A stretch of 64,000 bases of DNA, taken from assembly GCA_008330645.1 (NCBI GenBank), contig VLTN01000001.1, positions 806,001 to 870,000 of the forward strand, given 5' to 3'. Under the pieces are notes generated by a model. That model saw only the letters and a program-made list of their open reading frames with translations, ran no database searches and was not told where the DNA came from. The stretch comes from Cafeteria roenbergensis (taxonomy: Eukaryota; Sar; Bigyra; Bicosoecida; Cafeteriaceae). Shown piece by piece: positions 1-64,000 of the stretch (positions are counted from its first letter, which is position 1; every line of letters begins with the position of its first letter). The translations under genes and the position numbers were made by a program.

Positions 1-3000
1 GCGCGGCGAGGCCCGCAGCAGGAGCCGGCGCGAGGCCGACGAGGCCAGGCAGAGCGCCCGACCCCTTCACGACGCCGGAGAGCGAGCCACGCAGCGCAGG
101 GCTGTGACCGGAGACTGGCGCGAGAGCGGGAGCGCCGCTGGCGGCGGGCAGGAGCTGCGCGTGCGTGTCCCCTCCCAGGCGCACCGCTGCACTCGGGTCC
201 ACAGTGGCGGCCCGTGGCGGGCGCACGTACTCCCTGCTGGTCACCAGTACCAGTGGACCAGCCACGCCCTGCGGCATGCTGGAGCTGATTCCCTCTGCCA
301 AGCCGGAGCGAGCGAGCGCGCGGGCTCGGCGGCGCCATCGCAAAAGCGGCTTCAGAATGGACCACGGCCCAGAGTGCGCGGGCTCGACGCCTGTCGGGCG
401 CCGATGCCGCGAACCGCGCGGCCGGCGCTGGATTTGGAACGAGCCCTCAGGGGCGCTTCCCGCTGGCTGCGCTGGCACAGCAGCACCCGGTGCTGCAGCG
501 GCTGCTGCGCCGGACGCCGCGCTGGGTTCGGTTGCCAAGGCTCCGTCGGCTTCCCCTGCACGCGGCGAGTCGTCCTGCTTGCTCTCTGCAAGGTCGCCCT
601 GCTCCGGAGAGGGAGAGGGCGAGGGCGAGGGCGACGACGAGGCGCGGCGCGCCCCCGCAGCATCGTGGCGGGTCCCATGCAGCCGCGCTGCTGCGCTGGC
701 CGCAACTGCGCGTTCCAGACCGCCGTCCTCGGCGTCGCTCTCTGCGCCCGAGTCGGGGTCGCCGTCTTCGACGGCTGCCTCGTCGTCTGACGCACTGCAG
801 CTCGCGCCGGTGGTGGTGCCGTCGCTGCCGTTTGGCGATGACGGGAGCCTTATGGCCGCAGCTGCAGCAGTTCCGGGTTCACGAAGGTCGCCTCCGAACT
901 CGGCGCCCAGAAGGAGCAAGGAGTTGTCCACGATTGAGCACCGGATCAGCGCTCGGTCGGCCTCCGACGTCACCACCGGATCCCCTCGGGCAAGCGCTGG
1001 CATGCCTTCGCTGCCAGGAGCGACGGTGTGCGCCCGCAGGCCCGCCCAGGACCACAGCGCCCTCGACGCCACGACTGGCAGACTCAAGCGCACGTCGCAG
1101 CCTCCGAGACCCTCCGCCCTTGCAGCCTCCTTTTCCGCCCTGGGCTGCAAGACAAGCGCTGCGGCGCCCGGGTCGCTGGCGACAGCCTCAAAGAAGTTCA
1201 CCCGCTCCATCGACGCATCTCGAGTGGCGCCCTCGCCGCCCGCCTCGGCGGCAGCACTGCCGCCCTCGGGAACAGTGGTCGGAAGAGCAGAGTGAGCGAC
1301 CGCGGTTGGAACGTCCACCGTGGGGCGGCGCTGGGCTTCCTCTGCCCTCCTCGCTATGGCCGAGGCCAGTGGGAGGATGGTCGCGAAGTCGGACTGCCAA
1401 GAAGCGCTCGACATGCCCGTGGCCGTCAGGTCCAGGCAAGCCCCGAAACCAGCAGCCAGGGCGCCAACGTCCACGGCGGGGCGAACGGTCGGAATGATGG
1501 CCGCTCGCCGCAGCGAAGCCGCAACTCGGAAGTCGGCACGCGCCGCAGACGCCTGCGCCGACGGCCCGGAGCCCGGCAGGCCTGACTCGGAGCGCACGGC
1601 CGCACCGATCGTCGCCTTGCGCGCCTCCAAATCGCTGAGGGCGTCACCAACGGGACCAAGCGCAAGGGTCAGCGACGTGTCGGCGTCAGAGGGGCGGTCC
1701 GGCGACGAAGCGACCTCAAGGCCGCCTCGCTGAAGGCTGCCGGGCGCAGGCAGCGTCGGCAAGCCCGGGGGTGGCCCGACGCCGGATGCTGCCCGGGGGC
1801 TGGGGCCAGGCAAGGAGAAGGCGACGCCCGCGCCTGGGTCGCAGAGCGCGTCGCCCCAGACCGCGGCAACGGCGGGCACGTGCTCGCACGCACCCAGCAC
1901 GAGAGCTGCCTGCCGGGAGGGCCCGCTGGTTGCTCGGGTCGAGAGCACGCGAGCAAGCTCTGCAAGGGCCCCCGCTCGCCTCTTGGCCCTTGACCCCGAC
2001 GGCTCGCCGCGCCGAAACGCGTCTGTTAGCGCAAGAATCCAAGAGGCGTCGGCTCTTCCGCCGGCCTCGGCCTCGACGCGTGAGCGCAAAAGCGACCAGC
2101 CGTCGGCCGTTGCCATGGACGCAAACGAGTGGATAGCCCTCGAGGCGGCAGCCAGGGCACCAAGCGCGGCACGCTGGGCTTCCGAGCAGTCGTCTGTAGA
2201 GGCCGACGCGGCGCCGAGCGTGTCGAGAACCGTGGCCACCACGCCGCTCAACTTTTGTTCCGCTGCGACAGCGTGCGCGACGAGGACTGGGTTCAGGCGC
2301 CCCACGGCGGCGTCCACGACGGCGGGCTCTACCGTGTCAGCTCGCCTGAGCGCAGCAACGGGCACAGCCACGGTATCCACCGACGGCTGGCCGCTGGCAA
2401 GGACCACAGCCAAGCGAGCCTCGCCGAGCGCGCGGTCCACGGAGCAGAGCAAGCACGCCGGAGAGCTGCTGCTGCTGCTGCTGGTGCTGGTGCCTGGGCT
2501 GGCGGGAGCCGCTTGGGTGGCGGCGGCCACTACTGACGGCTCGAACGGGCCCGAAACAGTCACGGCATCTCCGACGGCCACTGGCCAGGCCGCGGCCGAC
2601 CGGGACATCCCAAGGGACAGTGCTGCCCTCACGGCGCTCAGCGCGGGCACAAGACCGCCAACGCGGTCCGCGGGCCCCGGGCAAGGCCCGAGACCCAGCG
2701 CCGCCCACGTGCGCTGCAGCAGCCAGTCCCGTCCCCGCAGTGGCAGCGACGTTGCGCCGGACCACGAGGAAACAGCGTGCGCCCAGACGCTTGGGCCGGC
2801 GCCCGGCTGCGACATGATGCGCAGCAGCATGCTTCGAAGCTCCGTGGCCAGCCAGTCCAGCGAGGCGGGGTCGCTTAGGGCTGCTGACCTGGAAGAGGGC
2901 GCCCACAACTGCAGCTCCAGCGCGGACTGCACTGCAGCAGCGGTGACAGCCCCGGCCCGCGCGGTGTGCGAGGAGGAGGCGCTGCCAGCTGTTCCAGCCG

Positions 3001-6000
3001 CTTGCTGCTGGCCCGCGGCAGGGACCGGCGAGGAAGGCGCTGGGGACTTGCTGTCCGGAGGCGTGGCCGTGGCCCCTGCAGCTCCCTTGGGGGCTGCAGA
3101 TCCGTCCGCGGCTGCCCCCCCGGGTGCATCGCCGTCGGAGTCGCTCTCTTTGGCCAGTGCAGCGTGTGCAAGGAGCAGCGACAGCCACGTGGCTGGGTCC
3201 GACGACGCGCCGGCAGGCTGCGGGGGGTCCTCGCCTGCGTCGGGGGAAACAGCGGCGCTGGCCCGGCACACAGCCACCGCCTCCTGAACCGCCGAGAGCA
3301 CGAGGCTCCCCTTGCCTGGGTCTCCCTCGGCAGCACCCGCGGCCTTGGGACTGTCCGTCGCTGCGCCCCCCTGTGCCCTGGCCACGGCGCTAGAGAGCGC
3401 CTCCACGGCCAAAGAGCCGGCACGCAGTGTGGCTGCCGCCTGCGGAAGCAGCATGCTCTCCGCCATCAACACCCGGGTTGGGTGAAGAAGCGCCCCAACG
3501 ACCGCGGCCGCCAGCCCCACGCCCGAGCCTCGCGAAGCCAGCTGGCTCGATGCCATGGGTAGCGTGGCCCCTAGCAACGCCACCGCGACTCGGAGCGACC
3601 GGAACGAGTCTTCGCCTCGGGCATGGTCTTGAGGGGAAGGCCTTGCCGCCACGTGCGGGCAGGCCAGCGCTAGGGCGGACCGCTCCACAAAGGGCGCCGC
3701 GGCGTTTGACCCAGCCGCACCGCAAACGCGAGCGAGCAGCCACGACACCAGCGGCGGGACGCGCGAGCCCCCGAACAGGTCCACGGGGCTGAAGACAGGC
3801 CCCGGCGCGGCAGCTGCCCCCTGGCCGGGCACAGCCAGCAGTCCCCCCACAGCCGCGGCCCCGCAGGTCTGGGCAAGGCCCAGCGCAGCCGCAAGGAACG
3901 GGTGGGCCCCCGCCATGCTTCCGCAGCTCGTAATCGCCTTGGCGAGCGCCCTGCCCGCGGCTGCGCTTGCGCCTGCTTGGGGGCTGCGAGCATGGGCCGC
4001 TGGCTCGTCGCTGTCGGGGGGAGCGGCAGCGCACCCGGCGAGGGCCAGCTGCAGGGTCGCGTCGAGCACCGTTGCGCTGAGGGCTCCCTCGCCGAGCCCG
4101 GGCTGCGGCAGCGCGGCAGGAAGCCACGCCGCGGGCGGGTCGGGCGCACGTCCGGCAGCCCAGGCCGCGAAGGGCTTGCTCACCCCAAAGGGCGACGCCC
4201 AGACACGGACACCGGCCAGGCGCGTGACCGTGCCCCCGGCGCGGTTGGCCCGCACGTTCAAGCTGACAAAGCCCACAGGCAGGCCGGGCCGCCACCCGGA
4301 CTTGACGAGCGAAAACGCGTCCAGGACGCTCACCCAGCGGCCTCGGCCTGCGCCCTCCGGCGCGGAGTCGAGGACGTCGTCCTCGGGCAGGTTCCCGGCA
4401 CCGTCTTCGTCCTCCTCGTCCTCCTCGCCGAGCTCATTCCTCAGGCTCCGGCCGCGCCGTGGGGGGCGGAGGACCACTCGCCGAGAGAAGCGCGCGCCGC
4501 CCAGCGCCTCGGTGGGAAGCACGTCCTGCTCGGGGCCGGAGATGCCAGCGTTTGCGGCCGCCATGGCCAAGGCTCGCGAAGGAGCAACGTCGTTTCCCAC
4601 GATGCCCCAAGTGGCACTGTGGGGCTCCGCTCCGGCCACCAAGTCGTGCTTGTGCGACCAGCAGCTGACCCTGAGTTCCTTGGGGCAAGCGGGGTCATTG
4701 GTCGCCCAAACCTCCAAGCACTCGAAGGCGCCAGCCACCCAGTCTGGCAGCGCGATCACAATCCGGGGCTCCACCGCGGAGCTGTCGGGCCGCGAGAGGG
4801 CGCCGCAGATCCAACCGCGCCGCGTGGACAGGTCCAGCGCCCGGTGAGCTGTTGCCGTGCCCGAAGCGCCTCGCGCCGAGCAGGCCGTTGTCACGTCCAG
4901 GACGGCTCGCGGAACCGGCGCTCTGACGCCGTCGCTGGCCTGGAACGCCGAGGCTTCGAGGTTGCTGGCGACAGTGACAGGCCACACGCAAGGGGTGCCG
5001 TCCTCGGCGTCGTCGGCTTCTGTGGCGTCGCCCTCGTCGGTGGGCTGCCCCGCATCGGCCTGTTCAGCGTCGCCGGCCTCGTCAAGTGCCCGAGGTCTTG
5101 CGGCGTGGAGGGCCTGCGCGGCGGCCACCAAGTCCCCGGTAAGGCTTGAAGCGACCGCGACGCGCTCCGGGCCGTGCACGCCGCGCACGCACTGCAGAAG
5201 CAGCGTGAGCAGCGGGGGAAGCTGAGCCCTGGCCGCGCCGTCGGCAGCCGACGCTGCTACGCGCCGTGCGACAGCCCGGCACTCCCCGACCACGCGGGTG
5301 AGAAGGGTGCGCCCGTCCGCCACAGCGGGCGCTGCTGAAGCACCTGCTGCCGCAGCGCCCGCTGCCGCGGAGGGGGACACGGAGTTGTCCGGCGAGTGAC
5401 GGGCATGGACGGGCGCGTGGGACGGATCGTCCGCCGCCCCGAGCGCCAGTGCAAGAGCGGAGTAGGAGGCCAGCGCCCAGTCGGTGGTGTGGCGCGACAC
5501 CCCGATTACGCCAGTGCCAGTTGCCATTTCGCTCGCGGTGGCCGCCACTCCGTCGGCGCTGTCGGAACCCGCAGCGATGCCGCCGCCGGACTGGCTCGCT
5601 GGCAGCAAGGAGGAGAGCGCCGCAAGCGCTCGGGGCCGCAGCGCGGCGAGGCTGCTGCGCCAGGCGCTGGAAGTGGCGCGGACCTCCACAGCACTGACGA
5701 TGGGGTCGATTGCCAGGCCGTGGCACGTCACGAAGGTGAGAACCTGCCGCTGCAGGTCAGCTGGGATGCGGCCGGAGGCGACATGAGGCGGCAGGCGCCA
5801 AGCCTCCGCTGGTCGCAGCTCGAGCAGGCAGAGAGCGCGGTGAAGCACGCCGCCGGCAAGCTTTGCCGCCGCGCGCTTGTCCGTCGTCCGCCGCTCCGCC
5901 TCCAGGATCCACTCGCGAATGCGACGGGCAGCCGAGAAGGCTTCGAGCAACGCCGAGGGCGGGTTGGGAGGGTGCTGCCGCGGCTGAGAGCGAGTGATGG

Positions 6001-9000
6001 GCTGCTGCCCGGCAGACCTGGCCCAGCGGCGCACGGCTCGGAAGTGCTCAATGGCCTCGGGCAGCGCGTGGGCGTGGAGCAGGAGAACTGCCGCGACCGC
6101 CCGCTCCGCCCGGGCAGCCAGCGCGGAGCGCCAGGCCACCGGCTGCAGCCGGCGCATGTCCTTCGACCGGGCCAAGACTTGCAGCGTGTAGCCCCAGTCC
6201 GGGATGGCAAGGCTTTCGCCCGCTGCGGCCGAGGCCGCAGGGGCTAGAGGAGGGGTGGCCTGCACGGGCGTAGCGGGGGCCGATGCCGATGCCGCGAGCG
6301 CGGAGCTGCCGCCGCCCGTCCCAGGCAGGACGGGCGGGGCGACGCTCTTGGCGCCCAGGCTGTCGTAGCAAGCGGTGGCCAGGTCCGCCAGGTCGGAGCG
6401 CTGGGCAGAGGTGCCGAGCGCCATGGCCGCCGTGAAGAGCCGGTGCTCCTCGCGGTCCAGGTCCGCCTGGGCTGCTTGCGCAGCAGCCGCACATGCGCTG
6501 GCGTCGGCGGGCAGCTGGCCGTCCTCGTCGCTGCTGCCAGGCGTGGCCTGCCTTGCCGACCCTGAATCGCCGCTCCAAGCCCAGCCGCCGCTAAAGAGGT
6601 CCAGGCTCGCCCACTGGTCGGGGGTGATGAGCACCGATGCGGCGTTGGCGCCGGACGCCTCGCTCGTCGCTTCTGTCCCCGCAGCTGCCGCAGATGCCAC
6701 TGTTGCTGCTGCCGCCGCCGCCGCAGCCGAGGCAGCCGCAGCCGCAGCCGCTGTGGCGCTCGCTGCGTCATCGCCGACGGAGGAAGAGCGAGCGAGCGCT
6801 GCCGCCGACACATCGGCCACAGAGAGCGGGGCTGGCGCAGTCTCGATGCCCTCCACGTCGGCGAACTTGGCGGCTGCGGGGAGCTTGCTGGGCAAGTCTA
6901 GCGGGTGGGCCACGAGGTCGCTGGCAGCGGCACGCCAGTGCGAGCCCCGGGCCGCGCTCGTGACTGAACGGTGCCTCGGGGCTGGAGGCGCCGCCAAGAC
7001 CTGCATGCTGGGCGCCTCGCCCGACTGCGCAGCGCTGGGAGAGAGCATGAACTCTTGCTCGCTCGCCATGGCTGCCGCGCCCGAACCGCTCGGCGAGTGA
7101 TGCGGAACCACCCCGCCGGCGTTGCCGGCTGCCGAAACTTCTGCAAGCGCGCGGGCCAGCGAGCGGGCGGTCTTTTGAGGCGTGCCCCCAGCAGCCGTGC
7201 TCTGAGGGCGGGCTTCCGGAGACACCGACTCGCTGGACATGCCCGAGGGCAAGGCGAAGAGCCGAGGGGTCAGCGTCACGTCGGGAGCCGGGCGGCCCTC
7301 ACCGTCGCCGGCGTCTTGAGCCTCGGAGGCCGCTGCACCCGCAGCGGCCGAATCGGCGCCCGTCGCCCCAAGCTGCTGTGACGGCGCATCGGCATCGCCG
7401 AAGCGGCCGTCGCCCTCGTCCTCGTCTGCCCAGGCGTCCAGGCTCCGCCTCGGGCCGACCCCCCGACTGGCGCCAGGGTCGTCCTCATGCGCGGCCGTCG
7501 CGCCGAGAGCGAACCCAGAGGGCACCAGAGGTGTGACCCCGGCAGCCCCGATCAGGGGCGAGTCTGGGACCATGTGCGGGCTGGCCGAGCCGCGGTGGCC
7601 TCGCCACGAGGCCGAGCCTCCGGCCCGCCACGCGCTGCCAGGGGACGCCGTTGAACTCGAGGCGGCGTCGCGACGCTGGGCTCTGCTGCCCGCGGCCCCA
7701 CTTCGAGGCGGGGTCCGCATGGCGTACGCGGGCACGGACGCGCCAGTCGAGCTCGAGCGGGCCAGGGGGACAGCCGAGGAGCCGAGCCAGAGCTGCCCGG
7801 GGTCCGGCATGGCGCCGCGCCCTGCCGGGCAGAGCAGCGGGGAGGGCTCCACAGCGGCTGCCCCTGTCGCTGAACGACGGGGCGAGGCCGCCCCTGCCTG
7901 GGCAGCCTGCGAGCTCCCGGAACTCTGGGCCGAGGCCAGCGCTGCAGAGCGCATTGCTCGGGAGGCCTCGGCAGCCGCTGCCGCCCGCTTCACTAACGCG
8001 GAGTGCCGCGCGCGCCGCGACGCGCGGTCGGCCGAGGCGAGCTGCGTGAACCATTCCGCGCCCGCGGGGGCATCGCTCGCTGCCTCGGCCTCGCGAGTGT
8101 TCGCCCTCTTCGAGCCGCTGTCCTCGTCGTCCGAGCCACTGTCGCTGCCCGCGGCGCTGGCCGTCCTGCGCGCTGCCGCGGCGCCGGCAGATTGCGCATC
8201 CAACAGCGCCTTGCATCGCCTGGCCGTGGCTGGGGCAAGCTCAGTTGTTGCCCCGACGAGGGCTGCGGCAATCGACCCGGTTGCCGACGCCAAAAGCCTG
8301 GCAGCCGTGACGGCGGCTGAAGCATGCGCCTCCGCTGAGTCGCCCTCGTCGTCCCGAGGCAAGGAAGCCGCGCACCGCACGACCAGCCCCGCCTTGAGCA
8401 GCGCAGCGCGAGCATCGGCAGCGGAGCGCCGCTCGTCGCCCCCAGAGTTCTCTATGCCACCAATCACCACCGTCACGCTGTCGGCGAGAAGCGTCACAGG
8501 CTGGCCCGGCCAGATATCCCCGTCCGGCGCCCCGTCGGGCGATGCGGTTGCAGAGTTGGCGGAATCGTCCGCGCTGGCCATCCAGCCGGGAAGGGGCGTC
8601 AAATCGGCGGGCCCGACGCCCTTGGACGCGAAACCAAAGTCTCCTCCAGCAGGGTCGCGGCTGCCCTCCGTCGCGCTGGGGTTGAGCGGAAGGAGCCGCG
8701 CCAGCCACGGGCTGAGCCATGCCCCCGCCCCCGACCGGCACGCCTCCTCCGTCTCGCGCGTGAGGGCAACGGCGTCCTCCACACTGATCCAGCGGGGCTG
8801 CGCCACCGGCTGCAGCCGCGAACCGCTGCGAGTCCTGGGGCGGCCGTCGGCGCGCTCCCCGCCGCTGTGGTCGGCCTCCTGCGGCCACTCCCAGTCCGCC
8901 AGCCCCTCTCCCTCGTCGGAGTCGGCGTGGCCGGCAGTGCCGGAGAGCGCGCGCTGCCGTGCGCGAGAGCGCCTGCCGTCGCCGGCGAAGCCTCCGGGCC

Positions 9001-12000
9001 CCTCGGCCTCGGCGCCCTCGGGGGCCGCACTGTCCAGCTCCACGTCTGACAGCTGGGCCTGCGACAGCGCCGAAGGCGACCGCAAGCGCGAGTGCCGCAG
9101 GGGCTGCCCGGCCGCATCCGCAGCAGGTGAGCCGGTGGCTGGAGCAACAGCAGGCAGGGCGACGCCTGCGCGGGGCGGGTCTGGCGCGTCCGTCGCCTCG
9201 CCCGCGGCCGCTTGCGCCGCACTCGCACCGGAGGCGCGCTGCTGAGCCGCCGCACGCGCGCCCGCTGCGACCGTTGCATCGAGCCACTGGTGCGACACCC
9301 CCGCGGAGGAGAGCAGCAAGAGCGCGTTGGGGTCGCGGGACATGGGCACAATGCGGTCGGGGGGCGTCACGTACGGGCCGCCCGCCGGGGTGGCCGGGGC
9401 AGCCGCGCGGGGAAGTGGGGTTTGGTGGTCGGCCGCAGACGGCGCGGCAGCCGTGTCAGCTGGGGAGGTGTCGGGGTTGCCGGCCCCAGGCAAACGGGAA
9501 GGCAGCGCCGGCGGCGAGCGTGTTTCGGGCAGTGCCAAGGAATCTCCCCGCGGCCGCCGGCGGCGCTGCCGCCCTCTCAACGACGCGGACGATGCTGCCT
9601 GAGTCAGCGTGGAGGGGCTCGAGCGCGGCGCGCTGCCCACGAGGTGGCGCCCGGCTGGGGTCGACGGCGGCAAGCGAGACATGGCCGGGGTCCCAGGGCG
9701 GGCCGCTGATGAAGCGAGCCCAACCGGCTGGTTCTGGCGCACCGGCTGGGCGACGGAGGGCAGCCCGCCGCTGCGCACGCTGTCGGCGTCCTCCGGGCGG
9801 GCCGCGGCCGGGGCCGCCGGGGTCGCGAGCAGACCGCCGTCCGAGGCCCATGCCGCGGACGCGGCGTCTGTCGCGGTGCGCCGAAGCTTGCTGGGAAGCA
9901 CAGCCACCCACACGCTCCTGCCGAGCGAGGCCGCCGCCCCGGGCGCCTTGAGGGCCACCGTGAGAGCCTCGGCGCCGCGAGACGACAGGGTGATGGTGAC
10001 GCCGTAGGAGATATTGTCCGTGGCCAGGGGGCGGCTCCACGCGCTGGAACGTCCCTCCTGCGCCTCTCCTGCGTCAGCGCCATCAGCCTGCTCGGCCGCA
10101 GCCCCGTCTCCGGGAGACGCCGCCTCGCTGGCACGTTCCTGGGTCGGAGCGTCCTCGTCGCGCTCGGCAGGGGGCGGGAGCCGCGGCCTGAGCGACGGCT
10201 GGTGCCACGGCCCCGCTCTCGCCGGGCGGCTCGCCGCGGCTGCCGCAGCCCGCTCAGCTCGAATTCTCGCGGCCCCGGCTGGCTCGTCGAACTCGAGGCC
10301 GTCACCAACCACACCTCCCATGCCGTGGGACAGAGAGCGCGTGTCGTGGGCGCTGCTCGCAGCACCTTCCCGCAGCATGGCGAGGTCGGCCCCGCGGCCT
10401 CGGATGGGCTTGGGGTTGACGATGACGGCGCCGGTGGGAGGCGCGGAAGCGACCGACGGGCGCGACCACGGCGACCTTGCCGTCCATACGCCAGTGCGCG
10501 CCGCAGGGGCGTGGGGCGGGCACGCGACGAGAACGAGCGGCGCCTGAGGGGACAAGGGCACGCCACCCTGGCCCGCGTGCCGCGCCACTGGCCACGCCGC
10601 GCTGCTGGCAGTGCCGCCGACCGACAGTGCCCAGAGCGTGTCCCGGCGCATCGGGCCGTCCGGCAGGCAGACGATGGACGTCGCCCCGCGCACGGGGAAC
10701 GGTCGCGGTGGCTTGCCCTCGGCCCGATCGCGAGACGCGTGAGCAGCCTCGCGAGGAGGCGAGAGGGCCCCAGCGGCAGCGAGGGACGACGCGCGCGAGT
10801 GCGCCGCGTCCAGCGCCGCCAGGAGCCGCAGGGAGGCTCCGGCGCGCTTGCTCAGCTCTGGCCCGACGGACAGCGCTGCAGACAGCACGGGTGGTGCCGT
10901 TGCTGCCGCCAGCAGCGCCGCCAAGAGTGGCGTCGCGGACGCTTCGGCGGAGGGCGACGTAGCCGCCGATGCCTGCTTGACGCAGCACCGCGCCGCCGAC
11001 CCTACAGACTCGAATACCCTGCGGAGGGGCTCAGCGGCCAGCGGAGCCGACTCGCGGGACGCACAGTTGGCGTCCCTGCACAGGCTGACGGCATCGCCCA
11101 CAAGCACCGCCGCTGCGAGCCCGAACACGCGCGACGGGGGAGGCGACCGCGACGCGCCCGCAGCCGCGGCTGCTGCTGCCGTGGCGCGATCCAGGACCTC
11201 CCTGGCAGCTTCGGCGACGCGCGGCCAGTCGTCTCCGGAGAGCGCCGGTGCTGCCGACCACGCCGCGAGCGCGCTGGCCGTCCCGGAGGACAGACTCCCA
11301 GCTGCCGCCCGGAAGTACCCAGGCAGCAGCGCGGGGAGGCCAGGCAGCACGCTGGCCGGCCTGGGCCCGCCCGGCCTCGCGCACACGGCGAGAGAGACGC
11401 GGAGGCACGACCACAACTGCGCCTCGGCAAAGTCCGCAACTCCTGCGCCAGTGGTCTCGGCGAGGGCTGCCCGCACCAGGCCAGCGCGGACCGCACCAAG
11501 CTCGCAGACGAGCGCGTTGCAGCGAGCAAGGGCAACCTCTGCTGCGCGCGCGAGGGCCCTGGCCGCGGGGGCAGGAGCCCGGGCGGCCGCGCGGGCGTCG
11601 CGGCCTGGTCCGACCGCTACGGCAGCACCGCCAGCGGCAACCACCCCTGCCGCCTGAGTGCCCGCATGGCAAGCAAGGGTCGCGAGCGCCCGAAGCGCGG
11701 GAGCCCAGACGAGCCGATCGCACGAGGCCTCTCCGCCTGCGTCGGCGGCTTCGAGGGCGGAGTGCCACGCGGAGGGGGGCAGCGGCAGCACTGCTCTGGC
11801 TGGCCACAAGTCCGCTTGCGCTGGAAGCGGCACAGAGCACGCTGCCAGCTCCGCATTTGCTTCTGCCCTGGCGTGGGAGGGCAGCCGTCGGACCGCGCCA
11901 AGCAGGGCGGCGGCAAATGCCAGCGCTGCAGTTGCCCTGTCGGACCACGCCGACGACTCCGCGCGCGCGGCAAGCGCTCTCGCCACCTCCCCCGCCGCTG

Positions 12001-15000
12001 CGGCGATTCCGCTCGCCAGTCGCGCGGGCGGAAGCGCGGCTGGAGGGCCGGATTGACAGCTCGCGCAAGCCTGTGAGGCTGCCTCTGCCGCGGCTCGCAT
12101 TAGCAGCACGCGCCCGTCCAGCCGCTCCGGCGAGCCCCGCCGCTCCGCGCGCCTGGCAGCGCCCAGGGCTGCCGGGCCGAGCGGGCCTGTAGCGGGGTGG
12201 CTCTGCCCGCCTCCGTCCCTGCCTTCCTCGTCATCCTCCTCGGCGCCTGAGCTCTCTGGGTCTGCCCCGACGCCGCGGGTCCGCCGTGCGCCTGCCGCCG
12301 CAGCAGCGCCTCGACCGCGAATGTCGTCAGAGTCAGAGTCAGAGTTAGAGTCAGAGTCGCTGCTGCGTCCCGACACGGAAAACTCGCCGGAGGGCTGCCA
12401 CGCCGCGCGGCCGCCACGCGGCCGGGCTTGGCTTTCGAGCCTGCTGCAGGGTGGCAGCGGGGCCCAGAGCTGCTGGGGAAGGTTGGTCGAGAGCAGAGGC
12501 GAAGCCGTGACGCTGAGCCACATTGCCGGCGCGGCCTCCCGGTCTGGTGAGTGCAGCAGCGGCGACGGCGGGCAGCCTTGGTCGGCAGAGCTGTGGGCAT
12601 CCCTCTGCCCGGCCTTGGCGTCGCGAGAGCCTGCTCCGGGCGAAGCAGGCTGCGACCCGCTGCCGGCGCACGCTTGCGCTGCCTGCGAGCCCGGCTGGCG
12701 GGGCCTTGTCCAGCACACCCAGCTCTCCAGCTCAGCGTCGGCCCGGATTCGCGGCCGCCCGACACTCTCGGCAAGCACCAGGGTCGCGGCCACGCCCGCA
12801 AGCTGCTGCTGCTGCGGAAGCTGCTGCTGCTGCTGCGGAAGCTGGCTCTGCGTGGGCGATGCTGGTTCTACGCGAGCGGCGCGCAGCTGTCCCCCAAAGA
12901 TGCAAGCGCGGACGCTTGAGGCCGGGCCGCTGGAGGCGCGAGAGGGCACACGATCCTCGGCGATGACCACCGTCCCGCAAGGGGCGCAAACCGCTCGCCC
13001 GGTTGCCAGCCCGCAGCCGGAGGCGCTGAGAGACGCCCCGCTGGTGCCGCCGAGCAGGCCGAACAAGGGCGGGCGGCGCAGGGTGCGAGACAGCGCGGAG
13101 TCGGCACGCTCCAGGGACCCGGGCGTCCGAGGAGCCCGAGGAAGAGGGCCCCACATGGCCGCCGCGCGGCGTACGGCCTCCCTTGCCGCTTCAGATTCGG
13201 CTGGGGACACCGCGAGCAGGGGGAGCGACTGCGCCTCGAACGCCTCCGCCGACCGCCCGCTGGTGCCGCGGGGGACGGCGGGGCACCGCGCCAGCACGGG
13301 CACGGAGCCTCCCTCCGCCTTGCCGGATGCGGCAGGCGGCACTGGCAGCAGCAGAGGCACGAGCTCTCCCGGCTCCGCAGGCTCGACGCCGACCCAGTCC
13401 CCGGGCCGAAACGAAGGAGGCGCTGCACCCGGGCCTGGGCCTGGACCGAGCGCGGGAGCTCCCGCCGATGCGTCGCACAGCTGCCAGCCCCGCACGAGGT
13501 GGACGCGCAAGCGCGCTACCGGAGCGAGCGTGCAACCGGCCGACCCGCCAGGCGCCTCGCGGTCGCCGCCGTCGGCAGCCCGCCAGACGGAGAGGACTGC
13601 AGCGCAGGGCCGGGACACTGCGATGGACCAGCCGCTGATGGGGGTCCCGGACGGGCTCCCCGGCCCTGCTGCCGAGCCGGACTGGACGGGGAACAGAACA
13701 AGGTCCGAAACGCTGGCGGTGCCGAAGCGTCGTGCGGGCCCAGCTGCTGCGGCCGCCACGGCCAATGGCGCCGGCACGGCCACTCCGCGCTCCGGCGCAG
13801 GGTCTTCCGCAGGTGGCATCGCCGCCCCAGCGCCCACCCGCAGGAGCGCGCAGCACGCAGTCCCGGCCTCTGCCCACAGCAGCGCGGGTGGGTCCGCCCC
13901 CGCGAGCCGCACCGAGCCCGAGTCCGCTGAGGCTGCCACTGCCGACAATAGCGCATGCGCTGCCTCCAGCGGGGCCGGAGCATGCGGGCGGGCACCCTGG
14001 GTTGCGCCTGCCTGAGCCTCCGCCCCAGGCGGGCCACCGGTCGGGCCTGAGGTGGCCGCTCGCACGTCAGCGCAGTCTCTTTGCTCCCGAGGCTGCGCTG
14101 GCCTGCTCCTGCTGTCGGCGTTGCCGGATGCAGCCGCGGCCGCCGCTGCCGCGGCCAGCGACTCTGCAACGGGCATGGCCAGCTGCAGGCACCCGCCAGG
14201 CCCGGAGAGCAGCACGGCCGCTCGGAGAACTGCAGAGCTAGCGCCCGGGTCAGCGGCCAAGAACGGCCCCGCGACAGCCACCACGGCGTCGGGCTTGACA
14301 TGGGGCCCTGAGGAGCCAGTGGCCGCCACGACCCAGCCATGCGCGATGCTGCACACGTCGGCCGCGGTCAGCCCTGGTGCCGACCCTGCCCGCTCCCCCG
14401 CGGCGCGAATCGTGCCCCCGCTGCACAGAACAGAGAGCGATGAGCGGGCCGCCCCTGCCGACACACTCAACGACGCAGCGACGGCGCCGGATGGCAGGGG
14501 CAGGACGGCGAGCGAGGGGGCCGCACTTGCCTTGGAGGCGCCACCCGACGGGCCGGCTGGGCCGCCATGCTTGGCGGGCGATGGCGCTTCCGCTGCTCCA
14601 ACCACCGGAGATGAGGTCTGCGGTGCATGCTGTTGTTGCTGCTGTTGTTGCTGCTGCTCGGGCGGCCAGCCGACGGCCGCCGCCGCGTCGGCCGAAGCTG
14701 GCCCCCCTGCCGCCGCGACGAGGTCCATGAGCGCCGCTGTGCTGGACCGCGCCGGGCGGGCGAACTTTGAAACTGCGTTTGCAATTGCGCGGGCCGTGGC
14801 GTTGCGGCGGTCGGGTGTGGTGTCGACGCCCACCAGAGCGTCGGCAACGGCGCACACCGCAGCCAGGTCCACTGCCCTGCGTCCGCCCAGCAGAACTTGA
14901 CACGCGACGTCAACCACCTTGAGCTCGGCTCCCCTCCCCAGCGGCCGCGACTGGCGCCGGGCCGGGGAGGAGCGCGAGGCCAGGCGAACGCACGCGCGCA

Positions 15001-15723
15001 GGACTGGCGACGACGGCACCGCCCGGCCGTCCCGGGCTGCCCCACGCAGCGCGCGGTTGAGCTCGGACAGCGCAAACGACACTCCGCTGCTATCGTCCTT
15101 GCGCGTGGCTTGCCTGCGGGACACTTGGGGCGACGGGACGCGCACGCGCTCCACTCTGACAAAACACCAGCGTGGCAGTTGCCGCAAGTCCGAGCGCGGG
15201 CCGCGAACGGCTCGCAGAAGCTGTGAACAGACCCCTCGCGAGAGTGGGCTCACCTCAGATTACGGAGGGCCTGAGCTACGCCGGGGGGCAACTCCTCCGG
15301 CTCGGCTCCGCCTGGCGAGCCCGGCCACGCCCGGGAGCTCACGAGCGGGGCCGCAATCGTGGCCCCCAAGCTTCCCTCGGCGTCCGACAGAGGCGCGTCG
15401 TCTGGCTCGCAGCAGTCCAGCTTGGCGGCGGCCTCGACCCCGGCAGCGGCGCGTGTGACGAGCGGCTCGTGCGTGCGAGCCCAGTTCAGAATGGGAGCAG
15501 CGGCGGCTGGCCACTCCGCCGTCGTGCCCGCGGGGTCCTGGGCGGCCGGACGCAGCGCGGCACCCAATGCACCCCCCTTGTCCGCGGACGGGGCCAGGCC
15601 GAGGGCCGCGAGCTGCTGGCGGAACTCGGCATCCGCGGCCACCGGAGCGACCGCCTCCGCCTCCCGCGCAAGAGCCTGTCTGAGCCCGCGCAGGACCCAT
15701 CCCGGCCGCTCTTGTTGGATCAT
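1..15723 (-). CDS. Giant protein of unknown family, 5' part, at least 5,208 residues
   Basis: Partial gene running off the left edge. Exon 1 is 15254-15723 (ATG at 15723, opening MIQQERPGW); intron 15156-15253 (98 bp) starts GTGAGC and ends GTCAG; exon 2 is 1-15155 and stays open with no stop to the window edge. The join keeps frame (codon AG|A). The other two minus frames are broken many times over this stretch while this one never is, which is strong evidence that it is coded. The protein is rich in Ala, Ser, Gly and acidic patches. It has glutamine runs near residues 330 and 930, an SD/SN repeat near 1090 and a serine run near 4380. Around residues 3546-3660 (roughly 4660-4995) there is a more ordered stretch with patterned Trp and hydrophobics (for example WICGALSRP, VIALPDWV, LEVWATND) that loosely recalls a galactose-binding/discoidin-type sandwich; this is a guess. 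No catalytic domain is seen; one may lie in the missing C-terminus. Divergent from katanin. Confidence 0.9.
12323..12360 (-). repeat. SD/SN dipeptide-coding repeat in the giant gene
   Basis: Hexanucleotide repeat TCTGAC (minus strand) with one AAC variant, coding for alternating Ser-Asp around residue 1090. A phosphorylatable acidic tract is the likely protein feature. Confidence 0.85.
12801..12843 (-). repeat. Two CAG runs coding for polyglutamine in the giant gene
   Basis: Two blocks of CAG codons, five and four long, separated and preceded by CTTCCG, giving a QLPQQQQQLPQQQQL-type protein segment near residue 930. Confidence 0.85.
14631..14658 (-). repeat. CAG/CAA run coding for polyglutamine in the giant gene
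   Basis: Nine glutamine codons mixing CAG and CAA in the giant protein at about residue 327, followed by His. Codon mixing makes it more stable than a pure CAG tract. Confidence 0.85.
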
Positions 15724-17915
<2,192 letters not shown>

Positions 17916-18261
17916 CGACACCGGCCCCGCGCCTCGCACGTGCTGGGCGCTGCAAGCGGGATGGCAGCAAGCCTGCCGCCGAAGTCCGCCCGCATCACGC
18001 TTGCAGCGGACCGTGTTCATCGCTCAATGCTGCCTGCACCTTGCCACGGCGCAGGCTGCAAACTTGTTGCTGCTCGGTCTGCTGCGATGGCCGCGCCCGG
18101 GGAGAGCCGCACTCGCGGCAGACGAACCAAGGCTGGCACGCGATGGAACAACTTTGCTGCGCGATTGCGTGCCCCGCGTCGCACGGCAGTAGAGCCGCCG
18201 ATTTCCGCACCCGATCGACGGTGTCAGACGCAGTCGCAACCTTCACCCTCCCTCCCACGGA
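17916..18261. other. Intergenic, katanin 3' to TALE gene 5'
   Basis: 346 bp between two genes on the plus strand. It must hold the katanin terminator/poly(A) region and the promoter of the homeodomain gene. I see no AATAAA, no repeat and no convincing open frame. Confidence 0.5.
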
Positions 18262-20953
18262 ATGGCGGACGCTGCGGGGTTCGTCAGCCAGCTTGTGCCG
18301 GCCCCGGTGTACGTTGTCCCCGGGTTCGGGGTGGTCGACGCCCCCGAGCGGCACCAATGGCTCCAAGGGTGCGGCGGCGGCCGCGACTCAGCTGCCAGTC
18401 GCAAGCTCTTGGCCCAGGCGGTCGTCTGCGCCGAGTATAGCTGGCCGCCTCCGGAGCGCGGGAGCAGCGATCCCGGCCGCGAGGCTAGGCTTCGGCCGGA
18501 GCGCTTCGTTGCGGCATCGGGCAGCGGCCTGACTTGCGTCAGCGAGGCGGCTTTCAGTCACAACCAGTTGAGCTTCGGCGTGATGGGCGCCGGCAGAGCT
18601 GCGCCAGCCATCGACACAGGCGCGCAGCCTTGGGCACAGGCCAGGCGCCAGGAGGGCGCGATGCCCCCCAAGCGGTCTGCGGCGGCGAACAAGACGAAGC
18701 TTCCCGATGTGAGCGCCGCTCGGCGCGGCGACGGGGCGCGAGGGAGGGCGAAAACTCGCGCAGGGCCTGTGCAAGTCTGACAGCGTGTGTGCAGCAGCGC
18801 TTTGGTTGCCTCGGCCCGCCCCACGATTCGCGCGGGGCTCCCCCTTCCGTTCCCGCGAGTTGCAGGAAGCCGTGAAGGTTCTGCGCGACTGGCTGTTTAT
18901 GCCCGAGAACTGGTGAGGGATCGCCCTGCCGGCCCAACGGCGGGCGGCTGGGGAGAGTGCCCCTCTCGAGTCGATGCGCGCGTGACGGCCGCACGCGCGG
19001 CGGAGCAAGCGCCTGCCCGCCCCGCCGCGTGCCTGCCCCGCCCGCAGGGACCACCCGTACCCCACCCCAGACGAAAAGCAGGGCCTGCTGCAGCGTACCG
19101 GCATCTCGTCGAAGCAGCTGACCAACTGGTGAGATTGTGCCGGCCTCGCCCCAGTCACCTGCCCATCACCCCTGCGGCCGCGGGGGCTGGCACGCGCCGG
19201 CGGCCGGTCCCCGCGCACCCCGGCCCCCGCTGGGCCGTCGTGGGCCCTTCGAGAGCGCAGCGAACTGCGTTGTACTCGACGCCCGGCCACGCAACACACT
19301 GTGCTCAAGCTCGTCGCTGCAAGTCGCAGGCTGACAAACGCGCGCAAGCGCCTGTGGATGCCGCTGCGGAAAAAGCAGGGAAAGTCCATCACCAACTATG
19401 CCGAGGCCAAGCGGGTGAAGCGGTTCGAGGAGTGGGACAAGATGACGCGCAAGCAGCGGGGCGAGGAGGGAGACGGCCTGTCCGAGGAGCGCAGCCCCAC
19501 CATGGACGACGACGACGACGACGACGGGAGTGGCTCTATGGCCCGTTCTGCCTCGCGGATGCAGGGCGGCCACGACTCGCGGGACTTCGCCATGCTGCGG
19601 ACGCTGTCCGGGCCGCCAGACATGTCCGAGGCCGAGGCCGGGAGGGGCGGCGGCGGCGGCGGCGGCGAGGCCGCGGCGGCGGGCAGCGAAATGGCCGCAC
19701 TGGCCCAAGCCGCCGCCGCAGCGGCCAAGAACGCGCCCCCGCATGCATTCCTTCGGCCGCTCGGCGTCGACCCGCACTTTGGGTCCTCCGCCCCCACAGT
19801 CCTGGCGAGCCCTGACCCCCTGGTGAACCGCATCTGGGCCAACGCGCGCGACCCGTCGTCGCTGGCGGAGGCCGTCGCCTCGGAAACAAGCTCCAACGCT
19901 CGCTCCAACATGGTTGGCGGGGGAGCGATGCCGGGAGGCCACGGCGCCGGCGGGCAGGGGGGCTCGCAGCTCATTCACCGCGACATCGTCGCCCGCTTGC
20001 GCGCTGACATCGACCACCAACGCCGGGCGATTGAGCAACAGCGCGAGGCGCTGCGCCAGCGCGAAGAGACCCTCGTCCGCGCGCTCTCGGTTGCCGGCCA
20101 GGCGCTTCAGGACGACGGCGAGCTCCGCGCGCAATCATCGCACCCCCTCCACAAACCACCGGAGCTTTCGGCTGCAAGCCTCCGCCACGACGCCATGGGG
20201 GGCTGGGGCGCACCTGGCCCAGCTGGAGGAGGCGGGCCCGGGATGATGCCCATCGTCCCGCAGCCGCCCCCCGTCCCAGGCGTGCTTCCCCGCCACCCCA
20301 GCGCTCATGCGCATCTGGGGCAGATGGGCCACATGGGGCGCATGCCGGCGAGCACCTTCTCGGACAGCGCTGGCCACATGGCCCAGAGCTCGCAAATGAC
20401 GCATGCGCACCTGGCCTATGCGATGCACCCCGGCGCAGCCGGCATGAACGACGGCTTCCCCATCTACATGCACAGGCAGCACCCCGGGGCCTCCTCGGCC
20501 ATGGGCGCTTCGAGCTCGGCCCCTATGCCAGGCATGATGGGGCCCACCAGCCACGGCTACTACATGGGAAGGAGCGGCCACGAGATGCAGATGCCGGCCC
20601 ATGGGGTTTACGTGTCGTCTGCGATGGGCTCGGCGCCTCCGATGGTTTCCTCCCATCCGTTCCAGGCGTCCGCCACCACCGCGTCCACCGCTCCAACGGA
20701 CCACTCCCGCCGAGGACGAGCTGACACGGACACCTCCTCGCTCTCCGCAGTGCCCGCCCAAGCCGGCCCGGACCACCACCATCTCGAAGGCTCCGCCTCC
20801 ATGGGAGAGAGCGCCCCTCACGACTCTCGCAAGCGAAGGCGCAACGACGCTGACGCCGCAGAATCGCTCGCGAAAATGGCTTGCATGGCCTCGCCCACGG
20901 CGGGCCAAGGCTCGCACCTGCTCGACGCCAGCTCTGCCGACGCAGACGCTTGA
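18262..20953 (+). CDS. TALE-class homeodomain transcription factor
   Basis: Four exons: 18262-18708, 18866-18912, 19048-19128, 19330-20953, giving 732 residues. The homeodomain is cut by three introns, and joining the exons recovers it: VKVLRDWLFMPENW, then DHPYPTPDEKQGLLQ, then ISSKQLTNW, then LTNARKRLWMP (about residues 150-203). The PYP three-residue loop extension defines the TALE class, DNA-binding proteins related to PBX, MEIS, KNOX and BELL. Recognition-helix residues N195 and R197 are kept, but the usual WF is W192-L193. An acidic run (DDDDDD) follows at about residue 250. A His/Met/Gly/Pro-rich tail, probably disordered, holds one RREQ-like coiled helix (about 410-440) and a basic RKRRR stretch near the C-terminus that may be a nuclear signal. 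The start at 18262 gives the longest frame; an ATG at 18661 would give a much shorter N-terminus. Introns start GTGAG. Confidence 0.9.
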
Positions 20954-21434
20954 GTGTCCCCGATACGTTCACGCAGCCCCCCGGTGCAGGCGTTGCATGC
21001 TGCGCGTCACGTTTCTTGTTTGTTTTGTTTACGCCCGTCACGCGCCGCGTTGGGCAGGTGGAGAGAGGCATGTGGCCAGGCGAGCCGCCCCATAGTTGCA
21101 CCGAGACTCGTTTGCGTTTGCTCTCTGGAGGAGTAGGGAGGCGGGGGCGAGCGCCGCAGGCCGCCATTGCGTAAATATTGTTGAAGGCGCCTTCTCTGCC
21201 GAGCCTGTGCGCCCTGGGCTCCGTGGTCAGAGGATCGGCGCAGCAGCGTTTGTGTGTGGGGGGGAGGGGTACGCGAGCAAATGTCGTAGCTGCCTCTCGC
21301 GCGGCTGCTACGGCTCAAGAGTGAAGAGCCCCGGCTTCGCAAACAACGCACCGCGTGCCTCTCACGAAGCTGGGCACGCATGGAGCATGCGAACGTGCAC
21401 TCAAGCAGCTGGCCGGCGACTGCACCATGCGAAC
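20954..21434. other. Convergent intergenic region
   Basis: 481 bp between two converging 3' ends (TALE gene and V-ATPase A). A T/G-rich stretch at 21011-21030 lies about 60 bp beyond the TALE stop and could be a GU-rich downstream element for 3' processing. Nothing else is recognised. Confidence 0.45.
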
Positions 21435-24400
21435 TCAAGCGAGGGAGTGGAAGAAGTCATCGATGTCCGACACAAGGCTGTTGAAGGTGGCGCGAACAGT
21501 CTCCATGTTTGCCGACGGCTCGGGCATCTGCGGAAGCGAAGCGGCAGCGCGCGCGGCGAGGGCTGGAGCAGTGGGAGACAGGGCTGCGCTGCGGCTGAGC
21601 AAGAGGCAGACTGACTGCCCCGCGGCGAATCCCAAGGCCCATGCACGCAGACTCACCACCTCGAACTTGAGCCTGGACACCTTGTACACGAGCTCCGGCT
21701 TGGCGGCCATGAGCTGGCTCCAGGAGAACTGCGTGCCGGGCGCGGCCGCGCTGCCTGCAGCCGCGTCCGGCGCGGTGGCGTTGATGCGCTCGAGGCAGGC
21801 ATCGTGCAAGTGGACGATGCAGCGGAGGATGCCGAGACTCTTCTCCAGGGAGCAGGTGTAGTCGTGCTCGCTGAAGGCGTCCTGCTGCAGGAAGTCCTCG
21901 CGGATGAGCTTGGCAACCTCTAGCGTCAGCTTCTGGGAGGGCTCCAGGCTGTCCTCGCCCACGAGCTGCACGATCTTCAGGAGGCCGTCCTCCGTCTGCA
22001 GGATGTGCGAGGCGGCGTCCCGCAGCTGCGTGTACTTGTAGCCCTGCGAATGCGCGAGCCCAACAAACATTGCGAAAGAAATCAACTGGGTGCGGGAGGG
22101 GGCGTTGCTTGGGAGGACCCGCCGGGGTGTCCCAACGGAACCGCGAGCTCCGGCCGCTGCTTGGGCGGCACGCGGCTGCCCAGCTTGGGCGGGCGCGTTC
22201 TCACTCCCGAGCTGGAGCGGGCGTCGAACCAGGGGTCGAGCACTCTGCGGTACTTGGAGAAGGACTTGGTCCAGTTGACGGAGGGGAAGTGCTTGCGCTG
22301 AGCGAGCTGCTTGTCCAGGCCTGCGGGAGCGATCACGGCAACGGAGCGCGAGCGGGCAGGCAAGAGGCAGCGTTGAGCCGCGACAGCCAACTGCTGGTTA
22401 TAGCATGGCCGCGGGCCGATTCGGCCAGGGAAGGACCACAGGCCAGCGCGTGCGCGAAGGCGCCAAGCGAGCGCTCACCCCAGAACACCTGCACAATGCC
22501 AAGCGTGGCCGAGGTCACCGGGTCACTGAAATCACCGCCGGGAGGGGACACAGCGCCGACGACGGTCACGCTGCCGCGGCGCTCAGGGGCGCCGACAGTC
22601 TTGGCGAGGCCGGCGCGCTCGTAGAAGCGGGCGAGACGAGCGGAGAGGTAGGCGGGGTATCCGCCATCGGCGGGCATTTCGCCGAGGCGGCCGGAGATCT
22701 CGCGCAGCGCCTCTGCCCAGCGGGAGGTGGAATCGGCCATGAGCGCCACGTGCTTGCCCATGTCGCGAAAGTACTCGGCGATGGTGATGCCGGTGTAGAT
22801 GGAGGCCTCCCGGGCAGCCACGGGCATGTTTGAGGTGTTGGCCACCAGGCAGGTGCGCTGCATGATGTCAACGGTCTTGACTGCGTCGCCGATCTTGACG
22901 TCCACCGTGAGCTCAGGGAAGTCGGAGAGCACCTCGGCCATCTCGTTGCCGCGCTCGCCGCAGCCGACGTAGACGATGGCGTCCGTGTTGGAGTGCTTGC
23001 TCAGCGCTTGAGAGATGCACGTCTTGCCGCACCCGAAGGCGCCCGGGATGGCGCAGGTGCCGCCGAGCACGGACGGGAAGAGGACGTCGATGACGCGCTG
23101 GCCGGTGACCAGCGCCTCCTCGCCGGGGAGCTTCAGCGCAACGGGCCGAGGCTTGCGCACCGGCCACTTGTGCGCGAGCTTGATGTCGACATCGGTGCCG
23201 TCAACCTGCGTGACGGTCATGATGGTGTCGGTGATGGTGATGTCCTTGGGCTCGCCCACAGCAACGGACTTGACCCTGCCGTAGACGTCGGGCGGCACCA
23301 TGATCATGTGGCGCTGCATGAGGTCGTTCTCGCGCACCTCGCCCACGATGATGCCGCCGTAGACCAGGCTGCCCACGGCGATGCGGACGGGCTCCGCATC
23401 CGCGGTGGGCTGGCCAGCAAGGAGGTCGTCCGCGGCGGCGCCCGGGCGGGGCGTGCCTGAGGGCAGGAAGTGCCACTTGACGGACTCATCCAGCGGCTTC
23501 ACGATCTTGCCGAGCGGAATATAGGGGGAGCTGCGACGGTGGAAGCAGCGCAGAGAGGAGGAGGAGGAGGAGGAGGGGGAGGTGAGGGGGGGGGCTAGGC
23601 CGAGCGAGCCGAGACACATCGGGATTGCGAAACCCCCGCGAGCGAGGGGAACTCCAACCATCGCCGTGGCAGGAGGGAGGCAGCTTGAGGAGGAGGACGG
23701 CGCGGGGAGGCTCGCTGGCCGGAGCCACGAGCGCCTGGCGAGTGCTGCCGGCTCACGGCTTGGCTGCGTCAGTGCCTGCGAGCAGTTGCAGGGGCCGCTG
23801 GATGCCGTCGAGGATGGCGGCCATGAGTCCCGGCCCCAGAGTCACAGAGAGGGGCTCCTGGGTGCGCTCCACCGGGTCGCCAACGCGCAGGCCGCTTGTG
23901 TCTTCGTAGCACTGCGAGTTGGCAAGCCGGGCGGGGCCAGACGCGGCGTTTGCGTGGCGCTCAGCGCTGAACTTGAACCTTGATGACGCGCTCGTCGCGC
24001 CGCACGCGGCAGCGCACGCAACCCTGTGCCGCGGAGCAGCGCGCGGCGCGCGCGGAACTCTGGAACGCCGAGGCAGGGAGGCATGCGGCTCACCTGCACG
24101 TAGGCCTGGTCCTTGTCGATTTTGATAATCTCGCCCACAATGCCGAGGCTGCCAACTCGGACAAGTTCGTGCATGAACGCACCGCGCATGTGGGCCGCAA
24201 CGACAACTGCGGCAGGCCACGACAGGAGGGGCGCAAGGGGCACACAGCCCACCCGGCGGTGAGCGGAGGCGCTATGGCAGCGGGCCGCACTGAGGGCGGC
24301 CACGCCGCAAGCGAGTGGATTTGTTCCGGCATTGCCGCGCAGCCGGCAGAACGGGGGGATGGTCGCCCGCGCGGCACTGTCTGTAACACGGCCATGCAAA

Positions 24401-24592
24401 CCAAGCCTGGCTGGCCTCACGGGGTCCCGAGACCTTGAACACCGAGCCCGCGGTGGACTCGTGCGACTTGAAGGACTCGGCGGCGTCGGTGGCCTGCTTG
24501 CGGCGCGCCGCCTTGGCCTCCTGCTCCCGCTGAAAGCGCCCCTCGTCTTCTACCACATCCCTGGCTCCGGATGCCGCCGCCGCTGCAGCCAT
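21435..24592 (-). CDS. V-type proton ATPase catalytic subunit A
   Basis: Seven exons on the minus strand: 24421-24592, 24094-24206, 23757-23911, 22479-23530, 22205-22320, 21657-22043, 21435-21527; 695 residues. Subunit A forms the ATP-hydrolysing sites of the V1 ring, which drives proton pumping into vacuoles and endosomes. The spliced protein follows the family throughout: [21 protein letters not shown], a P-loop GAFGCGKT at about 310-317, [71 protein letters not shown] and [19 protein letters not shown]. All intron boundaries are GTGAG...CGCAG, and each join preserves both frame and alignment. Oddities: an Ala/Lys/Glu-rich N-terminal extension of about 35 residues, and an Ala-rich insertion in the C-terminal helical part (near [17 protein letters not shown]). 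Animal subunits are about 617 residues. Divergent from the ZNHIT2-like gene with 157 bp between starts. Confidence 0.96.
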
Positions 24593-24749
24593 TGCGCCGA
24601 CACTGCGACTGTGCGGAGGCGCGGGCAGGCCAGCTTGCCGTCGCCGCGGCTGCTTGTTGATGTGGGGCTCTGCAGCGCCTGGCCGGGCCTTGAAGGGCGC
24701 CCACCGGTCGGGGCAACGCGTCCATGGTGCAGCAGGGCGCACGGATTCG
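24593..24749. promoter_or_regulatory. Short divergent promoter region, V-ATPase A / ZNHIT2-like
   Basis: 157 bp between start codons on opposite strands. It contains a nine-codon upstream frame on the plus strand (ATG at 24724) whose TGA (24751-24753) overlaps the downstream ATG at 24750 as ATGA. No core promoter motif is obvious. Confidence 0.5.
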
Positions 24750-26928
24750 ATGAACTCTGCGCGATTTCAGGTGTGCCGGGTGTGAGACGTGCGGCGAGTC
24801 ATCCTGTGGCTGGCGAGTGCTCGCCGCGGCGGCCCGTGCCACGCAGCCCGCATTGCATTTGCGCTCCCATGCCCCGCCTGTGGGTCCGCAGGTGCAAAGA
24901 GAACGAAGGCAGGTATACATGCCCACGCTGCAACGCGGTGTACTGCTCTGTTCGCTGCTATCAGGTGAGTACCGCGTTGGAGGGCTGCGCGCACCAAAGC
25001 CGCCTCGAGTTGTGCCGCGCTTGCCCGATGAGCGTCGACCTGCGCGGAGCTGCCCGCCCTCGGTGTGCTCGCAGGAACACAATTCCGAGTGTTTCGACGC
25101 GTTCGCCCGGGCCCACATCGCCGACGACGAAGGCGACTCGGGCTCGGGCTCGGCTGCTGCCTCTGCCGCCGGGCCTCCAGCCCTTCCGCCTGCCCATCGC
25201 CGCGCCCTAGCAGAGGACACCGTGGAGAGGCTTCGCGACATTGCGGAGGCGTGGGGCGAGGGGGGGGCGACGCCAGGCGCTGCCGACGGGCGCGAGGCGG
25301 ACACGCCTCTGACTGCTCTGCCCGTCGATGCGCGGCGATCCTTCCTGCGAGACGTGGCGGCTGGCCGCGTGAGGCCTCCCCGTGACGACGGCGGCAGCCA
25401 AAGTCCGGCTGACGGCCGGTGGCGCGGGTGGTGGGAGCAGGAGGGCACTGCGACTGCACACCACCCCGCCGTGGCCGCCGCGCTCACGGCCGGACGCAGA
25501 CGCGCGCGCTCGGAAACTGCCTCCTTCGGAGGGTCGCGGACCCTTGTGACCGAGGTGGCGCCTCGGCCGCCGCCGGGCCTTGTCCCGCAAGACGCTGGAA
25601 GCGGCGAGCCGCGCGGCGGGCAGCCGCCGCCGCCAACCACGACCGCCCCCGGCGGCCATGCCGGGCCCCGTGGTGCTGATGACGATGATGGTGATGATGC
25701 TGATGGTGGTGGTGGTGGCGGTCCTGGCGGCAAGCTCACGGCCCTGCCCTGGGCTGCGACGCGCGTCTTGGCAGCGGCTGACGCCGGGAGGCTGCCGTCC
25801 CCCTCAGACCTGCTGCGGGGCAGGGCCCCGTCCGCGCAGCTGGTGGGCCACGCGGCAGAGTCCGCGTTTGCGACTGTGTTCGTTTGGAGGCTCTACGCAG
25901 GGGACCCTGCGGGCGTGGACGCTGCGGGGGCCTGCGAGCTGCTGGGCAGCCTGGCGCCGTCGTTGGTCTCGGCGCCCCCACCCAGGCAAGGCAGCGGCCT
26001 CGCAAAGCACGAGGCGCCCGCCGGGGCGTCTGGCGCCGGCGGTGGGGCCGCCCGGGGGGCGGACGCTGTCTTGGCGTGCCTGCCAGCGTCAGCGAGCGCT
26101 GCGCTGCGCACGGCCGGCGCTGGGCCGGGGCAGGCTGCCCTGGCTCTCGCTGACACGGCGGGTGTGGCCGCCTCTCGCCGCACCATGGTGGAGACGCTTG
26201 CGCGGGCCGGGGAGCTGCTCGCGGCCTCGGCAGCGGACGCGATGGCGCAGCTTGCCGCCGCACCCGACGGCGCCCGCAGCTCGACTGCGCTCCCCAGCGG
26301 CGCAAGCGGCGCTGCGCCGGGGGAACGCGTTGACCGGCTTGCTCTGCGCTTGCGCAAGCGGCTGGCTCTGCCCGGACTGGACGTGGAACCGCTGCGGTGG
26401 CGGGCAGCGGCGGCAGCCGCCCTGCGAGCGGCCGAAGGCTCGACACGCCCCCTGTCAGCGCGGGAGGCCAAGGCCAGCCAGCGCGCGGTCGCGCGCGTGT
26501 CAGCCGCGTATCGGAAGCTGTGGTTCCTCGCCGTCGTTGCGGCCGACGCCCCGGACGGCTGGCTCCAGTCCGTGGCGGACGGGGCCGCGGCGGCGCATCG
26601 CCGGGCGACGGAGGAGGGCGGTTGGGCCGCGCCAAGGCGCGAGCACAGCGCAGGCGAGGACCTGGCCGCGGCTGCCCGGGCGGCCGGGGTGCCCGTCGGC
26701 CTGGCCTCGGCCCGCGCCGGCTCTGCCCCGGGCGGAGGCTCGGTGCCCAGCGGGCCACCGGCAGCTGCGAGCACGACGTCGGCAGCAGGACGTGTCCATG
26801 CGCGGGCCCGTGGAGCTGACGAGCGGCGTGTTGCGGCGGCCAGGGCAGAGCTCGCCCGGCTGCGGCGCGCTGGGCTTGACACGGCCGCCCGCGGAGGAGC
26901 TGGCGGGGAGCTGGAGGAGATGGACTAG
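24750..26928 (+). CDS. HIT-type zinc finger protein, ZNHIT2-like
   Basis: Three exons: 24750-24781, 24892-24964, 25075-26928; 652 residues. The zinc finger is assembled across both introns. Cysteines 9, 12, 21, 24, 29, 33 and 41 with His37 lie in the HIT pattern, with the typical core RYTCPRCNAVYCSVRCYQ followed by EHNSECFDAF. This matches the ZNHIT2 subgroup, a co-factor of the R2TP/HSP90 machinery and of box C/D snoRNP and U5 snRNP assembly. After the finger come acidic and Pro/Gly-rich linkers (about residues 50-300), then an Ala-rich helical region (about 310-640, for example FATVFVWRLYAGDP and AYRKLWFLAVVAA) that probably corresponds to the conserved C-terminal helical part of ZNHIT2. 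It is longer than the human protein (about 400). Donors are GTGAGA and GTGAGT, acceptors CGCAG. Confidence 0.85.
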
Positions 26929-27545
26929 CGAGGGGCGCCTGATCGGCGCTTGATTGCAGAGGGGCAGACGCCGTGGATGCTGGCGCGTGTCCGCGAGTCC
27001 GCCGCAGGATGGCTTTCGGCGGGCATGCAGACGCAGCAGTTGCGCTTGTCGGTCGTCCTTCCGGCTGTGGAGCCCCTTTCGCCCCGCGCTTGCCGGGGCT
27101 TGCTTTGCGGCACCAATCAGAACCGAGTATGTTGCTCCTCAGCTGAGCAGTCACGCCCAGGCTGGTGGGGGCCTGAGCATCTGAGGAAACGGTGCTAGAG
27201 CATGCGATGCATGCGAACTGCATCCCTCCGCAGGCGGGTCCAGCTGCGCCCCTGCCCCCCGGCGCGCAACGCGCACGCACACGCACACGCACACATACGA
27301 GAGGGAGGATCACTGGCAGGCAACCTGGCCTTCGTCTCGCGTGTGCTTGGCGGCTGGAGGCGGCACTGTTGCGCATGCAAACACAGAATTGGACCGAGCA
27401 AGCGCGCTCAGAGGGCACAACGCAAGAGCGATGCACTCGAAGACGCGTGCACTCACGACCGCAGGCCCACGCTGGCCTGGGCGCGGGGTGCTAAGGAGGC
27501 GGCTGCGAGAAGAGAGCCAAGCAGCGCGCGGGTCCCTGGAGACGC
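26929..27545. other. Convergent intergenic region with CA-rich microsatellite
   Basis: 617 bp between two converging genes, the longest gap in the window. It holds a short (CA/GCAC) repeat at about 27271-27298 and otherwise no recognisable gene. Base composition is somewhat less G+C-biased than in the coding parts. Confidence 0.5.
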
Positions 27546-28735
27546 TCAGGCCATGCCCTCTCGCTGGGATGCCAGCTTCGCCTGCAGGGTAGCAATGCGG
27601 TTGTCCTTGAGGCGGACGAGCTGCTCGAGCTTGCGGATCTTGAGCTCGAGGTACTCGTTCGTCTCAAGCAGCTCCTGGATGCGCTGCTCCTTGTGGACGA
27701 GCGCGGCGGTCTCGGCGGGCCCTGCCCCGCTGGAGGCGGCGGAGTGGGGCGCCGAGCTGGACGGGAATGCGCCAGCTGCAGCAGGGGACTCTGACGGGTA
27801 GCCGTGGTCCTCCTCCGCCGCGGACCTGGCGGCGGCACCGCCGAATGCGGAGGACCCGCCGGACGCGCCGAGGCCGCGGCTGGCCGAACCGCCGCCTGAC
27901 GAGCGCGTGGAACGCCGCGCCTTGATATCACTGATGCACGCCTGCAGGCGCATCAGCACATGCTCCACAACGTCGGGGGTGCAGTTGACCACAGCCTCGA
28001 TCTCGGCCGGCGTGAGCTCGAACTTCATGCGCCGCAGAACCTTCTCTGCGGGCCACGGGCACGCGCGATGACGACATCAAACGATCGCGCGCGTGCTGGG
28101 AACGCTGGAGAGTGGGGGCGGGACCACGACTGCGGGAACGGGCGAGGCTGCGCGGCGGAGAGGCCATGCAACGCAACTCACGGCTCAGCGTGCTCCAGTT
28201 GTACATCTTCTGCTTCGTCGAGTTGGCCGCCGAATAGTTGTGCAGCTGGACGAGCTTGGGAAAGTAGTGCTGGATCACCTCGGCCATCATGACTGCGAGG
28301 CGTCGGGGCGCGGAAGCGGGCGCGATTGCAAATCGGGCGGCCACGCAGCTCGTCGCCTGGCCCGAGCCATCCGCAAGCGCCGGCCGAGAGTGCGCCACCG
28401 CGTGCAACGCGCGGGACACGAGGGCGCAGCGTGTCTGGGAGGGGTGCGAGAGGGCTGGATCGCGCGCGGCCAAGGCTGGGCGGGGAGGCTGCCGGCAGCA
28501 AGTCTCGTCCCGCGGGTGGGCGCGCGAAAGCGAGCGGCCCGTGCGCGTCCCTCCCCGCACGACCGCGGCGCCGCCGATTGGCCCGGAGCAGCTGCACGAG
28601 CGATGCCACCTCACCCCCGTCGCTAAAGTCCCTCGTGCAGTTTCTCTTTGGCCTCGACAGCGGGATGGAATCCAGCCACGAATAGACGGCCTGCTTCTGG
28701 TCGTCATCCGACAAGCGCGGGACGGAAGAGGCCAT
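27546..28735 (-). CDS. SPEF1/CLAMP, calponin-homology ciliary microtubule protein
   Basis: Three exons on the minus strand: 28615-28735, 28182-28292, 27546-28045; 243 residues. The N-terminal CH-like domain closely follows SPEF1: WLDSIPLSRPKRN, TRDFSDGVMMAEVI, HYFPKLVQLHNY, SAANSTKQKMYNW, KVLRRMKFEL (residues 17-85). A Ser/Gly-rich linker follows, then a C-terminal coiled coil (about 190-240) with the family pattern of a heptad helix ending IRKLEQLVRLKDNRIATLQAKL. SPEF1/CLAMP binds and bundles microtubules in motile cilia, including the central apparatus, and sets microtubule orientation. The length is close to human SPEF1 (about 236). Each splice join restores a conserved motif (DFSDG|VMMAEV; LS|QKVLRR). 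Together with katanin and the ODA docking gene it supports a flagellated organism. Confidence 0.94.
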
Positions 28736-29122
28736 GGCGGCGCGCTCGGCTGCGCTCAGTGGGGGGAGGCGGAGAGCTTTTGCTCAACCCTGCGGCCGGC
28801 GGAGGGGCGGCGGCACCAGGTCCGCGCGCGAGTGCGCTCACGCGACCGTTGGCGCGCGCGGCGGACGCGCCCTCCCTGATGGGAAATCTGCCGCGGCGGC
28901 TGCCGCGACCGGAGGCTGCTCTGCCGGTTTCGCTCGCATGGCAGCCACGCCGCCCCGCAGCGCTCAGGACAGCGTTTGGTTGTGCCGATCGGGTGCAGCG
29001 CAGCGCGTCCTCCGAGGGCGGCCACGGGGCGGAGCGGGTTCGGAGGGGCGCTGTCGGAAACGCCAACAAGGCGCCGGCCAAGCCTTGGCAATCGCACAAA
29101 GACACGCACAGCCGGCAGGTGT
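28736..29122. other. Intergenic, upstream of SPEF1
   Basis: 387 bp between the start of SPEF1 and the stop of the UNC93-like gene, both on the minus strand. It presumably carries the SPEF1 promoter and the UNC93-like 3' end. No motif, such as an X-box palindrome, could be established by eye. Confidence 0.4.
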
Positions 29123-31334
29123 TCAAGAGAGCAGGTGGTCGGAGGCCTCAGACTTGGATGCGCCCGGTGAGGTGGCCTCCAACCTCCGCGTGGCATCCAG
29201 GCGCTGAACGGTGGCGTCCATGTACAGCATGCAGCCCACAGCCACGACGATGACTGCCAAGAGCAACCCAACCTGGATCGCCATTTCCTTGACGAAAATG
29301 TTCATCGCGAGCTGCACGGCGAAACCGAAGCTCTGCCACATGCGGAGGTCTGCGGAACAGGAGCGTGGGCGGCGGGGCACAGAGCAAGGCGTCGAGGGGG
29401 CGAGCTGGGGGCGCTGCGAACTCGGTGCTGACTGCGCTGCGCCGGACCGGGCGCCGGCGCGTCTCACTCCCTTGGGCCGCGTCGCGGTCGGACTCCTCCT
29501 CGAAAAAGGTTGACGACTGGAGGATGGCCGGGACCTGGCTTTCCCACACGATGTCGCTTACCGAGAACGCGATGCTGAGCGCGAACACGATGACGTACGA
29601 CACCGGCTCGCAGCCCTCCCCGTCCGGCTTGGCGCATGCCGGCACAGCATCGGTGCCGTTGAGGACGAGCATCGTGGACAAGAAGAGGACCGCGAAGATC
29701 CCCGCCATGATCACAACGGGCTTGCGGCCTACGCGCGCCACCAGCAGCCCGAACACCAGGCTCAGCAGCGTGTTGCTCAGGTAGAAGGACCCTTGCACGA
29801 ACCCAACCATGTCTGTGGGGAGAAGCTGTCTGCCTTCCCCCGCGTGCGGGGCGTAGAATCCCGGGAACTGCGCGAAGAACCAGCCGAGGCTCATGCCGTT
29901 GTAGATGACGATGGGGAGCATGAGCTGCATGCGCCGGCTCGTCATCAGCAGGTTCAGCGTCGACATGAGCGTGGCGCCGCCGCCAGCGGCAGGCGCGTCG
30001 GCCGGATCCGGCATAGACTCGGCAAGTGCCCCGTCGGCGTTGAGCGCGGGAGAGTCAGCGCTGACCGCCAAGGAGTCGTCGTCACCAGCTACGACCTTGC
30101 CGCCGGTGCGATGGGTCACCCCAGTGGCGTGCTTGGAGCTTCCAAGGGTGAGGTCGTCCCCGGCAGCCAGGCGCTCGCGCTCCGTCTCCTCCTTCGCGCG
30201 CTCCGCTGCCGTCATGGGCGGCTGGGCGGGAAGGAAGACGAAGATGCACACGCCCACCAACGAGGCCACGCCCAGGCCGATGAATAGGTACTGGTTGGCC
30301 GCGTCGGCATTTCCTTTGCCGGCCGCCAGCTGCACCAGGGACGAGGCCACGAGCCCGGTGAGACCGGTGAACTGGAACACGGCCCAGAACTGCGCGCCCA
30401 CGCACGAGCATTGGGGGGGGGGGGGGGGGGGGGGAGGGAGGGAGGGGGGGAAGAGGCGAGGAAGGGTAAGCAGGTTGGAAGACGCGTGGGAAGGGCTGGA
30501 GGGCGGCGGACGTCAGCCAGTGGGAGGCTGCCAGGCGGGCTGTCTGGGAGGCCAGGCGCGGTCAGTGGACGCTGCGGCACCAGGCATAGAGGGAGACGAA
30601 GACTCACCACGCCGTTGAGACGCGAGGTGACGGCCTCGATGGGCTCCCCCGTGCTCGTGGCCTCGCGCACGGACGCTCGGCCGAGGTAGATGCCGTTGCC
30701 CGTCCACAGCATGGACGCCGAGACTCCCACAAGCGAGAAGACGGGGATGGAGAGCGGCATGCGCGCCATGCCCTTGAGCGGAATGACGTAAGAAAACACC
30801 AGCAAGCAGTAGGGAATAGCGCCCACGAGCATGGACCACCTGCGCGACAGCAAGCGGCCAGCATAGCGCTGTCGGGACAGATCCTTGCCGGCAAGCCGCC
30901 CCCGCGCGAGAGTGAGCTGTCATGCGCCAGCGCCCCCCACCCCCCGAAAGGGGGCCAAAACCGAGGCAGTGACATCTCGCCTCACTTTGGGCCAATGTAT
31001 TGAACAAGCTTGGGCGTGATGATGCACAGCAGCGTGAAAAAGCCGTACAGCGCCGCAAGGCTGGCATTCGCCACTTCCGTCTCCATCAGCGTCGTAGCCA
31101 GCGCCTGCGCACGCAAGAGCAGCCCTCCAAACACCCCACTCGACGCCCACACGGTGGCACGATGCAGCCGGCCGGGCGGCAAGCTGCGCCGGCGGACGCA
31201 GCCCAAGGCAGCTTGAGCGGCAACTCGCAGACCTGGGCCCGCTAAACGCTCACCTGGGCCGTGTTAAACGCCACAAACACGAGGAAGAATGCCCCGCTCG
31301 TGATGTAGGCACCGCACACATTGGCCGACACCAT
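29123..31334 (-). CDS. UNC93-like multi-pass membrane transporter (MFS fold)
   Basis: Five exons on the minus strand: 31254-31334, 30986-31104, 30608-30839, 29468-30389, 29123-29349; 526 residues. Features of the UNC93 branch of the major facilitator superfamily are visible: the first helix with AFNTAQ, ANASLAALYGFF, the GPKWSML motif after helix 2, the WTGNGIYLGR motif, FWAVFQFTGLTGLVASSL, SLGWFFAQFPGFY, GLLVARVGRKPVVI and a C-terminal LRMWQSFGFA motif. About eleven to twelve hydrophobic segments are readable. An acidic/Ser-rich cytosolic loop of about 80 residues lies in the middle. Known members act in trafficking (UNC93B1) or channel regulation (UNC-93); the substrate here is unknown. Every intron join restores frame and motif. 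Intron 3 contains a long C tract on the coding strand just upstream of its acceptor. Confidence 0.9.
30413..30434. repeat. Homopolymer of 22 G (C on the coding strand) in an intron
   Basis: A run of about 22 G followed by a G-rich purine stretch to about 30450. On the coding (minus) strand it is a C tract ending about 24 nt before the acceptor at 30390, so it may act as, or inflate, the polypyrimidine tract. Length is likely polymorphic and prone to sequencing error. Confidence 0.85.
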
Positions 31335-31533
31335 GGTCCTCGCGCGAGGCCAGGCGGGTGCACTTCAACGTGTGTCCAGCAGGAAGCATATATTTGCCCG
31401 GCGCTCAAGATTTGTGCGGGATTCGACACTCAACTTGAAATTGAGCCGCGAGAATCGCTTGCTTCACCAAAGCCGGCGCTGGACGGTGCCCTTGGCCGCT
31501 GCGTTGGCCCAATGCCGCGAACGACGTGTACGC

Positions 31534-34500
31534 TCACTTGAGCGCGGCGCACTTGCTCCCCTTGGTGAACGCGCAAGCCGTGCAGATGGTAGCCGCCATA
31601 CCAGTGTGCGGCGGCACCCTGGCACTGCAGCGAGCGCAGTTGTTGGCCTTCGAGAAGGTGCAGACGTTGCACAAGGTGGCGGGGCGCCGCGGCCCCGCGC
31701 CGGGCCGCTCGCAAATGAGGCAGACCACGAGGCCGCCGCGCGAGCAGGCCTGGCACAGCAGCGCGGCCGTGGTGTTCATCATTGTGAAGATCGGCTTGCC
31801 GCACCGCACGCCTGTCCCATCCCTTGGCGGCTTGGACTGCGTCGACACCTGCCCGAAGCAGTGGAACCGGCCAATGCGCAGCGAGAGCAGGATGCGGCCG
31901 GGCGACGCGGCCAGCGTGCGGCAGACGGCAACCGCGCCAGCGCAACCGCCCGGCAGGACGGCGAGCCCTCGCGGCCCGACCCCCACAACGGCCAAGTCCG
32001 GAGCCGCTGCCCCTGCGCCGCCGCTGGCCGTGTCTGGGGCAGCTGTGCCTGCCCTCACGCGCACCCAGCCGCTGCCCTCCGCCTCCCTCCCGGCCTCGGC
32101 CCGCGGCGCCACGACGCGGGCCACGGGCAGCCCGGCAACCGACGGGTGGCCGCCCTCCGCGCTACCCGCGTCCAGCGGCAGCGGCCCGCAGGCCGCCTCC
32201 GTCACGCTGAGAAAATCGGTCCAATGCGGGCTGTCTCGCCCCGCGAGCACCGCCGCAAGCCCGGCGTCGGGACACCGCTCGAAGGACGCGCCGCTGATGC
32301 GCCGCCAGGCCATAGATTCCGCCCTGCTGAGGGACCCTGTCGACGTTTGAATCAACAGGTCGGCTTGAGGGATCGCGAGAGTGTTCCCGCTGATGTCCTT
32401 GAGCAGAGCCAACGACGTGAAGCGCGCGCCCTGCTCCACCTCGAGCGGCGCCACCGGCAGCGACGCCCACGGGTCAGCCGCCTCGGCGACCACGCGGACG
32501 GGCACGGCTCCCACGGCCACTGGCGCCCCGCCCAGCGTGATGACGCACGCATACGCGCCAGCCACCACTGGCACAAACCACAGAACTCGTCCGAGCCACG
32601 CCGCCCCTTTTGGCCTCTGAGCGCCGCCGCCCAGCGACGCGCACTCGCCCCGGCCCCCCTCGGCCGCGTCGGTGGCCAAGCCCACGGTGGCCAGGTGGCG
32701 CGTCGGGCCCTCCAGCACCCCCCCCACCTCCACCGAGCGCGGGATCGGAATCGGCTCGCCGTCCGCTCCCAGCGCCAGGACCAGGAGGCGGACTGGCTGG
32801 CCCGCGACCGCAACGGACACCGAGTCCGCCGGGCCGTGGATCTCCCACCGAGCGGGCGCAAAGAGCGAGCCGGCGCTCGCGGAGTGCGCGGCACGCAGGC
32901 CGGGGCCGTCGGAGCCCGCCGACGACAGCGGCTCTGCCGACGGGGCCTCTGAACCGGCTTGCTCCGAGACTGGCACGGAGCCGCGAGACGAAGGCAATTC
33001 CCCGTCCGCCCCGGTGCCTACAGTGGCGGCGTCGTGGTCTCGGCCGAGGGAGTCGCCCGCGTCGCTCCAGCCGTCGTCCCACGTCTGCCCTGCGGACGTT
33101 GCCCGGCGAAGCAGCTGCGGACCGATTCCGCGCTGGAGCATGGCGGTGTCGTCGGTGGCCGCGTCTGCCGCGGACTTGCCGATAAAGTGCCCACGCTGGT
33201 AGCCGAGCATGTCCTCCACAGCGGCGAGCGCCCCCGCCATGCGCGCCAGCATCCGCCGCGCCTGTGCCTTGGACCCGCTCTCCGCGCCGCCCTCGAGCGA
33301 CGCCCCGCTCCTCGCGCCGCCGCCAGCGCCGCCGCCGCCGCCGCCAGCCGACGCTGCCTCTGACGAGAGTCGCAACGCCTCTGCAAAGGCCTTCGCGCTT
33401 GACACCTCACGCCCGCCGTCCTCCTCCTGTGAGAGGCTTCCCGTCAGCGAGCGGTCGCAGTTCGCGGGCAGCGATCTGCACGTGCCGTCCTTCGCACCCG
33501 GCCCAGTCTCCTCCCCAAGCGGGCCCTTGCCACTCGCTGCCGCCACGGTCGCTGTCCAGCTGCCCGCATCCCCGAGTGGCTCCTCGGCCTCGTCGTCCTC
33601 GGCCTCATCCCTGGCCGCCGAGCCGACGGCCGAGCCGCTCGCCTCCAGCGCGGCGATGCAGAGCTGCCCCATTGATGCGCCGACGTCCTCGGCCGTGCCC
33701 GCGATGATTGCCGGCACGATGAGCTCCAGCGCGCTGGACGACCCGTAGACCGCATCGTACATGGTGAAGCTCGCAGCCATGTGCGCCACGGCATCCGCCT
33801 TGCCCTGCCGCGTGCCCTTGCGCAGGGCGCAGCGGGCGAGCGAGCAGCTGAGCCGCGCGACCAGGGGGTGGACGGGCGCGAAGCGAGCTGCGATGGCGCG
33901 CGCCGCCGTGTACAGCGCCTCCGGCCTGTCGAGGCCGTGATGGCCCCGCGACACGCCCGCTCCCGCGGGCAGGGCCGACAGAGCGGGCAGAGGCTCGCCG
34001 GAAGCCAGGGCGTCTTCCAGCGCCTCGGCGGCCACAGCCAGCGCCATCGCGCGAACCAGGCCGGCCAGAGGGGGTGCCCTGGCAGCTGCAGAGACGGCGA
34101 CCTGCGCAGCCTTGCCGCATGCTCCCTCCCGCCGCAGAGCCTGGGCGAGGCGCGTGGCCACTTGGGCGTGCTCAACGGACCGCTCGCCAATGGTGGACGC
34201 CACGAGCGCGGCCAGCTCCGTGAGCCAGCCGGACCCTGCCACTCCCGCCCGGAGGGAGAGGCGCCCGCCATCGGCGCCCCACGCTTGTCGCGCGCCGGCC
34301 TCCGACGAGCTCCCAGCTGCCAGTGCGGCTTCGGCTGCCGCCGCCGCTGCCGAGGCAGCCGCTGACGCTGCCGACGCCCCTGTCACCGTTGCTTCGTGGC
34401 GGGGGGCGCCCTCGCCCCCGGATGCGTCCGAGCACGCATCGTCTGACCCGGAGGCCTCGCCTGTCGCTTGCTCCAGGGCAGCAAGGGCATCGGTCTCGTC

Positions 34501-37500
34501 GAACACCGACCTGGTCCGGGTGCTCAGCGTCAGCGACGCGATCCCGCCGGGGCTGGCGTGCTCGGAAGGGTCGTCGCACGTGTCCCCTGCGGCGTCGAGG
34601 ACGAAGCCCTCCTCGTCGGATTCCGGCCCGGCCCTAGCCCCGTCCGTCTCTGCCACGAACGGCTCCGCGCACTGGAGCACCGCCTCGCTCGCCACGAGGC
34701 GGCGGACGTCCTCCCGGCTGATGCCAAAGCCCGCTAGCACGGCCAGCCGCGCCAGCAGCGGCAGCTTTCCCACGCCCTCCAGCCTTCTCATCTGCCGGCC
34801 GGCGGCCAGCGCGTCGCGCTCTGCCGACGACAGCAGCTCAGCGAGGTCGAACTTCTCGTCCACGGCGCAGGGCACCGCCTGAGCCCAGAAGGCGTCCGCG
34901 GCTGGCGACTCCCCAAAGGCCACGTTGAGGAGGCCTCGCAGGGCGCGGAGGGCCCACTTGGGGCCTGCAGATGCGGCAGGCGACGCACTAGGCGGCGCAG
35001 CATCAGCGCCCACGGGGGGCAGGAAGCTGGTGGAGGGGGCGGCGAACGCCACGCGCCTCGGCCCGGCCCCTGCGCTTGGGGCCGTCACCTCGTCGTCGCT
35101 GCCGCCGCCATGGCCGCCGCCAGAGCTGGGTTCGGCATGCTCGGCAGGGTCGGGCCCTGCCACCGAAAGCGCGGCGTCTGGTGCCTCGAGGGAGGCGAGG
35201 GCGTTGCGCAGGCGGGCCAGCAGCAGCACTCGAAGCGTTCGCGCGAGCACCTCGACGAGCACGACGGACCGAGCCCAAGGAGACCGCAGGCACGCACGCA
35301 GCTTGCCTAGGCGGCGCAAGTTGATTCCTGACGCGTGAAGCAGCGGCGGCAGCTGCACTGGGTCGGTCACAGACGCCTGGCCGGAGTCCAACGCAGCTGC
35401 GAGCCTGGGCACTGCCGTCCGCGAGATGTGCGCAGCCAGCCACTCCGCTCGCGCCTCGTGCCTCTGTCGGTCGTGCCCGCAGTCCGGCGCCGCCGAGGCC
35501 TTCGTGTCGGCGCACCTGGCGCATTTGCCGAAGCCAGAAAACACGTCGGAGCTCATGGGGCGCGAGCACATGGCAACTGCCTCCGGGCGCTGCAGCGCCG
35601 TCAGGTTCCACGCCATTCCCACGACCAGCACTGCGTCTCCGCGGATCACCCGGCCGGCGAGGCGCGAAGCGCGCGCGTTGACGGGGGGGCGGCGGACTGC
35701 CGCTGAGGCTGCCCTCGCGACCTCCTCCGGCGGCGCCACGAACCTGCCTCCGTCCGAACCAGCAGCGGGGCCGTTGTGCTCCGCGGATGCCGCAGCAGCC
35801 GCTGCAGCGTCCCGAAACGCTGCCTCCGCTTCTCCGCTCAGCCGCCGCTCCTGCCTGCTGCAGATTCCCCACCCGAGCGGCAGCGTGGGGAGCACTGACG
35901 ATCCGCACAGCCCCGCCGGCCGCGACACCCCCTCCACCAGCCGGCCCTCCGCCTTTGCCTGCCACTCCGCCACCAGGGACTCGTCGGCCCGCTGCTCGTC
36001 CGCCTCCCCGGGCGCGAAGCCGGATGCCAGCAGGTCCGACTCCGCTTCGGCGTGCAGATGGGCCGATGCTGACTCGAGATCCTCGGCAGACGCACCCCTC
36101 GACACAAGGCCCCCCTCCCAAGGGCCTTCGCCGCGCCGGTGGGCGGCCTGGAGCAGCACGATGTCCGCCACGGATGGCAGCACGGCTCGCGGCCGAACGC
36201 CCGCGGCAGCAAGCGCAGCCGGGGAGGCCAGGCCGGCGCCCATCGGCTGCCGCTTGACCAGCAGCATACCGCACGCGAGAGGCACCCTCACCATGGGGGA
36301 CCCGCCAGCGTCGTCCCCCTCGCGTCCCGATGACGTGGCGAGAGAGGCCAGGAGGGTGCGAGCCACGCGTGCCCACGCCGGCCCCCTGGCAGGCCCGGCC
36401 CCGCCGTCAGCCACCGCGTGCCGCTCCACGCAGCGCCGCCGGGCATCAGCGGGGACGAGCAGTACAACGGAGCACCGGCTGCCAGTCGGCGACGACGCCG
36501 GCGCCTCGGCTGGGAAGAGGCGCGCTGCGTCCAGCACGTACGAGTGGCTCTGTCGGCCGGGCCCGCGCCGCGTCTCGTGCGCCTCGAGGTCGATGGGCCC
36601 CCACAGCAACCTGCTGGTCGGTGTGTCAGGGAGGCGGTAGCCAGGAGGGCCGCGGCTGGCTACGGCGTCGGGTTGATGCCCGCCCAACTTTGCCGCATCC
36701 TCCCCACTGGCGCTGCCGTTGCTGCTGCCTCCGACAGCAGTGCTGCTGTCGGTGTCGTTGTGCTTGCCAGCGCCAGGGTCGTTAGTGGTGCCGGTGCCGC
36801 CCCCGCAGTTTGAGCCGGACGCCCCACGCGACTCGGCTGCGCTTCCTGGCCCAGCGGAACCCACCGAGCTCTCGTAGGACCTTCCCGCCGATGCGACAGC
36901 GGAGCTGGCAGCCGTCCTGGCGCTTTCCGTAGCGTTGGCGGGGCTGCCGTCGCTTCCAGCGACCCGGGCGGCTTCGCCGTCGAAGAGCGACCGGGCGCTC
37001 GCGTCCACGGCAGCGAGGCGCGCCAGGCCAGCACCAGCCGCACCGCCCGCTGCGGAAACGACGCGAGGGAGCAGTAGCTGGCGCAGCCGCCCTGCCCATG
37101 CCGGGGGGCGGCAGGCCACGTTGTGCGGGCCGATGTTGAGCGTGTCGCAGGCTTGGCGCAAGGCCGACACCAGCTGGGGAGAGCTCGCAAGCACGTCAGC
37201 GCCAGCGTTGGCTGACCCGTACGCAAGCGTGGTGGGACCCACGGGCAGAATTGAGCAAGCCAGCAGGCGCTGTCCCAGGTAGTCCACCGTGGCAAGCAGC
37301 GGAATCCCGAGCGAGAGGCCCACGCCTTCAGCGCCCGCCCCAGCCCCGGCGGCGCTGGTCATTGCAGCTGCCGCAGCCAGTGCCTGGACCGAGGTCAGCT
37401 CGTGCTTGGCTGCCTTGGCAGCGAAGGCGTCGCCTCCGTAGAGGCCATGCGCATCGATGGCGAACTTGAAGAATATTCCAGAGTCTCCCGGCCCAGGCAC

Positions 37501-37950
37501 GAGGTACTTCTCGCCCCCAGCGACCCCAAGAGAGCCATTGCCTTCGGGCCGAAAGGAGCGCTCCGCGGGAGGCAGCAGCTGCTCCTGGATGATGCAGCGC
37601 CCGATCGCGCCGGCAATGTCTCGGAACTCTTTCGTCAGGCGGTAAAGGCGCGCCGCCCTCTCCGCCTCGGTGCCACCAGCAACAAGAACTTCCTCAAACT
37701 CGAGAGTCCAGTTCCTGTTTGCTTTCTCGGCCAGAGAGGCGGCAATGGAGCCGAGCGCACCCTGAAGTCTCGGCCGGGTTTCCTCATCGTGCCGCGGTGG
37801 CTCCCCAGCGCCCGCCTCTGGAAGCGCTGCAAGGGAGTCCGCGTACGAGTATGCCGGCGCCCCGGCATTCACCCTGGCCAAGCCAACGTCGTCGGCGTAG
37901 CCGGTGTCCGGCGCCTCGGCGCCGTCAATGCAAAACTCGTACCCGGCCAT
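31534..37950 (-). CDS. Clustered-mitochondria (Clu) protein with filamin-like and CRIPT-like C-terminal modules
   Basis: One uninterrupted 6.4-kb exon, 2,138 residues. The Clu domain begins near residue 80 (WTLEFEEVLV, then a GAIGRCII helix) and includes the hallmark LLATVDYLGQRLLACSILP with AYGSANAG (about 215-260); the related GINLRRLGKL / VEVLARTLRVLLL segment lies near 870-910. Clu proteins keep mitochondria distributed and bind mRNAs of nuclear-encoded mitochondrial proteins. A helical repeat region around 1280-1400 (HPLVARLSCSLARCAL, AVAHMAASFTMYDAVYG) looks like the TPR part of Clu. Around 1705-1830 the pattern of alternating hydrophobics, ending with GAYACVITLGGAPV, resembles a filamin-type Ig repeat. 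The last 90 residues hold at least eight CxxC pairs (LCQAC, CLIC, LCNVC, NCARC, ICTAC) like CRIPT. The first ATG of the frame is at 37950. Low-complexity acidic and Ala/Ser linkers separate the modules. Confidence is high for Clu, moderate for the C-terminal assignments. Confidence 0.85.
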   Translation of the reverse strand: MAGYEFCIDGAEAPDTGYADDVGLARVNAGAPAYSYADSLAALPEAGAGEPPRHDEETRPRLQGALGSIAASLAEKANRNWTLEFEEVLVAGGTEAERAARLYRLTKEFRDIAGAIGRCIIQEQLLPPAERSFRPEGNGSLGVAGGEKYLVPGPGDSGIFFKFAIDAHGLYGGDAFAAKAAKHELTSVQALAAAAAMTSAAGAGAGAEGVGLSLGIPLLATVDYLGQRLLACSILPVGPTTLAYGSANAGADVLASSPQLVSALRQACDTLNIGPHNVACRPPAWAGRLRQLLLPRVVSAAGGAAGAGLARLAAVDASARSLFDGEAARVAGSDGSPANATESARTAASSAVASAGRSYESSVGSAGPGSAAESRGASGSNCGGGTGTTNDPGAGKHNDTDSSTAVGGSSNGSASGEDAAKLGGHQPDAVASRGPPGYRLPDTPTSRLLWGPIDLEAHETRRGPGRQSHSYVLDAARLFPAEAPASSPTGSRCSVVLLVPADARRRCVERHAVADGGAGPARGPAWARVARTLLASLATSSGREGDDAGGSPMVRVPLACGMLLVKRQPMGAGLASPAALAAAGVRPRAVLPSVADIVLLQAAHRRGEGPWEGGLVSRGASAEDLESASAHLHAEAESDLLASGFAPGEADEQRADESLVAEWQAKAEGRLVEGVSRPAGLCGSSVLPTLPLGWGICSRQERRLSGEAEAAFRDAAAAAAASAEHNGPAAGSDGGRFVAPPEEVARAASAAVRRPPVNARASRLAGRVIRGDAVLVVGMAWNLTALQRPEAVAMCSRPMSSDVFSGFGKCARCADTKASAAPDCGHDRQRHEARAEWLAAHISRTAVPRLAAALDSGQASVTDPVQLPPLLHASGINLRRLGKLRACLRSPWARSVVLVEVLARTLRVLLLARLRNALASLEAPDAALSVAGPDPAEHAEPSSGGGHGGGSDDEVTAPSAGAGPRRVAFAAPSTSFLPPVGADAAPPSASPAASAGPKWALRALRGLLNVAFGESPAADAFWAQAVPCAVDEKFDLAELLSSAERDALAAGRQMRRLEGVGKLPLLARLAVLAGFGISREDVRRLVASEAVLQCAEPFVAETDGARAGPESDEEGFVLDAAGDTCDDPSEHASPGGIASLTLSTRTRSVFDETDALAALEQATGEASGSDDACSDASGGEGAPRHEATVTGASAASAAASAAAAAAEAALAAGSSSEAGARQAWGADGGRLSLRAGVAGSGWLTELAALVASTIGERSVEHAQVATRLAQALRREGACGKAAQVAVSAAARAPPLAGLVRAMALAVAAEALEDALASGEPLPALSALPAGAGVSRGHHGLDRPEALYTAARAIAARFAPVHPLVARLSCSLARCALRKGTRQGKADAVAHMAASFTMYDAVYGSSSALELIVPAIIAGTAEDVGASMGQLCIAALEASGSAVGSAARDEAEDDEAEEPLGDAGSWTATVAAASGKGPLGEETGPGAKDGTCRSLPANCDRSLTGSLSQEEDGGREVSSAKAFAEALRLSSEAASAGGGGGGAGGGARSGASLEGGAESGSKAQARRMLARMAGALAAVEDMLGYQRGHFIGKSAADAATDDTAMLQRGIGPQLLRRATSAGQTWDDGWSDAGDSLGRDHDAATVGTGADGELPSSRGSVPVSEQAGSEAPSAEPLSSAGSDGPGLRAAHSASAGSLFAPARWEIHGPADSVSVAVAGQPVRLLVLALGADGEPIPIPRSVEVGGVLEGPTRHLATVGLATDAAEGGRGECASLGGGAQRPKGAAWLGRVLWFVPVVAGAYACVITLGGAPVAVGAVPVRVVAEAADPWASLPVAPLEVEQGARFTSLALLKDISGNTLAIPQADLLIQTSTGSLSRAESMAWRRISGASFERCPDAGLAAVLAGRDSPHWTDFLSVTEAACGPLPLDAGSAEGGHPSVAGLPVARVVAPRAEAGREAEGSGWVRVRAGTAAPDTASGGAGAAAPDLAVVGVGPRGLAVLPGGCAGAVAVCRTLAASPGRILLSLRIGRFHCFGQVSTQSKPPRDGTGVRCGKPIFTMMNTTAALLCQACSRGGLVVCLICERPGAGPRRPATLCNVCTFSKANNCARCSARVPPHTGMAATICTACAFTKGSKCAALK

Positions 37951-38228
37951 CTTGGAGGCTGCAGCGCCGCTCCTGGTCCGCGGCACCGCTGCACACGAGT
38001 GACTCGGTCGATTGCCGTGCGCAGTGGGAGCTTGGGGGGCGCTGCGGGGGGCGCGTACAACTGTTCGAACTCGAACCCCTGTGGCCGCAGGGGCAGACTG
38101 CGCAATGTTCTTCTTCAACCTATATCTCTACACGCACGCAAACCAGGCAGAGATCCTATCGAACCGAGGACCCAATCACCGGATCAGCGCAGCCCCGTTG
38201 CGGCTCACACGCAGCATTGCTGGCTTGC

Positions 38229-41200
38229 TCAAAAGTCTGATTCGAACGACGAGATACCGAACGGCTGTGCGCTGAGCAGGAGAATGCTGGCAGGCTCGTC
38301 AGCCTCGTCGTCGCTCGTGGGCTCAAGCTGCTCGTGGAAGCGGAGCTCGAGGCTGGGCGGGCCACTTGCCTCGCTGTCGATCCCGGTGCCATGCAAAGTC
38401 GAGCTGGCCTCGGCTGGGACCGTGGCGGCGGAGACGCCGCGATGCGAAACTGCTGGCGGGGTGCCCAGCGATGTGGCTTCTGGTCGCGAGATCTGGCCGT
38501 CCGGCCTCCACGAGTCCACAGTGACCTGCGGTTCGGCGAAGCAGGATGACGCGAAAGCTGAAGATCCCTGCTGCCCCCACGAACCCCACGAGCGCTGAGG
38601 AACGGGCACTGGCAACAGAGCCAGGTCCCGGTCCCGATCCCTGTCCCGCTTCGCTGCCCGCTGCTGGCAGGCAGGCATCTCCGCGCTTGGCTTGCCGCCA
38701 AGCTTCCGGGGCGCGCACATTGGCAGTTTCCCGGCGGCCGAGTCGCCGCCATTCGGTGCCACGATCGCCGCCTCGAGCCGTTGGGGAGCGGCATCGCGGT
38801 CTGCTCGCTGCGCTCCCAAACTCGAGGAGCCAGCTCTGCCCATGTCCGCAGCATCCATCACGCGCGTAGCCCGCATCACGGCGGGAACCCCCATGCTCTC
38901 ATCTGACGCGACGCAGCTGAGGGTGGTCGCCCCGCTGGCGTACAAGTGCTGCTCCCTCAGGTCCACCTCGTCCACCTCGGTCGAGCCAGCCTCCGCTGCC
39001 AGTCCCAGGAGGTCAAACGTCGAGGCGGCTCCATGCTGGCAGTCGCCTGGGTTCGAAGGCTGCGGCTGCGTCGTTCCGAGGCCCGCTCCTTCGGCGTCGG
39101 ACCAGCCCAGGCCCTCGGCGCGACCAGAGGCGGTGCTGGGGAGCAACGCCGTGCTTGGCGGGAAGCGAGCCCCACTCCCGTGCGGCGCGGACAATGCGTC
39201 GGCCCGCCCAGCAAGCGCAGTGGGCGTGACGGGAGCAGACGCATCAGCCCGGCCGGAGCTGTGGGCGGCAGATGGCGCAGGACCAGCAGCCGCCCACCAA
39301 TTGCTGCTGCTGCTGCTGCTTCCGTTGTCCTTCTGGCTGAAAGTGCGAGGGCGGTCTGCCGCTTCCGAAGTTGTTCGCTCGTCGCCCGACCACGGGCAAG
39401 CATTCGAGGCCTGAGACTCGCGCGGAAGCGAGGCAGCGCGCTCTGCGCTGTGTGCTGCGCTGCTGAAGCAGCCCGAACTGTCAGACCCCACGGGGTCCGA
39501 AGGCGCGGGAGCCGTTGCTGCGGTCTCCACAGGAGCTGGCAAGCGCGGCACTGGCGGGGAAACGGAAGTCGGCAAGCCGGGAGTCGGCTGCACCCACGGG
39601 TACGTGAAGCTGGCCGCCGCCCTTGCTGCCTCGAGCATGGACGAGGCGGCAGCGCCTCCGCTCGCCGTGCCGGCCTGCTTGTGGCGGCCGCCGAACTTGC
39701 CAACGGGAGGACGAGCGCCTGCGAGCTGCGCATCGAACGAAATGTCTCGCCACCACAAGTGGTTTGGGTCCGCCGCTCCGGCTGCCAAGTCGGTGACTGC
39801 TCTGACGAAGGCTGCTTGGGTGGGCAGCCCAACCAGCTTTGGGGCCCTGCTCAGCAACGGGTGGCTCGCAACCTCCCCCAAGCTGGGGCGATCCAAAGCA
39901 GACGGGGCGCGCATCCTCTCGACAAGCTCGTGGGTGCTGCGGTTCGGATGCGGCACGTGGGTTCGTCGCTCGCGCGCTCCCACGAACAGGAGAGAACGAA
40001 GGATATTGCCAAGCGCAAACACCATGGCTGCCTCGGCGCACCGGCCACCCGTGCGGCGCTCAGAAGCTTGGGCCGCTGCTGGAGGCTGCGCCTTGCCGCT
40101 ACAGACGCGGTGATCCGTGAGCGTCAGAATCGCTGGCCCTGTGCAGTCGCAAACGGTGCTGCGCCGCAAGGTTGAAGGACGGAGGCGTGCGGAGCCCACG
40201 ACCTGCATGCGGTGCTCGAAGTCTGCCGCCGCAGCAACCGCGGCCTGGGCTGTTTGCACTCCAGTGTGCTCGGGCTTGCCGCCGGCAGTGAAGCTCGCCA
40301 ACGCAAGGGCGAGGCCCTCGCGCGCCAATGCCAGCCGGCGGGCGGGAGCAACGAGCCGGCACTCCTTCGACTCCGCCACCGAGTCCTCGTACTCGAACTC
40401 CGGCATCAGCGTGCTTGCCATGGCGTCCCAGCCTCCCGTGCGAAGGATCACCACGTGCTCGGGGCCGAAATGGGGCAACGGCTTGCCTGTCGCCGCGCTC
40501 CAGCCCAGCGCGGCTCCCGCTTCGAGCAGTAGTGTCGCCATCACCCGCACGGCGCAGGCCTGCGTGAGGAAGTTCTTCCTGTGCAGGATGCTGTCGAGAA
40601 TGCCGTCGTTCTCCCGCTTGCCTGCTTGCCCGTTGGCCGTCAGCAGTGGCACTCCTGTTGCGGCGCTGCTTCCCCACTCGGTGGCAGCGGCGCTGGATGT
40701 CGCGGCGGCGTCTCGTGTTTCCAGGGGCCCCGGAGAAGCCGCGCGGCCGCCAGCCCCGACGCTGGAAGCAGCGCCAGCGGAGTCGAGGGGTCTCCGCGCG
40801 CGGGCGGGGCGGTGCCCGGGCCAGCGCGGCGCGGCGGCGCCGCCAGAGTTGGAGGATCCCGGCTTGCTCGCAGAAGCGTGGTTCGGGCGCCCGGCAACGG
40901 CATCCCCATCCAACGCCTCGAGCTCGAGCCCGCCTGCGAGCGGGCAACGCAACGCGGGGCCAAGGGCAGGTGGCCACTCGCATATCGCGCGCTCTGGGGT
41001 CCGGGAGCCCGCGGCCGCCGCGCTTCACAGCGGCCGGTCGCCGAGCCCGTTCAGCGGCAGGCGGGTGTTTTTCCTTCGGCAGCCGTGAGTGTTGAGCAAA
41101 GCCTGGCCGCGCCCCTGCCCGCGGCCTGACGGCCCGCGTGGCCAAGCTCACCGAGAAGAGAGGCGGCGAGGTCGAGCTTTGCCCGCTTGGGAGGAGAGCC

Positions 41201-41389
41201 GGGCGCCCACGGCTGCGCTGGGCTGGGCGGCCTGGCTGCCAGCGCCGCAGACTCGACGTCGCCGGAACTGCCTGAAGACTCAGCCGCCCGGCCGCCCGGC
41301 CGAGGGGCGCCCGCACGGCTGCCGGCGCGCGAGGGGGGCTGCGCAGCCCGGGGCTGGTGAAGGGCTACTCGTGCCTTTGCCGGCACCAT
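38229..41389 (-). CDS. Probable degenerate protein kinase with long disordered tail
   Basis: Two exons on the minus strand: 41152-41389 and 38229-40933, joined at GTGAGC...CGCAG; 980 residues. Evidence for a kinase-like fold is weak but ordered. HFGPEHVVIL at 234-243 sits where HRDLKPENILL would be, ILTLTD at about 348-353 recalls the strand before DFG, MVFALGNILRSLLF at about 383-396 recalls the DVWALGVIL helix, and DRPSLGEVASHPLLS at about 427-441 is a good match to the final kinase motif (DRPS..E.L.HPFL). The catalytic Asp and the DFG motif are not found, so if this is a kinase it is probably inactive. The glycine loop and Lys were not recognised. Residues from about 500 onward are Ser/Ala/Pro-rich, with an RDRDRDRD run near 835, and appear disordered. 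Downstream of SDHAF2 on the same strand. Start at 41389 is tentative. Confidence 0.6.
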
Positions 41390-41629
41390 GTCGGCAGCGT
41401 GTGGTTGCCTCGCAAACGCAATGTGCTCGCCGAACTCTGCCTGTGTCGAGAAAATTCTGACTTGCGACGACCCGAACAGCAACGCCGCGCAGAGCGCGCG
41501 CCCCGTTGCCCGCTGGCCCAAGGGGGCTGTGGGGCACCGACAAGGCGCCCACGCTGCCTGGGCATGGAACAGAATTGGACGCAACAAAAACAGAACACTC
41601 ACGCCCAGCGAAGCGAAATCGCTGGTCAG

Positions 41630-42727
41630 TCAGTTGCTCATCATCGGCTTTACTTCGGCGTACCGCTGCGGATCGGCTTGCCCGACCGGGGACGACATTG
41701 CGAACTCGATGAGGCTCCGGAACACGGAACTCTCCCGCTCCTGGAACACGATTTGGCGGGCAGACAGCACAGACGGGCAGGCAGCGCAGGAGGTTGCGGG
41801 CGCAGCGGCCCAGACCAGCGCGTGCGCGCATGCCGCGATGCCGCGCACAAGGCCGCTGCCAGCAACGGCCGGGTTCGACGCCTGCGGTTGGGGCGGCAAC
41901 GGCAGGCGCGAGTGCAGCCTTGGCCGCAGCTCAACGACGAATCGATCTCACTGCGGGGATGGGCTCGCGGCCAAGCACCCAGTTGTAGACATCCGCGGTG
42001 TCGAGCCTGAGAACGTCCTCGAACTCGTCCAGCTCCCGCTCGTCCATGGCTGGTACGCGGGCGTGCGCGAAGGTGCCGAGGATGAGGTCAACCTCGAGCC
42101 TGCGAGGGCCGCGGCGGGCGAGCAAGACAGGTTCCGCGAATGACCCGCCGCCGAACAGCGCGCTGACTCCTCGCCGTCGCCAAGCGTTTTCAGCCCAAGG
42201 TGCTTCACCCACCCACCGCAGGCGCCAGCGGTGGAGGCAGCCCGGCCGGTCGGGAAGAGGCGCCAAGGGTTGCGGGCGCGGCGCGCCACAGCGGTCGCAG
42301 CCTCGCGTGGTCCTGCAACCGGGCACGCGTCCCGATTGCAGTGAGCAACGCCCCGGTGTCGGGGCTTCCATCCGCGCGGACAAGGCTCCAACAGGCGCCA
42401 GCCGCGCAAGCACGCACAACGGCACGGCTGCGCCAGCCTCGCGGCAGCGCCAGCCCGGGACACTCACCAGCCGCGCTGCCGAGCCCTGTAAACGAGGCGC
42501 TTGCGCCGCGCAATCAGAGTCGTCTCCGGGTCCCCGAGGTCGAGCCTCTCGTAGCTCTCGGTTGTCTCTCGGTCGCGCTTGATCGCCCTGATGACGTGCT
42601 CCTCCCCGACCGGGCGGGGGGGCGAGAACGATGACGTACTCGTGGCCAGGTTTCGAAGCTCGGGGTGAGCGGGGGCAGCGGTCACCGCCATGCGGCGGGC
42701 CACACGGAGCACGGCAGCGCGCGCCAT
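41630..42727 (-). CDS. SDHAF2/Sdh5, succinate dehydrogenase flavinylation factor
   Basis: Three exons on the minus strand: 42468-42727, 41952-42099, 41630-41740; 172 residues. The N-terminus MARAAVLRVARRMAV is a typical Arg-rich mitochondrial targeting sequence. The mature part follows the SdhE/SDHAF2 family: ARRKRLVYRARQRGWLEVD across the first junction (residue W87 is split), then ILGTFA...VPAMDERELDEFEDVLRL, DVYNWVLGREPIPA and finally ERESSVFRSLIEFA. The family protein helps attach FAD covalently to the flavoprotein subunit of complex II in the mitochondrial matrix; the RGxxE surface motif involved is present as R85-G86-W-L-E89. Two of the three exons are tiny and would be missed without splicing. 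Donors are GTGAGT and GTGAGA, acceptors CGCAG and TCCAG. Divergent from the CRAL-TRIO gene. Confidence 0.93.
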
Positions 42728-43056
42728 CGTCTCGAGCAGGGATTGGGTGGGGTCCGCCTCCTCCGCCGCTCGCAACGGAGGTGCTTTCGGGGGATCCGAA
42801 GCGGGCTTTCGAAGCGCCCTGCAGCACCTGTCGGCAGAGCGGCCTCTGCAACTCGGCCAGCAGAGTCTGGACCGCCAGTGCTTGCAACTCTGCAACCAGA
42901 CCCGCGGGCGCGGTGGATCCGCGGACTCGCGGCGCACCCGCGGCCGGAGAGGAGCCTCCGCCGCCTGCCGCCTGGTGGGAGCTGCGCAGAGCCAAGGACG
43001 TTGTCGGCTGCAACAGCCAGGAGCCGAGGTCGCCTAGCGTCCCAAGACAGGGCGCA
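42728..43056. promoter_or_regulatory. Divergent region, SDHAF2 / CRAL-TRIO
   Basis: 329 bp between two start codons facing away from each other. Probably a bidirectional promoter. No TATA box or repeat was recognised. A minus-strand frame from exon 1 of SDHAF2 stays open here, but the targeting-peptide ATG at 42727 is the better start. Confidence 0.45.
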
Positions 43057-44132
43057 ATGGCTGCGAGCGCCGCGGCAGCGGACGCCTGGGTCACGCCAAC
43101 GGACGAGGAAGCCCGCGAGGGGCTCGACGAGCAAGCCGCCGCCTGGGTCACTGGGGCCAAGGTGGCTGCCGTTCGAGCCGCCGCCCTCAAGGACTCGCGA
43201 GCCAAGCCAGGGACAGCATATGCCGACCTGCTCGAGAAATGCCTTTTCGTGCGGCGCTGGCTCGTGGCTCGCGAGGGCGACGTGGAGGAGGCCACCAAGA
43301 TGCTGCTCCGCCACCTGCAGTGGCGCCAGGAGGAGTGCCCCTGGTTCCCAGAGCTGCCGCCGACGGATCGCATTGTGAGCGGCTCGCTGAGCGTCTCTGC
43401 AACCTGGCCTCGCTGCCTCAACCACCTGCGCACGCGCCCCCCGTTGGCCCGCCGCGGCTTGTGACTCGGGGTGGCGTTGGCGCTCCGTGGCGCATCCATG
43501 CTGCCCTTTGGGGTCGCGCTCGCGCCCGCGCGGGCGCTCGCAGGCAAGCGCAGTGCAACCTGCCACGCGACGAAAGCGAGTGCCCGGTCGTCCCCCGCAC
43601 TACTTTTTTCGTTGCGCGTGCGTCGCAGGTGGACGACTTGTCCCGGGGCAAGGTGATGCGCCACGGAACGAGCATCACTGGCAAACCCTGCCTCTATGTG
43701 TTCGCCGACAAGCACAGCGTCCACGACACCACCCAGGAGCGAACCCAGGAACTGGTCATCTACTCCATCGAGCAGACCGTGCGAACGCTGGGCCGCACCG
43801 GCGGCGCCGTGGTGATCTTCGACTTCAAGGACGCGCCCTGGTCCGCGATGGACACCGACGCAGCCAAATACGTGGTCCGGATGCTGTCCCTCAACTACCC
43901 TGAGAGCTTGGACAGGATCCTGATTGTCAACTACGGGATGCTCTTCTCCGCGCTCTGGACCGTCATCTCCCCCTTCCTTTCTGCCAGAACAACGGCCAAG
44001 GTCAAGTTCGTCACTGAGGCGCAGCTCACGGAGCTCATCGCACCCGAGCAGCTCCCCGTTCGCTTGGGCGGCACCGCCGACGTGGAGCCTGACGAGATCG
44101 GCGACTCTCGTCCGGTGTCGGCCACGTCATAG
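43057..44132 (+). CDS. CRAL-TRIO (Sec14-like) lipid-transfer protein
   Basis: Two exons, 43057-43374 and 43629-44132, joined in phase 0 (GTGAGC...CGCAG); 273 residues. The N-terminal helical part (CRAL-TRIO-N) shows CLFVRRWLVAREGDVEEATK followed by LRHLQWRQE. The CRAL-TRIO core runs from about residue 115: RHGTSITGKPCLYVFADKH, VRTLGRTGGAVVIFDFKDA, YVVRMLSLNYPESLDRILIV, NYGMLFSALWTVISPFLSA and TTAKVKFVTEAQLTELI. This is the standard Sec14 arrangement including the conserved YPE and the PFL..RT..K motif. Sec14-like proteins carry phosphatidylinositol or other hydrophobic ligands between membranes. It has no GOLD, RhoGAP or other extra domain, and ends in an acidic/Ser tail. Length is typical for a stand-alone Sec14 protein. 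Confidence 0.93.
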
Positions 44133-44479
44133 GTTGGGCCTCCCCTGAGAGTATTTTGCGAGGCGCCCCTCGGTCATTGAGGGCGTCGCCCTGCGGATTG
44201 GTTCATGCCTCCCAGCGCCGCTCGGTATTGCGTTGCGGCTGCACGACCAAGAACTAGAGGCCCGAGCGGAGGCTGCCACACGCACCCGCAGGGGAACCAC
44301 TCATCCAGTGCATCGACAGCGTGTGCGCCGCCTCCGTATCGCGGGGCGCACCTCGCTCCGCGCTCACGACTGTAGCCTCATGCTGCGTTAAGCGGAGCAG
44401 CTCTGCCGGCAGGTGCCCTCCCGCGTCCGAGGCCACAACGGCCGAAAGGCCACGCGGCCCGGTCCACCTGCCCCCCGGG
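44133..44479. other. Intergenic, CRAL-TRIO 3' to secreted-protein gene 5'
   Basis: 347 bp between tandem plus-strand genes. The frame of the next gene is open upstream to about 44321 but lacks a signal peptide there; no other feature was recognised. Confidence 0.4.
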
Positions 44480-45897
44480 ATGCGGTGCCTTGCTGTGGCG
44501 GGCGCACTAGCTGCCGTCGTTGGAGGGGCTTGTGCCGCCGAAAGTGAGCAAGAGCGTGCTCGAGGCCTCGCGCAAACTCAGGAGCGGTTGCATTTGGCCT
44601 GCGCAGCTGCGCCAGTCTGCGCGCGGCTGCGCCTCGTGGTCACGGCTGATGCGCTGTGGGCAGTTGCATCTGCCAGGGGCGGGGAGCCGCCGCGTGCCGT
44701 GCAGCTGGACTTGCGCTCGCGACTCGCAGCTCCGACCGCTCCAACCAGTTGCCACGCTGCGCTTGCCGCAGGCTCCCTCCTGGCCAAGCATCTGACGGCA
44801 ACTGTTGATGCCGGAGGGCTCGTGGAGATTGCCCTTCCTGGCTTTGACAAGCTCGGACGCAAGGTGAGGCTGCGGCCGACGCGCGCGGGCGCCCCGGACC
44901 AAAACCTTGGGGCCTTGCCCGAAGCCGACCGTGGTTCGCTCGACGCTCTCCGTCCGCGCCCGCTTTGTCTTCCGCGCAGCGATGGGCGCGCATCACGGCA
45001 TTGCCGGAGGCGGGCTCCTTGTTTCAGCTGTCTCAGGTTTACAGCGACTACGGCTACGAGCCGAAGCAGGGCCCGGAACTGACTTCGCTCACGTCGCTCC
45101 CCGTCACAGTGAGCGGCAGCGGGAATCGAATCCTGTACGCGCCTCCGGCCGGGGCCAACCCGCCGGAAGGCCAGTGGGCGCGGTTCCAGTACGTGGTGAC
45201 TGACGGCAAAGAGACCTCCGAGCCGGGCATTGTGTGGCTGCTTCCGCTGCACGGACGCATGGTCGGATCGGACTTTAGCCTGGGCACGGACGGCTGGGCA
45301 ATTGTGCGAAACGGCGCCAAGGAGGCAGCCATGCCGTCGGGGGGGATCCGCTGGGAGGCCTACTCGCGAGGCGACTTTTCCTTCTTCGTGTCCGGAAGCG
45401 ACGGCCAGATCCTCGTGGACGGGGAAGGCCAAGACCGCTCGCGGTGGGAGTTCACAGCGCCACAGCAGTTCCTTGGCAACCAGGCAGCAGCGTACGGCGG
45501 CTCGCTGGAGTTCACGATCGGCTCCAGCGCTGGAGACTTCAGCCCTGCCAACAGGTTGAGCACGGACGACCGCGTCGTGACCCTCAGCTGTGCTTCTTGC
45601 GACGTGGGCCGCGGCGTCCGGCTCGCCTATTTCGCCGACTCGCTGCTCCCGTTCGACGGTATCACGAAGCGGGTTTCCATCAGGCTCGACCCTTCGCAGT
45701 GGAAGCAGGACCCACGCAACACCGTTTCCGAGTGGGGCCCGACTTCTGCGTGCCAGCTTGTGGAAGTGCTCTCGGGCCTCACTGCCATTGATGTGCTTGG
45801 CGACCACACCCGCTCGTTCGAGTCCGTGGCGCTGGACAATGTCGCTCTTCGGCCAGGCAGCGGCGTGCCTGTGGAGTGCGCAGCAGTGTACTATTAG
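44480..45897 (+). CDS. Secreted protein with Ig-like/cadherin-like and laminin-B-type domain
   Basis: Two exons, 44480-44863 and 44980-45897, phase 0 junction; 433 residues. The start MRCLAVAGALAAVVGGACA is a clear signal peptide with a cleavage site near residue 19-20. Residues 20-128 are unassigned. Exon 2 opens with RITALPEAGSLFQL...PVTVSGSGNRILYAPPAG...ARFQYVVTDG, the pattern of a tandem-repeat Ig/cadherin-like domain (about 130-205). The C-terminal half (about 215-430) fits the laminin IV-type A (laminin B) domain: FSLGTDGWAI, RWEFTAPQQFLGNQAAAYGG, LEFTIGSS, CQLVEVLSGLTAIDVLGDH. It likely acts outside the cell or at the cell surface, in adhesion or as part of a coat. There is no transmembrane segment or GPI-type tail, so it appears fully secreted. 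Confidence 0.82.
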
Positions 45898-46124
45898 TTT
45901 CGGTCGTTCTGTGTGCGCGCTTTCGGCTTCCCCGCCAATCGCCGACGGGGGGCGAGGCGTCGGCTTGGGGCTTGCAAACACCTCTGCGTCTTGGGTTGAG
46001 CCACAATGCGCGATATCTGCTTCCTGCAGGCTTCGGCTAATCGCTTCGGCGTCCGCTTTGCGTGCGCAGCACGCAGCTCGCAGGCGCGCTCGTGTTTCGC
46101 CTCGCGTCACGCAGTTCCCAGTTG

Positions 46125-48603
46125 TCACGAGCGCGGCAGACTCGCCGAAGACTTTCCGCTCCTGCGCCTTGCTAGCTCGCTGGCGGCCTCAATGGACGCC
46201 TTCTTGTACGCCGCAAACTCGCTGCTGGAGAGCGTTGCTGAGGCCTGCTGCCGCATCTCCTCGAGCGAGAAGGGTCTTGCGTCGTCAGCTTCGCCCGTCG
46301 CGGACGCGGCTGCTCCCATGTCGGTGTTGAGCATCGACGCCAGCAGCGCCGACGACGTCAGAGATCGTGCGACAGCGCCGCTCGCCTCCGATGGGCCAAC
46401 AAGTGCGTGGACTGTCATCTGCTTCGCCTCCTCCAGCACCACGGCTGGCGACACCTCGTCGGCCCCCGGGCTGCCGGGTGGTGGAGGTAGCGGCCGCCCA
46501 GCCACGGGCCGCGAACGCGAGACGGACACCTGGCCCTTGTGCAGCAGGTACACAAAGTGCTGGACCAGCTCGGCCGTCTTCTGGTCGAGGACGCTCATGA
46601 ACTGATGCAAAGTGTGCTGGTTCACGCCCTCGTCGATGACGTGTCGGAACGCAGGGATGCGCGAGAACATGCGCATTGCGAGTGAGCGACGAGATGATGG
46701 CGTACGCGACGGTTTGTCGTCGCCGGGGTAGAAGGACGACGCTCGGCGGGGACCAGCGCTCGCGCTGAGCGCAAACGACGCCCTGCTCCCCACTGGGTTG
46801 TCTTGCAGTTCCGACGACGACGACGTCGACGACGAATCGGACCCATGGTCTCCTCGCGGCTCCTCCAGGAGTCCGGAGCCGACATCAACGCCTGGGATTG
46901 TGGTCATGGCTGGCGGCGAGCTTCGCGGCTGCGGACTGCTCGGCGAGCTCTCCGTTTCGTCCTCGCCTTCCTCCTCAAGCCCAACAGCAGGAAGGGTCGA
47001 AACGAACGCACCCTTTGCGGAGCTCGGATGCGAGCCGATGCCCGTATTCGGGATCATGAACGACCGCTGCCTCAGCGAGGAGCTAGGCACAAAAGCCTCA
47101 TCGAACACTGTGTGGCACCCGGCGGCGTAGAACAGATCCGACACGAGGGGCATCACGTTGGCCAACTCCTCACGCGCCATCGCCACAGCCTTCTTGTCGG
47201 CCTTGATGGTGACATGCGCGCTCGACACCAGGTGGTGGAGCGAAGCGACTTGCTCCGTCGTGCTTTGGAGCCTCTCCGCGGTCTTGGTCTGCTTTTCGCG
47301 GTACTCGTCACGAAGGTGCTCGATTTCCTTCTCCAGCGTTTCCACCTCGCCGATCAGCCGTGCCACGGCGCTGGCCTTGTCAAACTTTTCCTCCTCGCAC
47401 GCTGTCATCTGGGCCACGAGCTCGTCGAGGCTTTCGTAGGCAGTTGCGTCCCTCAGCTGCTCCATTGCGTCCTCGAACGTTGCGGCCTTGGCTTTGGCTT
47501 TTGCCAGGCGAGTCTTGTGCTCTTGCACTTTGGCTGCCAGCTCGGTGATCTTGGCCTTGAGCAGACTCTCCTCCTCGGGGGTGAGCATTCCAATGGCTGG
47601 CTGGGACTTGCTCACGAGCGCCTTGTCCGCCTCCTGCAGCGCCAGCGTTTGCTGCTCAAACTCCTGCTTGGCTGCCTTCCTGTCGCGCTGCATGGCATCC
47701 AGCACGCTTTGCGCCTCGGCGCGAGTGGAGTCCCTGGCCGCGTACGCGTCTTGGATTTGCCGCTGAGTGGACTCGGTCTTGGTCTTCACCTCGAGGAGCT
47801 CGTTACACAGCTTGTCGAACAAGCCATCGAACGTGTTGGCTTCGCGACGCAACGAGTTGACCTGCTCCCGGAGCTCGTCGTTTGCTCCCTTTTGCTTGTT
47901 GAACTTGACCTCCGTGACCTGGAATTCCTGTTTCAGCTTTGCTAGCCGCCGAGCAAGAATTCGCCTTGTTTCGCTGACCGCGTCGCGCGTCCCCAGCGGC
48001 TTGACCACCACCGTCTTCTTAACATCGGCGCCGTCTTTGTCCTTGGTCATCACAGTGGCTGTGCTCTTGCCGGGCTCCAGAAACATGGCCGAAGTCTTGG
48101 CAAGCTCGGCACGCAGACTCGCCTCCTCCTCGCGATACTGCGCAATTTTGGCCTTGGATTTGTTGAGCAGCTCTCGGTCCTTGGTCATTTGCTTCAGGAT
48201 GGCCAGTTTCTCGGCCTCGAGGCGCGTCGCATCGTCGAAGCTGCAATGGCGTAGAAATCGAGGAAGCAATAGCACAGCGTTAGAATGCAGGCGCCTTGAT
48301 GCAAACCCAGGGCACGAGCGCATCGCGCTCTTGCGGGATGCTGCGCACCGCAGCCAGAAAGCTCCCAACTTGTCCAGTGCGAGGCCTCTCACGCAGGCGC
48401 AGCAGGCGTCCCAGGGGCGCAACCGCGCGAAACGCGCGTCTGCCCGGGTGCTGGCAAACGGCTGCAAGCTGGCGAGCGCAAGCCCGAGCTCACGTGGTGC
48501 TCTTTCCGCTCGAGCGCTTGACGGCGCGCCCCTCCTCAAGCTGTCTCTGCTCCTCTCGCTTGTGCTTGGTCAGGACCACGGCGCGGAAGATGGCGTCGGC
48601 CAT
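46125..48603 (-). CDS. Outer dynein arm docking complex coiled-coil protein (ODA1/DC2, CCDC114/63 family)
   Basis: Two exons on the minus strand, 48494-48603 and 46125-48240; 741 residues. Long coiled coil (about residues 38-400) with the family signature EFQVTEVKFNKQKGANDELREQVNSLRREANTFDGL, LEVKTKTESTQRQIQDAYAARDSTRAEAQ and a second segment after LTPEEESLLKAKITELAAKVQ. In Chlamydomonas the DC2 (ODA1) subunit with DC1 fixes outer dynein arms to doublet microtubules; the human relative is ODAD1. The last about 250 residues contain Ser/Glu-rich low complexity and then a helical tail (NQHTLHQFMSVLDQKTAELV) not typical of short family members. The short first exon was identified from its ATG (48603), frame and a GTGAGC donor. 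Divergent from the PrsW-like gene. Confidence 0.85.
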
Positions 48604-48878
48604 GAGCGCTCGTGCCTGGTGTTCGTAGCAGCGGTTGCGTCGAAAGGCGGCACAGGCAACGGGGGCCAGCCGGGGCCCCGCTGGTGAGGGGCGAGCGCCC
48701 GGGGAGCAGGAGGCGGAGAGCGGGGGCGGCTATCCTGCAGCCAATGGCCTCCCTCTCGGCACGACGCTCCGCCCAAACGGTGCCGACGAGCAACCGACCG
48801 GACGACAAACCCGCGGCCCCACGGCTCTGCAGCCGTGGCGACAGGGCGTTCGGGCACTAGTCGCCGGCAACTGCGCCC
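48604..48878. promoter_or_regulatory. Divergent region, ODA docking gene / PrsW-like gene
   Basis: 275 bp between two diverging start codons, presumed to hold both promoters. No sequence motif was established. Confidence 0.4.
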
Positions 48879-50399
48879 ATGGCTGACAGCCCCCCCCGCG
48901 GCTGCGGGGCGAGGCTGTCGTCCATGGGATTTCTTGCGCTCGCTTGCTCCGTGGTTGTCATCGTGGCCACTCTGGTGTCGTCGTGGAGTGTCGCCGGAGC
49001 GCTCGCGGGCCTGCTTGCCGTTCTTGCGGCTTTCGGCGTCCTCGCGCATACCTACCTTCGCCGGTGCCGGCCCCACCCGACGCTTGCGGACGGCCACCTG
49101 GACGACCACGTGATCCGCATGTTTTCCGGGGGGCTGGTCCCGATGACGCTCTGCGCCTTGCTGGCGGAAGCGGTGCTGACGGCAGTCGGGTCCCTGGCAA
49201 TTCTTGGCCTCACCGCAAGAGATGCAACCATTCTGCAGGAGATCCAAGCTGCCCAGCTGGCCGGCGAGGACGCTTCCATCCCCCGGGGCATATCGCCGGG
49301 CCTCAAGGAGTGGCTCCTGGGCGAGATGACGCCGAGAGTGCTGCTCTTTTTGATCTTCACCAGCTTTTGCGTCGCCGCCTGCGTCGAGGAGTCACTCAAG
49401 TGGTGCATGTTGCGAGTCACGCTCTGCTTCGGCAACCATGAATACTCCTGTTGCTTGCAGCCTCGAGGCCGGCGGCCCGCGCGGTCAACCTTGGTCCTCA
49501 TGGTCGCTGTGGCGGCCGGCTTCTCCCTCATCGAGACGCTGCTCTACATCCGAGCGGCGCCAAGCGACGTCGAGAGCCAGGTGGTCACAGCCGTGCTCCG
49601 GAGCTGCTCGGCACTCCCCCTTCATATCATCGGGGGGCTGTGGACGGGAGTGAGGCTCGCGCGGCGTGACGTGAAGGACAAGCAGTTCGTCCAGGAGCGC
49701 CTCGCAGAGGCACGCAGCGCTGCTGTTTCCGGCGGCACACCGCGTCCGACGAGCGGCAGCCGGGGGGTCTTGGCCAGGCTCGCTGCTGCGCGGGAGCCCG
49801 TCGCCGTGCCGGCCGAGCGACCGCGCAAATGCGGGTCCAACGCCTGCATCATCGCGCCAGCGGTGCTCGTCCACGGCCTCTACGACATGGTTGCGCTCGG
49901 GGTGCCCAAGCTTTTCGCAGACAAGAGCACCGGCTGGGTCCCCCCCGAGGCCGGCATCACGGTGCTGGTGGTGTGCTTCTGCGTTGCTTTCGTGGCTGCG
50001 CTCGCGCTGGCCTGGGAGATTCGTGCGGTGCTCGCCGAGGAGGCGAGCCTGGATGCCCACGCCACGGACGGTGAGACACGGCCGGGGCCGGCGCCAGCCG
50101 AGCCCGTGGGTGCGGCGGCAGTCGCGCTCACGCTCGTCGACCAGCCCCGAGCGGAAGCCTCGAGTGGCGCGCCCGGCCGCAGTGAGACAGGCATCGAGCT
50201 CACGCCCTACCCGCAGCCCAGAGAGGAGGGTCGCCTGCTGCAAGCCGATCCCCAGGACGGGGGGGCCTTCTCCGACGGGTTGGGGGGCTTGGCATCGTCA
50301 CATTGCGGCGACGACGGCTCGGTCGCATTGCTTGGCGACGCAAGCGATGCCAGCGATATGGGCGGGGACCTTGGCGTTGCTGGAAGGTTTGCTGTTTGA
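48879..50399 (+). CDS. PrsW-like polytopic membrane protease family protein
   Basis: Single exon, 506 residues, ATG in a good context (GCCCATGG). Hydrophobic segments: two near residues 15-60, one at about 80-110, one at about 150-170, then pairs around 210-230, 240-260, 325-345 and 360-385. Conserved PrsW/CPBP-like motifs are in order: EESLKW (E170, E171, K174), GFSLIETLLY (E219), LPLHIIGG (H249) and VLVHGLYD (H332, D336). In bacteria PrsW is a membrane protease that starts regulated breakdown of an anti-sigma factor; the wider fold includes CAAX-prenyl proteases. The catalytic-type residues look kept, so it may be active, but a eukaryotic substrate cannot be named. The C-terminal about 120 residues are hydrophilic, Pro/Glu-rich and likely cytosolic. 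Convergent with EFG1. Confidence 0.72.
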   Translation: MADSPPRGCGARLSSMGFLALACSVVVIVATLVSSWSVAGALAGLLAVLAAFGVLAHTYLRRCRPHPTLADGHLDDHVIRMFSGGLVPMTLCALLAEAVLTAVGSLAILGLTARDATILQEIQAAQLAGEDASIPRGISPGLKEWLLGEMTPRVLLFLIFTSFCVAACVEESLKWCMLRVTLCFGNHEYSCCLQPRGRRPARSTLVLMVAVAAGFSLIETLLYIRAAPSDVESQVVTAVLRSCSALPLHIIGGLWTGVRLARRDVKDKQFVQERLAEARSAAVSGGTPRPTSGSRGVLARLAAAREPVAVPAERPRKCGSNACIIAPAVLVHGLYDMVALGVPKLFADKSTGWVPPEAGITVLVVCFCVAFVAALALAWEIRAVLAEEASLDAHATDGETRPGPAPAEPVGAAAVALTLVDQPRAEASSGAPGRSETGIELTPYPQPREEGRLLQADPQDGGAFSDGLGGLASSHCGDDGSVALLGDASDASDMGGDLGVAGRFAV

Positions 50400-50632
50400 G
50401 TATGACGCCCTGCTGCGTGTGCAGAGTGCTGGTGATGCGTGCCCCGCCTCTAGGCCACGAGGTGCTGCCGAGGGGCGGCAATGAATCAGTCAGTTGGATC
50501 GGGCCGACGGCGTCGGGGCGCCAGCCGGTTCGAAGGGCGAGGGTCAAGCGGGGGCAGGGACAGACAGCGCTGCTCCACGAGGCGCAGGCCTGAGCAGTAC
50601 AGCCACGCAGCCCACCACCCGCACGCCCGCAC

Positions 50633-52640
50633 TCAGTCGAACGTGAGGTGGGTGCGCTTCGAGGACAGCTTGGGAGGCTTGGGCGGGTGAGCCGTCGCTG
50701 GCTTAGCCGCCGCAGCGGGAACGGCATCCCCCTTGGCCATCCAGGCCGGCCGCACGTCGCCCCGGTTCTCGTTGTTCCGCTCGCGGAAGCCGCTGCCGTC
50801 GTTCGCCTTGGACATGGTGCGCCCGCCCCGGAACCCGCCGCCGCCACCACGCCCGCCGCGGAAGCCTGCACCGGCGCCGTCGCCGCGCCCGCCGCGGAAG
50901 CCTGCACCGGCGCCGTCGCCGCGCCCGCCGCCTCGCCCGCCGCGGAAGCCTGCACCGGCATCCCGCCCGCCCCGGAACCCGCCGCCGCCGCTGCTGCTGC
51001 CCCCGCGGAACCCGCCGCCGCCGCTGCTGCTGCCCCCGCGGAACCCGCCGCGGTGGCCATCGCCGAAGCCCCCGGCGCGCCCGCGCCCGCGGGCAAAGCG
51101 AGGCGCGTCCACGCCAGCAACGCCCTCGTCCTCGGGCCCCGTCCATGCCTTCCCGCGCAGCTTGCGGCGCTCTTTGCGCGGCAGCTCCTTGTCCTTCCAA
51201 GCTGGCGTGGCGCCCTCGTCTGCGTGCCTGCCCCGCTTGGGCGCGCTCCCGCCCTCGCCCTCCTCGCCGTCTCCGGGGCGGTAGCGGCCCTTGAACCAGA
51301 ATTCCTGGTCCCGCGAGCCCATCCACCGCCTGCGCCAGTTCCCTCCCTCGTCCTCCTCGTCCTCGCCCTCCTCACCGTCGTCGGGCCTCTCCTCCACTGC
51401 GAACTTGGGCACCGTCACCTCAGCAGCAAGCTCTCTCTGCCGCTTCCGGCTGCGGGCTGCGCCGGCGCCAGTGCCGCCTGCGGAGCCAGCGCCGCTGGCA
51501 TCGCCATCATCACCATCAACGTCGTCGCCATCGTCGTCCACGAACCTGAAGAACGAGTCGCCGCCCATGGCTGCCTTGTCGTCGTCGGAGCCGGCTCCGG
51601 CTTCGTCATCGAGGTCCGCCGCTGCTGCTTCGTCGGCCGCCGCCGCCTCCTCTCCGGCCGCGTCTCTTGCCAGTGCCGCCATGGCCTTGCCCGAGGCGCC
51701 CGCAGCCCGGGCAGTCTGCCTGCCGACACGGGCGATCGCGCGCGCCTCGAGCTCTGCCCAAGTCTTGGCGGCCGCGGCCGCGTCAGCGTGGGATTCGGCT
51801 GCGGAAGCGGCAGCCTTGGCGGGTTTCGAAGCCGGGCTGGCACCCCCCACGGCACCGCTGCTGGCGGAGCTTCCGCCCTGCGTGCTAGTCTGCTTGGCGT
51901 CCGCCGCCGCGCTCTCCGGATCCGCTGCAGCTGCCTCCGCGTCCGCGCCCTCACCCGCGTCTTCCTGCTCCTGGCGGCGCTGGCGGCGCTTCCAGCCCTT
52001 TCCCTTTCCGGGGTCGGGCCCGATCGCCTCGGGCGCAGTGAGCAGCTGCCTGCCCTCGGCCGCGTTGGCCAACGCCCAGCGGCGCAGCCACTCGCGCCGG
52101 GCGGGGGCCATGGGATCGGTGGGAACAGTCAGCAAAGAGATGTACTTCTCGGCACGCGGGAACCAGCGAATGTAGGCTGCGTCGTTCAGCATCGCCCGGT
52201 AGTGCGCTTCGGCTGCCTCGATGCCCTCCCCAGCCTTGCGGGCTGCCTCTACCTCTGTGGCAGCCCGCTTGAGGCGCCGCTCGACCTTACGCCGCTCGAA
52301 GAAGCGAACGTGGTGGTACTGGGCAGCCCTCTTTGCGGCTGTTGCGCCGGCTTGGCGCTCCAGCGCCTGACTCTTCATCTTTCGCAGCAGTCGGGTCTTG
52401 TCCTTGCGCGCGGCCGCCGGAAGGCCCTGCGCGCGCGAACACAAGCAGCCACACGTGATAGAGAGGTGGGTGCCAAGCAGGGCGCGCGTGGCTTCCGCCT
52501 GGGACGGGCAACTGCGGCGATGGCAATGGCCGGGCTGCGTTTGAGCCCCTCGGAAGCCTCACCGTGTGCGCAAGCAGACGCTCGACATCGCGGATGCGGT
52601 TTTTGAGCGACCGCTGCCGCTCCGGCTTGGTGTCGTCCAT
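50633..52640 (-). CDS. EFG1-like rRNA-processing protein with RGG-rich tail
   Basis: Two exons on the minus strand, 52563-52640 and 50633-52426 (GTGAGG...CGCAG, phase 0); 623 residues. Residues 11-110 match the EFG1 family: SLKNRIRDVERLLAHT, GLPAAARKDKTRLLRKM, QYHHVRFFERRKVERRLKR. EFG1 is a nucleolar factor for early cleavages and maturation of 18S rRNA in yeast. The family protein is usually about 230-300 residues. Here there follow a long Ala/Glu/Asp-rich region (about 160-390), a stretch with NWRRRWMGSRDQEFWFKGRY (about 400-420), and a C-terminal array of FRGG/GRGG repeats (about 485-565). RGG arrays are typical of RNA-binding nucleolar proteins such as fibrillarin. The ATG at 52640 is the first of the frame that leads directly into the conserved helix. 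Confidence 0.9.
50805..51075 (-). repeat. RGG-coding minisatellite-like repeats in EFG1 gene
   Basis: Tandem GC-rich units coding for FRGG/GRGG. Two near-identical 45-bp units repeat at about 50987-51050 (a GGGFRGGSSSG type unit), and further units encode GAGFRGGRGDGA. Such arrays expand and contract, so copy number may vary between strains. Confidence 0.8.
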
Positions 52641-52805
52641 CCCTGCCTCGCCTGTGGCACGCCGAAGGGGCGAGTTTCGGCCGCAAGCGGACTGTCGACG
52701 ACATGGCCCTGCGGCTCTACCAGCCGGATGGTTCCGACGCCCAGCCAGCCCCGGCTCGGCACTCGCGCGGGGGCGACGACGCCTCCGCGGCGCCCGAATC
52801 GACAC

Positions 52806-53599
52806 ATGGGGGTCTGGCCGCTGTTTCTGGCGGCCTCGTTGTCGCTTGCGGCAGGCTCAGTGGCACCCATGCCCGCTGGCGGTGAGCCGACGCAAGGGCG
52901 AGCGGCGCTCGAATCGCGGTCAGCCGGCCCCTCGCACGCGTCGGACAGCGTCTGCCACCACTCCGCTGGCCAGTGCAGTGTTTCGGCTGTCGCGCAGGTG
53001 TTCTTTGTTCGTCGGCCGACGGGCCGAGCTGCGCGGCAATCGCCGGCGAGCAGCCGCCGCAGCCAGGGCACGTGGCGCTCAGCCGGGCTGCCCTTGATCA
53101 CAAGGTGCCCGAGCCCGACGGCTCCGACGTAATCTTGCCGGCCGAGGGGCTGCTACGAAGCGTCGAGCTCCTGAGCCACTTTGCGAGCTCTTTGAAGCTG
53201 CTGGGGCAAGAGCAGGCGAGCAAGGGCCGCGTGACGACTGTCCAGCGGTCTGCCAGCACCGCTGGCGTGGGTAGTTCTGAGGCGGCCGAGGCCCCTGGCG
53301 TTGCCCTCATTGTAGTGGGCAGCGAAGACGAGCTTGAGGCCACATTGTCCAACGCGAAACGTCGCCAAGCACAGCTCGGCCAGGGTCGGAGGCCTGAACA
53401 CACTGCCGAGGAAGCCGGTGGCGAGGCGGGCGTCCGCGTCCTTCAAGGCACATCCCACGGATCGCTCGAGCAGGCGATAAAGGAGGCGTTGATACGCATG
53501 GGCGAGCGGCTCAAGGAAGGCGAAGGAGCTTCTGGCGGCAGCGACGGCGGCGACGACGGCGACGGCGGTGACGGCGGCGACGACGCAGGTCCGGGATGA
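52806..53599 (+). CDS. Small secreted or membrane-lumen orphan protein
   Basis: Proposed as two exons, 52806-52997 and 53063-53599 (phase 0); 242 residues. The N-terminus MGVWPLFLAASLSLAAGSVA is a good signal peptide. The second exon encodes an amphipathic stretch (LPAEGLLRSVELLSHFASSL), a hydrophobic strand VALIVVGSEDELEATL and a helical part ending in a Gly/Asp repeat tail (GGDDGDGGDGGDD). No family recognised. The donor would be GTGTTC rather than GTGAG as nearly everywhere else, so this intron is less certain; the acceptor CGCAG is typical. Divergent from EFG1 with 165 bp between start codons; convergent with the SDR gene. Confidence 0.5.
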
Positions 53600-53896
53600 C
53601 GCTGGCTCTGCCCCCTCAGGCGACTAGCAGCGGCTGGGGGGCGTGGTCGTGGCGGAGAGCAAGCGAGCGCAGCTGGTGAGCCTGGCGGCCTGCCGGCGCG
53701 TGGGGCGCGGGGCTTTCGCATGAGCGGCGCTGCCGACGCTGTGGCGCGTGGCCGTCAACAGCCGCCAGAGGCGAGGCTGCGACAGGAGCAATGCACGGGA
53801 TGTTCGATGGCGCCTTGAAGGGCGCTGCCGCGACCGACGCACACACGCTGCAGTCCCCGTCTGGCGGGTCCGGAGGGCACCTGGTCACAGGCTGGC

Positions 53897-54989
53897 CTAG
53901 CGGGGCCCGCCGAGGCCCTCTGCCGTGGACATCGTGAGCATCCTGCCACCGTCCACGTAGTGGATCGACCCCGTCGTCCACGTCTGCCGCGCTACGCCGA
54001 CGATGGCGCGGGCCACTTCCTCGGGGGTGCCCACCCTCCCCAGGGGGTGGGCGCTTCCGCCGCCCTTGTAGTACTTGGCGGCGCCTGCCTTCCCGAGGCC
54101 GCCCCGCTCGTGGAACGTCGTGGCCACGGTTCCCGGCGCCACCGCGTTGACTCTCACGCCACGGGGGGCGAGCTCCAGCGCTGCGCAGCGGGTCAGCTGA
54201 TCCAGGGCTCCCTTGGCCACGCAGTACGGTGTCACGCCCACCAGCCCCCGTGCTCCTGCGGAGGACGAACACGCGTGCTGGCCGCGGCAGATGAATGGGG
54301 TGTATGGCCGGCGAGGCGGCGGCCGGGGCGTGAGACGCAGCACTGCGGGGCGGCGCAGGCGGCTTCGTCGCGAGGGCCTCCCCGTTCAGCTGGGGCTGCG
54401 GACCAATCCGTTCTCACCGGCGATGGAGCTGAGGTTCACGATGGCCCCGCTGGAGCGGCAGAGCGCCTCTGTGCATGCTTGCGTGAAAATGAGGGCCGAT
54501 GTGACGTTGATGTTCACGTGCCACATCAAGTCGGCTGCGCTCGTCTTGTCAAGCGAGCAGCCCAGCGTTGCTGCCCCGAGGTTGTTGACGAGCACATCCA
54601 CCTCTCCGTCGAGGGCGTCCACGCAAGCTCTTGCGGCCTCCTCCAGCTTGGTTGGGTCGGCAAAGTCGTCCGAGACAACGACGCGCAGTCTTGCATGGAG
54701 ATCTTCCGAGTACGCGCCGAGCAGGCGTGCGCGGTCCCGCGTGGTTACGGCCACAACGCACCCTGGGTCCGCGGCCAGGAAGGCCTTCGCCGTGGCCAAG
54801 CCGATGCCAGCCGACGCAGCTGTGACGACAACCTGCGCCTCGGCCGGGCAGCTCAGCGGGCGAGAGCAGCGCAATGGCGCTTGGGCCTCAAGGCTCTCTC
54901 GCCTGCGCCAGTGTGCCCGCCTACGTGGCCCGTACCTTGCGCATGGGGCGTTCTGCATCCGGTGGCGATTCGCCTCCAGCCGCTGCCAT
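53897..54989 (-). CDS. Short-chain dehydrogenase/reductase (classical SDR, DHRS4-like)
   Basis: Three exons on the minus strand: 54936-54989, 54418-54832, 53897-54255; 275 residues. A Rossmann fold NAD(P)-binding protein. The cofactor motif is T22-A-A-S-A-G-I-G29, with Ala where the family has the first Gly of TGxxxGIG. VLVNNLG (N101, N102) replaces NNAG. Catalytic S153/S154 (NLSSIAG) and Y167-C-V-A-K171 are present, followed by ELAPRGVRVNAVAPGTVATTF and a C-terminal GRVGTPEEVARAIVGVA...GSIHYVDGG, typical of classical SDRs. VTAAS is close to the VTAST of DHRS4-type peroxisomal carbonyl reductases, but the C-terminus lacks an SRL-type peroxisomal signal. The substrate is unknown. The first donor is GTACGG, unusual here; exon 1 encodes 18 residues. 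Divergent from the EF-hand gene. Confidence 0.88.
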
Positions 54990-55145
54990 GCCGCCGTGGG
55001 TTGGCGGAGTGGCGACCAGCAACTGCAACGCCTGCCGGAGACGCAATACTTGATGCCAATGAAATATGCGCCGGCCGGGCCGCGCGCGGAGCGGGGCACG
55101 GGCACTGGCCCGGCAGCCCAGGCGCAGAGAGGGAACCTGCTGTGC

Positions 55146-56541
55146 ATGGGGTGCGGGGGCAGCTCAGGCTTTGCAGAGCAAGGCAGGTATGGATTCGTTC
55201 CCAACGACAAGCGGCCAGGACAGGGAATGGAAGCTCAGCAGGACTTTGCGAAACTCGGCTGTGCGTAACGCGCGCGCCCGCCTCCATGCTGGGGCTCTCC
55301 CTACCCGCCACGCGGTGTTGTTGTCGTCAACCTACCGGGGGGGGGTGGATTGGGGTCTGAGAGCCTCCGTCGCGGGTGCCACTGCTGCACGCATGTCTCG
55401 GCGTCGCGAGCTGCCACCGCTCCGAACGCAGTGTCCAAAGACGTGGTGGACCGCTTCTTCGCCCTGTTCGTTGAAATGGACAAGGACGGGACCGGGGTGG
55501 TGGACTTGGACGAGTTCTACCGCTTTTTCAAGCTGGAGCGGTCGCCGTTCGCCGACCGCGTGTTTTCGATCATGGGTGAGCCATTCGTCGCGTCTCGGCG
55601 GCTGACCAATCGCGAGAGTGCGTTCCCTGATGGGTGTGACGCGGTCGGGCTCGCTTGTGTGTGAGTGACCCTGGTTTGCAGACGACGATGCGTCTGGGGA
55701 GATCAGCTTCCGGGAGTTCGTCGTGTGCCTCTGGAACTACCTGTCCCTCGACATCAAGTCGCTGATGCGCTTCTGCTTCGACTTGTTCGACCAAGACTTG
55801 TCCGGGTACTTGGACATCGCCGAAATGCACGAGCTGCTGCGAGAGGTTTACGGGGACAGCTTCGAGACGAACGGAAGGCTCAAGCACTTGATGGAGGAGC
55901 TTGACGCAAACGGAGACGGCCGTTTGAGCTTCGAAGAGTTCAAGGGTATGAACCTCGCCTACCCGTCAATGCTGTTCCCGGCCTTCCGCATCCAACAGCT
56001 GATGCGAGACAAGGTGTTTGGCGCTGCCTTTTGGAACGTTGCCCTCAAGAATCGAATCAAGATGGGAGCTGGGGCGACGGCCACAATCTGGGACATCACC
56101 AAGGCTGTCGACGACGCCCGGAGAACGCAATGTGACGACGAGCTGGGTGCCCTCCAGGCGCAACGGTGGAGGAATCCGCTCGAGGGGCCCTCGGGGTACC
56201 ACCCAGAGCCCAAGCTCAGCAGGGAGGCGCAGCGAGATCCCGAACTGGCCAAGGAGGAGCTTTCAAAGCACGTCGACGAAGAGTGGCGCGCCCACCGCGC
56301 CACGGCCGCTTCCAGGGGACGATACAAGAAGCAAGCCAAGGATGCAGGGGACTCGCCGTCCAAGCCGGCGAGTCGGAAGGACCGAGGCGCACCAGCTGCT
56401 GCCGCATCCGTCGCGGTTGCACCGCTCCGCAAGACGGAGGCCATTGCCGAGAGCGGCTTGGGGGCACCCCAGGACGACTCCGCAGGTGGGCCGACCCGGC
56501 TGCAGAAGCGCATGCAACGGGCACTGGCGTTCGCCAACTAG
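55146..56541 (+). CDS. Four-EF-hand calcium-binding protein with MGC lipid-anchor N-terminus
   Basis: Three exons: 55146-55260, 55432-55575, 55682-56541; 372 residues. The start MGCGGSS suggests N-myristoylation at Gly2 and palmitoylation at Cys3, hence membrane or flagellar-membrane location. Four EF loops with canonical calcium ligands: D55-E66 (DKDGTGVVDLDE), D87-E98 (DDDASGEISFRE), D123-E134 (DQDLSGYLDIAE), D161-E172 (DANGDGRLSFEE). This resembles calcineurin-B/calcium-sensor architecture. A C-terminal extension of about 190 residues is basic and Lys/Ala-rich with no known domain. Intron 2 splits the first Asp codon of EF loop 2. The first donor is GTGCGT, an exception to GTGAG; joining there keeps the frame, so I accept it with some doubt. 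Divergent from the SDR gene by 156 bp. Confidence 0.85.
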
Positions 56542-56816
56542 CGGCCACGCCACCTGTATTGCCGATAGGTTGCTTTTCTGCGTGTGCAGCAGAGGGAGAC
56601 TGTCTGCATCCGTGCAAGCTTGCTTGTGTCGGGTGTGCGAGTCTGACTTGGCAATTGAAGCGCGTTCGCGATGCTCTCCCCAGAATCGGAATGTTGCAAG
56701 GACGGTGGCAATCGTCGCCAACAGTTTGATACGCAAAACGAAGACTCAGCGATTCGTAGCACGTCCGTGGTGAAAAGAGGGGAAGAAGAAGTGAAAAACA
56801 ATGAGCATACTCGGGT

Positions 56817-58034
56817 CTACGCGACTGGCGAGCCCGCCGTGCGACCTGCTGGGGACGAGAAACGCCGGTCCTCACTGAAGTCGAGGCCAGAGTTGGCACC
56901 GCCCACAGGCTGGGGACGGCGGCGAGGGCTCACTGGGAGCGCCCCCCCTGAGCTGGCCTTGGGACAGGCGTCATCCATCAAAGACGCCGACTTCCCGCCG
57001 ACGTCGGTGTTCCGACGCAGCTTCTCGGCTGTCCACGCGCTGTGGGCACCCTGCCCTCCGCGCGACGGCGAGGACCGAGCGCCGTCCCCAGCCAAGAGCC
57101 CGACTGGCTCACCAACGGGGGCGAGGTCTGAGTTGCGAATCCGCGTGGGTCCACCCACATGGCCAGTTGTGCGAAGGCCACGCGGCGACTGTCCCACCCT
57201 GGCCCCAGCAAACTGCGCCTGCACAGCAGACTCCCGAGCGCCTGGCTGCAACGCTGCTCGGAGCTGGGACTCTGCGAGGCTGGTTCTGAACTGCGACGGG
57301 TGGGAGTTGCTGCCGTCGCCAACGTCCACCGTGGAGCGGGATGCGGCCGACGCGGGCCTCGAGGACCTTGCAGGGAGCCGTGCTCCGGCCGCGACCTCCC
57401 TCGTCGCTCGCTCCGCCATGCTCGAGTCCAGCGCCACCCGGATCTGTGCCTCTTGCAAGGACGTTTTGTACACCTTCCGGAAGTCACCGAGGTGGAGCGA
57501 GGTGTCGCCGCCAACATTTTGCATTCTCTTGATCATGCGCAAGTCCTTGTGCGCCGCTCGCTCGTCGAGGCTGCGGTAGCCGCCAAAGGCAACCCCCGCG
57601 GGGCTCCCCGCCGGCGGCGCAGTCTTTCGTAGAGGGCGGCGCGGGCTTGCACTGGGTGAGGCGATGCCTGCGATGGTCGCCCCTCCTGCGCCTTGGGAGG
57701 CGACGCTGCTGGCGGCGGGGGCAGCGCGACGGCGCATCGGGCGCGCGGCTCTGGTGCGCGCGGAGGAAGGCATTCCCGCCGCAGGCATGCCGTCGTCGCG
57801 AGGCGCTGGCGACCGCACCGGCGGCCGGTCGAAAAAGCCAACAGCCATTCCGCGCTCCCCAAAGTCCGCCGTATCCCTCCCGAGCCGGGACGCGGGAGCA
57901 GACGGCCGGGCCCGCGGAGACAAGGCCGCACCAATGGTTTCGGGCACGGGCGGTTCCAGCAGTCGCTTGTGCGTGAACGACTGCTTCGGCGTGAGCTGAC
58001 GCCCCTGAGCATTGCCTGCGGAGGATCCGGACAT
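56817..58034 (-). CDS. Low-complexity orphan protein with a repeated short motif
   Basis: Single exon, 405 residues, ATG at 58034. No family recognised. Rich in Ser, Arg, Ala, Pro. It has two related segments: DFRKVYKTSLQEAQIRVAL (about residues 195-213) and QFRTSLAESQLRAAL (about 260-274), suggesting a short duplicated helix, and shorter motifs such as MIKRMQNVGGDTSLHLGDF. Otherwise predicted disordered, ending SGLDFSEDRRFSSPAGR. It could be a cytoskeletal or flagellum-associated filler protein, but nothing in the sequence proves it. It is kept as a gene because it has a clean ATG, the frame fills the space between convergent and divergent neighbours, and the composition resembles the disordered parts of neighbouring genes. 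Confidence 0.6.
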   Translation of the reverse strand: MSGSSAGNAQGRQLTPKQSFTHKRLLEPPVPETIGAALSPRARPSAPASRLGRDTADFGERGMAVGFFDRPPVRSPAPRDDGMPAAGMPSSARTRAARPMRRRAAPAASSVASQGAGGATIAGIASPSASPRRPLRKTAPPAGSPAGVAFGGYRSLDERAAHKDLRMIKRMQNVGGDTSLHLGDFRKVYKTSLQEAQIRVALDSSMAERATREVAAGARLPARSSRPASAASRSTVDVGDGSNSHPSQFRTSLAESQLRAALQPGARESAVQAQFAGARVGQSPRGLRTTGHVGGPTRIRNSDLAPVGEPVGLLAGDGARSSPSRGGQGAHSAWTAEKLRRNTDVGGKSASLMDDACPKASSGGALPVSPRRRPQPVGGANSGLDFSEDRRFSSPAGRTAGSPVA

Positions 58035-58227
58035 GGCGCTCGCTGCCGACGGCGGGGCAGCAGGCGGGTCCTTGTGTCCTTTGCGCCGTGTGCGCAGGGC
58101 AGGGACCCGTTGCCCACGTCACGCCAGCGGCGCGCCACCTGGCGGCCATTGTTTGGTTGCAGCCAAACATCCCGTTGCCTGCTCGCCAGGCGCGAGCTGC
58201 TGCTGCGCGCCACCGAGCGCCTCCGCA

Positions 58228-59595
58228 ATGGCCGTCGCGAAGCAAGCCGCTGGGCTGCGGGACGACCTCTCGAAGGCGCTGGCCTCCAAGGTGAGCCGCC
58301 AAGCGTGCCCGAGTCCGAGGCCTGCCGGCGGCGTTGGGCGGGCGTGGTTGTTGTTGCCGCTCGAGCCCGCCTCAACTTCCCGTCTTTCGCTCCGCTCCCC
58401 TCCACCCCCGCCCCGCGGAGTCGCAGGAGTATGGCCAAGCGGCGGAAGTCGTGCGCCAGATTATGGTCCTGGACGGGCTCGACCTCGCAGTGCTGAAGGT
58501 GAGCCAACGCCTGAAAGTTTGCTGCCGCTCTCGCAGCTGTGCGCCGCCTGCCACTCGGCTGGACGCGGGGCGCGGGTCTGCAGTGTGTTCGTGGGCGTCC
58601 GCGCCACCGATCCGAGTGAAAAACGAGAGCGGGATCGCAGCGCTGGCGAGGGGGCGCCGTGCCGGGGGCAGGGGGAGTGGGCTGCCTGAGACTGTCTTGC
58701 CGACTGTCGCGCGCCTGCTGCCGCGTCGCAGGCTTCTGGGGTGGGCAAGGTGGTCAGCCGAGCGAGCAAGGCGCCCGACGCGGACCTCGTCAAGGCCGCT
58801 ACTACCGCCCTGGTGTCCCTGAAGCGCCTCGCTCGTCGGGAGTCCGACTCGTCCACGAAGCGGATGCGGGACCTGTCCTTGGCCGCGGCGGCAGCCTCCC
58901 CCCGCGCGGCTGCCGGAGCTGTCAAGTCGCCCCCGCCGAGCTCCTCGCCCGCTGCGTCCCCGACCGCCGCGAGCGCCGACAGCGCGGCAAGCGCAGACGC
59001 CGGCGCTCACACGCCCATGGCCCCCGCGAGCGCCGCCCGCATTGCGGTGGACGCCCTTCCCGCCGACCGGCAGAGGATGGTGAGAATCCTCTCCGGCCCC
59101 ATCACCAAGCACGTGCCCAGCGGGACCGCGGACGAGGTCCAGCAGGCCGCCGCGCGCCTCGAGGCCAGCCTGTTCACCTCGACCAAGGGCGCATCGGTCC
59201 GGCCCGCAGGCCTGCCCACGTACGGCGACCAAATCAGGTCCTTCGTGCTCAACATGGGCCGGAACCCGAAGCTGGTGCTGGGCGTGTTCGAAGACACCAT
59301 CGACTTGGACCGCCTTGCAGTGGCGGACCCGTCAGAGCTCGCCACGTCCGAGTTCAAGGAGCAGGCCGCCAAGGAGAAGCAGGCGGCTGCGGAGGAGGTC
59401 CAGCTGGACTGGCAGCGCAAGCACGGCAAGGACCAGCTCAAGGCCGCGGGGCTCAAGCCTGTGTCTGGCCAGTTCAAGTGCCCCCGTTGCAAGGGCAGCA
59501 ACACCGACTACTACGAGAAGCAGACGCGGTCTGCCGACGAGCCGATGACTGTGTTCAACGAGTGCCTCGATTGCGGAAAGCGCTGGAGGTTTTAA
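58228..59595 (+). CDS. Transcription elongation factor TFIIS
   Basis: Three exons: 58228-58290, 58427-58498, 58732-59595; 332 residues. Domain I (LW-type, residues about 1-85) is spread over all three exons: DDLSKALASK, EYGQAAEVVRQIMVLDGLDLAVLK, then GVGKVVSRASK...LVKAATTALVSLKRL. The central RNA polymerase II-binding domain runs about 135-265 (RMVRILSGPITKHV, QAAARLEASLF, QIRSFVLNMGRNPKLVL...LAVADPSELATSEFK). The C-terminal zinc ribbon has C295, C298, C323 and C326 with the acidic hairpin RSADEPMT (D314, E315), which enters the polymerase pore to trigger transcript cleavage. All essential residues are intact. Its length is close to human TCEA1 (301), with an added Ala/Ser/Pro linker. Donors are GTGAGC, acceptors CGCAG. 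Confidence 0.95.
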
Positions 59596-59967
59596 GCTGT
59601 GCCAGGGTGTTCCCGGAGCGGGGGGCGCGCAAGGCTGGCGAGAGCTGTCCTCGGTCACATGCATTGCACGGCGGGCACCGCCACAGGCGCCAGCTCCGTC
59701 GTCGTGGTGCTGTTTCGACGCCGAGCGCTGCCTCTGCCTCAGGAGCACGTTTGCGCATATCGCACCCCAAGCCCCCAAGGACACCCAACCGAGTCGCGGC
59801 CCGCCAAGGTCAAGCACCAAGACCGCTGCTTCTTTCCGCCCCGTGCGCAGCCAGCCCGGGCGTTTTGCTGCGTATTTTGTGTTGCCGGAGGTTGGAGCGT
59901 GTGCGTGCGCAGAGCCGCGAGCCACGAACCGTCGCAAAATTTCGCTCACACCCTCCGACCGGGCCGG
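59596..59967. other. Intergenic, TFIIS 3' to right-edge gene 5'
   Basis: 372 bp between tandem plus-strand genes. It holds a short T-rich stretch (GTATTTTGTGTTG, about 59872-59884). It must contain the terminator of TFIIS and the promoter of the next gene. Nothing else is seen. Confidence 0.4.
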
Positions 59968-62900
59968 ATGTCCGATGAGGTGGCGCGCAAAACGATGGAG
60001 CGGGACTCCATAGCGCAGGTGCGGGCGGCGGGGAAGGAGCTTGCGGCCACGGAGACGGCGTTGCTGACGGCGCTTGCGGAGCCCCTCACGACTGATGCCA
60101 AGGCCTCAATCAAGTGTGAGCGAATCGACGCCTTGCTGAGACTGACGCAGCCCAGCGCAAAAGGCGCAACGAGGCAGACAGGAGGCAGGCTCTCGGCCGC
60201 TCGATCTTGCGACGACCCGCGCTGCGGCGCAAATCGCCAGCGCTTTGCAAGCTCGGCACTCGAGGCGACGAACAGTGCCGTGACGCAAGGGGATTGCCGC
60301 CTGGCGCCGCTGGCCCAGCCGGCGCGCCCCCCGCCCCCTCCCGCTCCCGTCTCCCTCCCCCGGCAAGTAATCTCGCCTGTACGCAAAGCGAGCTGTCGTC
60401 CCCCGCCCCCCCCCCCCTCCCCGGTCCTGTGCCGGTCGCTCAACATTCTCGCAGCCGACTTGGCCAGAGCCAAGGCCGCCCATGCTGCAGCAGTGGAGCG
60501 CCGAGATTCAGTGGCGAAGGCAGCCAAGGACTCGGCCGTGGACGAGACCCCCGAAGAGTTCTGGCACGCGATGGCATCGCTGGACGCCGAGGTGGAGGAG
60601 CTGGGGACGCTGGTGGAGGGGCTCAAGCAGGTATTGCATTTGCCGCCAGAGCAAGGCTTTCGCCTCCGCGCCGGCGCGGACGGTCTCTACGTTGGAGCCC
60701 GGGATGTGACAATTGCGGAGATGAGTGCCGGCGTAGCTCTTGACTTGCTCCCCGCTGGGGACCCGGGGGTGCCCGCCCTCGCGGCAGGAAAGGATTCCGA
60801 GTCCGGCGCCACTGCAGCCAAGCCACCTGCACGCGCCGGGGGCGGGAAGCAGACGCCCAGCAAGGCCAGCTCGCAGCAGCCCTCCCGGCGAGGGTCCGTG
60901 GACGGCATGCAAGGGGACGTCGACCAGGTGTACCTTCAGACGGCGGCCGAGCGGAGGGCGCGTGCGCGGTGGGCGGCAATTCGGCGGGCAGCGTCCAGGG
61001 CGGCCCAGGGAGCGGCGCGGCGGGCCACAGGCAAGGCCGTGGACGGGGTTCGGGGTGAAGGGCCGTCTGGGGAGCAGCTGAGTCCTGGGAGCGTGGGCCT
61101 GACTCCCGCAGAAGCGTTCGAGGCAGCTGAGGCCGATGCCACGACGGGAGAGGGTGTGCCGGCTGCGCACGCCACGGCCGACCCCCTTCCCAGCGACGGA
61201 CGAGGCTGCGCTGCGCTTCAGCTGCGCGGCACAAGGGTCACTGCTGCGGTCCACGTGGACGGCTTCGCGTTCCGCAGCGAGCGCACGGGGGTGCCCAACA
61301 TCGGCGTGGACACCCTTCGGCTGCAGGTCTGCTTCAGCTTTCGCGCCGCCATGGTGTTCGAGCCGCGCGCGGCCGCGTGGCGGCTGCTCGACTCCGACGG
61401 CGCGTTCGCCTTCGAGCTTCACGAGCTGACAAAAACCCAGTCCGGGATCGTGGGGGCGCCCACCTGGGTGCTTCGCATGGTGGTGGAGCGCATGGTCCCG
61501 CGGGCGATCAAGGACGCTCTCATGTCCAGCGTGCCGCGCCAGCTAGGCACGCTGCTCACGCTCGACGCGGAGCAGGTGCCCCACGCCGGCGGCGGGGGCG
61601 GCTCCAGCGCCGGAGCGGAGGGCTCGCCGGCGCGAGTCCCTCACGGCGTTCGGCGGCGGGCGCCGCTGCGCGTGTGCCTGGGCGCAGAGCTGCGAGTGAA
61701 CGGTCTGCCGTTCGTCCTCACCGACGCGGAGCTGGGGCGCCACACGTCCCAGGTCGAGGTCGCGGCGGCCGCCAAGACGTCGCCGCGCAGGCTCCAGAGC
61801 CGCACCGCCCGCACACGGCACGCCAAGCCCCCCGCGGAGGAGCCGGGGCACAAGGGCGCGCGCGCCCCTGCGGCTCCAGCACTGCCGCCCCTGCAGCCGC
61901 TCCCCTGCTCGGTCCGCGCGGCGCGCAGCCTGGCGGCCTCGGGGCCGGGCGAAGGTGTGCTTGGCTCCCTCGCAGCGCAGTTCCTCTGCTTGGACGCGGC
62001 GCAGGCGGCCAACCTCTTTGCGGCGCAGGCCACCGCCAAGCTGACGCCGCCCAGGCTGAGCTCGCTCGCGGCCGCGCGGCGGTACGCGCTCTTGTTCTTT
62101 GCTCCGCGGGGCCCGAGCTCGCTGGCCATTGCTGCCAAGCTCAAGGCTGCGGTCGGGGCGGCCGAGGCCGCCAGGGAGGGGCCTGCGAGGGGCCCCGCCG
62201 CCCCCTTGTCCGCCGGGCCGACCCTCGACGAGCTGCCAAAGGTCGTGGCGCTGCGGAAGGAGCTCTGCAGGCGGTGGGAGGCCATGGCGGAGCGGCAGGC
62301 GCTGCTGTCTTTTCTGCCCACGCAGTTCCGCTCCATGGAGCTGGAGCCCGCTCGCAGGGAGGCGGAGCTGCGTGCCGGCGAGGACGTGATGGAGGCGGCA
62401 CAGCTGGACGCCAGGCAGCTGATGCGGGCTGCGCTGCGCGTGGCGGAGCAACCATGCGCGACCCGGCTCCAGGTCGGGAAGCTGCAGGTGGACGCGTCGC
62501 TCGAGGAGGTGCACGCGTTCGCGGTTTCGATGCGCCGGACCGCGCTGTTCGAGGAGCAGGCTGCGGTCGTCGGGGAGGCCAAGGCCAGGCGCGCGGCCGC
62601 GTCATACCTGCGGGCCCGGTGGCGCCGGCGCTTGACGAGTCAAACCGGCGACCGGTCAGAGGGAGCGCGCACGGGCGCGGCACCAGCCAGCCCTGGCATC
62701 GCAGCCGTCGGGTCGGCCGCGGGCAGCGGCGGTGCCCCTGGCGCATCGCACTCGGAGCAAGCGGGCGAGCGCGTGCGGCCAAGGCTGGGCAGCAGCCGGC
62801 TGGCCCCCTCGGTGAGTCACGGGCGGGCAGCCAGCCTCAGCCACGCCAGGCCTCCCACAGCGACGGCGGGTCCAACGCCCCCTCGCGGGCCGGCTGCGGC

Positions 62901-64000
62901 GGAGCACAGAGCCGGCTCTGCCGCAGGGGAGGGGCGGGATCGGGCCGCCTCCTCTTCCGCTCTGGCCGCGCTCGCCCGGGCAACCGCCGGCAGCTCGGCC
63001 GCGCCCGCAACACCGCCCCGGGGGCCGACTGCCACCCAGCGGCTGCTCCTTCCCGCGGCAGGGGCCACTGCGGCTGGTCCCGCGGCCGGCCAGGCGCCTT
63101 CATCGCCGTTTGCGCCCGAGTCAGTGGCGTCCTCGACGACCGGCACGGCCGCTGCGGCGGCTGCCAAGGCGTCGCTCACGGCGCGCCTGCGGTCGCTCGA
63201 GCTCGAGGAGGACGCAGTCGAGCTGATCCTGGCCCGGCTGCCTCAGCTTGTGCGCAGGGTTCGGACGTCGGCCTCCCTGCGCTGGCGCGGCGGCACAGCG
63301 CTGGGCGAGGCGCTGCTCACGGCACGCTGCTCCAAGGTCACGTCTGCACCCGGTGTTGCAGTGACCTTGCCGCTCGGACCGGTGGTGTGGGCGCCGCCGC
63401 GGTACTTCATGGGGGTGCAGGGCCGGCAGGACGGCGCGGCCGACGTCTTCGTCGCATACGCGGAGCGCGGTTCCCTCCTCGACCCGGCCGCGCGAGCAGG
63501 CTTCCTAGCTGCCCTTCGCGAGGCCGAGCCGCTGGCGATGCGCCCCGACGTGGCCAGGGGGCGCCTGGACGTGCCTCTCAGCGCTGCGCTCAAGGGCGTT
63601 CGCGTCGCCTTGTCGATCAACACCGGGGCGCTGCTCGCCGCAGCCGAGCGCTCGCGCGCTGCGGCAGAGCCGGGCGCTGCGAGCCTGGACCACGAGGCGC
63701 TGGTACTTGGCATGGGCGCAGTGCCTCCCGCTCGGGGCGGCGGCAGCGGGCCAGGCGCAGACGGCCCGGGCGACGATGACGCTGGCGCCTCGCTCAGCGG
63801 GATGCCATGGGGGGTGTCCATCAACGGGACGCTCTCTCCCTACGCCCGCACGATCGTTAGCGCCTCCCTTACGCAAGTGCACATTCCGCTTGCCCCCGTT
63901 CTTGCACACTGGGCAGAGTTGGTGGGGGACGCGGAGGCAGCGGGGCCAGCCCTGGCGCACCTTACGGGGGCGGACTCGCTCCCCGGGCACGCGCCGGGTG
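59968..64000 (+). CDS. Very large protein, 5' part; possible tubular lipid-binding-like region
   Basis: Partial gene. Exon 1 is 59968-60115 (MSDEVARKTMERDS...), the intron is 60116-60454 (339 bp, GTGAGC...CGCAG), and exon 2 from 60455 is open to the window end. Joined codon T|CC; at least 1,231 residues. The N-terminus (about 1-110) is helical/coiled coil (DLARAKAAHAAAVERRDSVAKAAKD). From about 310 to 430 lies an ordered stretch: VTAAVHVDGFAFRSERTG, IGVDTLRLQVCFSFRAAMVF, AFELHELTKTQSGI, then a helix MVVERMVPRAIKDALMSSVP. The motif resembles N-terminal parts of elongated (TULIP/BPI-like) lipid-binding proteins, but this is only a pattern impression. Later segments (about 640-760 and 960-1230, for example SLRWRGGTALGEALL, GVQGRQDGAADVFVAYAERG, GVRVALSINTG) are also ordered, separated by Ala/Ser/Pro linkers. 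No stop occurs in the frame over 3.5 kb. Confidence 0.85.
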   Translation, partial: MSDEVARKTMERDSIAQVRAAGKELAATETALLTALAEPLTTDAKASIKCERIDALLRLTQPSAKGATRQTGGRLSAARSCDDPRCGANRQRFASSALEATNSAVTQGDCRLAPLAQPARPPPPPAPVSLPRQVISPVRKASCRPPPPPPSPVLCRSLNILAADLARAKAAHAAAVERRDSVAKAAKDSAVDETPEEFWHAMASLDAEVEELGTLVEGLKQVLHLPPEQGFRLRAGADGLYVGARDVTIAEMSAGVALDLLPAGDPGVPALAAGKDSESGATAAKPPARAGGGKQTPSKASSQQPSRRGSVDGMQGDVDQVYLQTAAERRARARWAAIRRAASRAAQGAARRATGKAVDGVRGEGPSGEQLSPGSVGLTPAEAFEAAEADATTGEGVPAAHATADPLPSDGRGCAALQLRGTRVTAAVHVDGFAFRSERTGVPNIGVDTLRLQVCFSFRAAMVFEPRAAAWRLLDSDGAFAFELHELTKTQSGIVGAPTWVLRMVVERMVPRAIKDALMSSVPRQLGTLLTLDAEQVPHAGGGGGSSAGAEGSPARVPHGVRRRAPLRVCLGAELRVNGLPFVLTDAELGRHTSQVEVAAAAKTSPRRLQSRTARTRHAKPPAEEPGHKGARAPAAPALPPLQPLPCSVRAARSLAASGPGEGVLGSLAAQFLCLDAAQAANLFAAQATAKLTPPRLSSLAAARRYALLFFAPRGPSSLAIAAKLKAAVGAAEAAREGPARGPAAPLSAGPTLDELPKVVALRKELCRRWEAMAERQALLSFLPTQFRSMELEPARREAELRAGEDVMEAAQLDARQLMRAALRVAEQPCATRLQVGKLQVDASLEEVHAFAVSMRRTALFEEQAAVVGEAKARRAAASYLRARWRRRLTSQTGDRSEGARTGAAPASPGIAAVGSAAGSGGAPGASHSEQAGERVRPRLGSSRLAPSVSHGRAASLSHARPPTATAGPTPPRGPAAAEHRAGSAAGEGRDRAASSSALAALARATAGSSAAPATPPRGPTATQRLLLPAAGATAAGPAAGQAPSSPFAPESVASSTTGTAAAAAAKASLTARLRSLELEEDAVELILARLPQLVRRVRTSASLRWRGGTALGEALLTARCSKVTSAPGVAVTLPLGPVVWAPPRYFMGVQGRQDGAADVFVAYAERGSLLDPAARAGFLAALREAEPLAMRPDVARGRLDVPLSAALKGVRVALSINTGALLAAAERSRAAAEPGAASLDHEALVLGMGAVPPARGGGSGPGADGPGDDDAGASLSGMPWGVSINGTLSPYARTIVSASLTQVHIPLAPVLAHWAELVGDAEAAGPALAHLTGADSLPGHAPG

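What the first reader, a model, noticed from the sequence alone, without database searches (positions are those of the whole stretch)
1..15155. A single exon of more than 15 kb, open off the window edge
One minus-strand frame has no stop from 15155 to 1 (5,051 codons) while both other minus frames are interrupted many times. With exon 1 the protein exceeds 5,200 residues and still lacks its C-terminus. I recognise no family over this length apart from a faint galactose-binding-like stretch near residues 3546-3660. Such a large, mostly low-complexity protein with scattered ordered islands could be a new giant scaffold or a large E3-type protein whose catalytic domain lies further on.
Basis: seen in the sequence. 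Interest (0 to 1): 0.8.

Follow-up and report, generated by a model that had tools for sequence, protein, structure and literature searches.

The report
Giant HECT ubiquitin ligase, 33-kb exon
The long open frame is the first half of one predicted gene for an 11,186-residue ubiquitin ligase of the marine flagellate Cafeteria, a very large member of a known enzyme family whose catalytic part sits, as read, 2,065 residues before the end instead of at the end.

Summary
Joined to the DNA left of the window, the minus-strand frame stays open for 11,064 codons, to a stop at window -17,933. With exon 1 and a 98-nt GT-AG intron the model has 11,186 residues, most of them in one 33,091-nt exon. The guess of an E3-type protein with its catalytic domain further on is borne out: a HECT domain (Pfam E 9.4e-37) lies at residues 8573-9121, cysteine at 9090. 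The genome is Cafeteria roenbergensis/burkhardae, probably strain BVI. Giant HECT frames are common there: 13 of 19 found reach 3,000 codons, a HUWE1-like one 12,725. Giant HECT proteins are published for Toxoplasma and Plasmodium, so size alone is not new. The odd feature is 2,065 in-frame codons after the HECT domain; 17 of the 19 frames stop within 16 codons of the HECT match. The continuation looks coding, but no transcript, relative or usable structure model was available. One LamG/ConA stretch passes Pfam's cut-off when its piece is scanned alone; the galactose-binding guess is unconfirmed.

The parts
15254..15723 (-). Exon 1: ATG at 15,723, 470 nt, 156 codons plus 2 nt (residues 1-157, the last one split by the intron)
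   Evidence: sequence and translation; no Pfam match up to E 5
15156..15253 (-). GT-AG intron, 98 nt, phase 2
   Evidence: GTGAGC...TGTCAG read directly; joins two frames in phase; not checked against RNA
1..15155 (-). In-window part of exon 2 (residues 157-5209). The exon continues 17,936 nt left of the window to the stop at C1:788,065-788,067; whole exon 33,091 nt. The HECT domain (C1:794,263-795,909) and the tail lie in the part outside the window
4136..4828 (-).
   Evidence: by eye only; no Pfam or PDB sequence match, poor model, no paralogue in the genome at E 0.01 (residues 3576-3842)
1328..1648 (-). Residues 4660-4766: stretch modelled as four helices at low confidence, perhaps part of a solenoid (inference)
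   Evidence: AlphaFold single sequence, block pLDDT 36-54
15724..16031 (.). 308-bp gap between the giant gene's ATG and the first in-frame ATG of a divergent katanin-p60-like frame; presumably holds both promoters
   Evidence: coordinates; promoter role inferred, start codons not verified

Best explanation
The frame is one protein-coding gene of Cafeteria roenbergensis/burkhardae: C1:788,065-821,723, minus strand, two exons in the model, 11,186 residues. It encodes a HECT-type E3 ubiquitin ligase. Shown by computation: the uninterrupted frame; the HECT domain (residues 8573-9121, with an insert of about 190 residues in the N-lobe); a cysteine at 9090 aligned with the active-site motif of HECTD3, SMURF2 and HUWE1; a LamG/ConA-type match at 6837-6877. 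By eye: a Tudor-like segment near 5961-6012 and a DOC-like stretch near 3600-3830. Inferred: an E2 passes ubiquitin to Cys9090 as a thioester. The long upstream part, small ordered islands on low-complexity linkers, holds substrates and partners, and ubiquitin is moved to a substrate lysine. The gene probably grew by low-complexity inserts within and between domains, as its sister HECT genes seem to have done. The 2,065-residue continuation after the C-lobe is probably translated. If so, the free C-terminal carboxylate that can serve in HECT catalysis is not at hand, and an acidic side chain of the acidic stretch right after the C-lobe (net -13 over residues 9122-9171) would have to stand in.
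For: HECT PF00632 at 127.7 bits, E 9.4e-37, cut-off 23.9. PDB matches HECTD3 E 6.3e-19, SMURF2 1.1e-18, HUWE1 2.8e-17, the active-site motif aligned without a gap at the cysteine (that these are the catalytic cysteines is recalled). Open frame of 11,064 codons against 71-122 stops in each other frame. Codon model trained on residues 1-9100 without the tested neighbourhood: this frame scores best of six in 43 of 45 body windows and 8 of 9 tail windows; the best likelihood in each of ten 600-nt windows beyond the stop (-3.75 to -4.09) is below the mean of body (-3.66) and tail (-3.63). Same habit in the genome: 13 of 19 HECT frames found have 3,000 codons or more. LamG PF13385 29.0 bits against cut-off 27.6 when a 651-residue piece is scanned alone. 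The Tudor-like segment has one other match in the genome, 33% identity, E 9.9e-5, in a frame that by eye also holds a ubiquitin-specific-protease sequence. [quoted passage not shown]
Against: No RNA, protein or relative from another species was available. An in-phase, stop-free intron of about 100 nt would go unseen roughly one time in four or five (my estimate), so one hidden intron is possible. The first part of the HECT N-lobe is matched only weakly (3-7 bits in the five alignments shown). In the longer piece the LamG match was below its cut-off (24.0 of 27.6 bits). Two body windows and one tail window (9801-10000) favour another frame. 17 of 19 HECT frames here end at the domain, which speaks against the tail being part of the finished protein.
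Confidence: 0.88

Rival explanations
1. The protein ends just after the HECT C-lobe as in other HECT ligases. The 2,065-codon continuation is removed by a splice or an early polyadenylation, or belongs to a separate downstream gene in the same frame.
For: 17 of 19 HECT frames found in this genome stop within 16 codons of the HECT match. The two with a similar C-lobe end by eye (L009, L024) stop after 16.
Against: No stop in the frame for 2,065 codons while the other five frames hold 13-26 stops; tail windows favour the same frame 8 of 9. A second frame, L022, also runs on, by eye 229 residues past its C-lobe.
Confidence: 0.25
2. The frame holds several genes or many introns that happen to be in phase and free of stops.
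For: Genome average is 1.67-1.89 introns per gene (PMC6972860, passage).
Against: A 98-nt intron has roughly a 20-25% chance of being in phase and stop-free (my estimate), so several unseen ones are unlikely; this frame is preferred in 51 of 54 windows; separate genes would need stops.
Confidence: 0.06
3. It is an orthologue of human HECTD3 or HERC2, grown large: DOC domain plus HECT, with a HERC2-like acidic tail.
For: HECTD3 is the best PDB match (71.5 bits; 66.5); the C-lobe end resembles HECTD3 by eye; human HERC2 has an acidic disordered tail (PMC11577452, passages) and HECTD3 a DOC domain (PMC13196369, passage).
Against: HECTD3 leads SMURF2 by only 0.8 bits and 2.2; no DOC or RCC1 match; no tree was built.
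Confidence: 0.2
4. The HECT domain is inactive and the protein is a scaffold.
For: Large insert in the N-lobe, weak match of its first part, no free C-terminus near the C-lobe if the tail is translated.
Against: Cysteine at the catalytic position and surrounding motif kept; inserts within HECT domains are seen by eye in sister frames too (L022, L023/L024).
Confidence: 0.1

Closest known systems
Giant HECT proteins of Apicomplexa (largest protein of Toxoplasma gondii, 17,226 aa; largest of P. falciparum, PF3D7_0628100)
   Same: HECT domain in one of the largest proteins of a protist (PMC10993292, passages)
   Different: Sequences not compared here; other phylum; position of their HECT domains not checked
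HUWE1-type frame in the same genome (L006, 12,725 codons)
   Same: Giant open frame with a HECT domain, same genome
   Different: Clear HUWE1-type HECT (E 2e-94) and stop right after the domain, one residue after the match
Human HECTD3
   Same: Best PDB match of the HECT domain; a DOC plus HECT plan would fit if the DOC guess is right
   Different: 861 residues against 11,186; DOC not demonstrated here; lead over SMURF2 is small
Human HERC2
   Same: Large HECT protein with an acidic stretch after the C-lobe (PMC11577452, passages)
   Different: HERC2 tail is about 40 residues; no RCC1-like repeats found here

Membership tests
HECT E3 ubiquitin ligases | HECT profile match over the curated cut-off | tested here: met
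   127.7 bits against 23.9, profile 37-305 of 306
HECT E3 ubiquitin ligases | Catalytic cysteine in the C-lobe | tested here: met
   Cys9090 in LPQAHTC aligned with HECTD3, SMURF2, HUWE1
HECT E3 ubiquitin ligases | Complete N-lobe including its first segment | tested here: inconclusive
   Segment FEGEGGLDAGG present upstream of the insert but scored only 3-7 bits in the five alignments shown
HECT E3 ubiquitin ligases | HECT domain at or near the C-terminus (customary; HERC2 has a short tail; not taken as defining) | tested here: not met
   2,065 in-frame codons follow; 17 of 19 frames here do end at the domain
HECT E3 ubiquitin ligases | Ubiquitin thioester and ligase activity | not testable with these tools
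   needs protein
HECTD3 | HECT domain groups with HECTD3 | tested here: inconclusive
   71.5 bits against 70.7 for SMURF2; no tree
HECTD3 | DOC domain | tested here: inconclusive
   no Pfam match up to E 5, poor model
Large HERC (HERC1/HERC2) | RCC1-like repeats | tested here: not met
   no match in 11,183 of 11,186 residues; E up to 1, up to 5; HMMER's filters drop most matches above about 0.1
HUWE1/Tom1/UPL | HECT domain closest to HUWE1 | tested here: inconclusive
   HUWE1 66 bits against 71.5 for HECTD3 and 70.7 for SMURF2, too close to decide; another frame, L006, is the clear HUWE1-type

The most novel reading that the evidence does not exclude
A HECT ligase whose catalytic domain is internal: 2,065 translated residues follow the C-lobe, starting with a strongly acidic stretch that supplies the carboxylate which the protein's own C-terminus can give in other HECTs, and then carrying a further, partly ordered regulatory or targeting region.
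Probability: 0.5. Interest if true: 0.55.

Novelty: new member of a known kind. Interest (0 to 1): 0.4.

Why it matters
A 33,091-nt coding exon and an 11,186-residue ligase are extreme, and many HECT genes of this genome seem to share the habit: median HECT frame 4,197 codons (19 frames) against 757 for 119 kinase frames listed (kinases are shorter proteins anyway, so this shows only the scale). That makes Cafeteria a place to ask why giant ligases tolerate or use low-complexity growth, alongside Apicomplexa. The internal HECT domain, if translated as read, would test directly whether HECT catalysis needs a nearby free C-terminus.

Tried and rejected
Structure prediction of residues 3560-3835 and 4660-4994, each as a single sequence, gave mean pLDDT 34 and 37; too poor for a fold search, so none was run. 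No relatives from other species were added: the tool says the genome has no relatives in its held set, and I did not scan the viral, prokaryote, phage, plasmid or E. coli collections, because a eukaryotic host gene was not expected there. Rfam (gathering threshold) and tRNA scans of the window found nothing. The 18S search failed twice on the server; the organism was tested instead with published TATA-binding-protein primers. PUA_4 (E 0.0034, below cut-off) and DUF5714 (0.097) were set aside as weak. PDB matches of residues 5210-8541 (9 up to E 1) all overlap a natural run of eight histidines and were discarded. Residues 1-2657 were not searched against the PDB. The DOC-like stretch, the LamG segment and a tail stretch (residues 9240-9480) have no other match in the genome at E 0.01. 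One search read minus-strand loci in the wrong orientation; one search replaced it, and only the primer lines are used. A tree of HECT domains was not built.

Full report
What was claimed and what is there. The minus-strand frame is open from window 15,259 to base 2. The window is C1:806,001-870,000 of a 36,303,456-base, 167-contig genome. I fetched C1:776,001-806,000 and joined it to the window: the frame remains open to a TGA at window -17,933, 11,064 codons in all. The proposed exon 1 (ATG at 15,723) joins in phase through a 98-nt GT-AG intron. The resulting model has a 33,091-nt second exon and 11,186 residues. The other five frames of the spliced coding sequence hold 71-122 stops each, so the openness is not a mere by-product of the exon's 74% G+C.

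Whose gene it is. Three primers published for the TATA-binding-protein gene of Cafeteria roenbergensis strain RCC970-E3 (PMC6972860, passages seen) match one locus with 0, 0 and 1 mismatches. Assembly size and contig number are close to strain BVI in that paper (36,327,047 bp, 170 contigs, 70.1% G+C). I take the organism as C. roenbergensis (C. burkhardae in later papers, listing), probably strain BVI. The assembly authors report 8,483 proteins for BVI, so the gene may already be in GenBank as a prediction; I could not check.

What it encodes. Pfam scans covered 11,183 of 11,186 residues (the three codons at piece boundaries were left out). Two matches pass a curated cut-off: HECT (127.7 bits, main stretch residues 8808-9121) and Laminin_G_3 (29.0 bits against 27.6, residues 6837-6877; the same segment scored 24.0, below the cut-off, in the longer piece). 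What looks like the N-lobe's first segment lies upstream of an insert of about 190 residues and aligns only weakly. Against the PDB the HECT part matches HECTD3, SMURF2, HUWE1 and others, with Cys9090 at the catalytic position. HECTD3 leads by 0.8 bits in one search and 2.2 in the other, so I do not name a subfamily. A Tudor-like segment (residues 5961-6012; the name is by eye) has one other match in the genome at 33% identity, in a frame that by eye also holds the cysteine box of a ubiquitin-specific protease (box recalled, no profile run). But no test supports it: no Pfam match, no PDB match, poor model.

Giant HECT frames are common in this genome. A search with the HECT profile gave 21 matches, which I count as 19 genes because two pairs share contig and frame (the tool calls its counts lower bounds). 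Open frames range from 544 to 12,725 codons, median 4,197; 13 of 19 reach 3,000 and 7 reach 5,000. The largest has a HUWE1-type HECT (E 2e-94), 12,725 codons against 4,374 residues in a HUWE1 chain of the PDB. For scale, 119 distinct kinase frames among the matches listed by the same tool have median 757 and maximum 3,666 (not all matches were listed). Giant HECT proteins are also in print: the largest proteins of T. gondii (17,226 aa) and P. falciparum contain HECT domains (PMC10993292, passages), and E3 ubiquitin ligases are named the commonest architecture among eukaryotic proteins over 5,000 residues (PMC11573180, passages). The finding is therefore a member of a known kind.

The odd part: the tail. 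In 17 of the 19 HECT frames the stop comes 1-16 codons after the HECT match. The exceptions are L022 (277 codons after the match, by eye 229 after its C-lobe) and this gene (2,065). The continuation has no in-frame stop while the other five frames have 13-26. A codon model trained on the body prefers this frame in 8 of 9 tail windows, close to 43 of 45 in the body, and the likelihood is lower beyond the stop. So the tail is very probably coding. That it is in the same protein is likely but not shown, since a splice could still end the protein at the C-lobe. The first 50 tail residues carry a net charge of -13. [quoted passage not shown] the -4 phenylalanine requirement I know only from recall and from the title of Salvat et al. 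2004 in that paper's reference list. HERC2 has a much shorter acidic, disordered tail (PMC11577452, passages). These give a testable mechanism for an internal HECT domain.

Limits. No RNA, no second species, no reliable structure. One in-phase intron could hide in 33 kb. On print: two searches could have shown HECT ligases of Cafeteria or other protists together. One listed paper, PMC6027436, holds both 'Cafeteria' and 'HECT'; the passages seen concern virophages and a mimivirus HECT protein, not the flagellate's own ligases. Of the other six papers I opened passages of one (PMC11573180); of the 49 papers only 20 were listed. Searches searched HECT evolution, exon length, giant proteins and HECT C-termini; I found no statement on this gene in what I saw. 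Papers opened, passages only: PMC6972860, PMC9547173, PMC11577452, PMC10993292, PMC11573180, PMC13196369 and PMC6027436. The library holds open-licence papers only.

Noticed in passing
16032-17915 (+): Katanin-p60-like AAA ATPase frame (AAA 6.8e-39, KATNA1_MIT, Vps4_C) divergent from the giant gene, 308 bp between first ATGs.
   Followed up: partly
31534-38127 (-): 2,197-codon open frame with a CLU (clustered mitochondria) domain, E 2.2e-24, and a sub-threshold eIF3_p135 match.
   Followed up: partly
L006 (C17:276398-277318): HUWE1-type HECT at the end of a 12,725-codon open frame, larger than the gene in the finding.
   Followed up: partly
L022 (C1:1157132-1157359): HECT C-lobe with, by eye, an insert after the catalytic motif and 229 residues after its end: a second frame with a post-HECT tail.
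   Followed up: partly
L016 and L021: HECT domains with unusual residues around the presumed catalytic cysteine (FCRVCTSEL and TAMICDKTL where most have HTCF or similar), possibly altered activity.
   Followed up: no
L030 (C76:13331-13567): Frame of 1,233 codons, by eye a ubiquitin-specific protease, sharing the Tudor-like segment with the giant ligase.
   Followed up: partly
59596-63999 (+) and 38229-41024 (-): Further long open frames, 1,468 (open at the window edge) and 931 codons, without Pfam match up to E 5.
   Followed up: no
L002:3183-3206 (residues 7474-7481): A natural run of eight histidines in the giant protein, which draws spurious matches to His-tagged PDB chains.
   Followed up: yes
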